DNA from: Candidatus Lloydbacteria bacterium RIFCSPLOWO2_01_FULL_50_20
Lineage (GTDB): Bacteria > Patescibacteriota > Minisyncoccia > Phycocordibacterales > UBA6899
DNA: 38,972 nucleotides
NCBI GenBank assembly: GCA_001821435.1
Contig: MHLP01000002.1
Location: forward strand, 1-38,972
Direction: 5' to 3'
Numbering within the stretch: position 1 is the stretch's first letter; the number at the start of each line of letters is the position of its first letter. Below the pieces are notes generated by a model. The model was not told the origin of the DNA. It was given only the letters and a program-made list of their open reading frames with translations, and did no database searches. Both the position numbers and the translations under genes were made by a program. Below, piece by piece: positions 1 to 38,972 of this stretch.

Positions 1-40
1 AGATGGGACTGCGCTGGTTCGCCTATAACATGCTGGTGAT

Positions 41-274
41 TTAGGCGTACCTTGGTGACACGGGGTGTTTTCTACAGAGCACTCCTGTCTCCCCGCTATT
101 GGCGAGTTCACGTATCTTTTGAGTTAAATCATATGACACTGCGATCCATGTTGCGATAATGGCACTCCGATAAGACTCTGCTCTCAATGCTCGAATTGCC
201 TCTTCGATATAAGATCGAGAATTGGCATCACGCACTTCTAACGCTAGTTCATCGATGTTGTTTAAAACAGTCAT
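41..274 (-). pseudogene. N-terminal fragment of a hypothetical protein
   Basis: The first ~60 residues read like an intact protein start, with an amphipathic helical stretch containing RAESYRSAIIATWIAVSYDL followed by KIRELANSGE. That pattern is familiar from uncharacterised helical proteins that are normally a few hundred residues long. The frame then ends after about 15 unrelated-looking residues at a TAA at 41-43. Neither other frame clearly continues the protein within the ~40 bases left. I read it as a truncated or frameshifted relic; a function cannot be given. A sequencing error is also possible because the break is near the window edge. Confidence 0.45.
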
Positions 275-399
275 AAATTACGAATACCGAAGCTACTCGG
301 TCGTGAACTTTTTTGAGAGCCTTTCGGGGCTTCTCGGTCGCCTCTTGGGTCTCTGCGTCGGGGGTGCCGTAGTGGACGCACTTCGAACCTGTTTGGTGG

Positions 400-613
400 C
401 ATAAAGAATGCCCAGATGCCCCATATTAGCGATATTGACTAGAAACGTCTACTGTATGAGCTCAAGTGGTGGGCAGACTTGTGGAAAGAGCGAAGCCGCA
501 AAGAGTGACTCGCACTTAAGACCGACTTCCGAACGATTGACTGGGTAAAGGCATATCCATTTCCAGAGAGTGCTCTACAGGAAATTAAGGAGTTACTCCT
601 GCTTGTTCCCTAA
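400..613 (+). pseudogene. Decayed reading frame, unknown product
   Basis: In the frame ending at TAA 611-613 the translation has protein-like composition (for example YELKWWADLWKERSRKE, then DFRTIDWVKAYPFPESALQE) but is broken by an in-frame TAG near 458 and a TGA near 510. Because TGA serves as a normal stop elsewhere in the window, recoding is not a good explanation. The 275-400 stretch upstream has no convincing gene; it contains a small GC hairpin around 315-335. I interpret this as a remnant of a gene at the decayed left side of the element. The call rests on composition only. Confidence 0.25.
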
Positions 614-1433
614 GAACGACAACCCGCTGCTGCATTTTTGCTAATGCACCATCGACCTCAGTGCTAATTTCTACATCTACGCGATCAATGCTCTCAAGAT
701 TTCTTGCGAATTTTTTAAAGTCTGTATGTCTTCGAAAATATTTGAAGTTTGTTCCTTCATGCATCCACAACGCAAACCTACCGCGACCATAGGATCTCCG
801 CAGTTTTTCGTTATAAATCTTAACCTGAATGAGTGATTTTATCCCGCCGGGGAAAGATTCTCTATAAAAGTTTTCAATGCCTGTTGCAAAAAGCTCTAAG
901 TTGGTGGCATATGACTCTCTCTGGGCAGCAGGATTGGGTGTGGCGTTACTCCTTAAAAGATCAATCAACCTGTCATTTACTTTCAAAAGCCGGTCGTAAT
1001 CGTCTCGGAGCGCAGACAGGATACAATTAACTTCACTAACAGCTGAATGCACCCAGAGTAATTTATTGTGTATGTAATAACTGTTTATCCTAAAGTTTGG
1101 AATATCGGGGTCCATGTATATTCCTGCCATCGCGGGCATGTTGACGAAATTTATCGCAAACGCCCTTGGATCATTTATTTGCCTAACTTCTACTACAAGA
1201 GTTCGCAGGTTCCCGACAAAATAAGCAAGTTTTTCTTGCGTGTTATGAAAGCTGTTTAGGGTATAGGTGATATCCACTTCTATTCGGCGGAGGATCTCGA
1301 GTCTTCGTTCACGTGCATCAAGCTTGCTTTTTACCCAATAGCCAAGAGCGGACAGTAGCACAGCAAATGCAGAGCCACCAAATGCCCCAATAAGCTCCTG
1401 CCACCTATATAGTGTTTCGCTTGGTAACCCCAT
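585..1433 (-). CDS. Membrane-anchored hypothetical protein
   Basis: About 282 residues from the ATG at 1433; an upstream in-frame start at 1532 would add 33 residues that do not look like a natural N-terminus. Near residues 12-32 there is one hydrophobic segment (LIGAFGGSAFAVLLSALGYW) followed by a charged stretch (KSKLDARERRLEILRRIE). The remaining ~230 residues are predicted largely helical and charged, so one N-terminal membrane anchor with a cytoplasmic helical domain is likely. No catalytic motif is recognised. It is divergently arranged with the PemK-like toxin gene at 1616. A single-TM plus helical body is common in accessory and defence loci, but no function can be assigned. Confidence 0.7.
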   Translation of the reverse strand: MGLPSETLYRWQELIGAFGGSAFAVLLSALGYWVKSKLDARERRLEILRRIEVDITYTLNSFHNTQEKLAYFVGNLRTLVVEVRQINDPRAFAINFVNMPAMAGIYMDPDIPNFRINSYYIHNKLLWVHSAVSEVNCILSALRDDYDRLLKVNDRLIDLLRSNATPNPAAQRESYATNLELFATGIENFYRESFPGGIKSLIQVKIYNEKLRRSYGRGRFALWMHEGTNFKYFRRHTDFKKFARNLESIDRVDVEISTEVDGALAKMQQRVVVLREQAGVTP

Positions 1434-1615
1434 ACGGAATGATACTACGCGCACTTTAAGCGAAGTAAAGGGTGCCACAAACACCCTCGTGCACGGCCAG
1501 CTGGAGGAGGTAATTTGCTCTAGAACGAACAAGGAAACTTGTTACGAGCGTGGGTGGCACCCAAAACTAAGTCGTCATTTTGAGTTTTTCGCATTTTGGA
1601 TTAATGTAAGAAACA

Positions 1616-2038
1616 GTGTTATACCAACCTGATGAGGGAACCGTCCTATTTTGCGACTTTGATGGTTTTGTTGAACCTGAAATAATAAAAAGTCGACCGG
1701 TAGTAGTCTTAAAGAAACACAGCACCAACAGCAAGTTGGTGACCATCGTGCCCCTAAGCACTACGGCCCCAACTCATGTCATGCCTTACCACTTTGAGTT
1801 TGTGAGCAATCCGGTACCGACGGCAAGAATGGGTGACATAACTTGGGCAAAATGTGACATGGTGGTGACGATTTCCCTGGAAAGGCTTGATAGATTCAAG
1901 ATTAAATCATATGGGAAACGAGAATATGTTGAGGGGCACATTTCTCGCGAAGATCTGGCCTCAATAAGGGAGTGCGTGGCAATCGCCCTTGGTTTGACCG
2001 AGAATATTGCTGATGAAAAAAAGCCTGTGGATAGCTAA
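1616..2038 (+). CDS. PemK/MazF-family toxin-like endoribonuclease
   Basis: A 140-residue protein with the beginning typical of this fold: GTVLFCDFDGF, then KSRPVVVLKK, TIVPLSTTAP and a C-terminal helix rich in RECVAIALG. The family cleaves RNA, usually mRNA, and is normally neutralised by a small protein antitoxin encoded just upstream. This member belongs to the longer 'CDFDGF...PVIV' branch often found in phages and mobile elements. The chosen start is GTG at 1616; there is no strong ribosome-binding site and no in-frame ATG nearby. Only about 180 bases separate it from the divergent gene at 1433, and no antitoxin-like frame is seen there. A structured RNA with a terminator follows directly downstream. 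Whether the protein is active cannot be judged from sequence alone. Confidence 0.85.
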   Translation: MLYQPDEGTVLFCDFDGFVEPEIIKSRPVVVLKKHSTNSKLVTIVPLSTTAPTHVMPYHFEFVSNPVPTARMGDITWAKCDMVVTISLERLDRFKIKSYGKREYVEGHISREDLASIRECVAIALGLTENIADEKKPVDS

Positions 2039-2085
2039 TTTGGGTTCTACTTTATGGGTTTTTGGAGAATTGTGTCCTGCGACAC

Positions 2086-2346
2086 TCATTGACTCTTCAT
2101 GTGTATATCGTAGACTGAAATTGATCCCGAAAGGGGCTTGCAAGACTTCGGTGTTACAGCCGGAGCAGGTCTTGGCAGGAGCGAAGACAAGCTCGCCAGG
2201 GCCTTAGAGTGAAGTGAGAAGAACACCAGAAGTGGTGTCTTTTCTTTTACCCCCTCCCATACCTCAAATTGAGCGGGTCCCATACGGGTTACTTCATCAA
2301 GGCCTTTTGATTCCTTTGTATCGTCCAGATATAAATATTCAACCAA
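2086..2346 (-). CDS. Doubtful small protein at the end of the helicase operon
   Basis: An 86-codon frame starting at TTG 2346, overlapping the end of the gene at 2339. The first ~36 residues look protein-like (for example KESKGLDEVTRMGPAQFEVW). The rest (about 2086-2235) is antisense to the structured RNA and has low-complexity composition (LASLSSLLPRPAPAV). It could be a translationally coupled last gene, a gene whose 3' part was replaced, or chance. No domain recognised. Confidence 0.25.
   Translation of the reverse strand: MVEYLYLDDTKESKGLDEVTRMGPAQFEVWEGVKEKTPLLVFFSLHSKALASLSSLLPRPAPAVTPKSCKPLSGSISVYDIHMKSQ
2089..2116 (+). promoter_or_regulatory. Putative sigma70-type promoter of the structured RNA
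   Basis: TTGACT (2089-2094), a 16-base spacer and TAGACT (2111-2116). The -35 matches five of six consensus bases and the -10 four of six. It would start a transcript near 2123, just before the first hairpin. It lies after the toxin stop codon. Confidence 0.4.
2118..2249 (+). ncRNA. Structured small RNA downstream of the PemK-like toxin
   Basis: This stretch has no convincing protein on the plus strand but dense pairing potential. Elements seen: CCC-GAAA-GGG tetraloop hairpin (2126-2135); CAAGAC (2141-2146) with GTCTTG (2169-2174), enclosing TTCGGT/GCCGGA (2147-2152 with 2159-2164, loop GTTACA); GGC+GAGC (2174-2182) with GCTC+GCC (2191-2197); GGTCTT (2168-2173) with AGGGCC (2198-2203); and GGGCTTG (2134-2140) with CAAGCTC (2188-2194). 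It ends in an intrinsic terminator. Some of these stems exclude each other, so two folds are possible. It is not tRNA, tmRNA, SRP RNA or RNase P RNA by motif. A putative promoter at 2089-2116 fits a stand-alone transcript of ~125 nt, or it may be the 3' part of the toxin transcript. Confidence 0.5.
2223..2249 (+). terminator. Intrinsic terminator after the toxin/RNA unit
   Basis: ACACCA (2223-2228), loop GAAG, TGGTGT (2233-2238), then CTTTTCTTTTA. A T-rich tail on the plus strand only points to rightward transcription ending here. Confidence 0.65.
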
Positions 2347-2854
2347 CAGTGCTCTCTCCAGAGAGCCCCCGTTTTTTAAGCATCTCTTTTTTCATGACCT
2401 CTATCGGGTCTTCAAAATTAATGAAAGCTTTTACGGTTCCATCTGCCTGTGTATTTGGCCTGAGTCCTCCTTTGCCGTCGTCTACAAATTCAACTGTCAG
2501 GTTGTTGCGGGCCATTATATCGTCGGGCACCTCGTGGTTGATGTGGTGATTTTCAATTTCCTTCTTTGCTGGCTGATGTGCAACTTCACCGTCAACCTTT
2601 CTTGTTTCGTCGACATCATAAATCGGATCCGTCTTTCCAGAAGGTCGGTAAATACGCATATTTAGTCCTCCATCAGCATCCTCAAATACTGCACTTATTC
2701 CTACGCTCCTCATGCTTGAGGGCAGGCTTTTCGTGTTTTTGAAGTCTGCAATATAAAAAGCCTTCTTTATACCCCCCTGCGGGAAGGCTTTTGATAACGC
2801 CTCTTTTGCGGTCTTGAATGCCCTGTGGTTAAGTTTATTTTTTCGAGGCTTCAT
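2339..2854 (-). CDS. Hypothetical protein, fifth gene of the helicase operon
   Basis: 171 residues beginning MKPRKNKLNHRAFK; the N-terminal 25 residues are strongly basic, which would suit nucleic-acid contact. The middle contains IKKAFYIADFKNTK and a beta-rich stretch (ISAVFEDADGGLNMRIYRP); the C-terminal third is acidic and mixed (VEFVDDGKGGLRPN). No family recognised and no membrane segment. The ATG lies 2 bases after the stop of the nuclease gene, so it is almost certainly co-transcribed and probably coupled to it. It may be a partner or inhibitor of the nuclease, but that is inferred from gene order only. Confidence 0.75.
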   Translation of the reverse strand: MKPRKNKLNHRAFKTAKEALSKAFPQGGIKKAFYIADFKNTKSLPSSMRSVGISAVFEDADGGLNMRIYRPSGKTDPIYDVDETRKVDGEVAHQPAKKEIENHHINHEVPDDIMARNNLTVEFVDDGKGGLRPNTQADGTVKAFINFEDPIEVMKKEMLKKRGLSGESTVG

Positions 2855-2856
2855 TT

Positions 2857-3330
2857 TTAATTTCCCCCCTCAAAGTCGCGCAGAATCTGAAGATATTGCT
2901 CCTGTAGCTCTTTCGGAATATGTGGGTGCTCAAGGGACGATATCTTCCCCTCGTTCTCGCAGATCGTTTTAACATCATCAAAATAGAACCCTTCATTCGT
3001 GGCAATGAAAAGAAACGATGGATTCCACGATTCACTCATGCGGTGGGCATAACGATATACATAGCCCTGATTTAAAACATGCTGATATTTAACCTCGATC
3101 AGCCGAACTTCCTTTGTGACCTTGTTGATTACCGCAAAGTCCGGTGAAGTCCGGAGGGTTTCAAGTGTCCCCTTATCCTCAGAAAATCCTTCTGAAACGA
3201 GCTCGGGAACAATCTTCTCATAGCCAAATTCGAGGACCGTAAAATGCCCAGTCTCACGAAGCATCTGCGCAAAGAGAGTTTCTGCAATTTTCCCCTTAAC
3301 AAGATTTCGTGCAAAAGAAACGTTACTCAT
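2857..3330 (-). CDS. PD-(D/E)XK-type nuclease
   Basis: 157 residues with the order expected of a restriction-endonuclease-like fold: an N-terminal helix with a conserved glutamate (GKIAETLFAQML, about residues 13-24), a strand ending in SPDFAVIN (about 62-69) and the catalytic strand RLIEVKYQ (about 76-83). D, E and K are all present, so it may be an active metal-dependent DNase. The C-terminal half carries aromatic residues and charged helices. It sits 5 bases downstream of the membrane protein gene and 2 bases upstream of the hypothetical gene. Such small nucleases occur in defence operons and in recombination loci. Alternative: a structural, inactive REase-fold subunit. Confidence 0.7.
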   Translation of the reverse strand: MSNVSFARNLVKGKIAETLFAQMLRETGHFTVLEFGYEKIVPELVSEGFSEDKGTLETLRTSPDFAVINKVTKEVRLIEVKYQHVLNQGYVYRYAHRMSESWNPSFLFIATNEGFYFDDVKTICENEGKISSLEHPHIPKELQEQYLQILRDFEGGN

Positions 3331-3335
3331 ACGAT

Positions 3336-4040
3336 TTATGCTGGGATGTCATAACTTTTTTTTAATTCCTCCAACTCCTCTGGGTCCACCAGCTCTTTTC
3401 TTCTACGTTCTTGTTCCAGCTGTTTAATTTCATGCAACAGCGTAGTCACATCGCTTTCCCAAACGCCCTCAATATATGAACCTATGGAAAACGGCCTGTA
3501 TTTGGTTGAGTATTGACCGTAGTCGACCGAGCAGCTTACTTCAAATACCTTCTTTTCGTCACTGAGAAGCGTGAGGGTTAAGTAGGTTTCGTTTTCTGGG
3601 CCACTCGTTTGTTTTTGCTTAATCCTGTATGTGTTATCACCAATTACTAATTCGTACTCATCTTTTTCTTTATCTATGTATCTCGCATTCTTTACAATTT
3701 TGGGCACATAATTTCTGTCTTTTTTTATCCAGCTTGGAAAGTGCTGTGTTTCTTCGTAAACTTCCACCATAAGGTCATCGAGTTTTCTGCTTTCGGCAAG
3801 CTCCCTTCTTTCTTTGGCAAACTCTCTTATTTTCATTGCCTTTTCTAGTTCAGGGTCTCTTTGGGTAAGTATATCAATAAGGTTGTCGTTATTAACTGGA
3901 GCAGTGACACTTTGCTCAGGCTGCTGTTCAGTTTTTTTTCTTTGAATAAGCAAGGCGACAACAATAAAGGCTCCTAAGGCCACCCAAAAGCTCTGAAAGA
4001 TAAGCCCCAATAATATCGCTGAAAATATTGCCCAAATCAT
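3336..4040 (-). CDS. Membrane-anchored protein of the helicase operon
   Basis: 234 residues. Residues ~2-33 are hydrophobic with a short break (MIWAIFSAILLGLIFQSFW, then VALGAFIVVALLI), giving one long or two short membrane segments, followed by RKK. The rest is soluble: a charged helical part (residues ~45-95), then a beta-rich domain (YELVIGDNTYRI, TYLTLTLLSDEKKVFEV) and a C-terminal charged helix. No enzyme motif seen. The ATG is 12 bases after the helicase stop and the next ATG is 5 bases after this stop, so it belongs to the same transcript. Such a protein could tether the helicase-nuclease to the membrane or act as an effector; this is inference from context. Confidence 0.75.
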   Translation of the reverse strand: MIWAIFSAILLGLIFQSFWVALGAFIVVALLIQRKKTEQQPEQSVTAPVNNDNLIDILTQRDPELEKAMKIREFAKERRELAESRKLDDLMVEVYEETQHFPSWIKKDRNYVPKIVKNARYIDKEKDEYELVIGDNTYRIKQKQTSGPENETYLTLTLLSDEKKVFEVSCSVDYGQYSTKYRPFSIGSYIEGVWESDVTTLLHEIKQLEQERRRKELVDPEELEELKKSYDIPA

Positions 4041-4052
4041 ATATGACTTTCT

Positions 4053-7000
4053 TCAAATAACTAATGAATTAAGAGCTTGCGCTACTTTTGCAATCTGGGC
4101 ATCCGAATCACGTTCCCAGTCTCGATGTGAGATGCGAACAAATCTCCAGCCAGCCCTTTCAAGAATCCCCTGTCGCCACACATCATAGAAGTTTTGCCTG
4201 TCTTTCATGTCGAAGTGAGTAGGTCCGTCACACTCTACTGCTACCCAGTTCTTACCATCTCCTGCAACAAGATCAATGGAGAACCCTGCTGCCTCATATT
4301 GTGGCCACACTTTCATGCCACTGCGTTCAAGCGCTTGTGCAACCTGCTCTTCAAATTTGGAATCGAAGATGCCTTGTGGTATTTCACTCACAGTACTACG
4401 AGCTGAGTGGAGGAGAAATTCTTTCAAAAGACCATTTGGGAGATCGTCCGGTGTGACCGATGACACGGCTATAAGCTTCTTCTTTGCGCGAGTAATTGAA
4501 ACATTAAATACATTTGGCTTTTCCAAGAAGTTAAGTGTTCCATGATGAAACTTCGGGTCGAGGGAGAGTGAGAGAATCACCACGTCTTTCTCATCTCCCT
4601 GGAGGCTGTGAGCAGTGCCCACTACAATCTTGTGGCGTTCTAATTCTGTAAGCGAAAGATAATTTGGAAGAGCCTTCGTTATTGCATTAACTTGGTCCCT
4701 AAAAGGAGAGAGGATGCCTATGGTGGTGGGCTTGTCGCTCGGTGATTGAGCGATCAATTGTTTTACGTGCTTGAAAATCGCCTCAATCTCTATGGGGTTG
4801 GCTGCACCCTCTGTTCGCTTACCTTTAACATAGTCGAGCTGTATCGCTGTTTCTTGCTCGGCAAGTCCCATTTTCGGTTTATGAGTCATGATGCGAATCT
4901 GATCTTCATAGAACATCTTGTTTGAGAAACCAATGATGTGTGGGTCGGAGCGGAAGTGCTCGTCAAGCATGAAGTAGTTCGCTTGAGGTACAAGGTTCTC
5001 TGCCACATCGAAGAGGCTATTTGTGGAGAATCTGTAGTTAGCTTGTATGTCTGGTGGAACATTGTTTTTTGCAAACGACGAATATTCCGCCTGTTTACCA
5101 AGAAAGACAACATGATTGAGCTGCTTTGGATCACCCACGATAAGTGCCCTGTTGGCGCGGTAGAGTGCGGGAATCGCCGAAGCAAGATCACACTGACTCG
5201 CCTCATCAAATATCACGAGGTCGAACATGCCTGGTTGGACCGGTAGGATTTGCGAGAGATGATATGTCGTACTTGCCCAACACGGGAACGATGCGAGAAG
5301 AGTATCTGTTTTTACCTGATCAAGAAGAGCGAGTTTCTCTCTAATATTTGCGGTGCGAAGAGACTTAACAAACTTCTTCAACTCAACACGCTTTTCATAA
5401 TTATGGACTATAAGGTGAAGGTTGCCGAGTAGTCGTGCCTTAAGATTATTAAGTGCAAGCTTTCTCAATTGAATTTTGAGAGATTGAATCTCCGTCCATA
5501 TTTGATCTACTGCGTCGAACTTGGCTATCTCTGCTTCAACCTCCTCACGTTCACGCTCATTTACTATGCGTTCAGCCATAAGTACGAGGTCCTGTGCTGT
5601 GGTGTTTTCAGGTGCACCCAACTGCAAGCGGATGCTCTTGATTGTTCGATCGCCCCACCACGTCTGAACAAAAAAGCCCTTATTACGTATTAATGCATCT
5701 GCTCCTTTAATTTTTTCTTTTAAGCGTGCGGCCTTTGCCTTTTTGAGCGAAAGACCGCCCGAGTCGAATTCAACATTAAGTCGAGAGTTTATTTCCTCAA
5801 TCTTGTCGTGTACCGAAGTCCAACTGCGCTCGTTGGTGATCGCTTCTGTAAACTCTTCTTCAAGTTCAGTGAGTTTGTTTTGTGCTATCTCGTGTTCTTT
5901 GATGGCCGCTTCAATATGATTTTTTTGGTAGGGATTTTCGTTTGCCGTGCTTTTGGGACCGGTAATCACATCGAGCTTATCTGCCAATGCTCTTTGCGCC
6001 TTTCGTGCCCCTGAACGCGCAACGGAGTAAGGACCGACGAACTCTTCTAGCCACGCAGACACAACATCAACGGCCTTATCCATTCTCGATACAAAAAGTA
6101 CTCGCTTGCCTCCAAGTAGGTGGTCGAGAATAATTGCAGCGATAGTGTATGACTTCCCAGTGCCAGGTGGCCCCGAAACGACGGTGAGGTTATTCTTTCT
6201 TGCATTCACTACAATCTTCTTTTGTGTGTCGCTCAGATCAAACGGAAAAAGGTTGTGCCAATTCCCGTCCTCTGGCTGTGTCGATTCTGAAAATCCGCTC
6301 GAGGTTTGATCTTCTACTGCTGATACCGGATTGCCTGCGGCGAGAGCATTTTCAAGCAGAAGAAAATCAAGTGCCGTTTTGTCTTTTGCGTTTATAAGAA
6401 TGTTGCTAAGCTCTTCCACTACCGTACCTTCTCCCTCTTGTTTGGGGGCAAGTATAAGGCAGTGTGCCGGACAAAGCTTATAGCCCTCTTTTTCACCCTC
6501 AATTGCATCAAACTCAACGAAGGACGAGGGATTTCCGTTCTCTTTAAATATCTCGGGAAAGTAATTGCTTAGGCTCTCGAAAAACTTCTGAACGCTATCA
6601 AACGTCAGTGGCCACTCGGGAATAGCCGAATACAAATCTTGAAAGCGTACTTCGAGTTCCTCGTCATTTTCTGCGCTCACCACCCCGGCAATAAGTGACT
6701 GGTTAAGGTGAACAGTGTCATCTTCCTTTAGGGTGAAGATCACACTGTCGGCCTCTGTTTTTTCAGCATCAACTTTTAGGTAGAGCAGGGGTGCATTGAT
6801 CTTGCTCGTGCGATTGCCATTACCTCTAAAACCTTTAACAAAAAGTGTGCCGATAATGATTTCAAACTCTGATGCCTGTGCTCTCACCTTATAGAGCATG
6901 TCGAGAGCTTCTTTGCTCTTCAGTTCAAATTTACCGTTCGCTAATTGCTCAAGAGCATTCGGCTTTAGGGGGATAAACGAGACATCACCAGTTGTAACGT

Positions 7001-7298
7001 CGGTTAGTGCGACTGAACGCATGATTGCCTGTGCGCAATCCTTCAAATAGCCGACGAGCGAAATAACCCGCTCTGATGCATTAGTGCGCTCCTGTTCTTC
7101 TGCAGTGAATTGTGCTACCAAATTCTCATCACTCAGCTTGCCCACGTTTACTTGCGTAGTATTCTCATCAAAACCACCTTTTTTCTCACAGTCTCCACAA
7201 ATCTGCCCGTACTTTACTTTTTTTTCTTTGCACACAATACAATGTGGCTTATTTGCCCAATATCTCTTCGCGTCAAATTGTCTTTGGTAACTGGCCAT
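4053..7298 (-). CDS. SF1 (DNA2/UPF1-like) helicase with zinc finger and C-terminal Vsr/DUF559-like nuclease
   Basis: About 1,081 residues from the ATG at 7298, which lies one base after the stop of the HTH gene; a TTG at 7358 in the same frame would overlap that gene by 59 bases. Order of parts: CIVC...CGDC zinc finger (about residues 20-37); a ~300-residue unassigned region; the helicase core with GPPGTGKS Walker A (about 376-383), VIFDEASQCD motif II, GDPKQL motif III, and NVSITRAKKK motif VI preceded by GTAHSLQGDE; a long coiled, insertion-like segment between motifs I and II; then a C-terminal nuclease domain (last ~90 residues) with FSIDLVAG and VAVECDGPTH, as in DUF559/Vsr-type endonucleases. 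Helicase-nuclease fusions of this sort are common in anti-phage loci and DNA repair. ATP-dependent DNA or RNA unwinding is expected; the target is unknown. Confidence 0.9.
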   Translation of the reverse strand: MASYQRQFDAKRYWANKPHCIVCKEKKVKYGQICGDCEKKGGFDENTTQVNVGKLSDENLVAQFTAEEQERTNASERVISLVGYLKDCAQAIMRSVALTDVTTGDVSFIPLKPNALEQLANGKFELKSKEALDMLYKVRAQASEFEIIIGTLFVKGFRGNGNRTSKINAPLLYLKVDAEKTEADSVIFTLKEDDTVHLNQSLIAGVVSAENDEELEVRFQDLYSAIPEWPLTFDSVQKFFESLSNYFPEIFKENGNPSSFVEFDAIEGEKEGYKLCPAHCLILAPKQEGEGTVVEELSNILINAKDKTALDFLLLENALAAGNPVSAVEDQTSSGFSESTQPEDGNWHNLFPFDLSDTQKKIVVNARKNNLTVVSGPPGTGKSYTIAAIILDHLLGGKRVLFVSRMDKAVDVVSAWLEEFVGPYSVARSGARKAQRALADKLDVITGPKSTANENPYQKNHIEAAIKEHEIAQNKLTELEEEFTEAITNERSWTSVHDKIEEINSRLNVEFDSGGLSLKKAKAARLKEKIKGADALIRNKGFFVQTWWGDRTIKSIRLQLGAPENTTAQDLVLMAERIVNEREREEVEAEIAKFDAVDQIWTEIQSLKIQLRKLALNNLKARLLGNLHLIVHNYEKRVELKKFVKSLRTANIREKLALLDQVKTDTLLASFPCWASTTYHLSQILPVQPGMFDLVIFDEASQCDLASAIPALYRANRALIVGDPKQLNHVVFLGKQAEYSSFAKNNVPPDIQANYRFSTNSLFDVAENLVPQANYFMLDEHFRSDPHIIGFSNKMFYEDQIRIMTHKPKMGLAEQETAIQLDYVKGKRTEGAANPIEIEAIFKHVKQLIAQSPSDKPTTIGILSPFRDQVNAITKALPNYLSLTELERHKIVVGTAHSLQGDEKDVVILSLSLDPKFHHGTLNFLEKPNVFNVSITRAKKKLIAVSSVTPDDLPNGLLKEFLLHSARSTVSEIPQGIFDSKFEEQVAQALERSGMKVWPQYEAAGFSIDLVAGDGKNWVAVECDGPTHFDMKDRQNFYDVWRQGILERAGWRFVRISHRDWERDSDAQIAKVAQALNSLVI

Positions 7299-7299
7299 A

Positions 7300-7479
7300 T
7301 CATTTAATAAGCTTGAGTACGTCGCTTTTTTTGAAACGGCGGTCTCCGCGATTCCCAAAACGTATCGCCCTTATGATTCCCTTATTATCCCAATTCCTTA
7401 GTGTATTGGGATGGCAGTTTAAAATCTCGCAAGCTTCTTGGAGAGTAAGAATATCCGGCTGTTTTTGTGAGTTTTTCAC
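7300..7479 (-). CDS. Small MerR/HTH_17-type DNA-binding regulator
   Basis: A 59-residue protein found by direct reading, GTG start at 7479 and TGA at 7300-7302, one base before the helicase ATG. The sequence has the excisionase-like winged HTH pattern: LTLQEACEILNCHPNTLRNW, then KGIIRAIRFGN and RRFKKSDVLKLI. This fold binds short palindromic or repeated sites. A perfect 21-base palindrome sits 6 bases upstream of its start, so autoregulation of the operon is the simplest reading. The lack of a clear ribosome-binding site fits a leaderless or very short leader. It could alternatively act as a recombination directionality factor, but the real xis candidate is beside the recombinase. Confidence 0.8.
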   Translation of the reverse strand: MKNSQKQPDILTLQEACEILNCHPNTLRNWDNKGIIRAIRFGNRGDRRFKKSDVLKLIK

Positions 7480-7485
7480 GATAAA

Positions 7486-7506
7486 GTTAACTTAACATAA
7501 GTTAAC
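7486..7506. promoter_or_regulatory. Perfect palindrome, likely operator of the helicase operon
   Basis: GTTAACTTA (7486-7494), spacer ACA, TAAGTTAAC (7498-7506): 9-base arms with no mismatch. It lies immediately upstream of the HTH gene start (7479), in the promoter region on the minus strand (possible TTGAAT -35 just beyond it). A binding site for the adjacent HTH protein is likely. Confidence 0.65.
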
Positions 7507-7535
7507 AACTTATTCAAGACCCTTTCACTCTTTGA

Positions 7536-8084
7536 TTACAGTCCGATGATACACCCCTCTCCCTGTTTGTCCGTTAGCTCCTCGATGCTGTCGGATTGCT
7601 CCTTCGTAGTCGGTTGCACCCTCTGCTCGGGTTGTTTGTTGTGCTGAGCCCAGCTCTGCTCCTCCTCTTTTTTCGTTTCCTCAAATATGCCGGAGAAAAT
7701 GCTCACGAGTTTGTGTGTTCGTTTGTTTTCAGCAATCAGTTCCTGGATTCTCTCATAAACTAATCCACGTTTGTGAAGCATATCCTTTCCTGCTATCACG
7801 GAGCCAGTGGTGCCGACTTTGTAAAATGAGACAACAAATCCTTCCGCGTGAGTCAGTCCCTCATTCCAGTTTGACCACATGCGAGCGAACTTTTCTGCTG
7901 TTTGATGATTCGACGGCCAAGTTTTCTCTGTGTTCTCGATCCTTAAATACATGATGTTCTCTTCATATCGCTCGAGCTCAGATGCAATTCCCGCCCACAT
8001 CCTGTGCCATTTGTCATACCCTCGTATCGCTCTCGATGAAATTCTCCGAACTTCGTTCCTGGAGAGTGTCCCTGCGCTGTTCAT
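7536..8084 (-). CDS. Hypothetical protein
   Basis: 182 residues from the ATG at 8084; a GTG at 8126 would add 14 residues but lies against a hairpin and has no ribosome-binding site. The protein is hydrophilic, rich in W, E and R (RAIRGYDKWHRMWAGIASEL; RMWSNWNEGLTHAEGF), with a glutamine/glutamate-rich tail. No membrane segment or known domain. It is on the same strand as the helicase operon but separated from it by the palindrome at 7486-7506, so it is probably a separate unit reading towards that operon. Function unknown. Confidence 0.6.
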   Translation of the reverse strand: MNSAGTLSRNEVRRISSRAIRGYDKWHRMWAGIASELERYEENIMYLRIENTEKTWPSNHQTAEKFARMWSNWNEGLTHAEGFVVSFYKVGTTGSVIAGKDMLHKRGLVYERIQELIAENKRTHKLVSIFSGIFEETKKEEEQSWAQHNKQPEQRVQPTTKEQSDSIEELTDKQGEGCIIGL

Positions 8085-8326
8085 ATGTTTGTGTTTATTG
8101 GCTAAATAAAAACTCCGTCCGTACACAGGAAAGAGTTTCGACGTTATCTTTCCCCTGTCGGGGCTGGAGGCACCTTCTCACTGCTGAGGGTTGCCGGTGG
8201 GTCGTTGAGCCAGTCTCTCGCCACACTCTGGATAAAGCACTGTTTAATTGTCTGCGTGAGATATAACTATCGTCGCCGAGAAAGGTTTCGAAATCATTTC
8301 ACCCTGATTTTTGTGAATTAATCGTG
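8085..8326. other. Non-coding or decayed stretch with inverted repeats
   Basis: No convincing full gene. Hairpins: GGAAAGA (8128-8134) with TCTTTCC (8147-8153), and CCCC-TGTC-GGGG (8152-8163). On the minus strand a start-less frame ending near 8142 reads in part VARDWLNDPPATLSSEKVPP, which looks protein-like and may be a relic. A 17-codon ATG frame begins near 8300 on the minus strand. Nothing here can be assigned. Confidence 0.35.
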
Positions 8327-8443
8327 TCACCTTTTCCTTTGCGCAAGCAACTTCCCCTGCTCTTTGTCGAGCTGTTTCCGCTCTCTGAGCGCGTCGTTGA
8401 TCAACTTCCTCAGTCGCAGGTTGGGCTTTTTCTTTGTTTTCAT
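8327..8443 (-). CDS. Very small basic protein
   Basis: 38 residues from the ATG at 8443, two bases after the stop of the Cys-rich gene; a longer frame to 8509 would overlap that gene by 64 bases. Sequence is almost entirely K, R, L, E and Q (RLRKLINDALRERKQL), predicted to be one charged helix. Position directly downstream in a three-gene cluster suggests co-expression. It could bind nucleic acid; no family recognised, and a chance frame cannot be excluded. Confidence 0.4.
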   Translation of the reverse strand: MKTKKKPNLRLRKLINDALRERKQLDKEQGKLLAQRKR

Positions 8444-8445
8444 AA

Positions 8446-8640
8446 TTATTTTCTGTTTTTGTATCTTTCGCAAAACTCTACTTTGCTCTTCTCTGGGTGT
8501 GTCGAGCAATTCTTATTTTGGCAATTTACCAGCAAACATTTTGCGCACTGGGGTTCGGCGCAAATGCATTTCCGAGCTTCATTTTTTGTATCTTCCTGTT
8601 GATTTTCGTCTGTGTTTGGAATCATATTTTTTGCGCTCAC
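8446..8640 (-). CDS. Small cysteine-rich protein
   Basis: 64 residues, GTG start at 8640 overlapping the TGA of the upstream zinc-ribbon gene, so translational coupling is likely. The C-terminal 40 residues hold eight cysteines (CICAEPQCAKCLLVNCQNKN..., then CERYKNRK), spaced in a way that suggests binding of zinc or another metal cluster, or disulfides. No signal peptide. No family recognised. Confidence 0.55.
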   Translation of the reverse strand: MSAKNMIPNTDENQQEDTKNEARKCICAEPQCAKCLLVNCQNKNCSTHPEKSKVEFCERYKNRK

Positions 8641-8852
8641 GGCAAGTAATCCTTTAGCTTGTACAAAAGCATCGAAAGAGCACCTTTACCTATGGGGGCA
8701 CGCCCTGGGGCACATAAAATTGAGAATCCTGCATTCACTAGAGGTTGATTACATTTCGGACAAATGCCCGGAGCTTCCTCGCGACTCTCGATATTTATTT
8801 TGCAGGATGCGCAGTGATGATCGTAGATTTTACCCAGTCCTGATGTTTTCAT
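8637..8852 (-). CDS. Small zinc-ribbon protein
   Basis: 71 residues from the ATG at 8852. CASC (residues ~14-17) and CPKC (~31-34) form a classic two-knuckle zinc ribbon, followed by a short hydrophobic-basic C-terminus (GKGALSMLLYKLKDYL). First gene of a cluster with the Cys-rich and basic proteins downstream. Zinc ribbons of this size usually bind nucleic acid or a protein partner. No closer assignment possible. Confidence 0.6.
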   Translation of the reverse strand: MKTSGLGKIYDHHCASCKINIESREEAPGICPKCNQPLVNAGFSILCAPGRAPIGKGALSMLLYKLKDYLP

Positions 8853-8975
8853 GTGCAAATTGTATGTTTAATCACTCCTATGTGCCGGCCTTCTTCTGTT
8901 CCACAAGAAGTTTCAAAAATATTGCTTTATTTTCAATATTCATATCAAAATAATTTATTCCTTATTCTGATCACC

Positions 8976-9461
8976 TTATTTTTTATTAAACATTTTATCA
9001 ATCCTATTATTCGTTTGTTTTTCCAATTCTCCTGGTTTCCCACCCAACACTTCATCAATAATACCCATACTGGCTGTTTTCATATAATGTGAGTTATCCT
9101 TTCTGTAAAAATCTAACCATTTTAAATAATTGTCCGAGTAACGTGAAAATAACCAAACCATTTTCCACAAAGATATCAAAAGCGCTAAGCAGGCTCCAAT
9201 AAATAGGCTTATGGAAAAACCAAACGAATACTTAATAAAAAAATAGTAGGCAAGCACCAAAATTATAGACGCAGTTATACTACACGCTAATGCGGTTATA
9301 ATATATTTTTTTAATACGGGTTTCTGTTTGATAATATTTTTTCGTCCAAGTTTTATTGTTGCTGGGATATCAAATAGTAACGAAACAAAAGTATTAGCGA
9401 ACAGGTAAAAAAATACAACGAAAGAAATTGCTATGACAAATGTTGCTATTATTATTGTCAT
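8976..9461 (-). CDS. Membrane protein, unknown function
   Basis: 161 residues with three hydrophobic stretches: about 1-30 (IIIATFVIAISFVVFFYLFA), 53-74 (IITALACSITASIILVLAYY) and 80-100 (GFSISLFIGACLALLISLW), then a soluble, charged C-terminal tail of ~55 residues. No transporter motif. The DNA here is very AT-rich. It lies 19 bases downstream of the 9481-9852 gene and is probably in one operon with it and the protease. Confidence 0.65.
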   Translation of the reverse strand: MTIIIATFVIAISFVVFFYLFANTFVSLLFDIPATIKLGRKNIIKQKPVLKKYIITALACSITASIILVLAYYFFIKYSFGFSISLFIGACLALLISLWKMVWLFSRYSDNYLKWLDFYRKDNSHYMKTASMGIIDEVLGGKPGELEKQTNNRIDKMFNKK

Positions 9462-9480
9462 GTGATTTTTTTATCTAAAT

Positions 9481-9852
9481 TTATCTACGCCCCTTTTTGT
9501 ATGCAGTATATTCCGAGCTTAAGGAAATCGCTTGTATTTCAAATAAGTGATAAACACAACTATCTACCAACGCACGATCGTAAGATTCGTCATTGCTAGT
9601 TTTTATTTTTTCTACACAGTCGTCGATGTATTGCCTGTGCAATGCTAAATTTAATTTGGCACAATCATTACGATCTTTAAAACCCATTTCTTGCAGAAAC
9701 TTCTCCTCATACCCTCCGCAAGAAACGATATCAGCCACTCTTTCGTTTTGATCAATTCGCCAAATATCCCTTCCTAAATATAAACCTAGAAAAAACATAA
9801 GGAAGGCAAACACGAGGAGAAAATTTTCTGTACTCTTTGAAAATGGTTTCAT
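9481..9852 (-). CDS. Single-pass membrane-anchored protein
   Basis: 123 residues; hydrophobic segment at about 9-26 (FLLVFAFLMFFLGLYLG) after a short positive N-terminus, so an N-terminal anchor with the rest probably outside the cell. Five cysteines in the exported part (CGGYEEKF, DRNDCAKLN, DDCVEKI, DSCVYH) could form disulfides. No known domain. It lies between the trypsin-like protease and the three-TM protein and may be their partner or substrate; this is inferred from position. Confidence 0.6.
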   Translation of the reverse strand: MKPFSKSTENFLLVFAFLMFFLGLYLGRDIWRIDQNERVADIVSCGGYEEKFLQEMGFKDRNDCAKLNLALHRQYIDDCVEKIKTSNDESYDRALVDSCVYHLFEIQAISLSSEYTAYKKGRR

Positions 9853-9927
9853 GCTTTAATGTAAATTCTCCTCCGGTTGGAAGCTCTGGTAATCATGCCA
9901 GAAGCAATAAACGTAATGCCACATTAT

Positions 9928-10920
9928 TTAATTAGGAAATACTGCATTTACATTTAAAATTCTTGCTAAAGACTCTAGACTCCCAGTCACGACAAAAGTT
10001 GGGATTCCCAAGTAACAGTTATTTTTGAGTGAAATTGCTACGCCACCCGAATTACCATGTTCAATTTTTGCTGAAGTTATGTAGTAATTTCCGTCATAGC
10101 CCGATATTATTCCGTCAGTTGCAGTTACATCATTTTGGTCACCAATTCCGGGATAACCAAGTATCAATACCTTTTCGCCTAATTCAGATTTACTTTTACA
10201 ATTATCACCCGATGTATTTTTTATAGTTTTGGTCATAAAAGGAGTCGGATCTTTTACAGTAATTAAAGCCCAATCTTCTTTATCTGAAACACCAAATGGG
10301 CTATCCTCTTTATAAACTGTTGCAAATTGAGTATCGCCCGGGATTTTAATATCACAAGAAGTTGGCCGAGCAGTAATGCCGAGTGGTTCTCCATAAAGAT
10401 TGTGAATAGGAACGTCCATTACGTGATTATTTGTTAGTATTATAATATCGCCATTTTGGGAGTCGTAACCCAATAAATATCCCGAACCAGATTGCTCTCC
10501 CATATTATTTCCCTCAAAAATAATTTTGCAATCAATAAAAGCAACTCTGGGTCTCCATTGTTTTATAATAGAGGTAGTATCACCAGAAGAAGGAGTATTT
10601 GATGGGTTGTCATAATCATGTGGTGCTATGGTTCCTTTTACGATTTCTGGCTTTCGGGTTTTAAGTGCCACAACTTCTCCTTTTAGTTTGGCAATTTCCG
10701 AATCCTGCTTTTTTCTTTCTTCCTCCGCCTCCACCTCTTTTTCATGCTGAATTTTTGATAGCTCTTGTGCCTTCAATCTCGCAGACACTTTTTCTTGCTG
10801 AAATTTTTGGTACTGATTTACGCCGAAGTATCCTCCGCCACCAACAGCTAAAACGCCCGCAATGATTGCGATGATAATTGGTATTTGGATAAATCCTTTT
10901 TTGAATTGATTTCTGATCAT
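9928..10920 (-). CDS. Membrane-anchored trypsin-like serine protease
   Basis: 330 residues from the ATG at 10920. Residues ~10-33 form a membrane anchor (GFIQIPIIIAIIAGVLAVGG), then a charged coiled coil (~38-90), then a chymotrypsin-fold protease domain. Catalytic residues are visible: His166 in TNNHVMDV, Asp216 in KEDWALI and Ser291 in HGNSGG. There is no PDZ domain, so it is smaller than DegP/HtrA. It would act outside the membrane, in envelope quality control or in processing a partner protein. The N-terminal style is common among exported CPR proteins. A folded leader lies between 10930 and 11026, 10 bases upstream of the start, and may control expression. Confidence 0.85.
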   Translation of the reverse strand: MIRNQFKKGFIQIPIIIAIIAGVLAVGGGGYFGVNQYQKFQQEKVSARLKAQELSKIQHEKEVEAEEERKKQDSEIAKLKGEVVALKTRKPEIVKGTIAPHDYDNPSNTPSSGDTTSIIKQWRPRVAFIDCKIIFEGNNMGEQSGSGYLLGYDSQNGDIIILTNNHVMDVPIHNLYGEPLGITARPTSCDIKIPGDTQFATVYKEDSPFGVSDKEDWALITVKDPTPFMTKTIKNTSGDNCKSKSELGEKVLILGYPGIGDQNDVTATDGIISGYDGNYYITSAKIEHGNSGGVAISLKNNCYLGIPTFVVTGSLESLARILNVNAVFPN

Positions 10921-10929
10921 GAAACACAA

Positions 10930-11026
10930 AACCCCGCGCTAGCTAGGCCTTGCGGCCACATACCGGTTTCCCGATATGACCCTTGGAAGAGTCGCTGAAC
11001 GCGGGGTTCAGTGTCTTCCAAGGGTC
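10930..11026 (-). promoter_or_regulatory. Strongly folded leader upstream of the protease gene
   Basis: On the plus strand: GACCCTTGGAAGA (10978-10990) pairs with TCTTCCAAGGGTC (11014-11026), 13 perfect pairs, containing a second stem CTGAAC (10995-11000)/GTTCAG (11006-11011). AACCCCGCG (10930-10938) is the perfect complement of CGCGGGGTT (11000-11008), which occupies the loop and part of the inner stem. GGCC-TTGC-GGCC and a CGG/CCG hairpin lie between them. Read as minus-strand RNA, the hairpin loop can pair with sequence just before the protease ATG, forming a pseudoknot or alternative fold. It could equally be a DNA structure such as an origin hairpin, or a plus-strand terminator, since TTTT follows at 11027. 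Confidence 0.55.
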
Positions 11027-11259
11027 TTTTAAGCCATGCTCAGCGGAGTTCCCGTAGAGTTTAGGCCCTCATTATTCAGTTGTAACTTCAATTCTATGCT
11101 TAACCACGGAAAATACCAAGGCACACCTAATATCAGAAAATATAAGAATTGGGGCAAAAACCTCGGAAAATCTCGAAATTCTGAGTTACGATGAGGACTC
11201 GGGGTGCCCCGGGCCATTGATTTGACCACTTTTGGGTGTAGGCTTGGAGTACTGAACAA
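11027..11259. other. Intergenic region without a recognised gene
   Basis: Separates the divergent protease and winged-helix genes. It contains two copies of CGGAAAAT (near 11106 and 11163) and a GC-rich block (GGGGTGCCCCGGGCC near 11200). A weak promoter (TTGATT ... TAGGCT) may serve the gene at 11260. It could also hold the element's replication origin because the replication genes lie just downstream; no clear iterons seen. Confidence 0.3.
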
Positions 11260-11949
11260 ATGAAAATGAAAATGAACATGAGCGAATTAGGTCAATTTCA
11301 AAAAGATACCCTCGAAACGCTTGATATTCTTTATAAGAATTTTTTAATTCAGGAGAAGAATACGATCGAGGTGTTTCTGGGCGACTTTCGTACTGACGGA
11401 ATTTATCCGGAAACCTTTTTTGATACAGTGCGTACTCTTAAAAAACAGGGCGTCGAGATTATGGAGTACGATCGAGAGGATACGCTTGGAGAGGAGTACT
11501 TAGTGGGAGCAAGAAACACACCCTGTTGCGAGGTGCGGTTGCCAGAGGATTTTGAGGAGGTTTATAAAAAACTTACTGCTCAATTTAGAGATCAACCAGA
11601 ACAAAATAAAAAAGACGGGCAACCAATAAAAACGGAGAAAACGAGCATTGTTATTGATGAAGAGTGTGGGATATATCGCAAAGATGATCGCAAAAAAATA
11701 TACCCCATCAGTGGAGCAAGGAAAAACTATGTTATTTCCATTTACAAAAACAAAGGAACCATGGATGAGCTGCGGGCAATCAAAAACCAGTCGGAAAGCA
11801 TTATATCGGCAGGAATAGCAAAGATTAACAAAACTGTCAGAGACAAGCTAAGCGTGGACGTAGACTTAATCGTGCATCAAAAAACAGCTGGTAAGTATAT
11901 GATCAATAAGCAAGGTTTTTCTTTCACCGCCCCAAACCACATCGAATAA
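11260..11949 (+). CDS. Hypothetical protein with a probable C-terminal winged helix
   Basis: 229 residues; four in-frame ATGs in the first eight codons make the exact start uncertain. The N-terminal 100 residues are mixed alpha/beta (IEVFLGDFRTDGIY; TVRTLKKQGVEI). The last ~90 residues (DEECGIYRKDDRKKIYPI to KYMINKQGFSF) have the helix-helix-wing rhythm of OmpR-like winged-helix domains, which occur widely in CPR element proteins. It is first in the plus-strand block that leads to the replication genes and has its own terminator at 11982-12006. A role as element regulator is plausible, but the domain call is by pattern only. Confidence 0.7.
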   Translation: MKMKMNMSELGQFQKDTLETLDILYKNFLIQEKNTIEVFLGDFRTDGIYPETFFDTVRTLKKQGVEIMEYDREDTLGEEYLVGARNTPCCEVRLPEDFEEVYKKLTAQFRDQPEQNKKDGQPIKTEKTSIVIDEECGIYRKDDRKKIYPISGARKNYVISIYKNKGTMDELRAIKNQSESIISAGIAKINKTVRDKLSVDVDLIVHQKTAGKYMINKQGFSFTAPNHIE

Positions 11950-11981
11950 ACTTCTACTTGCTGTTAATAAGCAACGCGATT

Positions 11982-12006
11982 AACGCCTTAATATGGGCGT
12001 TTTTTG
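11982..12006 (+). terminator. Intrinsic terminator after the winged-helix gene
   Basis: AACGCC (11982-11987), loop, GGCGTT (11996-12001), followed by a run of T to 12005. Confidence 0.75.
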
Positions 12007-12067
12007 TTCACAAAAGGTCAAGTAAACAACAGGTGAAGATGTGTTTCTATTGCGGGAAGATACCGTC

Positions 12068-12319
12068 ATGGAAATGAACACCGTGAATGAAAATGATTTA
12101 TTCGAGTCGACAGATTTATCGTTGGTGTCCGCCCTGTTGTGTTTTGGGGCAGTTATTGAACACGTGGACCGGAGTGCTCCACGCGCAAATTTTTCTATTC
12201 ATCGTGAAAAGGGACTAAATGAGCTTGTGCGTGCATTTTTTGCACACGAGTTAAAGGTCGATCCCCTTGTGTATTTCAACTGCATCCGGGAGGCAAAGAC
12301 ACGCCTTTATCAAGACTGA
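12068..12319 (+). CDS. DUF5659-like small protein
   Basis: About 83 residues from the ATG at 12068 (an in-frame upstream start at 12041 is less likely; GGGAAG lies just before 12068). The core reads TDLSLVSALLCFGAVIEHV...NFSIHREKGLNELVRAFF...VDPLVYFNCIREAKTRLY, a pattern I associate with DUF5659, a small family found in phages, plasmids and CPR elements. It is usually encoded next to replication genes, as here, 5 bases before the next small gene. Function unknown; probably involved in replication or its control. Confidence 0.7.
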   Translation: MEMNTVNENDLFESTDLSLVSALLCFGAVIEHVDRSAPRANFSIHREKGLNELVRAFFAHELKVDPLVYFNCIREAKTRLYQD

Positions 12320-12324
12320 CTCAC

Positions 12325-12483
12325 ATGCAGATCCCCCCGACAAAACTGGACGAATTCATCATGCTCTACGCAAAGCACTATGGAATTGTGTTGGAGGAAG
12401 CTGCTGCCCTTGAGAAGGCGACGAAACTTCTAAATTTTATAAGAATAATTGTGGGGACCCACAGAGAGAGCGATGGAAAGTAA
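12325..12483 (+). CDS. Conserved-looking 52-residue protein before the primase
   Basis: Found by direct reading: ATG at 12325, TAA at 12481-12483, overlapping the primase start at 12473 by 11 bases. The sequence pattern (KLDEFIMLYAKHYGIVLEE, then ALEKATKLLNFIRIIV) is a typical amphipathic two-helix small protein: 'EFI.LY...YGI.L....A.EKA.KLL.L'. I have the impression that such proteins recur in CPR and phage genomes, but this needs a search. The overlap suggests translational coupling to the primase. Confidence 0.65.
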   Translation: MQIPPTKLDEFIMLYAKHYGIVLEEAAALEKATKLLNFIRIIVGTHRESDGK

Positions 12484-14659
12484 ACTTAAAACGGTAGCAC
12501 TGGCATATCACGATAGGGGCTTTTCAGTAATACCCCTTGGGCTAAAAAGCAAGATACCTTTTCTTCCGAAGTGGCAGTGGTATTGCACGACGCGTTCAAC
12601 GCGCAAGGAAATTGAGGCGTGGTGGACTGAAAATCCGAATGCAAATATCGGTATCGCGTGCGGCCCAGCAAATGGTAAATTTCTGTTCGTTGTTGATCAG
12701 GACGTACTAAAAGATGCGAACAAAAAACCCATATTGAACGGGGATGGCAGTTTCAAGCAACGAGGTGACATCGGTGGCTGCCCGGCAACGGTGTGCCAGA
12801 CAACCGGGAGTGGTGGTAAACAGATGTTCTATTGGGCTCCAGAGGGCTATATCGTCCAGAACCACGTCGGCATACGTCCATTAATTGATATTCGAGGGAT
12901 GAACGGGCAGGTTGTGGTCCCACCTTCGATACACCCAAATGGGAAGCTGTACGCATGGGATATTGAGGAGATCGATCCCTTAAACATTACTGAGTTTCCG
13001 AAGGTGGCACTTGATGCATTTTTGGGCAGTCAAGATAAAACGGGGCAGAAAAAATGGGAAAAAGCTATAAGCGGGGTGACTCAAGGATCACGAAATGATA
13101 CAGCCGCATCTGTGGCAGGAAAAACACTTAGGGACCTGACTCCGCAACTGTGGGAACCTATTGGCTGGGCGGGTTTTGTAAACTGGAACAAAGAGAACAA
13201 CCCCCCGCTTCCACATGATGAATTACGGGGTGTGTGGGACAGCATTAAAAGTAGGAGGCTGGGTGGTCTTCTCACCGAAAACTCAGAGGATTTTAAAAAA
13301 CTTTACGGTGAAAATGACACAAGGAAAATTGGGGAATACAAAATTGCCAAGTTTCTTGCTGACCACCACCACATAAAAACTACGGATGAAAAAATCCGCG
13401 AAATATATTTTTATAAAGATGGGATCTACACATTGGGTGCAAATATCATCGGCGCTGAAATACAAAAGATTTTAGAGGAGCTGTGTAGTAATAACGGGAA
13501 AAAAGAAATAATTGAGAAGATCAAAGACTTTACGCTAACTGAAAGAAGCTCATTCTCCGTTAATGAGCATTTAATCAATCTTGAAAACGGAGTTTATGAT
13601 CTCCGGAGAGGTGAGCTCCTCAGTCATAGTCCGGAAAATCTCTTTTTGACTAAAATCCCCGTACGCTATGATCAATCGGCAGATTGCCCAAAGATTAAAT
13701 CGTTTCTTGCCGACATTCTTGATCCAGAGTCAATCAAGGTAATACAAGAATGGGCGGGTTACATCCTCTACCGAAGATACTTCATCAAAAAGGCAATTAT
13801 TTTTGTCGGGGAGCCGAATACCGGCAAAACGACACTCATCACCCTTCTAACCAAATTCGCTGGTGAAGCTAATGTCTCCGGAGTTAGCCTACAAAGAATA
13901 AGCAGCGACAAGTTTGCTGTCGCTCAAATGTACGCAAAACATTTGAATTTCTACGATGATCTCTCCGCTCGAGATATCAAAGATAACGGGATGTTCAAGA
14001 TTGCTGTCGGTGGAGGAAATATAACCGGCGAGTACAAATTCGGAAACCAATTTACCTTTCATAATTATGCAAAGTTAACTTTCGCATGTAACAAAATTCC
14101 TAGCGTGGCTGACACTACAGACGAAGCTTATTTTCTCAGGTGGATCGTCGTTTCGTTCAATGTACAAGTAGAAACACAAAACAAGTTTTTAATCGATGAA
14201 ATAACAACTGACGAAGAGTTGTCTGGTTTTCTCAACTTCGCTCTTGAAGGATTACAAAGAGTACTCAAGGCGCAATCAATTTCTTATGATAAAGATCCAG
14301 ACGACATAAAAATTGAGATGTTGAAGTCCGGGTCGTCGATAGGTAACTTTGTTTATGATTGTATCGAAGCGGGAGGGCCTGACGACTGGATCAGCAAGGA
14401 TGAAATGTATGATGCTTTTGTGTCCTACGCACATCAAAAAGGTCTGCCTGTGACATCACTAAACAACTTTGGGAGAAAGTTTCCGAGGCATGCGGACTAC
14501 GCAAGCGACGGGAAAAAGAGCATATATGACGCACTTGCCATGAAAAGTAGTCTGGCAACCGGTTGGCGTAACATACGATTCAAAGCCGGACATGAGGCTG
14601 ATCAGGGCAATCAGGGTTCTTTCGAAGACGCCATAGATACAGATGAAGAAACTATTTAA
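12473..14659 (+). CDS. P4-family primase-polymerase/helicase replication protein
   Basis: 728 residues from the ATG at 12473 (a TTG at 12449 in frame is less likely). N-terminal bifunctional primase-polymerase domain: RGFSVIPLG, WWTENPNANIGIACG, acidic pair in VVDQD (about Asp75, Asp77) and the histidine motif in PPSIHPNG (~154). A PriCT-like linker (GSRNDTAASVAGKTLRDLTP) follows at ~200-220. The C-terminal half is a D5/SF3 helicase: GEPNTGKTT Walker A (~446-454), NFYDDLSARD Walker B and FACNKIPSV sensor region. It would prime and unwind DNA for autonomous replication of the element. This architecture is typical of satellites such as P4 and of plasmids. Confidence 0.93.
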   Translation: MESKLKTVALAYHDRGFSVIPLGLKSKIPFLPKWQWYCTTRSTRKEIEAWWTENPNANIGIACGPANGKFLFVVDQDVLKDANKKPILNGDGSFKQRGDIGGCPATVCQTTGSGGKQMFYWAPEGYIVQNHVGIRPLIDIRGMNGQVVVPPSIHPNGKLYAWDIEEIDPLNITEFPKVALDAFLGSQDKTGQKKWEKAISGVTQGSRNDTAASVAGKTLRDLTPQLWEPIGWAGFVNWNKENNPPLPHDELRGVWDSIKSRRLGGLLTENSEDFKKLYGENDTRKIGEYKIAKFLADHHHIKTTDEKIREIYFYKDGIYTLGANIIGAEIQKILEELCSNNGKKEIIEKIKDFTLTERSSFSVNEHLINLENGVYDLRRGELLSHSPENLFLTKIPVRYDQSADCPKIKSFLADILDPESIKVIQEWAGYILYRRYFIKKAIIFVGEPNTGKTTLITLLTKFAGEANVSGVSLQRISSDKFAVAQMYAKHLNFYDDLSARDIKDNGMFKIAVGGGNITGEYKFGNQFTFHNYAKLTFACNKIPSVADTTDEAYFLRWIVVSFNVQVETQNKFLIDEITTDEELSGFLNFALEGLQRVLKAQSISYDKDPDDIKIEMLKSGSSIGNFVYDCIEAGGPDDWISKDEMYDAFVSYAHQKGLPVTSLNNFGRKFPRHADYASDGKKSIYDALAMKSSLATGWRNIRFKAGHEADQGNQGSFEDAIDTDEETI

Positions 14660-14682
14660 TTCCTCATGACTTTGTTTTCTCT

Positions 14683-14805
14683 ATGATTACCCTGATTAAG
14701 ATTGTGGCCAAGCTACTCGGATACCATAACTATGACCAAAAATGTAATACCAAAAGAAGGGCAATCTTTAATGATTTCGGCATAAAATCTTGTAGTCACT
14801 TATGA
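14683..14805 (+). CDS. Tiny 40-residue protein coupled to the zinc-ribbon gene
   Basis: Found by direct reading: ATG at 14683, TGA at 14803-14805, in an ATGA overlap with the start of the next gene at 14802. Sequence begins MITLIKIVAKLLGYHNYDQK and ends with basic and cysteine residues (KCNTKRRAIFND, KSCSHL). The tight overlap is the main evidence; it may serve as a translational coupler. No family recognised. Confidence 0.45.
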   Translation: MITLIKIVAKLLGYHNYDQKCNTKRRAIFNDFGIKSCSHL

Positions 14806-15494
14806 AAGAACTTGGATATTCGGGCAAAGTAGAGGCAGATCAGCTTTTCAAGGTGACGATATACAAATTAAGAGAATGGGGTTACCTGAGATTGGATTGC
14901 CGTAAAAACGACGTATTGGGGTGGAGGGATAATTTCACCAAGAAAGAATACAATATCGATTGTATGGTTTCTACGCACAGGAACAACGAGTTTGTGCGTT
15001 TTGATTACACCATAATACGCCCCAGCGGCAACACGGAGGTCTCTCAAAGGTTTTTGCTCACCACAACTTCTTGTCACTTTGGGGGAGGGCGATACTGGTT
15101 TGTGTGTTCATCAATACAAAATAGCGAAAAATGCGGTAGGCGTGTGGGGGTACTTTATCTATCACATATAAGCCTAGAATTTTCCTGTCGCCATTGTCTT
15201 AACCTTACCTATTCAAGTAGAAAATTGAGTGGACGCTTCAAGGCGGCAGGAAACATCATTAGTTCACCGGACGTCAGTCGGATGAAGGAGGCGGTGAGGC
15301 GAAAATACTATAATGGAAAACCTACAAGAAAATATGTGCGGTATCTTAAAATTGCAACGAAGGCTAGATATGCCTATGCTATGCATCTGGGCATCGCAAC
15401 CGACATGGCAGAAGAAAGAAACTCTAGAGTAGTAAAAATGTTAGACGGCGAACCCCCTGAAGAGGGTGGTGGAAATTTAAAGATTGCAATGTAA
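14802..15494 (+). CDS. Zinc-ribbon protein of mobile elements
   Basis: 230 residues. The N-terminal half is beta-rich (KVTIYKLREWGYLRLDC; VRFDYTIIRPSGN). The centre has a hallmark zinc-binding pattern, CGRRVGVLYL then FSCRHCLNLTYSS (about residues 111-142), known from a widespread family of uncharacterised plasmid and phage proteins. The C-terminal part is helical and basic. It lies between the primase and the excisionase. Nucleic-acid binding is likely; the exact job in the element is unknown. Confidence 0.75.
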   Translation: MKELGYSGKVEADQLFKVTIYKLREWGYLRLDCRKNDVLGWRDNFTKKEYNIDCMVSTHRNNEFVRFDYTIIRPSGNTEVSQRFLLTTTSCHFGGGRYWFVCSSIQNSEKCGRRVGVLYLSHISLEFSCRHCLNLTYSSRKLSGRFKAAGNIISSPDVSRMKEAVRRKYYNGKPTRKYVRYLKIATKARYAYAMHLGIATDMAEERNSRVVKMLDGEPPEEGGGNLKIAM

Positions 15495-15519
15495 AGCAGA
15501 GTAAAGTATACTAAATCAT

Positions 15520-15696
15520 ATGAAAGATAAGGAGTTTTATAAAGCAGAAGATCTTGCAACGTTGCTTGATGTAAATATTATGACGATCTACCGCTATATC
15601 AAGGCGGGTCGCCTGAGGGCTTACAAAATTGGTCGTGACTTTCGGATTGGCAAAAAAGAATTTCAAAACTTCTTACGCAGTGTAGAAACAAAGTAA
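15520..15696 (+). CDS. Excisionase-like HTH protein (recombination directionality factor candidate)
   Basis: Found by direct reading: 58 residues, ATG 15520 and TAA 15694-15696, one base before the recombinase ATG at 15698. The sequence has the HTH_17/excisionase pattern: FYKAEDLATLLDVNIMTIYR, then YIKAGRLRAYKIGRDFRIGK and EFQNFLRS. Members of this family bend DNA at attachment sites or repress. Direct coupling to the integrase suggests control of excision versus integration. It could alternatively repress its own operon. Confidence 0.85.
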   Translation: MKDKEFYKAEDLATLLDVNIMTIYRYIKAGRLRAYKIGRDFRIGKKEFQNFLRSVETK

Positions 15697-15697
15697 T

Positions 15698-17302
15698 ATG
15701 AATCAAAACTCCAATAAAATCCGATACTTCCTCTATGCTCGCAAGTCGAGTGAAAGCGAGGAGAAGCAGGTTGCCTCTATTGAGTCGCAGATCACCGAGC
15801 TTGAGCGCCTGGCGAAGCAGTACGGGCTTACTGTGGTCCGTGTGTTCTCCGAGTCCAAGTCCGCAAAGGCCCCGCATAATCGCCCTGTGTTCGGCGAGAT
15901 GATGGAGCGCCTCTATAAAGGCGAGGCTGAAGGAATTCTCTGCTGGAAACTGGATCGCCTCGCAAGAAACCCCGTGGATGGCGGGACCATCAACTGGATA
16001 CTCCAAAACGGCATCGTGAAGCATATTCGCACGTTTGATCGCGAGTATCTCCCCACTGATAACGTACTGATGATGAGCGTGGAGTTTGGCATGGCGAATC
16101 AGTTTATCCGCGACCTCAGCTCGAACACGAAGCGCGGACTCAACTCAAAAGCAGAGAAGGGTGTGTTTCCGAGCCGAGCACCTATCGGATACCTGAACGA
16201 CAAATATCACCCCAAGGGAGAGAAGAAGATCATTCCTGACCCTGAGCGCTTCCCTATTCTTCGAAAGCTGTGGGACGAGCTACTGGAGAGAGAATGCACA
16301 ATTGAGACGCTTCACACGATTGCTAAGGAGAAATATCATCTCACGGGCATATTTGGAAAACCTATTGAGCGAAGTGTGATCTATGACATTTTCAAGAATC
16401 CATTTTATTCCGGCATGTTCAACTGGAACGGGAAAATTTGGCAAGGAACCCATGAAGCGATGATTTCAAAGGAAGAGTTTGAGCGGGCACAGCTAATAAT
16501 CTCTGGGAGGTCCAAGGGAGATAAAAAACGAAAACACAACTTTCCATTTGTTGGGACCATGCGCTGTGGTGAATGTGGGTGCATCATCACGGCAGAGTTT
16601 CACCGCAAGAAGCAGGTGAACGGCAATGTTCATGAGTACACCTTCTATCGTTGCTCAAAGCGGGTGGGGTCCACATGCAAACAGGCATTCGTCCGCTCAA
16701 CTGAGCTAGAGAAGCAGGTACTGAAAAAACTTGAGGAAGTAGAAATTCCTCATGACTTTTCGGAATGGGCACTTGGGTTGCTTCGCATTGAAACTGATAG
16801 AGACAAGGCGGGACGGGACCAGTTGCTGAGTAAGTTTCAAAATGACTACAACAAATGCCTCCAGCGTATTGATACTCTCAAAGATATGCGCATGAATAGA
16901 GAAATCGACTCCGAAGAGTTTGCAGTGAGAAAAACAGAGGTGGAAACAGAGAAGGACCGTATTCAGTCCTCCATCAACAAGCTCGACAAGCGAGTGAGTG
17001 AGCGATTGGCCGAGTTTGAAGAGAAGTTCAGCTTTGCAGAGACAGCCGTGGAGAAGTTCGAAAAGAATACCGAGAACAAGCGAACACTGCTTGTTTCACT
17101 GGGGACCAACTTCACCCTGCTCAATAAGGAATTGATCTTTGATTGGGAGGAGATCATGGCACAGGTTCGAACCGCATCAAAAGAAGCGAAGAAACTTCAC
17201 AAGGCGTTCGAACCTGTTAAAAACCGCTTTACTCCAAGGGATTATGCAGAAATGTACTCTGCAAGTCCGACAATGGGTGGTCGACGGGGATCGAACCCGT
17301 AA
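15698..17302 (+). CDS. Large serine recombinase (integrase)
   Basis: 534 residues. N-terminal resolvase domain: YFLYARKSSESEEKQ, with the catalytic Ser17 in the Y-x-R-x-S pattern, and LCWKLDRLARNP (~86-97). A recombinase domain (~150-270, NTKRGLNSKAEKG to NPFYSG) follows, then a zinc ribbon MRCGECGC...YRCSK (~288-320) and a long coiled coil (~380-455). It catalyses integration and excision through a covalent serine-DNA intermediate. The last ~9 residues (MGGRRGSNP) are read from the antisense strand of tRNA-His, and the stop lies inside that gene, so the protein C-terminus would change when the element excises or moves. This places one attachment site at the 3' end of the tRNA. Confidence 0.95.
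   Translation: MNQNSNKIRYFLYARKSSESEEKQVASIESQITELERLAKQYGLTVVRVFSESKSAKAPHNRPVFGEMMERLYKGEAEGILCWKLDRLARNPVDGGTINWILQNGIVKHIRTFDREYLPTDNVLMMSVEFGMANQFIRDLSSNTKRGLNSKAEKGVFPSRAPIGYLNDKYHPKGEKKIIPDPERFPILRKLWDELLERECTIETLHTIAKEKYHLTGIFGKPIERSVIYDIFKNPFYSGMFNWNGKIWQGTHEAMISKEEFERAQLIISGRSKGDKKRKHNFPFVGTMRCGECGCIITAEFHRKKQVNGNVHEYTFYRCSKRVGSTCKQAFVRSTELEKQVLKKLEEVEIPHDFSEWALGLLRIETDRDKAGRDQLLSKFQNDYNKCLQRIDTLKDMRMNREIDSEEFAVRKTEVETEKDRIQSSINKLDKRVSERLAEFEEKFSFAETAVEKFEKNTENKRTLLVSLGTNFTLLNKELIFDWEEIMAQVRTASKEAKKLHKAFEPVKNRFTPRDYAEMYSASPTMGGRRGSNP
17270..17302. other. Probable right attachment site at the tRNA-His 3' end
   Basis: The recombinase frame runs into the 3' part of tRNA-His (from 17276). 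An element end at a tRNA 3' terminus with the integrase directly beside it is a standard arrangement. The core is inferred; the second copy is not in the window, so its exact limits cannot be set. Confidence 0.55.
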
Positions 17303-17349
17303 CCGCTGGTTCCACAAACCAGAGCTCTACCACTTGAGCTACGACCACC
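17276..17349 (-). tRNA. tRNA-His (anticodon GTG)
   Basis: Read on the minus strand: an extra 5' G (position -1) opposite C73, the tRNA-His identity pair; acceptor stem GTGGTCG/CGACCAC; T8-A9; D stem GCTC/GAGC; anticodon stem CTGGT/ACCAG around the loop TTGTGGA with anticodon GTG; T stem ACGGG/CCCGT around TTCGATC. CCA is not encoded (C73 is followed by CAT). The cloverleaf is intact, so the insertion restored the gene. It overlaps the recombinase coding region by 27 bases on the opposite strand. Confidence 0.97.
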
Positions 17350-17416
17350 ATGTTTCGTGCAGTATACATATTATTGAAAAAATCTCAAGAGTGTGGCGTC
17401 ATGAGTTTTCTTTCGC

Positions 17417-18010
17417 TCATCGGCGAAAAAGAAAAAATGTTGCCGCGACGATCGCTCCCAATGTATCCGCGAGCATGTCTTTCTGAGCATCCCAGATGTC
17501 ACCCTGGCTTCCGAGATATGCCGCACCAGCTGCGGGGTCGCTTCCTGATGCGTAGATCCACTCAACGATCTCATAACCGGCGGCGATCGCCGCGATCGCA
17601 AACACGGGATAGGTCCAAAGCAAAAATTTATTCGCGACCAAACGCTTCGCCAAGAGCCATTCGGCAACAGGATACGCATAAAAGCCCACTGAGAAATGCG
17701 CGAGGCGATCGAAATGGTTGCGTTCAAAACCGAAAAGATCCGTCACCCAGCCGAACGGCACTTTTTCGAACGTATAATGTCCGCCGATCGTATGGAGAAA
17801 AATGAGCACCGCCATCATCGCATATGCCGTATTGGAAAAACGGATCCCCCTGGCATAAAGCACGGCGATCGTGCCAACGACGATCCATACGGTGAGATTT
17901 TCGGCGAACCATGTCAGCCGATCGAACGGATCGAATGCGAGGACCGCAAAGACAATGAGATACGACACCAGCAGTATAAAAGGAAACTGGCTTCGGTTAT
18001 CGAGTTCCAT
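17417..18010 (-). CDS. DUF2238 (YjdF-family) membrane protein
   Basis: 197 residues, all or mostly membrane-embedded: hydrophobic segments at about 10-28, 36-52, 60-78, 112-132, 140-157 and 178-195. Family landmarks are visible: FLHTIGGHYTFEKVPFG, RNHFDRLAHFSVGF and YEIVEWI...GDIWDAQKDMLADTLGA. The conserved H, D and E residues inside the membrane hint at metal binding or an enzyme, but the family has no established function. It lies downstream of the PduO gene, 18 bases apart, and may share its transcript; tRNA-His follows on the same strand. Confidence 0.9.
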   Translation of the reverse strand: MELDNRSQFPFILLVSYLIVFAVLAFDPFDRLTWFAENLTVWIVVGTIAVLYARGIRFSNTAYAMMAVLIFLHTIGGHYTFEKVPFGWVTDLFGFERNHFDRLAHFSVGFYAYPVAEWLLAKRLVANKFLLWTYPVFAIAAIAAGYEIVEWIYASGSDPAAGAAYLGSQGDIWDAQKDMLADTLGAIVAATFFLFRR

Positions 18011-18028
18011 GATGAAGAATGAAAAATA

Positions 18029-18592
18029 TTAGTAATGGGGTTTTTCCTCTTTAACCCCGGCACGATGATTCGCGAGACGCGCGAGCGCGTAAAGCAAACT
18101 GGAAAGACGGTTCATATAGGCGAGGAGTTCTTCCTTTCCTGTTTTTTCTTTCTCCAATGCTTCAACCACGCGCCGCTCGGCTCGCCGCGCGACCGTGCGG
18201 GCAACGTCGCAAAAAGCGGCGAGTTCCGTTCCCCCTGAAACGAAAAATGAGGTGATCGGGGGAAGTTCTTTCTCGATATCGTTCACCAATGACTCGATCC
18301 ACGCGACGTGTTTTTTCTCGACGCGCTTATCCGCGCCTGCGAGCGAAGCTTGTATGATGAACAGATCCTGCTGAACAGCATTGATGACATCGCCAAACGA
18401 TATATTCCCCGCCGCTTTTTCTCCGCCCCCTTCGACAGGCTCAGGACAGGTTTTTATCTTCACGACACCGAGCAATGAGTTGATCTCGTCGACGGCGCCG
18501 AGCGCTTCCGCGATGGCAGACGACTTCGACATACGCTGATCGCACCCAAAAATCTTTGTCGTGCCATTATCTCCTTTTCCTGTGAACAACAT
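18029..18592 (-). CDS. PduO-type ATP:cob(I)alamin adenosyltransferase
   Basis: 187 residues from the ATG at 18592; longer upstream starts would precede a -10 box. It transfers adenosyl from ATP to cobalamin, making coenzyme B12. Motifs: FTGKGDNGTTKIFG (ATP-binding N-terminus), RMSKSS and ALGAVDEINSLLG, FVSGGTELAAFCDVARTVARRAERRVV and YMNRLSSLLYALAR. A seven-residue insert CPEPVEG, after VVKIKT, is encoded by a dispersed repeat (18427-18450) and falls in a loop between helices, where it is probably tolerated. B12-dependent enzymes are not seen in the window. The -10 box lies 6 bases from the ATG, so the transcript is probably leaderless. Confidence 0.93.
   Translation of the reverse strand: MLFTGKGDNGTTKIFGCDQRMSKSSAIAEALGAVDEINSLLGVVKIKTCPEPVEGGGEKAAGNISFGDVINAVQQDLFIIQASLAGADKRVEKKHVAWIESLVNDIEKELPPITSFFVSGGTELAAFCDVARTVARRAERRVVEALEKEKTGKEELLAYMNRLSSLLYALARLANHRAGVKEEKPHY
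18427..18450. repeat. Dispersed repeat fragment within the PduO gene
   Basis: CCCTTCGACAGGCTCAGGAC resembles the widely dispersed 'TTCGACAGGCTCAGGACA' short repeat, which often gives PEPVEG-type peptides when inserted in frame. Only one copy is seen in this window; recognised by knowledge of the repeat rather than by multiple copies here. Confidence 0.5.
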
Positions 18593-18598
18593 GAATAA

Positions 18599-18604
18599 AG
18601 TATA
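18599..18604 (-). promoter_or_regulatory. -10 box of the PduO gene (leaderless)
   Basis: On the minus strand TATACT lies 6 bases before the ATG at 18592, which places the transcription start at or next to the start codon. No clear -35 box. Confidence 0.5.
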
Positions 18605-18786
18605 CCCCGTAGTTACCTCTTCCACACCGAAGGAAACCTCATATTATAGAGGTGAAACAAAATTGCTCCGGTAAATATCACACCATATCGCGGACTGCTA
18701 CGGAGCGCGTGCCACCCCATGAGCATTTTGACGAAGAATTTTTTCTATGGTAAAGTTTTTTCAGTTCATCTTCAGCGGAGGTTCAC

Positions 18787-19404
18787 GTGTGGACTCCTTC
18801 TCCGGCCAAAGCGGCCGCATACAAGAAGGCGTGCCTTATCGGCCTTCTGCTCACGGTGCTTCAGCTCTTCATATTGTTCTTTGTGGTGGCCAGCCGAACG
18901 CTCGGCGCCGACACAATGCACAGTTTCAACGACCTCGCGACGCTGCTCGGAACGACCTACCTTCTCGGAAGAACGTGGGAAACAGAATCGCTGTTTTTGA
19001 AAAAGCGACGCTCGTGGCTTCGTTTCGGCGTGTGGTCGCTTGCACTCGGAGGACTTTTCGTCGCAGGAGAATCACTCTTCGATCTTCTGTCTGGAGTGAC
19101 GGGACATGTGCGCTCATGGCCGCTCCTCGTGATCGCGATCGCCGGCGCGCTGGGTAATTGGCGCATGCACCGCATCCTCGACTCAGTCGCGCATGAAGAG
19201 CGGGACGCGCTCGACAAAAACAATCTCGACCACGTGCTTTGGGACATGGTGCTCTCACTCGCGGTCTTGCTCTCGTTCCTTGTTGGAGTGCCGCTTGTCG
19301 ACCGCCTGATCGCGATCATTGTCGGACTCTTCATCCTTCCCTATCTCGCATGGAAACGCTGGGAAGAAGACAGCGACGAACACACGCATCATGACTCTCA
19401 TTAG
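18787..19404 (+). CDS. Minimal cation diffusion facilitator (CDF)-like membrane protein
   Basis: 205 residues; GTG start at 18787 chosen because AGCGGAGG lies 5 bases upstream. Hydrophobic segments at about 13-35, 44-62, 78-95, 103-120, 150-168 and 170-187. The CDF metal-site pattern is visible twice: DTMHSFNDL (D-x2-H-x3-D, residues ~42-49) in the second segment and HVLWD (H-x3-D, ~142-146) in the fifth. The usual C-terminal cytoplasmic domain is missing; instead the protein ends in a His/Asp tail (DSDEHTHHDSH). It would move a divalent cation, probably zinc, manganese or iron, across the membrane. Divergence from known members makes the substrate uncertain. Confidence 0.75.
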   Translation: MWTPSPAKAAAYKKACLIGLLLTVLQLFILFFVVASRTLGADTMHSFNDLATLLGTTYLLGRTWETESLFLKKRRSWLRFGVWSLALGGLFVAGESLFDLLSGVTGHVRSWPLLVIAIAGALGNWRMHRILDSVAHEERDALDKNNLDHVLWDMVLSLAVLLSFLVGVPLVDRLIAIIVGLFILPYLAWKRWEEDSDEHTHHDSH

Positions 19405-19414
19405 CATCATCACT

Positions 19415-19443
19415 GATCCGCCGAACAAGGCGGGTCTTTTTTT
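19415..19443 (+). terminator. Intrinsic terminator of the CDF-like gene
   Basis: GATCCGCC (19415-19422), loop GAACAA, GGCGGGTC (19429-19436), then seven T. Confidence 0.9.
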
Positions 19444-19451
19444 ATTCCGTG

Positions 19452-19491
19452 AATAAAAAGCCCGTACCTCCCACAAGGGGAAGCCGGGCTT
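19452..19491 (-). terminator. Intrinsic terminator of the metallopeptidase/lipoprotein operon
   Basis: On the minus strand AAGCCCG (19491-19485) pairs with CGGGCTT (19464-19458) around an 20-base loop, followed by a T-rich tail. It faces the terminator at 19415. Confidence 0.75.
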
Positions 19492-19518
19492 CATAGACAA
19501 AACTTCTTCTCAGTCGGA

Positions 19519-21120
19519 TCAGTACGGTCCTGTATCTATACCGAGAGGTTCAGGAATTGCTTCAAGTGTCGGTTCTATGGCAACGGCACTGGGGTCAGCA
19601 ATCTCTTGCTGAAGCTCAAAATCACCGTCACCGTCTTCGTCTTTGATGCGATACCACTTATCACCAAACTGGTAATCGATCGTAACGACACGCTTGCCGA
19701 AGAGTTTGACATCACCGCGTTCCTCAGAAAAACCGTCGCGACGAAGGGTAAACACCCCGCCAAACGCCGACACATCCGCGATGTTCCGCTTTAAATATTC
19801 GGACTTCGGCTCCCAACGTTCGACGATGACAGATTTGCCGTCTTTCTTGTACTCACGGACGAGCGATTTCAGTTGCTTGAACCTTACTTCAGCCTCAAGC
19901 TTCGGAAGTGCGGGGACAAGTTCAAACCTGTAACCCTGCTCAAGCGTCGCATACTTGAACGGCACCGTGAACTTTCCTTTTTTCCACGCATTCGCCGTAT
20001 AGTCACCCGCCTTTACCACTTTGTAATAGATTGGCGGGTCTTGCGGACGTTTACGTTCCGGACGATCGCGATCGACAAGCTTCGGTGGGTCAAACAGCGC
20101 CGTCATCAGCCGACCACGATAACCGAAGAGGGTCAATAACTCATGGCCGTTCCTAATCGGAAACCCGAACTTCCAGAGTTCATCGGGCATACTATACCCG
20201 ATCGTACCTTCCCGATCATAATCAACGAGGAAGACCGACACGCCCGTACTCGCCGCAGGCATAAAGCCGCGAATCGCCGGGAGTGACTCCGTGGTCACCA
20301 GGTCATCTTTGAGCCGATAGACTTCAACATAGTGAACCGCCTCGTCTTTGGGCTTACCATCAGGCGGCATGATCTTATAACCGCGGATCTCGAAGCCCTG
20401 GATCGCTTTCTTCCACTTGAAGTTATTCGGATCACGAAGGTCAACAATCTTCTTCGCAAAATCCTGTTGCGTGATCTGGCGGACCTGCTCCACCAACTTG
20501 AGTGACCCGTTGCTTCGCGCGTTCACAAGATATTCCGCATCAAAGGGAATGTTCCTGACTGAGAGCGTTTCGTGCGGGTAGACCTGCCGGAGCGAATATC
20601 GTCCGTCACCATAATTCATGAAATACTTGTAATCTTCACGATTGATGACGTCGGATGACAATGGAACCTCCTTGGCGAAATCGCTCAGGATCTTGAGCAT
20701 ATTGAGTCGAGAGTATTGGTCAAACGCGATGAGCTCTTCCTTCTCGAGACCCGCCCGCAAACCGCGCAACGAATCGATCGCCTCAACCTGTCTGGGGTTG
20801 CTATACGACAAATAGGAGTAGAGGTCTTTGACATTGCGACGGATCACCACTGCGACTTCGTCGACCTTCATCCCGCCTTCGTTCAACGACCAAACGTTCG
20901 ACTTGGGATCGCGCTTGAAGAGGTGCGGGACGGCCGGATATTGGGCCGCCTCGCAAGCAACGAGCGCTTCATCTTGCCTATACTTGAACTCGTCGGTGGG
21001 ATCCTTCGCGACAGTGAGACACGCTGGTGTAAACGGCGTCGCACAACCGGCAAGTATCCCCACCGCTAATGCAAGAAGGAGCCAACAACGCCGGCTTCTC
21101 CAGTGGTTTTGCTGTTTCAT
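19519..21120 (-). CDS. Large exported lipoprotein, unknown function
   Basis: 533 residues from the ATG at 21120, preceded by AAAGGAG. N-terminus: basic residues, a hydrophobic core (CWLLLALAVGILAG) and a lipobox LAGC, so the mature protein should be lipid-anchored at about Cys26. The mature part contains repeated beta-rich stretches (YYKVVKAGDYTANAW, VITYQF-like VVTIDYQFGDKWYRI) and ends with an acidic region with DEDGDGDFEL. No catalytic motif. It starts 23 bases after the stop of the upstream secreted metallopeptidase gene, so the two are co-expressed and may work together on the cell surface. No family recognised. Confidence 0.85.
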   Translation of the reverse strand: MKQQNHWRSRRCWLLLALAVGILAGCATPFTPACLTVAKDPTDEFKYRQDEALVACEAAQYPAVPHLFKRDPKSNVWSLNEGGMKVDEVAVVIRRNVKDLYSYLSYSNPRQVEAIDSLRGLRAGLEKEELIAFDQYSRLNMLKILSDFAKEVPLSSDVINREDYKYFMNYGDGRYSLRQVYPHETLSVRNIPFDAEYLVNARSNGSLKLVEQVRQITQQDFAKKIVDLRDPNNFKWKKAIQGFEIRGYKIMPPDGKPKDEAVHYVEVYRLKDDLVTTESLPAIRGFMPAASTGVSVFLVDYDREGTIGYSMPDELWKFGFPIRNGHELLTLFGYRGRLMTALFDPPKLVDRDRPERKRPQDPPIYYKVVKAGDYTANAWKKGKFTVPFKYATLEQGYRFELVPALPKLEAEVRFKQLKSLVREYKKDGKSVIVERWEPKSEYLKRNIADVSAFGGVFTLRRDGFSEERGDVKLFGKRVVTIDYQFGDKWYRIKDEDGDGDFELQQEIADPSAVAIEPTLEAIPEPLGIDTGPY

Positions 21121-21143
21121 GGGTTCTCCTTTCACAGCAATGA

Positions 21144-22850
21144 TTAGTGGAGATACTGCAACGGACCAATATTCGGGAACATATTCCGAAGAATGGTGCG
21201 TGCAACGAGATCGCCCGATTTTGCGCGGCCGACAAGCGCTTCAACGGTATCGCGAAACTCCTTTTGCTCCGCCGCATTACCGGAAAAAAATCGCGAGTCG
21301 GCGGGACAAAAATCCATGTCCAAGCCGGCGTTGGCCTTATCGTTCGCGAACTTTTCACCAACTTCTGTTTTCTTTCCCGTTTTCGCCATCGCCTTCTTTG
21401 CCAATGCGGCGATCTTCCCGGCCTGTTCTTGCTGCGCAAGCCATTGCTGGGTCTGAGCGACGGGATCATCACCCTTCTCCGGATCATAGATACCCGCTGA
21501 CGCAAACTGGAGCCCGATCATGATGCGAACCGCAGCTGCGGAATCACAATATTTGGTGTTCACGGTGGTCCAGAAATTGGGGTCGATGTAAAACTGCACC
21601 AAAACACCGTTCTCAGGATTGAGAATCCGATCTTCGAGATACGCCTCGATCTCGCGCACAATTTTGGCGTTCTTGCGAAACTCGTCTTCGCGAACATCAG
21701 TAACGGCAAACGCCACAGGGGAAATACGCTTCCGTACTGCGGAAAAATTGTATCCGAATTTCGCCTGCACGATCTCGCGAATGACCGACAAATACGGGTG
21801 ACCTAACATGGACAAGAAGCCATCGTCCATGTTCACTGTCATGTCCGCCCACATTTCAACATCAAAATATGAGCTGAAAGGCATTCCTTGTAGATAAGGA
21901 TTCGCGTGCGTGAATTCGTGCGCGGCGAGCGTAAACCCCCCCAGATACTGGAGTGCCAAACCGTTGATCGAAAGCATCACTGCAGATTCCGAATTAGGGA
22001 CGTTGTACGCATTTGTAAACCCGCCCGTAAATTCAGAGGGGGTGATCAAAATGAGCATCTTCCCCGGCTTCACGAAATTCTCGGGATTGGTCCACGGCAC
22101 ACGGATCACGTCGCCCACAGTCACACCAGGAACATTAGGGTCTGGCAGTCCGAGACGTTCGCGATACTTTGGGTCCGCAAACCGTTCGGCGCGAAGAGCA
22201 ATCACACGATCGGGAAGCCCCTTCTGGAGTCGCACTGCCTTATCGAGGCCCTCGTTCATCATCGCTTCCGTAAAATTGCGGATCGCGGTGAATTCCGTCC
22301 AACCAAGGATCGTTTGAAGATGATTCCATTGTGCAAGGTTGAATTTGTTCGTACGATAAAGCGTCTCGTATTTTGCATAGAGCGGTGAGAACCGCGCCAT
22401 GTTCGCCTCGCCGGTTGCGGACGACCAAAACATGAAGAAGCCTTGTGCGTTCACGTGGTGATGGGTATAGAGCACATCCACCGGACCCGCAACGGATTTC
22501 CACTTGGTCAGGATTGCCGTGTCACCGGAGGGCTGTTCATAGCCACTCTTCGAGCGATCGATACGTGCCTTGCCTTGCGATGATCCCATCAACAAATCGT
22601 TGTTGGAGAGATAACGTCGCCAGGCCAGGGATCTTTCCCAGTCATCTGCTTCGCGTTTGAAACCACGCAAAAAGTGCGGCTGGTTAGGGACGGCAGAAAC
22701 TTCATTGCAAACATCTTTTGACAATTCCGCGCAAAGTTTTTTGAGGTCGACATTCGGAGACGCCGCAAATGCGGCCGTACCGAAAAAAAGTGCGCCGACA
22801 GCAATGATGAATCCGATCATAGGGATTCGCTGAAAAAACATTTTCATCAT
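21144..22850 (-). CDS. Secreted zinc metallopeptidase-like protein
   Basis: 568 residues; ATG at 22850 preceded by AGGAG. Signal peptide: MMKMFFQRIPMIGFIIAVGA, ending near AAFA. Central motif LAAHEFTHANPYLQG carries HExxH, with a possible third ligand in the downstream DVEMWADM (Glu ~20 residues later), so a gluzincin-type zinc site is likely. Four cysteines after the signal (for example LCAELSKDVCNEV) may form disulfides. The substrate could be envelope protein or peptide. It is the first gene of an operon with the lipoprotein at 19519. A possible regulatory inverted repeat lies upstream at 22926-22960. The overall family was not recognised. Confidence 0.8.
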   Translation of the reverse strand: MMKMFFQRIPMIGFIIAVGALFFGTAAFAASPNVDLKKLCAELSKDVCNEVSAVPNQPHFLRGFKREADDWERSLAWRRYLSNNDLLMGSSQGKARIDRSKSGYEQPSGDTAILTKWKSVAGPVDVLYTHHHVNAQGFFMFWSSATGEANMARFSPLYAKYETLYRTNKFNLAQWNHLQTILGWTEFTAIRNFTEAMMNEGLDKAVRLQKGLPDRVIALRAERFADPKYRERLGLPDPNVPGVTVGDVIRVPWTNPENFVKPGKMLILITPSEFTGGFTNAYNVPNSESAVMLSINGLALQYLGGFTLAAHEFTHANPYLQGMPFSSYFDVEMWADMTVNMDDGFLSMLGHPYLSVIREIVQAKFGYNFSAVRKRISPVAFAVTDVREDEFRKNAKIVREIEAYLEDRILNPENGVLVQFYIDPNFWTTVNTKYCDSAAAVRIMIGLQFASAGIYDPEKGDDPVAQTQQWLAQQEQAGKIAALAKKAMAKTGKKTEVGEKFANDKANAGLDMDFCPADSRFFSGNAAEQKEFRDTVEALVGRAKSGDLVARTILRNMFPNIGPLQYLH

Positions 22851-22925
22851 ATTCTCCTGTCAAACAACTGCAAACTGGCACGACCTGCGCACCTTACTGC
22901 TCTATTTCTTATCTTAGGGGTATCA

Positions 22926-22960
22926 CTGTGTCTGACAAGGAAATTACTGTCAGGACACAG
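22926..22960. repeat. Inverted repeat between divergent genes
   Basis: CTGTGTCTGACA (22926-22937) and TGTCAGGACACAG (22948-22960): 12 pairs with one bulged base around a 10-base loop. No T-run, so not a terminator; an operator or an RNA hairpin in the leader of the metallopeptidase operon is more likely. Confidence 0.6.
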
Positions 22961-23012
22961 ATAAATTGTTCTGTGAAGAAGATCCCCTTTATCCGTAAAG
23001 AAAATACCTGTG

Positions 23013-23018
23013 TATAAT
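23013..23018 (+). promoter_or_regulatory. Extended -10 promoter of the DedA gene (leaderless)
   Basis: TATAAT at 23013-23018, preceded by TGTG as in extended -10 promoters. The expected start site (~23025) coincides with the ATG at 23025, so the mRNA would have no leader. Confidence 0.65.
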
Positions 23019-23024
23019 TCGCTC

Positions 23025-23642
23025 ATGGACATCGAAAGTATCATCCTCGGATCGAGCTACGCGGGCATTTTTCTCCTCATGATCGCGAATGGCTTCGTCT
23101 CTTTCCCGTCGAGCCAGATCCTCTATATTATCGTCGGGTATTTCATCGGAACCGGTTATCTCGGTTTACTGCCCGCTTCGCTTGCCGGAGCGCTGGGGAA
23201 TACGATCGGAAATATATTGCTGTACGAGGCCGTCCGCGCGCACGGCGTCCGCTACCTCAGGCGTTTCCAAATCTTCCGCCCTCAAGATATCCGAAAAGTA
23301 GAGCTCGTCTTCCACAAGAGGGGGCTCTGGTTCCTCTTTATCGGCAAGCTCCTCCCTGCGATCAAGGTTTTCGTCCCGATTCCGGCTGGGATCGGCGGAG
23401 TACATCGCGGAATATTTGCCGCGCTCATGTTTTCCGCATCATGGATCTGGTCATTCATCTTTATCGCTATCGGTTATTTTTTCGGCAAAAGCGCCGAGAT
23501 GTGGAAGTCGTACAGCATCATACTCTTCATCGTAGCTGGAGTCGTACTCTTCTTTTTTTACCGCTCTATGAACAGTACGGAGATCATGAAGGAGCTCGAA
23601 AAAGATACACCCGCAATTCCCGAAGAGAAGGACGGTAAATGA
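23025..23642 (+). CDS. DedA-family (VTT domain) membrane protein
   Basis: 205 residues from the ATG at 23025. Hydrophobic segments at about 9-27, 32-50, 52-66, 105-125, 135-157 and 163-182. The family's central motif is visible: FIGKLLPAIKVFVPIPAGIGGV, with an FPSSQ re-entrant segment near residue 30. DedA proteins act in membrane phospholipid or undecaprenyl phosphate translocation and envelope homeostasis. The C-terminal tail is charged. Its last 59 bases overlap the end of comEC on the opposite strand. Confidence 0.93.
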   Translation: MDIESIILGSSYAGIFLLMIANGFVSFPSSQILYIIVGYFIGTGYLGLLPASLAGALGNTIGNILLYEAVRAHGVRYLRRFQIFRPQDIRKVELVFHKRGLWFLFIGKLLPAIKVFVPIPAGIGGVHRGIFAALMFSASWIWSFIFIAIGYFFGKSAEMWKSYSIILFIVAGVVLFFFYRSMNSTEIMKELEKDTPAIPEEKDGK

Positions 23643-25110
23643 TCCACGCGAGAAGGGCGTAAAGAAGTCCGGTGAACCAGCCTGATATCGGCGGCACATG
23701 GATAGCGGCAAAAGGAAGCGACGCGCCGAATTTTCCTATTCCTAATATCCACGCAAGGAGTATTTCCGTCGGCAAAGCGGGAATAAAAGCGACGGCATTC
23801 CCAAGAAAAGCCGCGAGTCCCGTTGCGAACGCAAAAAGCATCGTGACGGGAATGATAGGAAGTACAAGTAAGTTTGCGAAAAGCGCGACCGTCGAAAACA
23901 ATCCGGTCTGATAGAGTAGGAGCGGAAGTACCATGATCTGCGTTGCAAGCGTTGAAATGACCACTTCTTCGATAAGCGGATGGGCGCGGAATATCGTGAT
24001 ACGTTCCCGCAATACGGGAGCAACAGTGACGAGACCGAGCGCGGCAAGAAATGAAAGTTGGAAAGAGGGATCAAACGCGAGTATCGATGGATTGTGGAGC
24101 ACCATGATCGTCCCCGCAACGAGAAGCGCCCTTCCCATCGTCGAAGTCCGTCCGGTCAATCTGGCAAGAAGCACCAAAAGTGCCATGATCGCCGCACGAA
24201 CAACCGTTGCCCCTGCGCCGGTCATAAGCGCGAAGCCCACGATCCCGATCGCGGATATTGCGAGGCTTCCGTAAAAACCCAGAAAAAGAAACGCCACTCC
24301 GAGCCACTCCGCGATGATCGTCATATTGTAACCGGAGAGAACGACAATATGCACGATGCCGGTTTCCCGAAAACGATCGGTCCACTCCGTCCCTAGCGAG
24401 CGCTTTCCTCCGAGGAGTATACCTCCCGCAAGCGCATTCTCGGGCTCCGCTAATACACGGGAGAGCCGCTCAAGAAATGCATGCTTCGTCGCAAAGAGTT
24501 TTGCGCGGATCAGATTCCCCTTTCCATGCCCGAGTACCGTGATGCGCGGGTAAAAAAATTGATACGTCATACCTTTTGCTTTTAAATAGTTCGGGTAGTC
24601 GAATGTGCGCCCGTTTTCTTCAGCGAATGCTTCCGGTTCTTTGAGTACGCCCGTTATTTCGACCGCATCGCCGTATTGATATTGAGGATAACGGGCGACA
24701 ATGAGCAGCACCTTGCCTTCTGCGCGCAGCACATCATCGCCGTCGATCAATTCATTTATTGAAAAAGTAAGCAGTGTGCTTTTTTCGCGCACGTCGGGTT
24801 CGTCACTCACTATTCCACGCAGCATGACTTCTTGTCCCGCTGCCGATCGCAATAAAGGGTCGCGCGGCACCTCAGACCAAAAGATAAATCGCAGCACGCC
24901 GAAGAATATCGCGAGCGCGCAGATCCCAAAAATCAACATGGGGTTTTGTTTCCTCTGCAGTGCCGTGAGCACCAGCAACACGGCTGAAATAAAAAGCAGT
25001 GATCCTGCAATAAGAAGCGACACGGAAATATATGCCGCAAACCCGACGCCGACAAGAAAAGCGATGAGGATCGGTACCAGCGCGTGAACAAGAAATTGCA
25101 TGAAAGGCAT
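23584..25110 (-). CDS. comEC: ComEC/Rec2-type DNA uptake channel
   Basis: 508 residues. N-terminal hydrophobic segments and a DUF4131-like OB region (VLLIVARYPQYQYGDAVEITG), then the competence domain: LLGGKRSLGTEWTDRF, IVHIVVLSGYNMTII and a series of membrane helices to about residue 490. The channel takes single-stranded DNA into the cell during natural transformation. The C-terminal metallo-beta-lactamase domain of long ComEC proteins is absent, which is common in short forms. Together with the pilus cluster at 33-38 kb and RecJ it supports a competence role. The end overlaps the DedA gene by 59 bases. Confidence 0.93.
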   Translation of the reverse strand: MPFMQFLVHALVPILIAFLVGVGFAAYISVSLLIAGSLLFISAVLLVLTALQRKQNPMLIFGICALAIFFGVLRFIFWSEVPRDPLLRSAAGQEVMLRGIVSDEPDVREKSTLLTFSINELIDGDDVLRAEGKVLLIVARYPQYQYGDAVEITGVLKEPEAFAEENGRTFDYPNYLKAKGMTYQFFYPRITVLGHGKGNLIRAKLFATKHAFLERLSRVLAEPENALAGGILLGGKRSLGTEWTDRFRETGIVHIVVLSGYNMTIIAEWLGVAFLFLGFYGSLAISAIGIVGFALMTGAGATVVRAAIMALLVLLARLTGRTSTMGRALLVAGTIMVLHNPSILAFDPSFQLSFLAALGLVTVAPVLRERITIFRAHPLIEEVVISTLATQIMVLPLLLYQTGLFSTVALFANLLVLPIIPVTMLFAFATGLAAFLGNAVAFIPALPTEILLAWILGIGKFGASLPFAAIHVPPISGWFTGLLYALLAWIIYRPSLRELRVYLFRAPS

Positions 25111-25202
25111 CTTACAGAAACAAGGTGCTTCACTGGACTTGCCGAGCTCTCTATTTTATGCGATAACGAAAAAGTTCTTTTCATCGCATAGGTCAAACCA
25201 TC

Positions 25203-25556
25203 ATGGCGGAAATGGGAACGTGCGTACACTGCAAACGCGAATGGTATAGCGTCTGCAGCGGTAAACTGGTCCAGGCGAAATGGATCCCGACATGCCCCGA
25301 GGGCGAGATCGGCGTGATCTGCACCGATTGCTTTGACGTACTGCCGGGAGCCGAGATCACTACCCTCGTTCAGCGTGAGCAGAACGCATCGTATCAACAG
25401 AACGAGGCTGAACTTCTCGATAGGCCGGGCGTCGAAATCATCCGCATGACACCGATGGAATATCGGCTCGTCGACTGCGCCATCTCCGGGTGGGTGAAGT
25501 ATCTCAAGGGTGAAGCAAGCGAACCGCCGTTCGAACAGGAAACGCTCGCTCTTTAA
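25203..25556 (+). CDS. Hypothetical zinc-binding protein
   Basis: 117 residues, ATG 25203. Six cysteines near the N-terminus (CVHCKREWYSVCSGK, ...TCPEGE, VICTDCFDV) could form one or two zinc sites; CVHC and CTDC are the likely knuckle pairs. The rest is acidic with no membrane segment. Monocistronic, with a strong terminator at 25586. Function unknown. Confidence 0.75.
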   Translation: MAEMGTCVHCKREWYSVCSGKLVQAKWIPTCPEGEIGVICTDCFDVLPGAEITTLVQREQNASYQQNEAELLDRPGVEIIRMTPMEYRLVDCAISGWVKYLKGEASEPPFEQETLAL

Positions 25557-25585
25557 AGGGATATTCCCCAACTCCTGAGTATTGC

Positions 25586-25616
25586 GCTCTCGTCTTCGGA
25601 CGAGAGCATTTTTTTA
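25586..25616 (+). terminator. Intrinsic terminator of the zinc-binding protein gene
   Basis: GCTCTCGTC (25586-25594), loop TTCG, GACGAGAGC (25599-25607), then A and a run of T: nine perfect pairs with a UUCG tetraloop. Confidence 0.95.
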
Positions 25617-25656
25617 TTGCCGATCTAGGGCGAGAAAAGACCGATGCTGCCCATAT

Positions 25657-26397
25657 TTATGTTTCTTCTTTCAAACCCCAGTTTTTCAAAATTTGCTTTT
25701 CATCTTCCGGTGACAATGCCTTCTTATACCTTGCACCCGCTTTTCCTTTAACGCGTTTCTCGCAATCGGACCATGTGGTATGCCGCATCACTTTCCCACC
25801 AATGAGACTAAGATACGAATACGCTTTCGCGCGCGAGTGGGCACGGGATGCGCTGCGTTTTTTCGCAACGCCTTCATTGATCGCCGTGTTCAAAATATCA
25901 ACAGAATAGTTCTCAAGCTCGCCTTCAAAAAGTTCAACTTCCTTTCCCGCCGCGAACCCCGTTGCGATCACATCTGCGCGTTCGTTTCCCGCGATACCGG
26001 AATGCCCTGGAACATGTTTCCATGCGACGTGTCCGCGTTTTTTTCTTTCTTGGAGCAGCGGAAGTAATTGTTCCCAAAGATCGCGATTTTCGACATCCTT
26101 CTTCCCTTTCGTCTTCCAGGCATTTTTCACCCATGCGTATGACCACTCGGTCGCGCCTTTGAGTACATACGACGAATCGATATAAATAGTACAATCGCCT
26201 TTTTCCTCTTTCATGCGTGCGAGTCCTTCGATAAGCCCGGTGAGCTCCATGCGGTTGTTTGTCGTACGCTTTTCACCGCCGCCCGTCTCAATCACCCGTC
26301 CGCCGGAAAGCACCAAGACCGCAGCCCATCCGCCGGGGCCGGGATTGCCGAGCGAACTGCCATCGGTAAAAAGTATGTGTGTTTCCTGTTTCTCCAT
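25657..26397 (-). CDS. rnhA: Ribonuclease HI with a C-terminal viroplasmin-like domain
   Basis: 246 residues from the ATG at 26397. It removes RNA from RNA:DNA hybrids (R-loops, primers). RNase H domain (residues ~5-150): FTDGSSLGNPGPGGWAAVL (first Asp), NNRMELTGLIEGL (Glu), IYIDSSYVLKG (Asp) and HSGIAGNERADVIA (His and Asp), so all catalytic residues are present. The last ~60 residues (TTWSDCEKRVKGKAGARYKK, then LSPEDEKQIL) resemble the viroplasmin-like hybrid-binding module that usually sits at the N-terminus; here it is C-terminal. The gene follows recJ on the same strand 60 bases away. Confidence 0.93.
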   Translation of the reverse strand: MEKQETHILFTDGSSLGNPGPGGWAAVLVLSGGRVIETGGGEKRTTNNRMELTGLIEGLARMKEEKGDCTIYIDSSYVLKGATEWSYAWVKNAWKTKGKKDVENRDLWEQLLPLLQERKKRGHVAWKHVPGHSGIAGNERADVIATGFAAGKEVELFEGELENYSVDILNTAINEGVAKKRSASRAHSRAKAYSYLSLIGGKVMRHTTWSDCEKRVKGKAGARYKKALSPEDEKQILKNWGLKEET

Positions 26398-26457
26398 AGA
26401 AGAACTATAACATTCAATTATTGCCATGCGAAAATGCGGCAGCAAGTTCGTCGGCCG

Positions 26458-28158
26458 TTATGTTATATCGATGATACGCAGCCGTAATTCAGGTCGACCG
26501 CGAAAATAAGATTTTTCGAACGTCGCGACAAGGTCGATCGTGCCGCCATTCCGTACATCCGCGCCCGGAAAATCGCTCGGTGCAAGAAAAAAACCGATCG
26601 CCTCGATCCGCGACCCTCCGCTGTTTTTGAAAATAAGCTTCAAATGATTTTTTTCCTTTCCGAAGGGAGCGACAAATTCGATGCGCACGCCGCGAAAGAG
26701 AAAATGTGGTTTAGGATTTCCTTCGCCGAAGGGCGCCAAAAGGTCGATCGCATGAAACGTCTCCTCATTCACTTCATCAAGCATGAGCTCGGCATCGCTC
26801 GCGATCTTTTCCGTTTTGACTTCTTTCTTCGGAAGACATCCGTGCGCTTCCACTAATGCGTCTTCCAAAAGATGGATATGTTCATGACTCACCGAAAAGC
26901 CTCCCGAAAATTCATGCCCTCCGCGGTCGATGAATATGCCATCCCTGACCGCGACCATAAGCTCGACCAGATTCACGCGTCCATCGGAGCGGCAGGACCC
27001 CTTGATCTCTCTCGTTCCTTCCCTTCCCCAGACAAACACCGGGCGGTCATATTCTTCCGCAAGCTGATTCGCGACGATACCCACGACGCCAACCCTCCAT
27101 GAGGGACTGCCCACAACGATCACTTCACGGATCGTTCTTTCCCGGAGCACTTTTTTCGCCTCTTTCATCATGCGCGCGACCGTAAGCTTTCTCTCTCCGT
27201 TCAAACCCGCAAGATGCTTCGCGCGCTCGCCCCCGATGAACGGATCTTCTGTGGAAAGCAGTTCAAATGCGCGGAGCGGCACATCCATGCGTGATGCTGC
27301 GTTAATGCGCGGACCGATCGTAAAACCAACATCTTCTTCGCTTAAATAGCGCTGATCAACCCCGGCTTCACGAAGAAGCGCTTGTAATCCGGGGCGAGGC
27401 GACCTGCGAAGTACTTTTAAGCCGTAATAGGCAAGCACGCGGTTTTCATTTTTGAGCGGCACCATGTCCGCGATCGTCGAGAGTCCCGCCATATCAAGAA
27501 GCCATTTCTCCCATCCTTCCCCGATCTGCGAAAAATTCCCGCGCACAATGAGCGCCTTTGCGAGCTTGAATGCAACGCCCGCTCCGCAAAGCATGGGATC
27601 GGGATAACTGTCTCCTTTCTGTTTCGAATTGATGACCGCGTATGCGGGAGGAAGTGCGCCTTGCTTTCCCTCAGCATGGTCGAAGGGAGGTAAATGATGA
27701 TCGGTAATGATCACATCAATGCCGAGTTTCTGTGCAAGTGCGACCTCTTCAACGTCGGTAATACCGCAATCGACCGTGACAAGGAGTTTGACGCCGTCAG
27801 TCCCGAATTGTTCTACGGCGGCCGTGTTCAATCCGTAACCCTCCGTATGCCGATGCGGGATATAGTTCAAAAAATTCCTGTAGCCGATCTTTTTCAGAAG
27901 GTCATGCAAAATGACCGAACCGGGGATGCCGTCGCAGTCATAGTCGCCGTAAATAACGATGCGTTCGCCGTTCGCCATCGCCAAGAGTATGCGGTCGACC
28001 GCACGCTCCATGTTGAGGATACGGAACGGATCGTAGGTGTCCCTTTCGTAATCGGGATACAGAAACCGCTCCTGTTCGGCGATATCCGCGATCCCTCTCC
28101 TTTCCAAAAGCGCTTTCGTGAGCGGATGAAGGGTTCTCGCAGTTTTCATGTCCCCCAT
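26458..28158 (-). CDS. recJ: RecJ single-stranded-DNA-specific 5'-3' exonuclease
   Basis: 566 residues from the ATG at 28158 (an ATG 9 bases downstream is equally possible; the longer frame to 28209 has an unlikely N-terminus). DHH-family motifs: IVIYGDYDCDGIPGSVIL (motif I), LVTVDCGITD, IITDHHLPP (the DHH motif), and RINAASRMDVP. The DHHA1 domain follows (GSCRSDGRVNLVELM, GGHEFSGGFSV), then a C-terminal OB-like domain. Functions in recombination and mismatch repair by degrading single strands. rnhA lies 60 bases downstream, so the two may be co-transcribed. Confidence 0.95.
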   Translation of the reverse strand: MGDMKTARTLHPLTKALLERRGIADIAEQERFLYPDYERDTYDPFRILNMERAVDRILLAMANGERIVIYGDYDCDGIPGSVILHDLLKKIGYRNFLNYIPHRHTEGYGLNTAAVEQFGTDGVKLLVTVDCGITDVEEVALAQKLGIDVIITDHHLPPFDHAEGKQGALPPAYAVINSKQKGDSYPDPMLCGAGVAFKLAKALIVRGNFSQIGEGWEKWLLDMAGLSTIADMVPLKNENRVLAYYGLKVLRRSPRPGLQALLREAGVDQRYLSEEDVGFTIGPRINAASRMDVPLRAFELLSTEDPFIGGERAKHLAGLNGERKLTVARMMKEAKKVLRERTIREVIVVGSPSWRVGVVGIVANQLAEEYDRPVFVWGREGTREIKGSCRSDGRVNLVELMVAVRDGIFIDRGGHEFSGGFSVSHEHIHLLEDALVEAHGCLPKKEVKTEKIASDAELMLDEVNEETFHAIDLLAPFGEGNPKPHFLFRGVRIEFVAPFGKEKNHLKLIFKNSGGSRIEAIGFFLAPSDFPGADVRNGGTIDLVATFEKSYFRGRPELRLRIIDIT

Positions 28159-28264
28159 ACTACCACCCCGTAGTGAAAATGGCTTGAGACCGTCAATATA
28201 CCGACACAAAAAGAAATGCTAGGCTGTTTTCCACTATGGGGTACCATGAGTCGAGGTCGCACTA

Positions 28265-28270
28265 TATAAT
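28265..28270 (+). promoter_or_regulatory. -10 box (TATAAT) upstream of the hypothetical gene
   Basis: TATAAT at 28265-28270 overlaps the in-frame ATG at 28269, so that ATG cannot be transcribed; the start at 28299 is preferred. Confidence 0.55.
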
Positions 28271-28298
28271 GAATAGGTTATCCCTCATCATTTTCATT

Positions 28299-28619
28299 AT
28301 GTCACTCTTCGGACCCAGCATCCCCAAAGGCATCACTAAAAAAGAGGTCCCTTATCTGCAAGGCAGACTCCTCGCAGGACAAGGATCGGAAAAGCTTTCG
28401 AGAGTCCTTGTCGAACGGATCATTGAACTCGTCGACATGGCCGTTGACTCGGACTCGTATGCGGAGCGCGCCAATCACGTTGAACAGGTGAGCTCCGACG
28501 AAGTCGCGCGCATCGAAAAAAATATTTCCGACGATCTGACGCCGGCACAGCGAACATTCGTGCACCGTGTTTTTCAGGAATTTGTCGACAAGAACAAAGT
28601 ACCGGGCGTATTCTCTTAG
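28299..28619 (+). CDS. Hypothetical protein
   Basis: 106 residues from the ATG at 28299; earlier starts (28236, 28269) lie before or inside the likely -10 box. The sequence is hydrophilic and helical: PKGITKKEVPYLQGRLLAGQ, KLSRVLVERIIELVDMA, HVEQVSSDEVARIEKN and TPAQRTFVHRVFQEFVDKN. No known domain. The HIT protein gene follows 12 bases downstream and is probably co-transcribed. Confidence 0.7.
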   Translation: MSLFGPSIPKGITKKEVPYLQGRLLAGQGSEKLSRVLVERIIELVDMAVDSDSYAERANHVEQVSSDEVARIEKNISDDLTPAQRTFVHRVFQEFVDKNKVPGVFS

Positions 28620-28631
28620 TAATTGCATTCC

Positions 28632-29045
28632 ATGAACGACTGTCTTTTTTGCAAGATCATCCGTGCTGAGATCCCCTCCGAGAAGGTGTACGAGGACGAT
28701 GCGACGTATGCGTTTCTTGATATCCACCCCGTGAATCACGGACACCTCTTGGTCGTTCCAAAAACACACGTCAAAGATATTTACGATATTCCGCGCAAAG
28801 ATTTTTCCCGACTGATGGAAACAGTACACGAGCTCGCTCCGATAGTGAAAGCCGCGTTGAACGCGGACGGAATAAATATCGGCATGAATAATGAAGGCGC
28901 CGCAGGACAATTGGTGTTCCACGCCCACATTCATATCATCCCCCGTTTTTCCGATGACGGACACCGGCACTGGCATGGAAATCCGTATCAAGACGGAGAG
29001 ATAACGAAAGTCGGCGATGCCCTCCGAAAAGCTTTCGAAAAATAA
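28632..29045 (+). CDS. HIT-family nucleotide hydrolase
   Basis: 137 residues from the ATG at 28632. Family markers: CLFCKIIRAEIPS with a zinc-binding CxxC, VYEDDATYAFLDIHPVNHGHLLVVPKTH, and the catalytic histidine triad in LVFHAHIHIIPRF (about residues 95-107). These enzymes hydrolyse AMP-linked substrates such as AMP-lysine or diadenosine compounds. The exact substrate is not determined by sequence. Confidence 0.95.
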   Translation: MNDCLFCKIIRAEIPSEKVYEDDATYAFLDIHPVNHGHLLVVPKTHVKDIYDIPRKDFSRLMETVHELAPIVKAALNADGINIGMNNEGAAGQLVFHAHIHIIPRFSDDGHRHWHGNPYQDGEITKVGDALRKAFEK

Positions 29046-29062
29046 TTCCTATGACAATTAAA

Positions 29063-29095
29063 AACCTCCGCGATGAAAAGCGAAGGTTGTTTGTT
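29063..29095 (+). terminator. Weak intrinsic terminator after the HIT gene
   Basis: AACCTCCGC (29063-29071) pairs with GCGAAGGTT (29080-29088) with one mismatch, followed by GTTTGTT. Confidence 0.5.
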
Positions 29096-29151
29096 CAGAG
29101 CGCCTGAGCAAATCTCTCCCACAGAAGCGGCGCGGGAAAGAGAAAAGATTT

Positions 29152-30396
29152 TTACGACTGCACCATCGGATCAATGAGCGAACTACCGGGAATACCTAAT
29201 CCCTTCAGGACTTTTTTAAACCGAAGTAAAAATAACGCCTGGTCGCCTGCGTACCCTACCGCAATGCGTACGAAGCCATTGGGTACCGATGCAAATGGGA
29301 GCGGCGGCCATTTCTTCATCTCACCCTGCACACGCGCCTCGGTGGTACACCACACATAGGTATGAGCGCTTCCTAATGAGACAGCGGGGTAAGCAAGTGA
29401 CCATGGGCCGAGCAATGGATCGTCGAACATTTCAGCCGCCATCGCTTCCACAAAACGCACACCATCAACTTCGGTGGGAAAGGCGACCGAGAGCACGCCG
29501 CCACCTTGTTCTTTTCCTGTACCGCAAAGCACTCCCGCCGGACAACGATCTAATGAAAGCATCGGGTAATGCACAGAGAAACCTGCACGCTTGAGTATCT
29601 GTGCCAGTTGGAAAGCACGCTCGCTCGCTTTTTCGACGCGGTCCTCGATCTGGTAAAAACGTTCCGCCATTTCCTGCGCCACCTTTGGATCAAGTACTCC
29701 GCCAATAAGCGGTGCCTCACCAAGCGCGGGATGTCGAAGCGTATCAATGAAGGATCTCTTCCCCACCAGAGCTCCCCCCATCGCATCCGATCTTCCGTTC
29801 ACGTATTTTGTCAAACTGTGCATGACAACATCTGCGCCAAATGTAAGCGGGCGCACGATGAGCGGAGTGAATGTGTTGTCAATGACCAGGAGAATGTTCT
29901 TTCCTTTGCTGTGACAGATACGATCAATTGATGCAACATCGGCAACAGTCACCTCTGGATTTGAGACGCTTTCCGCAAAAAACACTTTCGTCTTTTTTGT
30001 GCATGCGCGACTTACCGCATCAAGATCAGCGATGTCGACGATGCTCACTTTGAGTCGTAATTTATGTGCAAGCATGGCGATCTGTCCACGTGTTCCCCCA
30101 TAAATCCGGCTGGAAACGACAATGTGGTCACCGATTGAAAGCGTCGCAAAAAATAACGCAAAAGTGGCTGCCATGCCGCTCGCAAAGAGCAGCGCATCTT
30201 CTCCGCACTCCATACACGCAAGACGAACACAGAGATCCTTGTAATTCGGATGGCCGAAGCGTTGATAGAGGAACTCTCCATCCGGTATGCCTTGTGTAAA
30301 ATATTCCGTCGGCTTCCGTGCGCCGCTCACCATAAAAGTACTCGACGGGTAGATCGGTGTATTCACCCCAGTTACTTTTTTCACCATATTCCCCAT
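29152..30396 (-). CDS. Cys/Met-metabolism PLP-dependent enzyme
   Basis: 414 residues. Typical aspartate aminotransferase-fold enzyme of the cystathionine gamma-synthase/methionine gamma-lyase family: YQRFGHPN (phosphate-binding Tyr ~44), FASGMAATFA (PLP-phosphate loop, ~71-80), VIDNTFTPL (Asp pairing with PLP, ~171-179) and MHSLTKYVNGRSD, with the PLP Schiff-base Lys at ~197. The usual NGHSD is NGRSD here. It could catalyse gamma-lyase or transsulfuration chemistry with sulfur amino acids; the specificity cannot be read from sequence. No neighbouring methionine or cysteine genes are visible. Confidence 0.92.
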   Translation of the reverse strand: MGNMVKKVTGVNTPIYPSSTFMVSGARKPTEYFTQGIPDGEFLYQRFGHPNYKDLCVRLACMECGEDALLFASGMAATFALFFATLSIGDHIVVSSRIYGGTRGQIAMLAHKLRLKVSIVDIADLDAVSRACTKKTKVFFAESVSNPEVTVADVASIDRICHSKGKNILLVIDNTFTPLIVRPLTFGADVVMHSLTKYVNGRSDAMGGALVGKRSFIDTLRHPALGEAPLIGGVLDPKVAQEMAERFYQIEDRVEKASERAFQLAQILKRAGFSVHYPMLSLDRCPAGVLCGTGKEQGGGVLSVAFPTEVDGVRFVEAMAAEMFDDPLLGPWSLAYPAVSLGSAHTYVWCTTEARVQGEMKKWPPLPFASVPNGFVRIAVGYAGDQALFLLRFKKVLKGLGIPGSSLIDPMVQS

Positions 30397-30523
30397 TCAA
30401 AAGACATCCGTAATTCATTCTGATGAGAAAACACGAAAGGTCAAGAAATGTACCGTTTGACATGTTATCTTTTGCTTGCTAAAACACGAGGCGGGAGGTT
30501 TTTCATCTCATAAGGAAACCGAG

Positions 30524-30925
30524 ATGCGTTCCTTGCTCTTACGACTATCATGCTGTGCTTCCATCGCGCTTGTCGCGTCATGCACAAAAGAAAACATGCC
30601 GCCTCCGCCTGTCGCCGATCCCGTCGCGGCATACAGTGAGGGAAAACTTCCTGACTGTTATGGCGGATATCACCGATCCGGCCCCTGGCTCAAGATCGAT
30701 ACCGTGACGCTCCTTGAGGAAAAAGACGTCCTCACTGTGCGAGAAAGAACCGGTGACTGGCGAAAACCTGCCGATGGACGCTCTCCCGGCGGCGTCCTCT
30801 TTGTTGACGGTCGGGTGATCAACGGACAAGGTTTTACCGAGTCCGCTTACTATGTTCTCGAGAAATATTCGGACGAAAAATTTTGCGTAAGCTACAAACT
30901 GATGGGCGCGGTCCCTTTTCATTAG
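30524..30925 (+). CDS. Small exported lipoprotein
   Basis: 133 residues from the ATG at 30524, preceded by AAGGAAA. N-terminal signal (MRSLLLRLSCCASIALVASC) with lipobox VASC, so the mature protein begins at Cys20. After a Pro-rich linker (MPPPPVADPV) follows a ~95-residue soluble domain containing CYGGYHRSGPWLKID and SAYYVLEKYSDEKFC. The two cysteines may pair. No family recognised. A terminator follows at 30972. Confidence 0.75.
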   Translation: MRSLLLRLSCCASIALVASCTKENMPPPPVADPVAAYSEGKLPDCYGGYHRSGPWLKIDTVTLLEEKDVLTVRERTGDWRKPADGRSPGGVLFVDGRVINGQGFTESAYYVLEKYSDEKFCVSYKLMGAVPFH

Positions 30926-30971
30926 AAATTTTGAAAAATGACCTGAAAAAGTACTCCTGACCGGAACCCGG

Positions 30972-31002
30972 AACATCGTGCGGAGGGCATGATGTTTTTT
31001 TA
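30972..31002 (+). terminator. Intrinsic terminator of the lipoprotein gene
   Basis: AACATCGTGC (30972-30981) pairs with GCATGATGTT (30987-30996), ten pairs including one G-T, loop GGAGG, then a run of T. Confidence 0.85.
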
Positions 31003-31025
31003 TTGGAAGTGTCCAGAATACTTCG

Positions 31026-32165
31026 CTATTTTGGCTTTGTCAGCGCGTCGATCCCCGGCAGAGTCTCATTCGCAAGATAATCAAGCATGGCGCCGCCACC
31101 GGTCGAAACGAATGAAAAGCGATCGGAGAAACCCATCTCATTGATGAGCGCAACGGTATCTCCCCCGCCGATGATGGATGTCGCCCGCGAATTGGCAATG
31201 AGTGACAGGAGTTCACGCGTTCCCTCCGTATAACCCGCCTCGTAATATCCCAGCGGACCATTCCACACGATAAGCGCCGCCCTCGCAACGATCTCTTCAA
31301 GTCCCTGGATCGTTTTCGTGCCGACGTCGACGATCATGTCTCCCTCTGCCACCCCGTCTACTCCTCTCACTTCGGCACCCGCCTCATTCTTCACCACGAC
31401 ATCCGAAGGAAGGATCAACCGTTCATGGGCGCTATAACTTTTTATGCCGTCGAGTTCGGCAAGGTCGATGACCGATCTCCCTACTTCATGTCCGCAGACT
31501 TTCAAAAAGTCGTTCGCTGCCACTCCGCCCACAAAGACATGATCTGCGACATTAAGAAATTTCTTGAGCAGCGGCATTTTTGTTGAAATTTTCGCGCCGC
31601 CAAGGATGAAAAGGAAAGGGTGTCCAGGCGTGAATGCAGCCGCCAACTGTTTCACTTCTTCCGCAAGAAGCAATCCTGCATAAGAAGGGAGGAGCGCCGT
31701 TATGCCGACGACCGACGCATGGGCGCGGTGCGAAACTCCGAACGCATCGTTCACGTAGATGTCGCCCAATGACGCGAGATAACTCGCGAATGAGGGATCA
31801 TTCTTTTCTTCCCCCGGATCGTGGCGCAGATTCTCAAGAAGGACAACATCCCCGTCGTGCATAGCGTTAATGACACGCACGTTCTCCGGGCTCGTGAGCC
31901 GGTCGAGGAATGTCAGGGGAAATTTCTTATTGAGCCATTTTGCGACCGGTCCAAGCGTATCTTCGGGTTTCCCTTTCCCGATGTGCGCCAAAAGTACCAC
32001 CCGCGCCCCTTTGTTCCGCAAAAGGTCTATCGTCGGGATCGATTGCTCGATGCGGTAGGCATCGCGCACCTCCCCCGCTTCAAGCGGCACGTTGAGATCC
32101 ACCCGCAACAATACGCGCTTGCCCGCGAGATCCTCCTGTTCGGAAATGAGCGGAAGAGCTTTCAT
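31026..32165 (-). CDS. pgk: Phosphoglycerate kinase
   Basis: 379 residues, slightly shorter than the usual ~390-400. Converts 1,3-bisphosphoglycerate and ADP to 3-phosphoglycerate and ATP in glycolysis. Motifs: LLRVDLNVPLEAG at the N-terminus, LLENLRHDPGEE, FILGGAKISTKMPLL, VWNGPLGYYE and IIGGGDTVAL followed by FVSTGGGAMLDYL. It lies 3 bases downstream of tpiA and is almost certainly in one operon with it. Confidence 0.98.
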   Translation of the reverse strand: MKALPLISEQEDLAGKRVLLRVDLNVPLEAGEVRDAYRIEQSIPTIDLLRNKGARVVLLAHIGKGKPEDTLGPVAKWLNKKFPLTFLDRLTSPENVRVINAMHDGDVVLLENLRHDPGEEKNDPSFASYLASLGDIYVNDAFGVSHRAHASVVGITALLPSYAGLLLAEEVKQLAAAFTPGHPFLFILGGAKISTKMPLLKKFLNVADHVFVGGVAANDFLKVCGHEVGRSVIDLAELDGIKSYSAHERLILPSDVVVKNEAGAEVRGVDGVAEGDMIVDVGTKTIQGLEEIVARAALIVWNGPLGYYEAGYTEGTRELLSLIANSRATSIIGGGDTVALINEMGFSDRFSFVSTGGGAMLDYLANETLPGIDALTKPK

Positions 32166-32168
32166 GAT

Positions 32169-32948
32169 TCAGCGACTATTCTGCGCGGCCATAATGATCC
32201 TGGAAAATTTCTCCGCGTCGAGGCTTGCGCGTCCGACGAGAAAACCGTCCGCACCGCCTAGAGATAAGAATCCCTCGGCATTACGGTCGTCAACGGAACC
32301 GCCATAAAGAATAGGGATCGCAAAACCGGCTTTTTTGCCGAAACGATCCACAAGATTCCTTCGGATGAAAATGCTCATTTCACGAAAATCTTTCGGTAGA
32401 GCGGCACGAAGTGCTTTTGCGCCGATCGCCCAGATGGGTTCGTACGCAATGATGAGATGCTTCGTCTCGCTTTTCGGGAGACCGGCAAGCGATGCGCGGA
32501 GTTCTTTCCCCACTTCGGTAAAATACGTGCCCGCATCATCCCGAACATGTTCTCCGACACAGAGAATGACCTTTAAGTTCGCTTTCACCGCAGCAATGAT
32601 CTTTTGCGCGACCACCGTATCATCTTCTCCGAGCGCACGGCGTTCGGAATGTCCCAAAATCACATAGGCCACGCCGAGATCTTTCAATGCGGCGGGTGAT
32701 ATTTCTCCCGTGAATGCTCCTTCATCGGTAATGAAGGCATTCTGCGCACCGACTGCTATCGGAGATCTTTTGAGCTGTCCCAGGAGCGGAGCGACAAAAC
32801 AGGCTGGCGGGCAAAGGACCACTTTGATCTGCCCGCGTCGTCCGCGCAAGTGGGCGCGGGTGCCGTTCTTTTTTATGGCTTCGGCGATCTTTTTCCCCGC
32901 GGAGAGGGTCTTGGGATACATCTTCCAGTTTCCGACAACAAGTTTCAT
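32169..32948 (-). CDS. tpiA: Triosephosphate isomerase
   Basis: 259 residues. Interconverts dihydroxyacetone phosphate and glyceraldehyde 3-phosphate. Motifs: VVGNWKMYPK (substrate Asn and Lys), VILGHSERRALGEDD (catalytic His), IIAYEPIWAIG (catalytic Glu) and LYGGSVDDRNAEGFLSLGGADGFLVGRAS (phosphate loop). A short basic insert (GTRAHLRGRRGQIK) near residue 35 differs from typical bacterial enzymes. First gene of the tpiA-pgk pair. Confidence 0.98.
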   Translation of the reverse strand: MKLVVGNWKMYPKTLSAGKKIAEAIKKNGTRAHLRGRRGQIKVVLCPPACFVAPLLGQLKRSPIAVGAQNAFITDEGAFTGEISPAALKDLGVAYVILGHSERRALGEDDTVVAQKIIAAVKANLKVILCVGEHVRDDAGTYFTEVGKELRASLAGLPKSETKHLIIAYEPIWAIGAKALRAALPKDFREMSIFIRRNLVDRFGKKAGFAIPILYGGSVDDRNAEGFLSLGGADGFLVGRASLDAEKFSRIIMAAQNSR

Positions 32949-33022
32949 GGAGACAGTATAACCCGAAATACGGACTAAAAACCAGAAATCATTCGCTCTT
33001 GTCCGCCACGCACCGCCACCCG

Positions 33023-34888
33023 CTAATATTCACTCCAGCGGTTGGTGTTCCATGCACCAGTGACACCGGACGGTTCAGGCATAAACGAAAGAGTCGCCAC
33101 ATCGTTGTTATAAAGGATCTTCGAACCGTTTTGGAGCTGGATCATGTACCCCACTACCGCCGTAACAACCGCACCGTTCGAAATATCGATAAGCGAATCG
33201 GTTGCGTAAAAAAGCGCTCCGTCAACATTGTTCTCGACCGCGATCGCACTGCCGTTGGTTGAACATCCCGATCCTTCTCCCCCAAGACAACCTTTTTTGG
33301 TCGAAAGCATCATGAGGTAGCTTCCTGGGACTCCCGAGCCTGAAAGCGTCGCAAGGCCGCGGACACGGATATATCCGTCCGCAATGACCACACAGCTGTT
33401 CCCGAGATATGTGAAAGCGCACTGAACCTTTCCTTTGTTCTCGATGATGATATCTCCGGTGACGTGGAGCGTTCCGTTTACCGTGAGCACTTTTGTCGGG
33501 TCGTTGCCTCCGTCGACATGAAGATCGCCGGAGATCTTTTTTGGCCCAAGTGATAACGGGAGCTCGTTACATTCTGGAAGACCTCCGCTACCGCAGTCTC
33601 CATTAATTGTCCCCCCAGTCGCAGCATCAGATTTCCATTGTGTGATGGTGGACGTCGAGATCGGGAGCGGCACATAAGGAGGTGTCAGCGACCCCGGATA
33701 TGAGACACCGGACACCGTAGAGCCAGAGATCGTTTGATAGTACGCATCACCTCCGATAGCTGCATCGGTGATCGCATCCGCTTTCGCGATCCCCGATACA
33801 GAAACCTCATTGATCTTACTTATTCCTCCGCCAAGTGTGATCTTAAACGTTACATCTTCCGTAACGGCGGTCCACGCACCTGCCGCTGACCAGTCTTCTT
33901 TATAGAGCGTCGAACCGACGGGATAATGATCGGCATTCCCCCGGCACCAATACCAATATTTTGAATTATCCTGTGCCGTATCAAATACGATCCAATACGT
34001 CGTTTCCGGATCAAGTACGGGCGGATCCCCAAACGAAATATTCACCCAGCTGTAGGAAGTGCCAACACTCGAATAGTTTAATTCCTGCGATGCGATCGCG
34101 GTCGTTGACGGCTGTCCGCTATTATCTTCGGCAATGCGAATGTATCCGTCTTTGGGATTATTGTTTCGTTTCATATAAACGGATATTTTTGCAAGTGGCA
34201 TGCTTGTTGTCGCCGATATGACAAAACTTTGAGCAAAGTCTATCCCCGGTTCCGTCCTGCCGACCGACTCGTCGATCGCGCATACTGTTGAGCTTGCGAA
34301 CGGATCGGCCATTAAACCGGATGACGAGATCGCATTTCCGGTCACGCTTACGCCATTCGCCCCGATGATCTGCCCATCGGAATAAATACCGCCATGGACC
34401 AGTCCGACGGCGTTTATTTTCGCCTGCTCTTTCATGGTGATCCCCCCCTCGCCCACCTGCGCGCCGTATGGAAAAGTGACGGTCTTATTTTTTGAGATCG
34501 AAAGATAGATCTTGCGTATCTCATTTTTTGCATCGCCCGTGGCATACACATCTCTTTGCGTCTCTGAAATATCCACAACATTTACTGTTGATGAAGCATG
34601 GTTGAGCTCGATCGTTTGCTGAGCCGGAACGAGTTTTCCCGTGATCGTCCGGTAAAAAATATCCTCTATCCCCGCTTCCGCCGCAACATAGGAAGATTTC
34701 GATGTCGCGAGCGTCTGATATGTGCGCAATTCAACGATCGCCCCGATAGTCGCCGATTGGATGATCGCAACCGATATCATCACAAAGAATAAAATAACGA
34801 TGATGAGTGCGGCACCCTTCTGTTGCTGTTTTAGGAAAGAGATCCTCAGGCGGCATTTTTCTTTCACACTGAAAATTTCATTGAACAT
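33023..34888 (-). CDS. PilX-like minor pilin with a large surface domain
   Basis: 621 residues. The N-terminus has the type IV prepilin pattern without Glu5: QQQKGAALIIVILFFVMISV (cleavage after Gly25), as in PilX-type proteins. Residues ~45-160 continue the pilin part (YVAAEAGIEDIFYRT). A further ~150 residues (VGRTEPGIDFAQSFVISATT to WCRGNADHYPVGSTLYKEDW) look like a beta-sandwich carbohydrate- or surface-binding module, followed by a beta-helical region containing LHVTGDIIIENKG. It is the last gene of the minor pilin cluster and probably sits at the pilus tip, contacting surfaces, cells or DNA. Confidence 0.85.
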   Translation of the reverse strand: MFNEIFSVKEKCRLRISFLKQQQKGAALIIVILFFVMISVAIIQSATIGAIVELRTYQTLATSKSSYVAAEAGIEDIFYRTITGKLVPAQQTIELNHASSTVNVVDISETQRDVYATGDAKNEIRKIYLSISKNKTVTFPYGAQVGEGGITMKEQAKINAVGLVHGGIYSDGQIIGANGVSVTGNAISSSGLMADPFASSTVCAIDESVGRTEPGIDFAQSFVISATTSMPLAKISVYMKRNNNPKDGYIRIAEDNSGQPSTTAIASQELNYSSVGTSYSWVNISFGDPPVLDPETTYWIVFDTAQDNSKYWYWCRGNADHYPVGSTLYKEDWSAAGAWTAVTEDVTFKITLGGGISKINEVSVSGIAKADAITDAAIGGDAYYQTISGSTVSGVSYPGSLTPPYVPLPISTSTITQWKSDAATGGTINGDCGSGGLPECNELPLSLGPKKISGDLHVDGGNDPTKVLTVNGTLHVTGDIIIENKGKVQCAFTYLGNSCVVIADGYIRVRGLATLSGSGVPGSYLMMLSTKKGCLGGEGSGCSTNGSAIAVENNVDGALFYATDSLIDISNGAVVTAVVGYMIQLQNGSKILYNNDVATLSFMPEPSGVTGAWNTNRWSEY

Positions 34889-34899
34889 TGTCGTCGAAA

Positions 34900-35457
34900 T
34901 TAATAGGAACCGCGTAATATGACCGTGTCATAAAAATGATCGACCGCATCAACTCCTCCGCGTGCAGATGAAAGATGAAGCTCTATTTTGACCCCGACGG
35001 TGGTTCCGACATCGACATACCGGAATACCAGCGCATCAATCGAGGTTTTCGCCGACATGAGCGAACCCTTATCGACGCCGTCTTCCTTCAGGTGAAGCGT
35101 CGATCCGTTCACATAATATTCTACGGTCAGCGGAGTTCCTGACGCGGAGACCGTATTTAAAGTCAGTCTTCCTGGGTGAATATCAAAAGTGCTGTTCGCA
35201 AGATCAATGAACGCCGCACTTCTTACGTCGCGCGTCAAACGCTCTATGATCCCCACGGATGAATCATTGATATCGCGGGCAATGCGGAGCGCATTGAACG
35301 ACTGGATCGCCTGAAAAAGCATATTCATCGACATCACCGACATCGTTGAAAAGAGCGCAACATAAAGGACGACCTCGATCAATGTAAACCCCGTACGGAA
35401 AATTCGCTCACGGTAAAAGGTGAGCACATTCGTTTTGGCTTGAAAAAATAAGCGCAT
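34900..35457 (-). CDS. Minor pilin, PilW/GspJ type
   Basis: About 185 residues from the ATG at 35457; a longer start at 35538 is possible. Prepilin motif: RTGFTLIEVVLYVALFSTM (cleavage after Gly, with the essential Glu5). The C-terminal part has beta strands (LTVEYYVNGSTLHLK). PilW/GspJ-type pilins form the pilus tip complex with the neighbouring ones. It lies 11 bases upstream of the PilX-like gene. Confidence 0.9.
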   Translation of the reverse strand: MRLFFQAKTNVLTFYRERIFRTGFTLIEVVLYVALFSTMSVMSMNMLFQAIQSFNALRIARDINDSSVGIIERLTRDVRSAAFIDLANSTFDIHPGRLTLNTVSASGTPLTVEYYVNGSTLHLKEDGVDKGSLMSAKTSIDALVFRYVDVGTTVGVKIELHLSSARGGVDAVDHFYDTVILRGSY

Positions 35458-35539
35458 GAACAAATGCTCACTCGTGCTCTTTTCTCGTACTGAGGTGAGC
35501 CCTTTTTCCGGCTTCTTTTGTCCTTGGAGGAAAAGCATA

Positions 35540-36067
35540 TCAATTGGTGAGGAGGTTCGTAATATATGTTTCCGCGATATCCGGCGTCGCCGCTCCTCCT
35601 CCTTCGACCGGCCAAGTCACCGAGACCGTGACCTTTCTCGTCCCATCATCAAGAGTGCCCGATGAAGCGATGTTGTCCGATCCGTCACGACGCACTTCTG
35701 CGATCCGAAAAGACCGCTCGAAAATATTTTCAATTTTCTGCGGAGTTGTTGTCGACATCCAGAGTGTTCCCGACCAATAAAGATAATAGGTGGTTGTCGT
35801 CGAAAGCGTTGCGATATTGCCGGACCAGCTCTGATCCCGGAGCATCTTTATCGCTTCAAGCCCTTCTTCAAGCAGAAAACCGGATTGAATATGCCGCGTC
35901 GTGTTCTCCGACACATCAAGCGCTTTTTTGTAATACATTGCGATAGAAACAAGAGAGATCGTGATCATTGAAGCGGCGACAACGATCTCGATCAGGGTAA
36001 ACCCCGTCTGTCTTTTCATCTTCACTGGATGCGGTTGGGTAAATTTTTTCATAAATTGCTCGATCAT
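35540..36067 (-). CDS. Minor pilin, PilV/GspI type
   Basis: 175 residues. Prepilin motif: QTGFTLIEIVVAASMITISL, cleaved after Gly, with Glu5. Mature part contains LLEEGLEAIKMLRDQSWSG, typical of PilV-like pilins. The ATG overlaps the stop of the upstream GspH-type gene (ATGA, 36064-36067), so translation is coupled. Confidence 0.9.
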   Translation of the reverse strand: MIEQFMKKFTQPHPVKMKRQTGFTLIEIVVAASMITISLVSIAMYYKKALDVSENTTRHIQSGFLLEEGLEAIKMLRDQSWSGNIATLSTTTTYYLYWSGTLWMSTTTPQKIENIFERSFRIAEVRRDGSDNIASSGTLDDGTRKVTVSVTWPVEGGGAATPDIAETYITNLLTN

Positions 36068-36531
36068 ATCGATGTCGCCCCGGTCTGATTGATAGTTATG
36101 GTCGTTTTTGTGTCATGATTTCCCGCCACGCGGATATCGAATGTTCCATAATTATCGGTCGCACCGGTGAGCCGCCTGTAAAAGATCGTACTCCCGCCCC
36201 CGCTCAGTGCGACGTTCGCGATCTCAATATTCGGCGGAAATACGTAATGAATGTTCCCGGGATCATTGTCCCCGGGATAGGTTGCGCCTTCGAAATAAAT
36301 GACCTCATTCGTCTTCAGTTGAACGCCGTAAGTCATGTCATTCTTTGATGAGATCGTGTCGAGATGCGCCGCACTGAATGCTGCGAGTGTTTTTTCGACA
36401 ACCGCGCCGAGCGTCTGGCGTGAACGGAAATCGCTGAATGCGGCAAGCACAAAGGTCGCAATGGTCCCGAGGATAGCAAGCGCAAACAGTATCTCAATGG
36501 TGGTGATTCCCCGAATAGATAATGAAAGGCG
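36064..36531 (-). CDS. Minor pilin, GspH/FimT type
   Basis: 155 residues from the ATG at 36531 (GTG at 36561 is an alternative with a 10-residue longer leader). Prepilin motif: IRGITTIEILFALAILGTI, with cleavage after Gly and Glu5. The C-terminal region is beta-rich (FDIRVAGNHDTKTTITIN). First minor pilin after PilC; 4-base overlap with the next gene. Confidence 0.9.
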   Translation of the reverse strand, partial: RLSLSIRGITTIEILFALAILGTIATFVLAAFSDFRSRQTLGAVVEKTLAAFSAAHLDTISSKNDMTYGVQLKTNEVIYFEGATYPGDNDPGNIHYVFPPNIEIANVALSGGGSTIFYRRLTGATDNYGTFDIRVAGNHDTKTTITINQTGATSI

Positions 36532-36566
36532 CATGGTGCAAGAAAATGGGGTCTTTTTCACAGGGG

Positions 36567-37784
36567 TTAAATGCTGTCCATCAAGGAGTACATCGGACTG
36601 ATCATTGCCATCGCGAAAATACCGACGAAAACACCGATCGTGACCATGAGCAAGGGTTCGATCAGTTTTGACATGTCTGAAGTCGCCTGATCGACATCGT
36701 CTTCATAGAACACCGCGATCTTGAGCAGCATATCGGAAAGCCGACCGGTCTCCTCGCCGACTTCCATCATATCGCCGACCATAATGGGGTAGATCTCCGG
36801 ATGATCCATAAAGACCTTCGAGAGCGGATCGCCTTTTTGCACTCCTTTTTTCGCCTGCTCAAGTGTCTCCTTGTAAAACACATTGGAGACGACATCCTGA
36901 GTGATCTCGATAGCGTGCACAATGTCGACGCCGGCGGAAATAAGCGACGACATTGTGCGCGTCACCAGCGCGGAATTGAATTCCTTGATCAACTTACCGA
37001 AGATCGGAAGCCGGAGTGCTGTCCATGAAATTGCCCGATCGCCGACTTTTGTGCGCGCAAACCACCAGGTGATCCCCGAAACGCCGAACAACGCGATAAT
37101 GGAAAGCAAAAGCTGGTTCTGAAGAAAATCACTGATCGCAATGATGCTTTTTGTCAGTGTCGGGAGCGGCACATTCATTTCTTTGAATGTCTGCGAAAGC
37201 CCGGGAACGACATAGAGCATCATCAGGATGCCGACCACGAACATCACGAGAAGAATGACCGCGGGATAGGTCATTGCTCCGCGTATCTTTTTCTTGAGCG
37301 TGTAGGTCTTTTCCATCTGACTGCCGACGACATTGAGCGCCTCGACCAGCCCGCCGGATTCTTCTCCCGCGCGTACCATAAAAATGAAGACTGACGGAAA
37401 TACGTCGTTCCACTTCTGTAGTGCATCGGAGAATGAGGAGCCTTTGTTGATGTCATCGACGATCGACTGCAGGACCATGCGGAACTTGGGATTCTTTGTC
37501 TGTTTGAAGAAGACCTGAAGCGCTCGGGAAAGGGCGAGTCCGGCCTCGATCATCACCGCCATATTGCGCGCGAAGAGGATCTTTTCGCGCAAAGTCACGC
37601 GTGAAAGATACGCATTGATCTTATCCATACTGAAGCCGCCTCTCGTGATCTCCGTTGCAGTCAAAAGCAGTTTCTCCTGCGCTTTCATGTCTTTGGCAAG
37701 GTCGAACTTGCTTGCCGCCTCGACAACGCCAGTGACCTCTTCGCCGGTCGCAACCAATTGCGCTTTATAGGAGTACTTGGGCAT
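36567..37784 (-). CDS. pilC: Type IV pilus inner-membrane platform protein PilC/GspF
   Basis: 405 residues with two tandem T2SSF domains. N-terminal part: YSYKAQLVATGEEVTGVVEA. First domain about 60-185 (FARNMAVMIEAGLALSRAL), second about 265-385 (RTMSSLISAGVDIVHAIEI, GEETGRLSDMLLKIA). Membrane helices at about 165-190, 215-240 and 375-395. It links the assembly ATPase to the pilus. It heads the operon with the minor pilins downstream. No assembly ATPase, PilD or PilM-type genes are visible here. Confidence 0.96.
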   Translation of the reverse strand: MPKYSYKAQLVATGEEVTGVVEAASKFDLAKDMKAQEKLLLTATEITRGGFSMDKINAYLSRVTLREKILFARNMAVMIEAGLALSRALQVFFKQTKNPKFRMVLQSIVDDINKGSSFSDALQKWNDVFPSVFIFMVRAGEESGGLVEALNVVGSQMEKTYTLKKKIRGAMTYPAVILLVMFVVGILMMLYVVPGLSQTFKEMNVPLPTLTKSIIAISDFLQNQLLLSIIALFGVSGITWWFARTKVGDRAISWTALRLPIFGKLIKEFNSALVTRTMSSLISAGVDIVHAIEITQDVVSNVFYKETLEQAKKGVQKGDPLSKVFMDHPEIYPIMVGDMMEVGEETGRLSDMLLKIAVFYEDDVDQATSDMSKLIEPLLMVTIGVFVGIFAMAMISPMYSLMDSI

Positions 37785-37945
37785 ATATTTTCTTAACGAG
37801 CATGGCGAGCTTTAGAAAATAAAGCCCCGTACCGTTTTACTGATAAGGCAAGTTGACCAAAGAGCAAGACCCCCCGTTTCAGGCTCTATTACAATAACGG
37901 CTGTTGATTCGTAAAACTGGTGCTGGGGCATACTTGTTTCATTAT

Positions 37946-37973
37946 ATGACAATTGCGGAAAACGCGATACAAT
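37946..37973 (+). promoter_or_regulatory. Promoter of the TrmB-type regulator (short leader)
   Basis: ATGACA (37946-37951), 16-base spacer and TACAAT (37968-37973); five of six consensus bases in each. Transcription would begin ~4 bases before the ATG at 37984. Confidence 0.7.
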
Positions 37974-37983
37974 AATTCCATCT

Positions 37984-38727
37984 ATGCTCGAAAAATATCT
38001 TGAAGAACTGGGGCTTTCCGACAAAGAAGCAAGCGTCTACCTCGCGCTCCTCCAATTTGAGAGCGCCTCGCCGGCGCAGGTCGCGGAGAAAACGAAATTG
38101 AATCGCTCAACAGTCTATGTCGTGCTCGAATCCCTCGAAAAGAAAGGTCTTGCGAGCGAAACTGATTCCGGAAAGAAGATCCACTACCAAGCCGCTGCGC
38201 CGGAGCGCCTAGAGACCTACGTCGAACAGCAGCAACTCAAGCTTGAAGAAATGGGGCGGCGGCTTAAAGATATCATTCCACAGATCAAAAGTGTCGGACG
38301 AGAGTCGGGCGAACGTCCAGTGGTAAAATTTCTGGATGGAAAAGACGCGGCACTGAAAAATAACCTTGATTTCTTTGAATCCTACGATGAGAAAGGTACG
38401 GCGTACTTCTTTTTTAACCGTGACCTTATCGAAGAAGTATTTACGCCAAAAGAGCTCGAAGCGGTCCAAAAGATCAGGCCCAAAAAGGCGATACGGGGAA
38501 AATCTCTTTACGTTTCATCCCAAACGACACTCCCTTCAAATGAACTCACTGAGCGGAAAAAGATCGATGGAGCACAGTATCCCATCAATTGCGATATGTC
38601 TATTTACGAGGATCGTGTGCAGATCGTGACGCTTGGAAAATCGGTCTCGACCATATATATCAAGAGTAAAGATGTCGCCGAAACATTACGATCGCTCTTC
38701 CGGCTCGCATTTGAAAATTTAAAATAA
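37984..38727 (+). CDS. TrmB-family transcriptional regulator
   Basis: 247 residues. N-terminal winged HTH of the TrmB type: LEKYLEELGLSDKEASVYLALL, then SPAQVAEKTKLNRSTVYVVLESLEKKGL (recognition helix in LNRSTVY). The C-terminal domain (VVKFLDGKDAALKNNLDFFES, DRVQIVTLGKSVSTIYIKSKD) is typical of the family's effector-binding part. TrmB proteins often sense sugars, but the C-terminal domain is compact and the ligand cannot be predicted. It is divergent from the pilus operon, which could be a target. Confidence 0.9.
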   Translation: MLEKYLEELGLSDKEASVYLALLQFESASPAQVAEKTKLNRSTVYVVLESLEKKGLASETDSGKKIHYQAAAPERLETYVEQQQLKLEEMGRRLKDIIPQIKSVGRESGERPVVKFLDGKDAALKNNLDFFESYDEKGTAYFFFNRDLIEEVFTPKELEAVQKIRPKKAIRGKSLYVSSQTTLPSNELTERKKIDGAQYPINCDMSIYEDRVQIVTLGKSVSTIYIKSKDVAETLRSLFRLAFENLK

Positions 38728-38736
38728 ACAAAATAA

Positions 38737-38776
38737 AAAGCCGAACGGGGGGGAACCTTGTTCCCCGTTCGGCTTT
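38737..38776. terminator. Bidirectional intrinsic terminator
   Basis: AAAGCCGAACGGGG (38737-38750) pairs perfectly with CCCCGTTCGGCTTT (38763-38776). The A-rich left side gives a T-rich tail on the minus strand, so it can end transcripts from both directions. Confidence 0.9.
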
Positions 38777-38816
38777 CGTCTACATCATTCAGATCTCCGT
38801 ATGTTCACAAACGACT

Positions 38817-38892
38817 CCTTTAAACACTGCATCGTGGAATGTCTCTCCTAAATAAGGAGACGAGACATTTATAGAGAACCCAGGTTTAAAGG
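38817..38892. repeat. Nested inverted repeat near the right edge
   Basis: CCTTTAAAC (38817-38825) and GTTTAAAGG (38884-38892) are perfect 9-base arms; TGTCTC (about 38839-38844) and GAGACA (about 38863-38868) lie inside, with TCTCC/GGAGA nested again. It lies in the region after the stop of the partial gene at 38901 and before the terminator. Confidence 0.5.
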
Positions 38893-38900
38893 AAGAATCG

Positions 38901-38972
38901 TCAGGCTGAATCAGTCTTCTCCTCTGAGTATTTCTTAAATGAGTTTGTATCTTCTGTCACGGCGCAAACCGC
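38901..38972 (-). CDS. C-terminal end of an unidentified protein (partial)
   Basis: An open minus-strand frame enters from the right edge and stops at TGA 38901-38903. Visible residues: AVCAVTEDTNSFKKYSEEKT, then DSA. Charged composition looks like a real C-terminus, but only 23 residues are seen. A second start-less frame continues to 38789, so the exact gene end is uncertain. Confidence 0.35.
   Translation of the reverse strand, partial: AVCAVTEDTNSFKKYSEEKTDSA

Follow-up and report, generated by a model that had tools for sequence, protein, structure and literature searches.

The hallmark of Mokosh is a PLD nuclease domain together with an SF1 helicase, and the PADLOC code PDC-S37 stands for a single-gene phage defence candidate. 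Hhe combines an SF1 core with a REase domain; its anti-phage status derives from its NCBIfam naming, and the accessible portion of PMC9519451 holds no mention of it. According to the respective papers, in CnuH of type III-B CoCoNuTs a Vsr-like nuclease is joined to a UPF1-like helicase that carries a large helical insertion behind Walker A (PMC11090510), the giant HEPN-helicase-Vsr proteins that gave MTES_1575 its name fuse a Vsr-fold DNase to an SF1 helicase (PMC3710099), and Shield (ShdA), like RmuC, is represented by a membrane-anchored PD-(D/E)XK nuclease (PMC10270631).

Here we analyse a helicase-nuclease operon within a stretch of 38,972 nucleotides (the window) of Candidatus Lloydbacteria bacterium RIFCSPLOWO2_01_FULL_50_20. 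The original prediction had proposed its five closely spaced genes as one candidate defence system, not recognised as a named one, and a search of open-licence literature turned up no account of these genes together.

The operon and its helicase-nuclease

The features of the operon are as follows (positions are those of the window).

2339-2854, minus strand: orphan protein, 171 aa; no family match
2857-3330, minus strand: PD-(D/E)XK family nuclease, 157 aa (32-member alignment A3)
3336-4040, minus strand: protein of 234 aa whose N-terminus forms one hydrophobic, probably transmembrane, helix; no family match
4053-7298, minus strand: UPF1-like SF1 helicase of 1081 aa (ATG start), zinc ribbon at the N-terminus, MTES_1575 (Vsr-like) nuclease at the C-terminus
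4071-4355, minus strand: MTES_1575 REase domain, residues 982-1076, motif ID...ECDG.TH intact (PF18741, 2.8e-23; alignment)
6150-6173, minus strand: Walker A GPPGTGKS, residues 376-383 (GPPGTGK[S/T] in all 16 aligned sequences, the window's among them)
7188-7241, minus strand: zinc ribbon CxxC...CxxC, residues 20-37 (C20, C23, C34, C37), invariant in 3 of 3 aligned
7300-7479, minus strand: HTH_17, MerR-like or excisionase-like regulator, 59 aa (PF12728, 2.1e-12; TIGR01764, 2.8e-9; mad1, 4e-9)
7486-7506, no strand: perfect 9-3-9 inverted repeat GTTAACTTA-ACA-TAAGTTAAC, candidate operator for the HTH regulator

All five genes lie on the minus strand with spacers of 1, 12, 5 and 2 bases, and open reading frames and domain matches bear out the gene contents originally assigned to the operon and the toxin adjacent to it. 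Judging from this spacing the five genes are probably co-transcribed at present, and distances of 1-12 bases suggest co-expression, perhaps selection for it; promoter and terminator scans performed no better than shuffles. The TTG start of the helicase in the ORF list, at 7358, would overlap the HTH gene. The palindrome precedes the start codon of the HTH gene by 6 bases, and a comparable inverted repeat appeared in 6 of 3000 simulated 60-base stretches; since the whole window contains an unremarkable number of such repeats (3, against a null mean of 1.4 and a largest value of 7), it is notable only for its location.

The helicase matches AAA_11 (2.2e-19), AAA_12 (1.5e-28) and, at its C-terminus, MTES_1575, with both the SF1 and the REase motifs intact in the alignment, thus displaying the features of the UPF1-like SF1 plus MTES_1575/Vsr class. 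The anticipated combination of SF1 helicase, zinc finger and Vsr-like C-terminal nuclease was therefore confirmed, in a class that contains defence proteins. By its sequence, the protein is a divergent branch of this known class, consisting of two sequences: the window's and its orthologue at locus L036. The zinc-ribbon cysteines are kept in two relatives, and the N-terminus is common to the helicase of L077 (3.7e-14). Walker A and Walker B are separated by 314 residues. AlphaFold modelling of the helicase with L036 returned a poor model (pLDDT 33.6). A defence role is suggested by class membership and mobility, UPF1-like helicases being at work in repair and RNA decay as well.

None of the named systems is complete at the locus, in keeping with the original prediction, though the helicase itself belongs to a class already known, its nearest models being PDC-S37, ProA, Mokosh and Hhe. 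Among PADLOC models PDC-S37 matches best (2.2e-67 with the window protein, 2.9e-71 with L036) across helicase core and nuclease, but the best stretch spans positions 843-1340 of a 1550-position profile (about one third), and the 1081-aa window protein has another N-terminus. The best NCBIfam match, the anti-phage protein ProA (NF058533, 3.5e-67), has its best stretch at 624-1098 of the 1101-aa reading; this begins at position 1217 of a 1903-position profile, and the 227 bits reached lie far below the cut-off of 1500. The likeness to Hhe (NCBIfam 2.8e-55, PADLOC 5.3e-42) amounts to 187.5 bits for a cut-off of 2000 and a profile length of 1797, and the N-terminal DUF4011 domain of Hhe is absent from the window helicase in Pfam searches up to E 0.1. 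With Mokosh the SF1 core is shared (MkoC, 8.9e-58), whereas the nuclease in the window is MTES_1575, with no PLD (PLDc) domain and no MkoB match in the five proteins. CnuH resembles the window helicase in being UPF1-like, in its Vsr-like nuclease and in the large insertion after Walker A, but, as far as the accessible text of PMC11090510 describes it, has an N-terminal wHTH where the window protein has a zinc ribbon. The five proteins contain no McrB or McrC domains, and the McrC-type PF10117 of type III-B CoCoNuTs had no match in the single genome of the window (control matches in 1 of 14), a search that a divergent McrC might escape. Unlike the giant HEPN-helicase-Vsr proteins, the window proteins show no HEPN, transglutaminase or wHTH match. 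As regards Shield and RmuC proteins, an RmuC gene follows the L036 helicase, but the 3336-4040 protein has no RmuC match in Pfam.

The integrative element around the operon

The operon had been regarded as cargo of an integrative element next to a toxin, and this part of the prediction held, as supported by the following features.

1616-2038, plus strand: PemK/MazF-like toxin on its own, in convergent orientation to the operon and not a member of it (PF02452, 1.1e-12; phrog_15698, 2.6e-32)
12449-14659, plus strand: Prim-Pol/D5 replication protein of the element (PF09250, 7.8e-30; PF08706, 1.1e-17)
15698-17302, plus strand: large serine recombinase of the element (PF00239, PF07508, PF13408)
17275-17348, minus strand: tRNA-His, probably the attachment site; the recombinase gene overlaps its 3' end

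The G+C content is 0.35-0.46 over 1-16500 (1.5-kb steps) versus 0.511 over 18000-38972, and a recombinase homologue with 33% identity, in genome G403, overlaps a tRNA-Ser. Since the window is the entire contig C2, the left end of the element is out of view; a 20-base piece of the tRNA-His, allowing up to 2 mismatches, had no second copy in the incomplete genome, and the tRNA end is not repeated within 1-19000. Just upstream of the toxin, the sole plus-strand ORF of at least 30 aa encodes 47 aa.

Inheritance of the helicase and of its neighbours

The only close helicase orthologue that we found, L036, is 83% identical across 1081 aa, and its DNA homology to the window is confined to the helicase gene (74% over 3241 bp). 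Differences at the three codon positions (157/71/632 of 1078) and a dN of 0.109, with dS not computable, indicate that the helicase is under purifying selection. The neighbours of L036 are all unlike those of the window: downstream there are an unknown protein, RmuC (3.9e-75) and, two genes on from the helicase, DUF2779 (1.1e-36), and the region just before the helicase (8600-9100) has no plus-strand ORF of at least 30 aa and thus no HTH gene. A search of that one genome, of unstated completeness, at E <= 1 returned none of the 3336, 2857 and 2339 proteins.

The original prediction had suggested looking for conserved co-occurrence of the helicase and the proteins 3336 and 2857; the stretches fetched showed none. 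None of the 22 helicase-relative loci, L036 included, has the 3336, 2857 or 2339 protein; the window's helicase branch is missing from all 31 loci holding nuclease relatives and the helicase from the one locus of the single 3336 relative (the neighbourhoods inspected are those of 24 among the 32 nuclease loci and of 11 among the 22 helicase-relative loci, several stretches ending at contig ends). One genome, G678, holds distant relatives from both sides of this comparison, on different contigs. Among the 111 genomes in its order, only G379 itself matched the helicase at E <= 1e-30, and outside G000 no match exceeded 36% identity (239 genomes; 383 genomes); the genome-collection scan relies on six exact peptide patterns, so that close relatives may be missed. 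Helicase relatives include one within a BREX-1 island (L035), one next to a DNA methylase (L062) and plasmid-borne ones annotated as Hhe. Viral contigs contained no relatives of the helicase, the 3336 protein, the nuclease, or the nuclease and zinc-ribbon alignments; tblastn gave nothing for the 3336 protein and the nuclease on plasmids or for the nuclease in phages, and 9 partial phage matches (coverage up to 42%) for the helicase.

With an 83% orthologue lacking the neighbours, a situation that the original prediction had named as refuting it, and 31 nuclease-relative loci lacking the helicase branch in the stretches fetched, the reading of the five genes as one system is not supported. We rather favour, with some reserve, a self-contained predicted defence helicase-nuclease, sporadically transferred and stacked with unrelated cargo, over a co-inherited set of five genes. 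Its core would be a single self-sufficient protein, most likely attacking foreign nucleic acid, in which substrate binding or selection may fall to the zinc ribbon and the little-characterised N-terminal part, the UPF1-like SF1 motor, with its motifs intact, would translocate along it at the expense of ATP, and the C-terminal Vsr-like PD-(D/E)XK domain, with its catalytic motif intact, would cleave it. The helicase gene would travel between genomes as a single-gene cassette, the small HTH protein probably repressing the operon via the palindrome, with three unrelated cargo genes behind the helicase and all of them carried by the serine-recombinase element. A tight operon of defence-like genes thus appears as weak evidence for a system, since a single orthologue in another context undid the five-gene reading, and the locus extends the UPF1-like helicase-nucleases by a divergent branch whose zinc ribbon has been shuffled.

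The main alternative, albeit fairly unlikely, is that the helicase is the sensor and motor of a modular system whose effector is a downstream nuclease cassette, i.e. the TM-type and PD-(D/E)XK proteins in the window and RmuC plus DUF2779 in L036. The available part of PMC11090510 describes the helicases of this large family as typically residing in operons with downstream elongated wHTH fused to effectors, generally nucleases, and places an insertion after Walker A in CnuH, to which the Walker A-Walker B spacing of the window helicase may be likened. Nuclease-type genes were recognised downstream in 5 of 23 loci: the window, L036, L030 (DUF2779 5 bases from the helicase relative, split across two frames), L028 (PDDEXK_1, 2e-13, overlapping it) and L034 (RmuC as third gene, 3.6e-26 over profile positions 2-92 of 291 only); at L022, a relative of the small nuclease comes after another helicase, of SF1-PLD type, and an ATPase gene. 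The remaining 18, however, have no recognised nuclease gene: 8 lack a same-strand ORF of at least 100 aa within 200 bases, other genes were found in 5, and the last 5 (L073, L092, L032, L093, L031) stood outside the scan, the stretch ending within 2 kb in 4 of the 23 loci. Of the 17 class genomes that hold a helicase relative, just 3 also have DUF2779, never closer than about 8 kb, the nuclease family has 31 members elsewhere without the window's helicase, and the latter is already fused to a nuclease. In a narrower version, unlikely in our opinion, window and L036 share a chassis: the zinc-ribbon UPF1-like helicase-Vsr protein would swap its whole downstream effector cassette (TM-type and PD-(D/E)XK proteins in the window; an unknown protein, RmuC and DUF2779 in L036), with its zinc ribbon also present in the separate L077 helicase lineage. 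If true, one sensor would serve interchangeable nuclease effectors. A fixed helicase-DUF2779 pair was considered and rejected, as none of the 3 genomes with both has them adjacent; they adjoin in L030 and are two genes apart in L036.

A role of the helicase in the element itself or in DNA repair (replication, excision or end processing) is quite improbable. The element that carries the protein has a Prim-Pol and a recombinase of its own, and the helicase's relatives of known structure, SEN1, SMUBP-2, UPF1 and DNA2, act in RNA or DNA metabolism; nevertheless, since the stretches fetched from the element relatives in G403, G610 and G605 contain no comparable helicase and L036 lies among other genes, it looks like cargo and not backbone, and its C-terminal nuclease and nearest models are of defence type. 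That the five genes constitute a real but rare and undersampled defence system seems very improbable indeed: the tight spacing, the palindrome in front, the two nuclease domains and the TM-type protein would suit it, but the orthologue has neither the partners nor an HTH gene directly in front, the partners occur without the helicase and the orphan has no relative at all among 379 and 383 genomes (overlapping samples).

The small nuclease and the TM-type protein

The cargo downstream of the helicase adds an uncharacterised PD-(D/E)XK family of at least 32 members in small-genome bacteria. Its active-site motif (E17, PD64, E79-V-K81) is nearly invariant in the 32 members of alignment A3, from which the fragments of G583 and G506 were left out; L082 and L080, which are the most distant, deviate at PD and EVK. 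There are weak matches to several PD-(D/E)XK Pfam families, and the family profile found nothing below E 0.37 among PDB sequences. As for the protein predicted to be membrane-anchored, one hydrophobic N-terminal helix (residues 2-38) was seen and its transmembrane status is only probable; helices and a beta-rich part follow in the AF2 model, which is poor (mean pLDDT 52.9), with blocks above pLDDT 80 confined to the first 30 residues. Its one relative, L024, is 25% identical.

In the surroundings of the 31 nuclease-relative loci, PADLOC at 1e-8 returned several defence-type matches in both near (n=115) and far (n=85) proteins, tallied by family and with some loci lacking a far set. Single defence neighbours occur at L022, L068 and L070 and are not drawn upon as evidence, since far proteins also show defence-type matches.

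The five-gene run and its integrative element

The five genes that the original prediction had joined in an operon proved real, following one another on the minus strand with intergenic gaps of 1, 12, 5 and 2 bases:

7300-7479, minus strand: HTH gene
4053-7298, minus strand: helicase gene, from ATG
3336-4040, minus strand: gene of a TM-type protein
2857-3330, minus strand: small PD-(D/E)XK nuclease gene
2339-2854, minus strand: orphan gene

The ORF list starts the helicase at a TTG (7358), so that it and the HTH gene would overlap; its alignment with the orthologue at locus L036 agrees with the ATG. Six bases ahead of the HTH start codon is a perfect palindrome of 9-3-9 form (7486-7506); one arose in 6 of 3000 simulated 60-base stretches, and the window as a whole holds 3, an unremarkable count vs a mean of 1.4 under the null. 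Beyond the run, a PemK/MazF-like toxin (1616-2038, plus strand) matches phrog_15698 (2.6e-32); no clear antitoxin gene was seen just upstream, the sole ORF there being one of 47 aa that overlaps the toxin start.

The integrative-element setting is likewise supported. The window takes in all of contig C2, from a 992,589-base genome (44 contigs, 96.9% complete) whose size, like those of its relatives, suggests a Patescibacteria/CPR-type bacterium. On the right the element ends in a serine recombinase gene, which overlaps tRNA-His with its 3' end; a Prim-Pol/D5 gene is nearby. G+C is 0.35 to 0.46 over 1-16500 (1.5-kb steps) vs 0.511 over 18000-38972. Related backbones occur in genome G403 (recombinase 33% identical over 558, overlapping tRNA-Ser) and, judged by Prim-Pol, in G610 (51% over 447) and G605 (40% over 265), all carrying different other genes in the stretches fetched. 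The left end is unseen, because the contig stops and a genome search found no second attachment copy. The element also carries a trypsin-like protease gene (9928-10929, minus strand) with a 36% relative, L111:12204-13274, on a contig that also has a related Prim-Pol gene.

A divergent helicase-nuclease

The helicase contains AAA_11, AAA_12 and MTES_1575 domains, and alignment with 15 relatives revealed Walker A, Walker B, the later motifs and the REase motif ID...ECDG to be intact. Its nearest PADLOC models are PDC-S37, MkoC, MkoA and Hhe, and its nearest NCBIfam models, ProA and Hhe, both score far under their cut-offs. One close relative, L036 (83% identity over the full length), turned up when the GTDB genome collection was scanned with peptide patterns; it lies in the metagenome-assembled genome BP6.bin83, which alone among 111 of its order has the helicase at E <= 1e-30. 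A tree of 19 helicases sets the window protein and L036 apart as a lone pair (support 100/100), distant from every other sequence. The zinc-ribbon N-terminus recurs in the 1604-aa helicase of L077 (6935-11749, minus strand; 3.7e-14), which falls in a different clade, suggesting that the module has been shuffled.

DNA similarity between the window and L036 ends at the helicase gene borders. Of 1078 codons, 632 differ in their third position and 71 in their second, with dN 0.109; therefore, purifying selection has acted on both copies. L036 has a PIF1-like helicase upstream and, downstream, a 314-aa uncharacterised protein after 5 bases, followed by RmuC and a DUF2779 protein; no plus-strand ORF of at least 30 aa was found just ahead of the helicase (8600-9100).

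Partner genes

Counting the window, 23 helicase loci were compared, and five of them have a recognised nuclease-type gene in the run that follows downstream: the window, L036, L030 (a DUF2779 gene broken into two frames), L028 (PDDEXK_1) and L034 (a partial RmuC match in the third gene). The interrupted L030 gene (6071-7659, minus strand) lies 5 bases behind its helicase. The remaining 18 loci include five left unscanned, eight with no same-strand ORF of at least 100 aa within 200 bases, and five with other genes downstream (L077, L063, L066, L078 and L026, which has a Fic gene instead of a nuclease); stretches were cut within 2 kb at L029, L069, L066 and L027. DUF2779 occurs in 25/383 class genomes and in 3 of the 17 having a helicase relative, never nearer than about 8 kb. 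Nuclease partners of the class thus recur, and no single one is constant. According to one account (PMC11090510), helicases of this family have effector genes downstream, usually for nucleases, and type III-B CoCoNuTs have a form fused to Vsr, together with McrB/McrC partners. The window's helicase shares the Vsr-like fusion, but a search of its genome for the McrC-type PF10117 found none. At L062:4785-9204 (plus strand) a helicase relative lies directly behind a C5 DNA methylase gene (PF00145, 1.4e-76).

The small nuclease belongs to an uncharacterised family whose members, 24-65% identical to it, occur in many genera of small-genome bacteria. Relatives were found in 26/383 class genomes, the window's own excluded, and in 5/379 phylum genomes, a partly overlapping sample. 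E17, PD64 and E79-V-K81 are invariant or nearly so in 32 aligned members, 14 of which weakly match TnsA-N; other PD-(D/E)XK families are also weakly matched. No neighbour gene is common to all loci of the family, and shared runs are small (L020/L059; a one-cluster small gene near L081, L083 and L085). In genome G678 a relative of the nuclease and a distant relative of the helicase both occur, on separate contigs. L022 (4957-10867, plus strand) carries in succession a different helicase (SF1 with PLD, Mokosh-like), an AriAB/OLD-like ATPase and a relative of the nuclease. For the 3336 protein a single relative was found (L024, 25%); the 12 kb fetched around it hold no helicase, though a contig end is near. 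The orphan has none among the same 379 phylum and 383 class genomes.

The proposal that the five genes form one defence system is therefore not supported: the L036 orthologue lies in another context, no relatives of the 3336, 2857 and 2339 proteins were found in its genome (one genome, completeness unstated), and none of 31 nuclease-relative loci has, in the stretches fetched, a helicase of the window's branch. This leaves a divergent representative of a known helicase-nuclease class, riding a mobile element.

A putative mode of action

The data show that the helicase and nuclease motifs are intact, that selection has been purifying, that mobility is at the level of the gene and that the protein belongs to its class. 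By inference, the zinc ribbon and N-terminal region would select a DNA or RNA substrate, along which the motor would translocate and which the Vsr-like domain would cut, while the HTH protein would repress the operon through the palindrome. On current evidence the PD-(D/E)XK protein and the 3336 protein count as co-expressed cargo, though they may act as effectors.

What the first reader, a model, noticed from the sequence alone, without database searches (positions are those of the whole stretch)
10920..11026. Folded, possibly pseudoknotted leader before the membrane protease
A 13-pair stem with an inner 6-pair stem is preceded (on the plus strand) by AACCCCGCG, a perfect complement to the loop side CGCGGGGTT. 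As minus-strand RNA the loop can pair with sequence immediately before the protease ATG, so that switching between stem and pairing could hide or expose the translation start. This is too ordered for chance. It could also be an origin-type DNA hairpin or a terminator reading right.
Basis: partly seen in the sequence, partly recalled or inferred. Interest (0 to 1): 0.6.

Follow-up and report, generated by a model that had tools for sequence, protein, structure and literature searches.

The report
LOOT RNA leader with conserved pseudoknot
The fold is a copy of a catalogued but unexplained RNA (LOOT) that sits in front of cargo genes of mobile elements in tiny Patescibacteria; comparing more than 100 copies shows a pseudoknot missing from the family model and, in some copies, a built-in way to cover the gene's start, so it is probably an RNA switch.

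Summary
The stem, inner stem and loop complement belong to a LOOT RNA (Rfam RF03000, 83.6 bits, gathering score 46.4) at 10945-11067, minus strand, directly before the protease gene. In 100 distinct LOOT copies the loop pairs with the strand just 3' of the Rfam model: 96.4% of cells pair, 11 of 15 pairs change on both sides, and no shuffled or slid control matches. The pseudoknot is conserved but lies outside the family model. In 119 of 120 copies a same-strand gene follows, usually with its ATG 45-75 nt downstream; these genes are very diverse. LOOT tends to lie 5' of a divergent large serine recombinase, so it looks like the leader of cargo genes of integrative elements. In roughly a fifth to a quarter of copies the hypervariable stem arm is repeated 0-9 nt before the cargo ATG, so the other arm can pair with either at near-equal energy. 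In 4 of 17 copies of the window's loop type a terminator and antiterminator overlap instead. Best reading: a cis-acting RNA switch. The window copy lacks both downstream parts; its pseudoknot strand lies 10-18 nt before the ATG. Trigger and direction of switching are unknown; no function has been tested.

The parts
11091..11119 (-). Promoter-like site TTGGTA-17-TAGAAT before the LOOT RNA
   Evidence: 9 of 12 matches; one such site is expected by chance in the region, so its weight comes from its position: one search finds an extended -10 at the same place in relatives
11073..11083 (-). ACAACTGAATA box, likely start of the transcript, not in the Rfam model
   Evidence: ACAAYTRAATA shared by 78 of 120 copies (at least 9 of 12 letters; 3 of 120 in a control region)
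10945..11067 (-). LOOT RNA (RF03000): P1, P2, P3 with GAAA loop, P4 with GCAA loop
   Evidence: 83.6 bits, gathering score 46.4; for pair conservation in relatives
10978..11026 (-). P2 hairpin: 13-pair hypervariable stem (P2a) with inner 6-pair stem (P2b)
11000..11008 (-). Pseudoknot, 5' strand: AACCCCGCG in the P2 loop
10930..10938 (-). Pseudoknot, 3' strand: CGCGGGGTT, 10-18 nt before the protease ATG; followed by TTGTGTTTC
   Evidence: lies 3' of the Rfam model
9928..10920 (-). Downstream gene: trypsin-like protease with N-terminal membrane segment, ATG at 10920-10918
   Evidence: Trypsin_2, E 2.2e-10
15698..17302 (+). Large serine recombinase, divergent and on the 5' side of LOOT; its 3' end overlaps tRNA-His (17275-17348)
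12449..14659 (+). Prim-Pol/D5-type primase-helicase of the same putative integrative element

Best explanation
The feature is the 5' leader of a cargo-gene transcript: a LOOT RNA with its own promoter, carried by a serine-recombinase integrative element in a Patescibacteria genome. It most likely works as a cis-acting RNA switch built on mutually exclusive pairings. The main stem and the loop/3'-strand pseudoknot compete with pairings that control the gene just downstream. In one type, the 3' arm of the main stem can leave its partner and pair with a copy of the 5' arm placed at the gene's start, covering it. In another type, the 3' strand, when not held by the pseudoknot, acts as antiterminator against an intrinsic terminator. 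In the window copy those downstream parts are missing and the pseudoknot strand itself lies 10-18 nt before the ATG, so the pseudoknot would cover the initiation region. Shown by comparison: the fold, the pseudoknot, the start box, the fixed place before genes, the recombinase link, the arm copies at start codons in a subset. Inferred: that these pairings switch expression, the direction of control, and any ligand or trigger.
For: Family membership. Pseudoknot: 96.4% paired cells, covariation 0.517 against 0.213 in shuffles and 0.05-0.13 when slid; repeated in 51 loci found without the model. Promoter and start box. 119 of 120 copies precede a same-strand ORF, 82 with the start at +45 to +75. 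Own-arm copy before the ATG: 22 of 119 at p<=0.01, 0 of 119 in a control region, forward sense only, on two consecutive genes in L146, balanced energies -17.5 and -17.0 kcal/mol and pairing probability 0.88 against 0.10 for swapped leaders when the 5' arm is blocked. Terminator overlapping the antiterminator in 4 of 17 copies of the window's loop type. Recombinase link.
Against: No expression or binding data exist here. Most copies have neither a recognisable start-codon tag nor a terminator, and the tag is rarer in the further loci (5 of 51 at p<=0.01). The window copy has neither. The full pseudoknot helix (12-20 pairs starting right after the P2a 5' arm) can hardly coexist with an intact P2a, so its exact form is unclear. 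The proposed logic differs between the two platform types.
Confidence: 0.6

Rival explanations
1. LOOT is a stand-alone small RNA that ends at the U-tract after the 3' strand and acts in trans: its element-specific 3' arm represses cargo mRNAs of the same or related elements, like an incompatibility or immunity RNA.
For: Rfam files LOOT as an sRNA gene. GGGCTTTTTG follows the pseudoknot strand in many copies. Arms are hypervariable and differ within one genome. Two genes in L146 carry the same tag.
Against: Tight fixed spacing to the next start codon and tags in the nearest leader point to cis action. No trans copy of the window's arm in its genome beyond the control level.
Confidence: 0.2
2. 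LOOT is a constitutive structured leader that protects the mRNA or helps its translation; the tags are by-products of how leaders are copied between cargo genes.
For: Most copies lack a recognisable tag. P2a is nearly free of G-U pairs, as template copying of arms might give.
Against: Tags end 0-9 nt before the ATG, in one orientation only, with balanced energies; terminator overlap in some copies.
Confidence: 0.12
3. The inverted repeat works as DNA: a recombinase-binding or operator site, a replication origin hairpin, or a terminator reading right.
For: P2a has almost no G-U pairs, as expected of a DNA dyad; LOOT lies near a recombinase.
Against: G-U is the commonest pair at several pseudoknot positions; P3 and P4 end in GNRA or UUCG loops; no arm copy near the recombinase side; no terminator-like site called at this stem on the plus strand.
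Confidence: 0.06

Closest known systems
LOOT RNA (Rfam RF03000)
   Same: Scores 83.6 bits over the full model; all four model hairpins present.
   Different: Adds a conserved pseudoknot with a strand outside the model, a start box, a cis position before genes, and in a subset a start-codon tag. Rfam classes it as an sRNA gene. No function stated in the papers readable here.
Riboswitches and attenuators with pseudoknots (general knowledge)
   Same: 5' leader, conserved fold, mutually exclusive pairings reaching an RBS or a terminator/antiterminator.
   Different: Controlled genes are extremely diverse, the key stem is hypervariable, and no ligand is known.
Plasmid copy-number or incompatibility antisense RNAs (general knowledge)
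   Same: Element-specific variable pairing segment on mobile DNA.
   Different: Same strand and upstream of the target rather than antisense-encoded; the target is a cargo gene start. Recalled, not tested.
Bridge RNAs and TnpB guide RNAs (general knowledge)
   Same: Structured RNA next to a recombinase gene with a variable segment matching nearby DNA.
   Different: Matches lie at cargo start codons, not near the recombinase side.

Membership tests
LOOT RNA (RF03000) | Covariance-model score above the gathering score over the whole model | tested here: met
   83.6 against 46.4 bits, model positions 1-121
LOOT RNA (RF03000) | P1 with CCUAAAC/GCAUGG, P2, P3 with GNRA loop, P4 | tested here: met
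   Alignment; pair counts in relatives
Pseudoknotted leader shared by LOOT copies | Loop pairs with the 3' strand, with compensatory changes | tested here: met
   present in the window
Riboswitch or attenuator | Leader position before a gene, own promoter | tested here: met
   (promoter by consensus and position only)
Riboswitch or attenuator | Mutually exclusive expression platform | tested here: inconclusive
   Found in subsets of relatives; in the window only the pseudoknot next to the ATG remains
Riboswitch or attenuator | Binds a ligand and changes expression | not testable with these tools
   Needs probing and reporter assays
Intrinsic terminator reading right | Short GC-rich hairpin followed by a T-run on the plus strand | tested here: not met
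   No terminator-like site called at 10978-11026 on the plus strand; only four T follow
Element-guiding RNA (bridge or TnpB type) | RNA segment matching the element end or target | tested here: inconclusive
   Arm copies lie at cargo start codons, none near the recombinase side beyond chance; element ends were not mapped

The most novel reading that the evidence does not exclude
LOOT RNAs are self-addressed switches of Patescibacteria mobile elements: a hypervariable stem carries a tag that is copied at the start codons of the element's own cargo genes, so one arm can be traded between the RNA's own stem and the gene start, giving each element private control of its cargo, in cis and perhaps in trans.
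Probability: 0.4. Interest if true: 0.75.

Novelty: new member of a known kind. Interest (0 to 1): 0.55.

Why it matters
LOOT is a structured RNA family with no function assigned in any source readable here, yet it is common in Patescibacteria: 157 of 397 genomes of the window's order and 81 of 380 of a phylum sample score over the cut-off. The pseudoknot, the start-codon tag and the recombinase context turn an orphan motif into a testable hypothesis, a leader switch for cargo genes of integrative elements, in bacteria that are mostly uncultivated.

Tried and rejected
Trans targets of the window's arm in its own genome: 12 hits with up to 2 mismatches, no more than the reversed-pattern control. 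Arm copies on the recombinase side: none beyond chance. Arm copies elsewhere in the window: none convincing. A direct repeat of the tRNA-His end within the window, as an att site might leave: none of 12 nt or more. Rfam hits other than LOOT at the site are far below their gathering scores, and no ribozyme family appears in the permissive scan. Letting the consensus predictor fold the extended alignment gave the pseudoknot helix instead of P2, because P2a is hypervariable; a model with P2a fixed by hand and without the pseudoknot was built so that the pseudoknot could be counted on an alignment not fitted to it. The 2017 paper that I believe described the motif (from memory) is not held; only passing mentions were found.

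Full report
Check of the observation. The reported elements are exactly where stated: stem 10978-10990/11014-11026, inner stem 10995-11000/11006-11011, and AACCCCGCG at 10930-10938 against CGCGGGGTT at 11000-11008. The minus-strand RNA folds far better than its shuffles (z -5.05), and the 9-nt complement is unlikely in so short a flank (19 of 20,000 mononucleotide shuffles).

Identity. Rfam finds one family at gathering level here: LOOT, RF03000, 10945-11067 minus, 83.6 bits. The finding is the P2 stem of a LOOT RNA plus a strand that the model does not contain. Papers readable here mention LOOT only in passing: as an example metagenomic family (PMC7779021), as a family with two covarying pairs added (PMC11701678), and for its many cross-covariations, with about 43 pairs in six helices (PMC7657543). 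None gives a function.

Distribution. LOOT scores over the cut-off in 157 of 397 genomes of the window's order and 81 of 380 of a phylum sample, with up to seven copies per genome, and never over the cut-off in the control genomes. Named genomes holding a promoter-plus-P1 pattern are Parcubacteria-type Patescibacteria (Taylor-, Nomura-, Yonath-, Zambryski-, Kaiser-, Adlerbacteria and others) wherever the title names a group.

The pseudoknot is conserved. In all 120 non-redundant copies the P2 loop pairs with its own 3' strand better than with the average 3' strand of the other copies. On an alignment of 100 copies fitted to P1-P4 but not to the pseudoknot, 15 pseudoknot pairs reach 96.4% paired cells; 11 of them have changes on both sides, and covariation is 0.517 against 0.213 in shuffles and 0.05-0.13 in slid versions. 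P1-P4 reach 97.5%. The pair columns were chosen on this same alignment, which inflates the percentage somewhat. In 51 further loci found by a DNA pattern, not by the model, the trend repeats (mean helix score: own 14.0, swapped 9.2, distant region 6.4). One caution: the complementarity is 12-20 nt long and starts directly after the P2a 5' arm, so the full helix and an intact P2a can hardly coexist; a shorter core pseudoknot or an exchange of strands is implied.

Leader anatomy. Upstream, 78 copies share ACAAYTRAATA with an extended -10 (TGnTATAAT) about 7 nt before it; the window has TTGGTA-17-TAGAAT and ACAACTGAATA. Downstream, 119 of 120 copies are followed by a same-strand ORF, with 82 starts at +45 to +75. 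The proteins are diverse: zinc-ribbon membrane proteins, DNA methylases, trypsin-like proteases, nucleases, lipoproteins; 73 of 119 have no relative within the set. Five of the other downstream proteins group with the window's protease by BLAST; three of the 106 scanned proteins match Trypsin_2, the window's included.

Start-codon tag. The P2a 5' arm differs between copies, even within one genome. In 22 of 119 copies the own arm matches the downstream leader better than 99% of the other copies' arms do (control region 0 of 119), and nearly all strong matches end 0-9 nt before an ATG, 32-54 nt after the LOOT 3' end. An excess of matches is seen in forward sense only and in the first 200 nt downstream only. 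In the same-genus locus L146, two consecutive genes carry the tag (CCCGCTAGAGCAAATT-ATG and CCCGCTAGAGCAATAT-ATG). In 26 tagged copies the P2a duplex and the 3'-arm:leader duplex have near-equal mean energies (-17.5 and -17.0 kcal/mol); with the 5' arm blocked, the arm:leader pairing forms with probability 0.88, against 0.10 for swapped leaders. In the further loci the tag is rarer (5 of 51 at p<=0.01, control 0).

Second type of platform. In 31 of 120 copies (p<=0.05 by swapping; about 6 expected) the 3' strand can also pair with a segment further down, P5. In 4 of 17 copies of the window's loop type, P5 overlaps the 5' half of an intrinsic terminator (GCCAGC...GCTGGTTTTTT), the usual terminator/antiterminator arrangement; control regions gave 0-2 of all copies. 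By energy the antiterminator dominates unless the 3' strand is held by the pseudoknot. This is inference from folding, not measurement.

Mobile context. In 41 genomes, 84 of 105 LOOT copies share a contig with a large serine recombinase domain. The nearest one is on LOOT's 5' side in 70 and divergent in 67 of those; 57 of 84 are within 5 kb. By my count of that listing, 50 of 105 are within 5 kb, upstream and divergent; with about 130 recombinase matches in about 35 Mb, random placement would give about 1%. The window has the same layout: recombinase 15698-17302 plus, overlapping tRNA-His, with a Prim-Pol/D5 protein (12449-14659) and a drop of GC from about 0.52 to about 0.44 on the element side. 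Element ends were not found.

The window copy. Its ATG lies at +24, directly after the 3' strand; P5 and the tag are missing, and no tag occurs elsewhere in the window or genome.

Verdict. Observation confirmed; family known; the pseudoknot well supported; switch function likely (0.6) but untested. The classing of LOOT as an sRNA gene may need to become cis-regulatory.

Noticed in passing
window 8141-8238 (-): SAM riboswitch (RF00162, 62.9 bits, gathering 44.4) before an unknown ORF (7536-8126, minus) on the element side of the window.
   Followed up: no
window 11073-11083 (-) and LOOT relatives: ACAAYTRAATA box at the presumed transcript start, nearly invariant in 78 copies and outside the Rfam model; role unexplained.
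   Followed up: partly
A3, P2a columns 54-66/119-131: P2a changes at almost every pair but has almost no G-U pairs, unlike the pseudoknot and P3; this may hint at constraint from a third strand or at template copying.
   Followed up: no
window 4053-7358 (-): Large protein with SF1-type AAA helicase domains and an MTES_1575 nuclease domain, defence-like, on the element side.
   Followed up: no
window 1616-2038 (+): MazF-like protein by PHROG match.
   Followed up: no
L219-L222: The LOOT promoter-plus-P1 pattern occurs in four IMG/VR contigs; one (L220) has a start-codon tag CCTATCAAG.
   Followed up: partly
L146 6900-7780 (-): Two consecutive cargo genes carry the same LOOT arm copy before their ATG.
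   Followed up: partly
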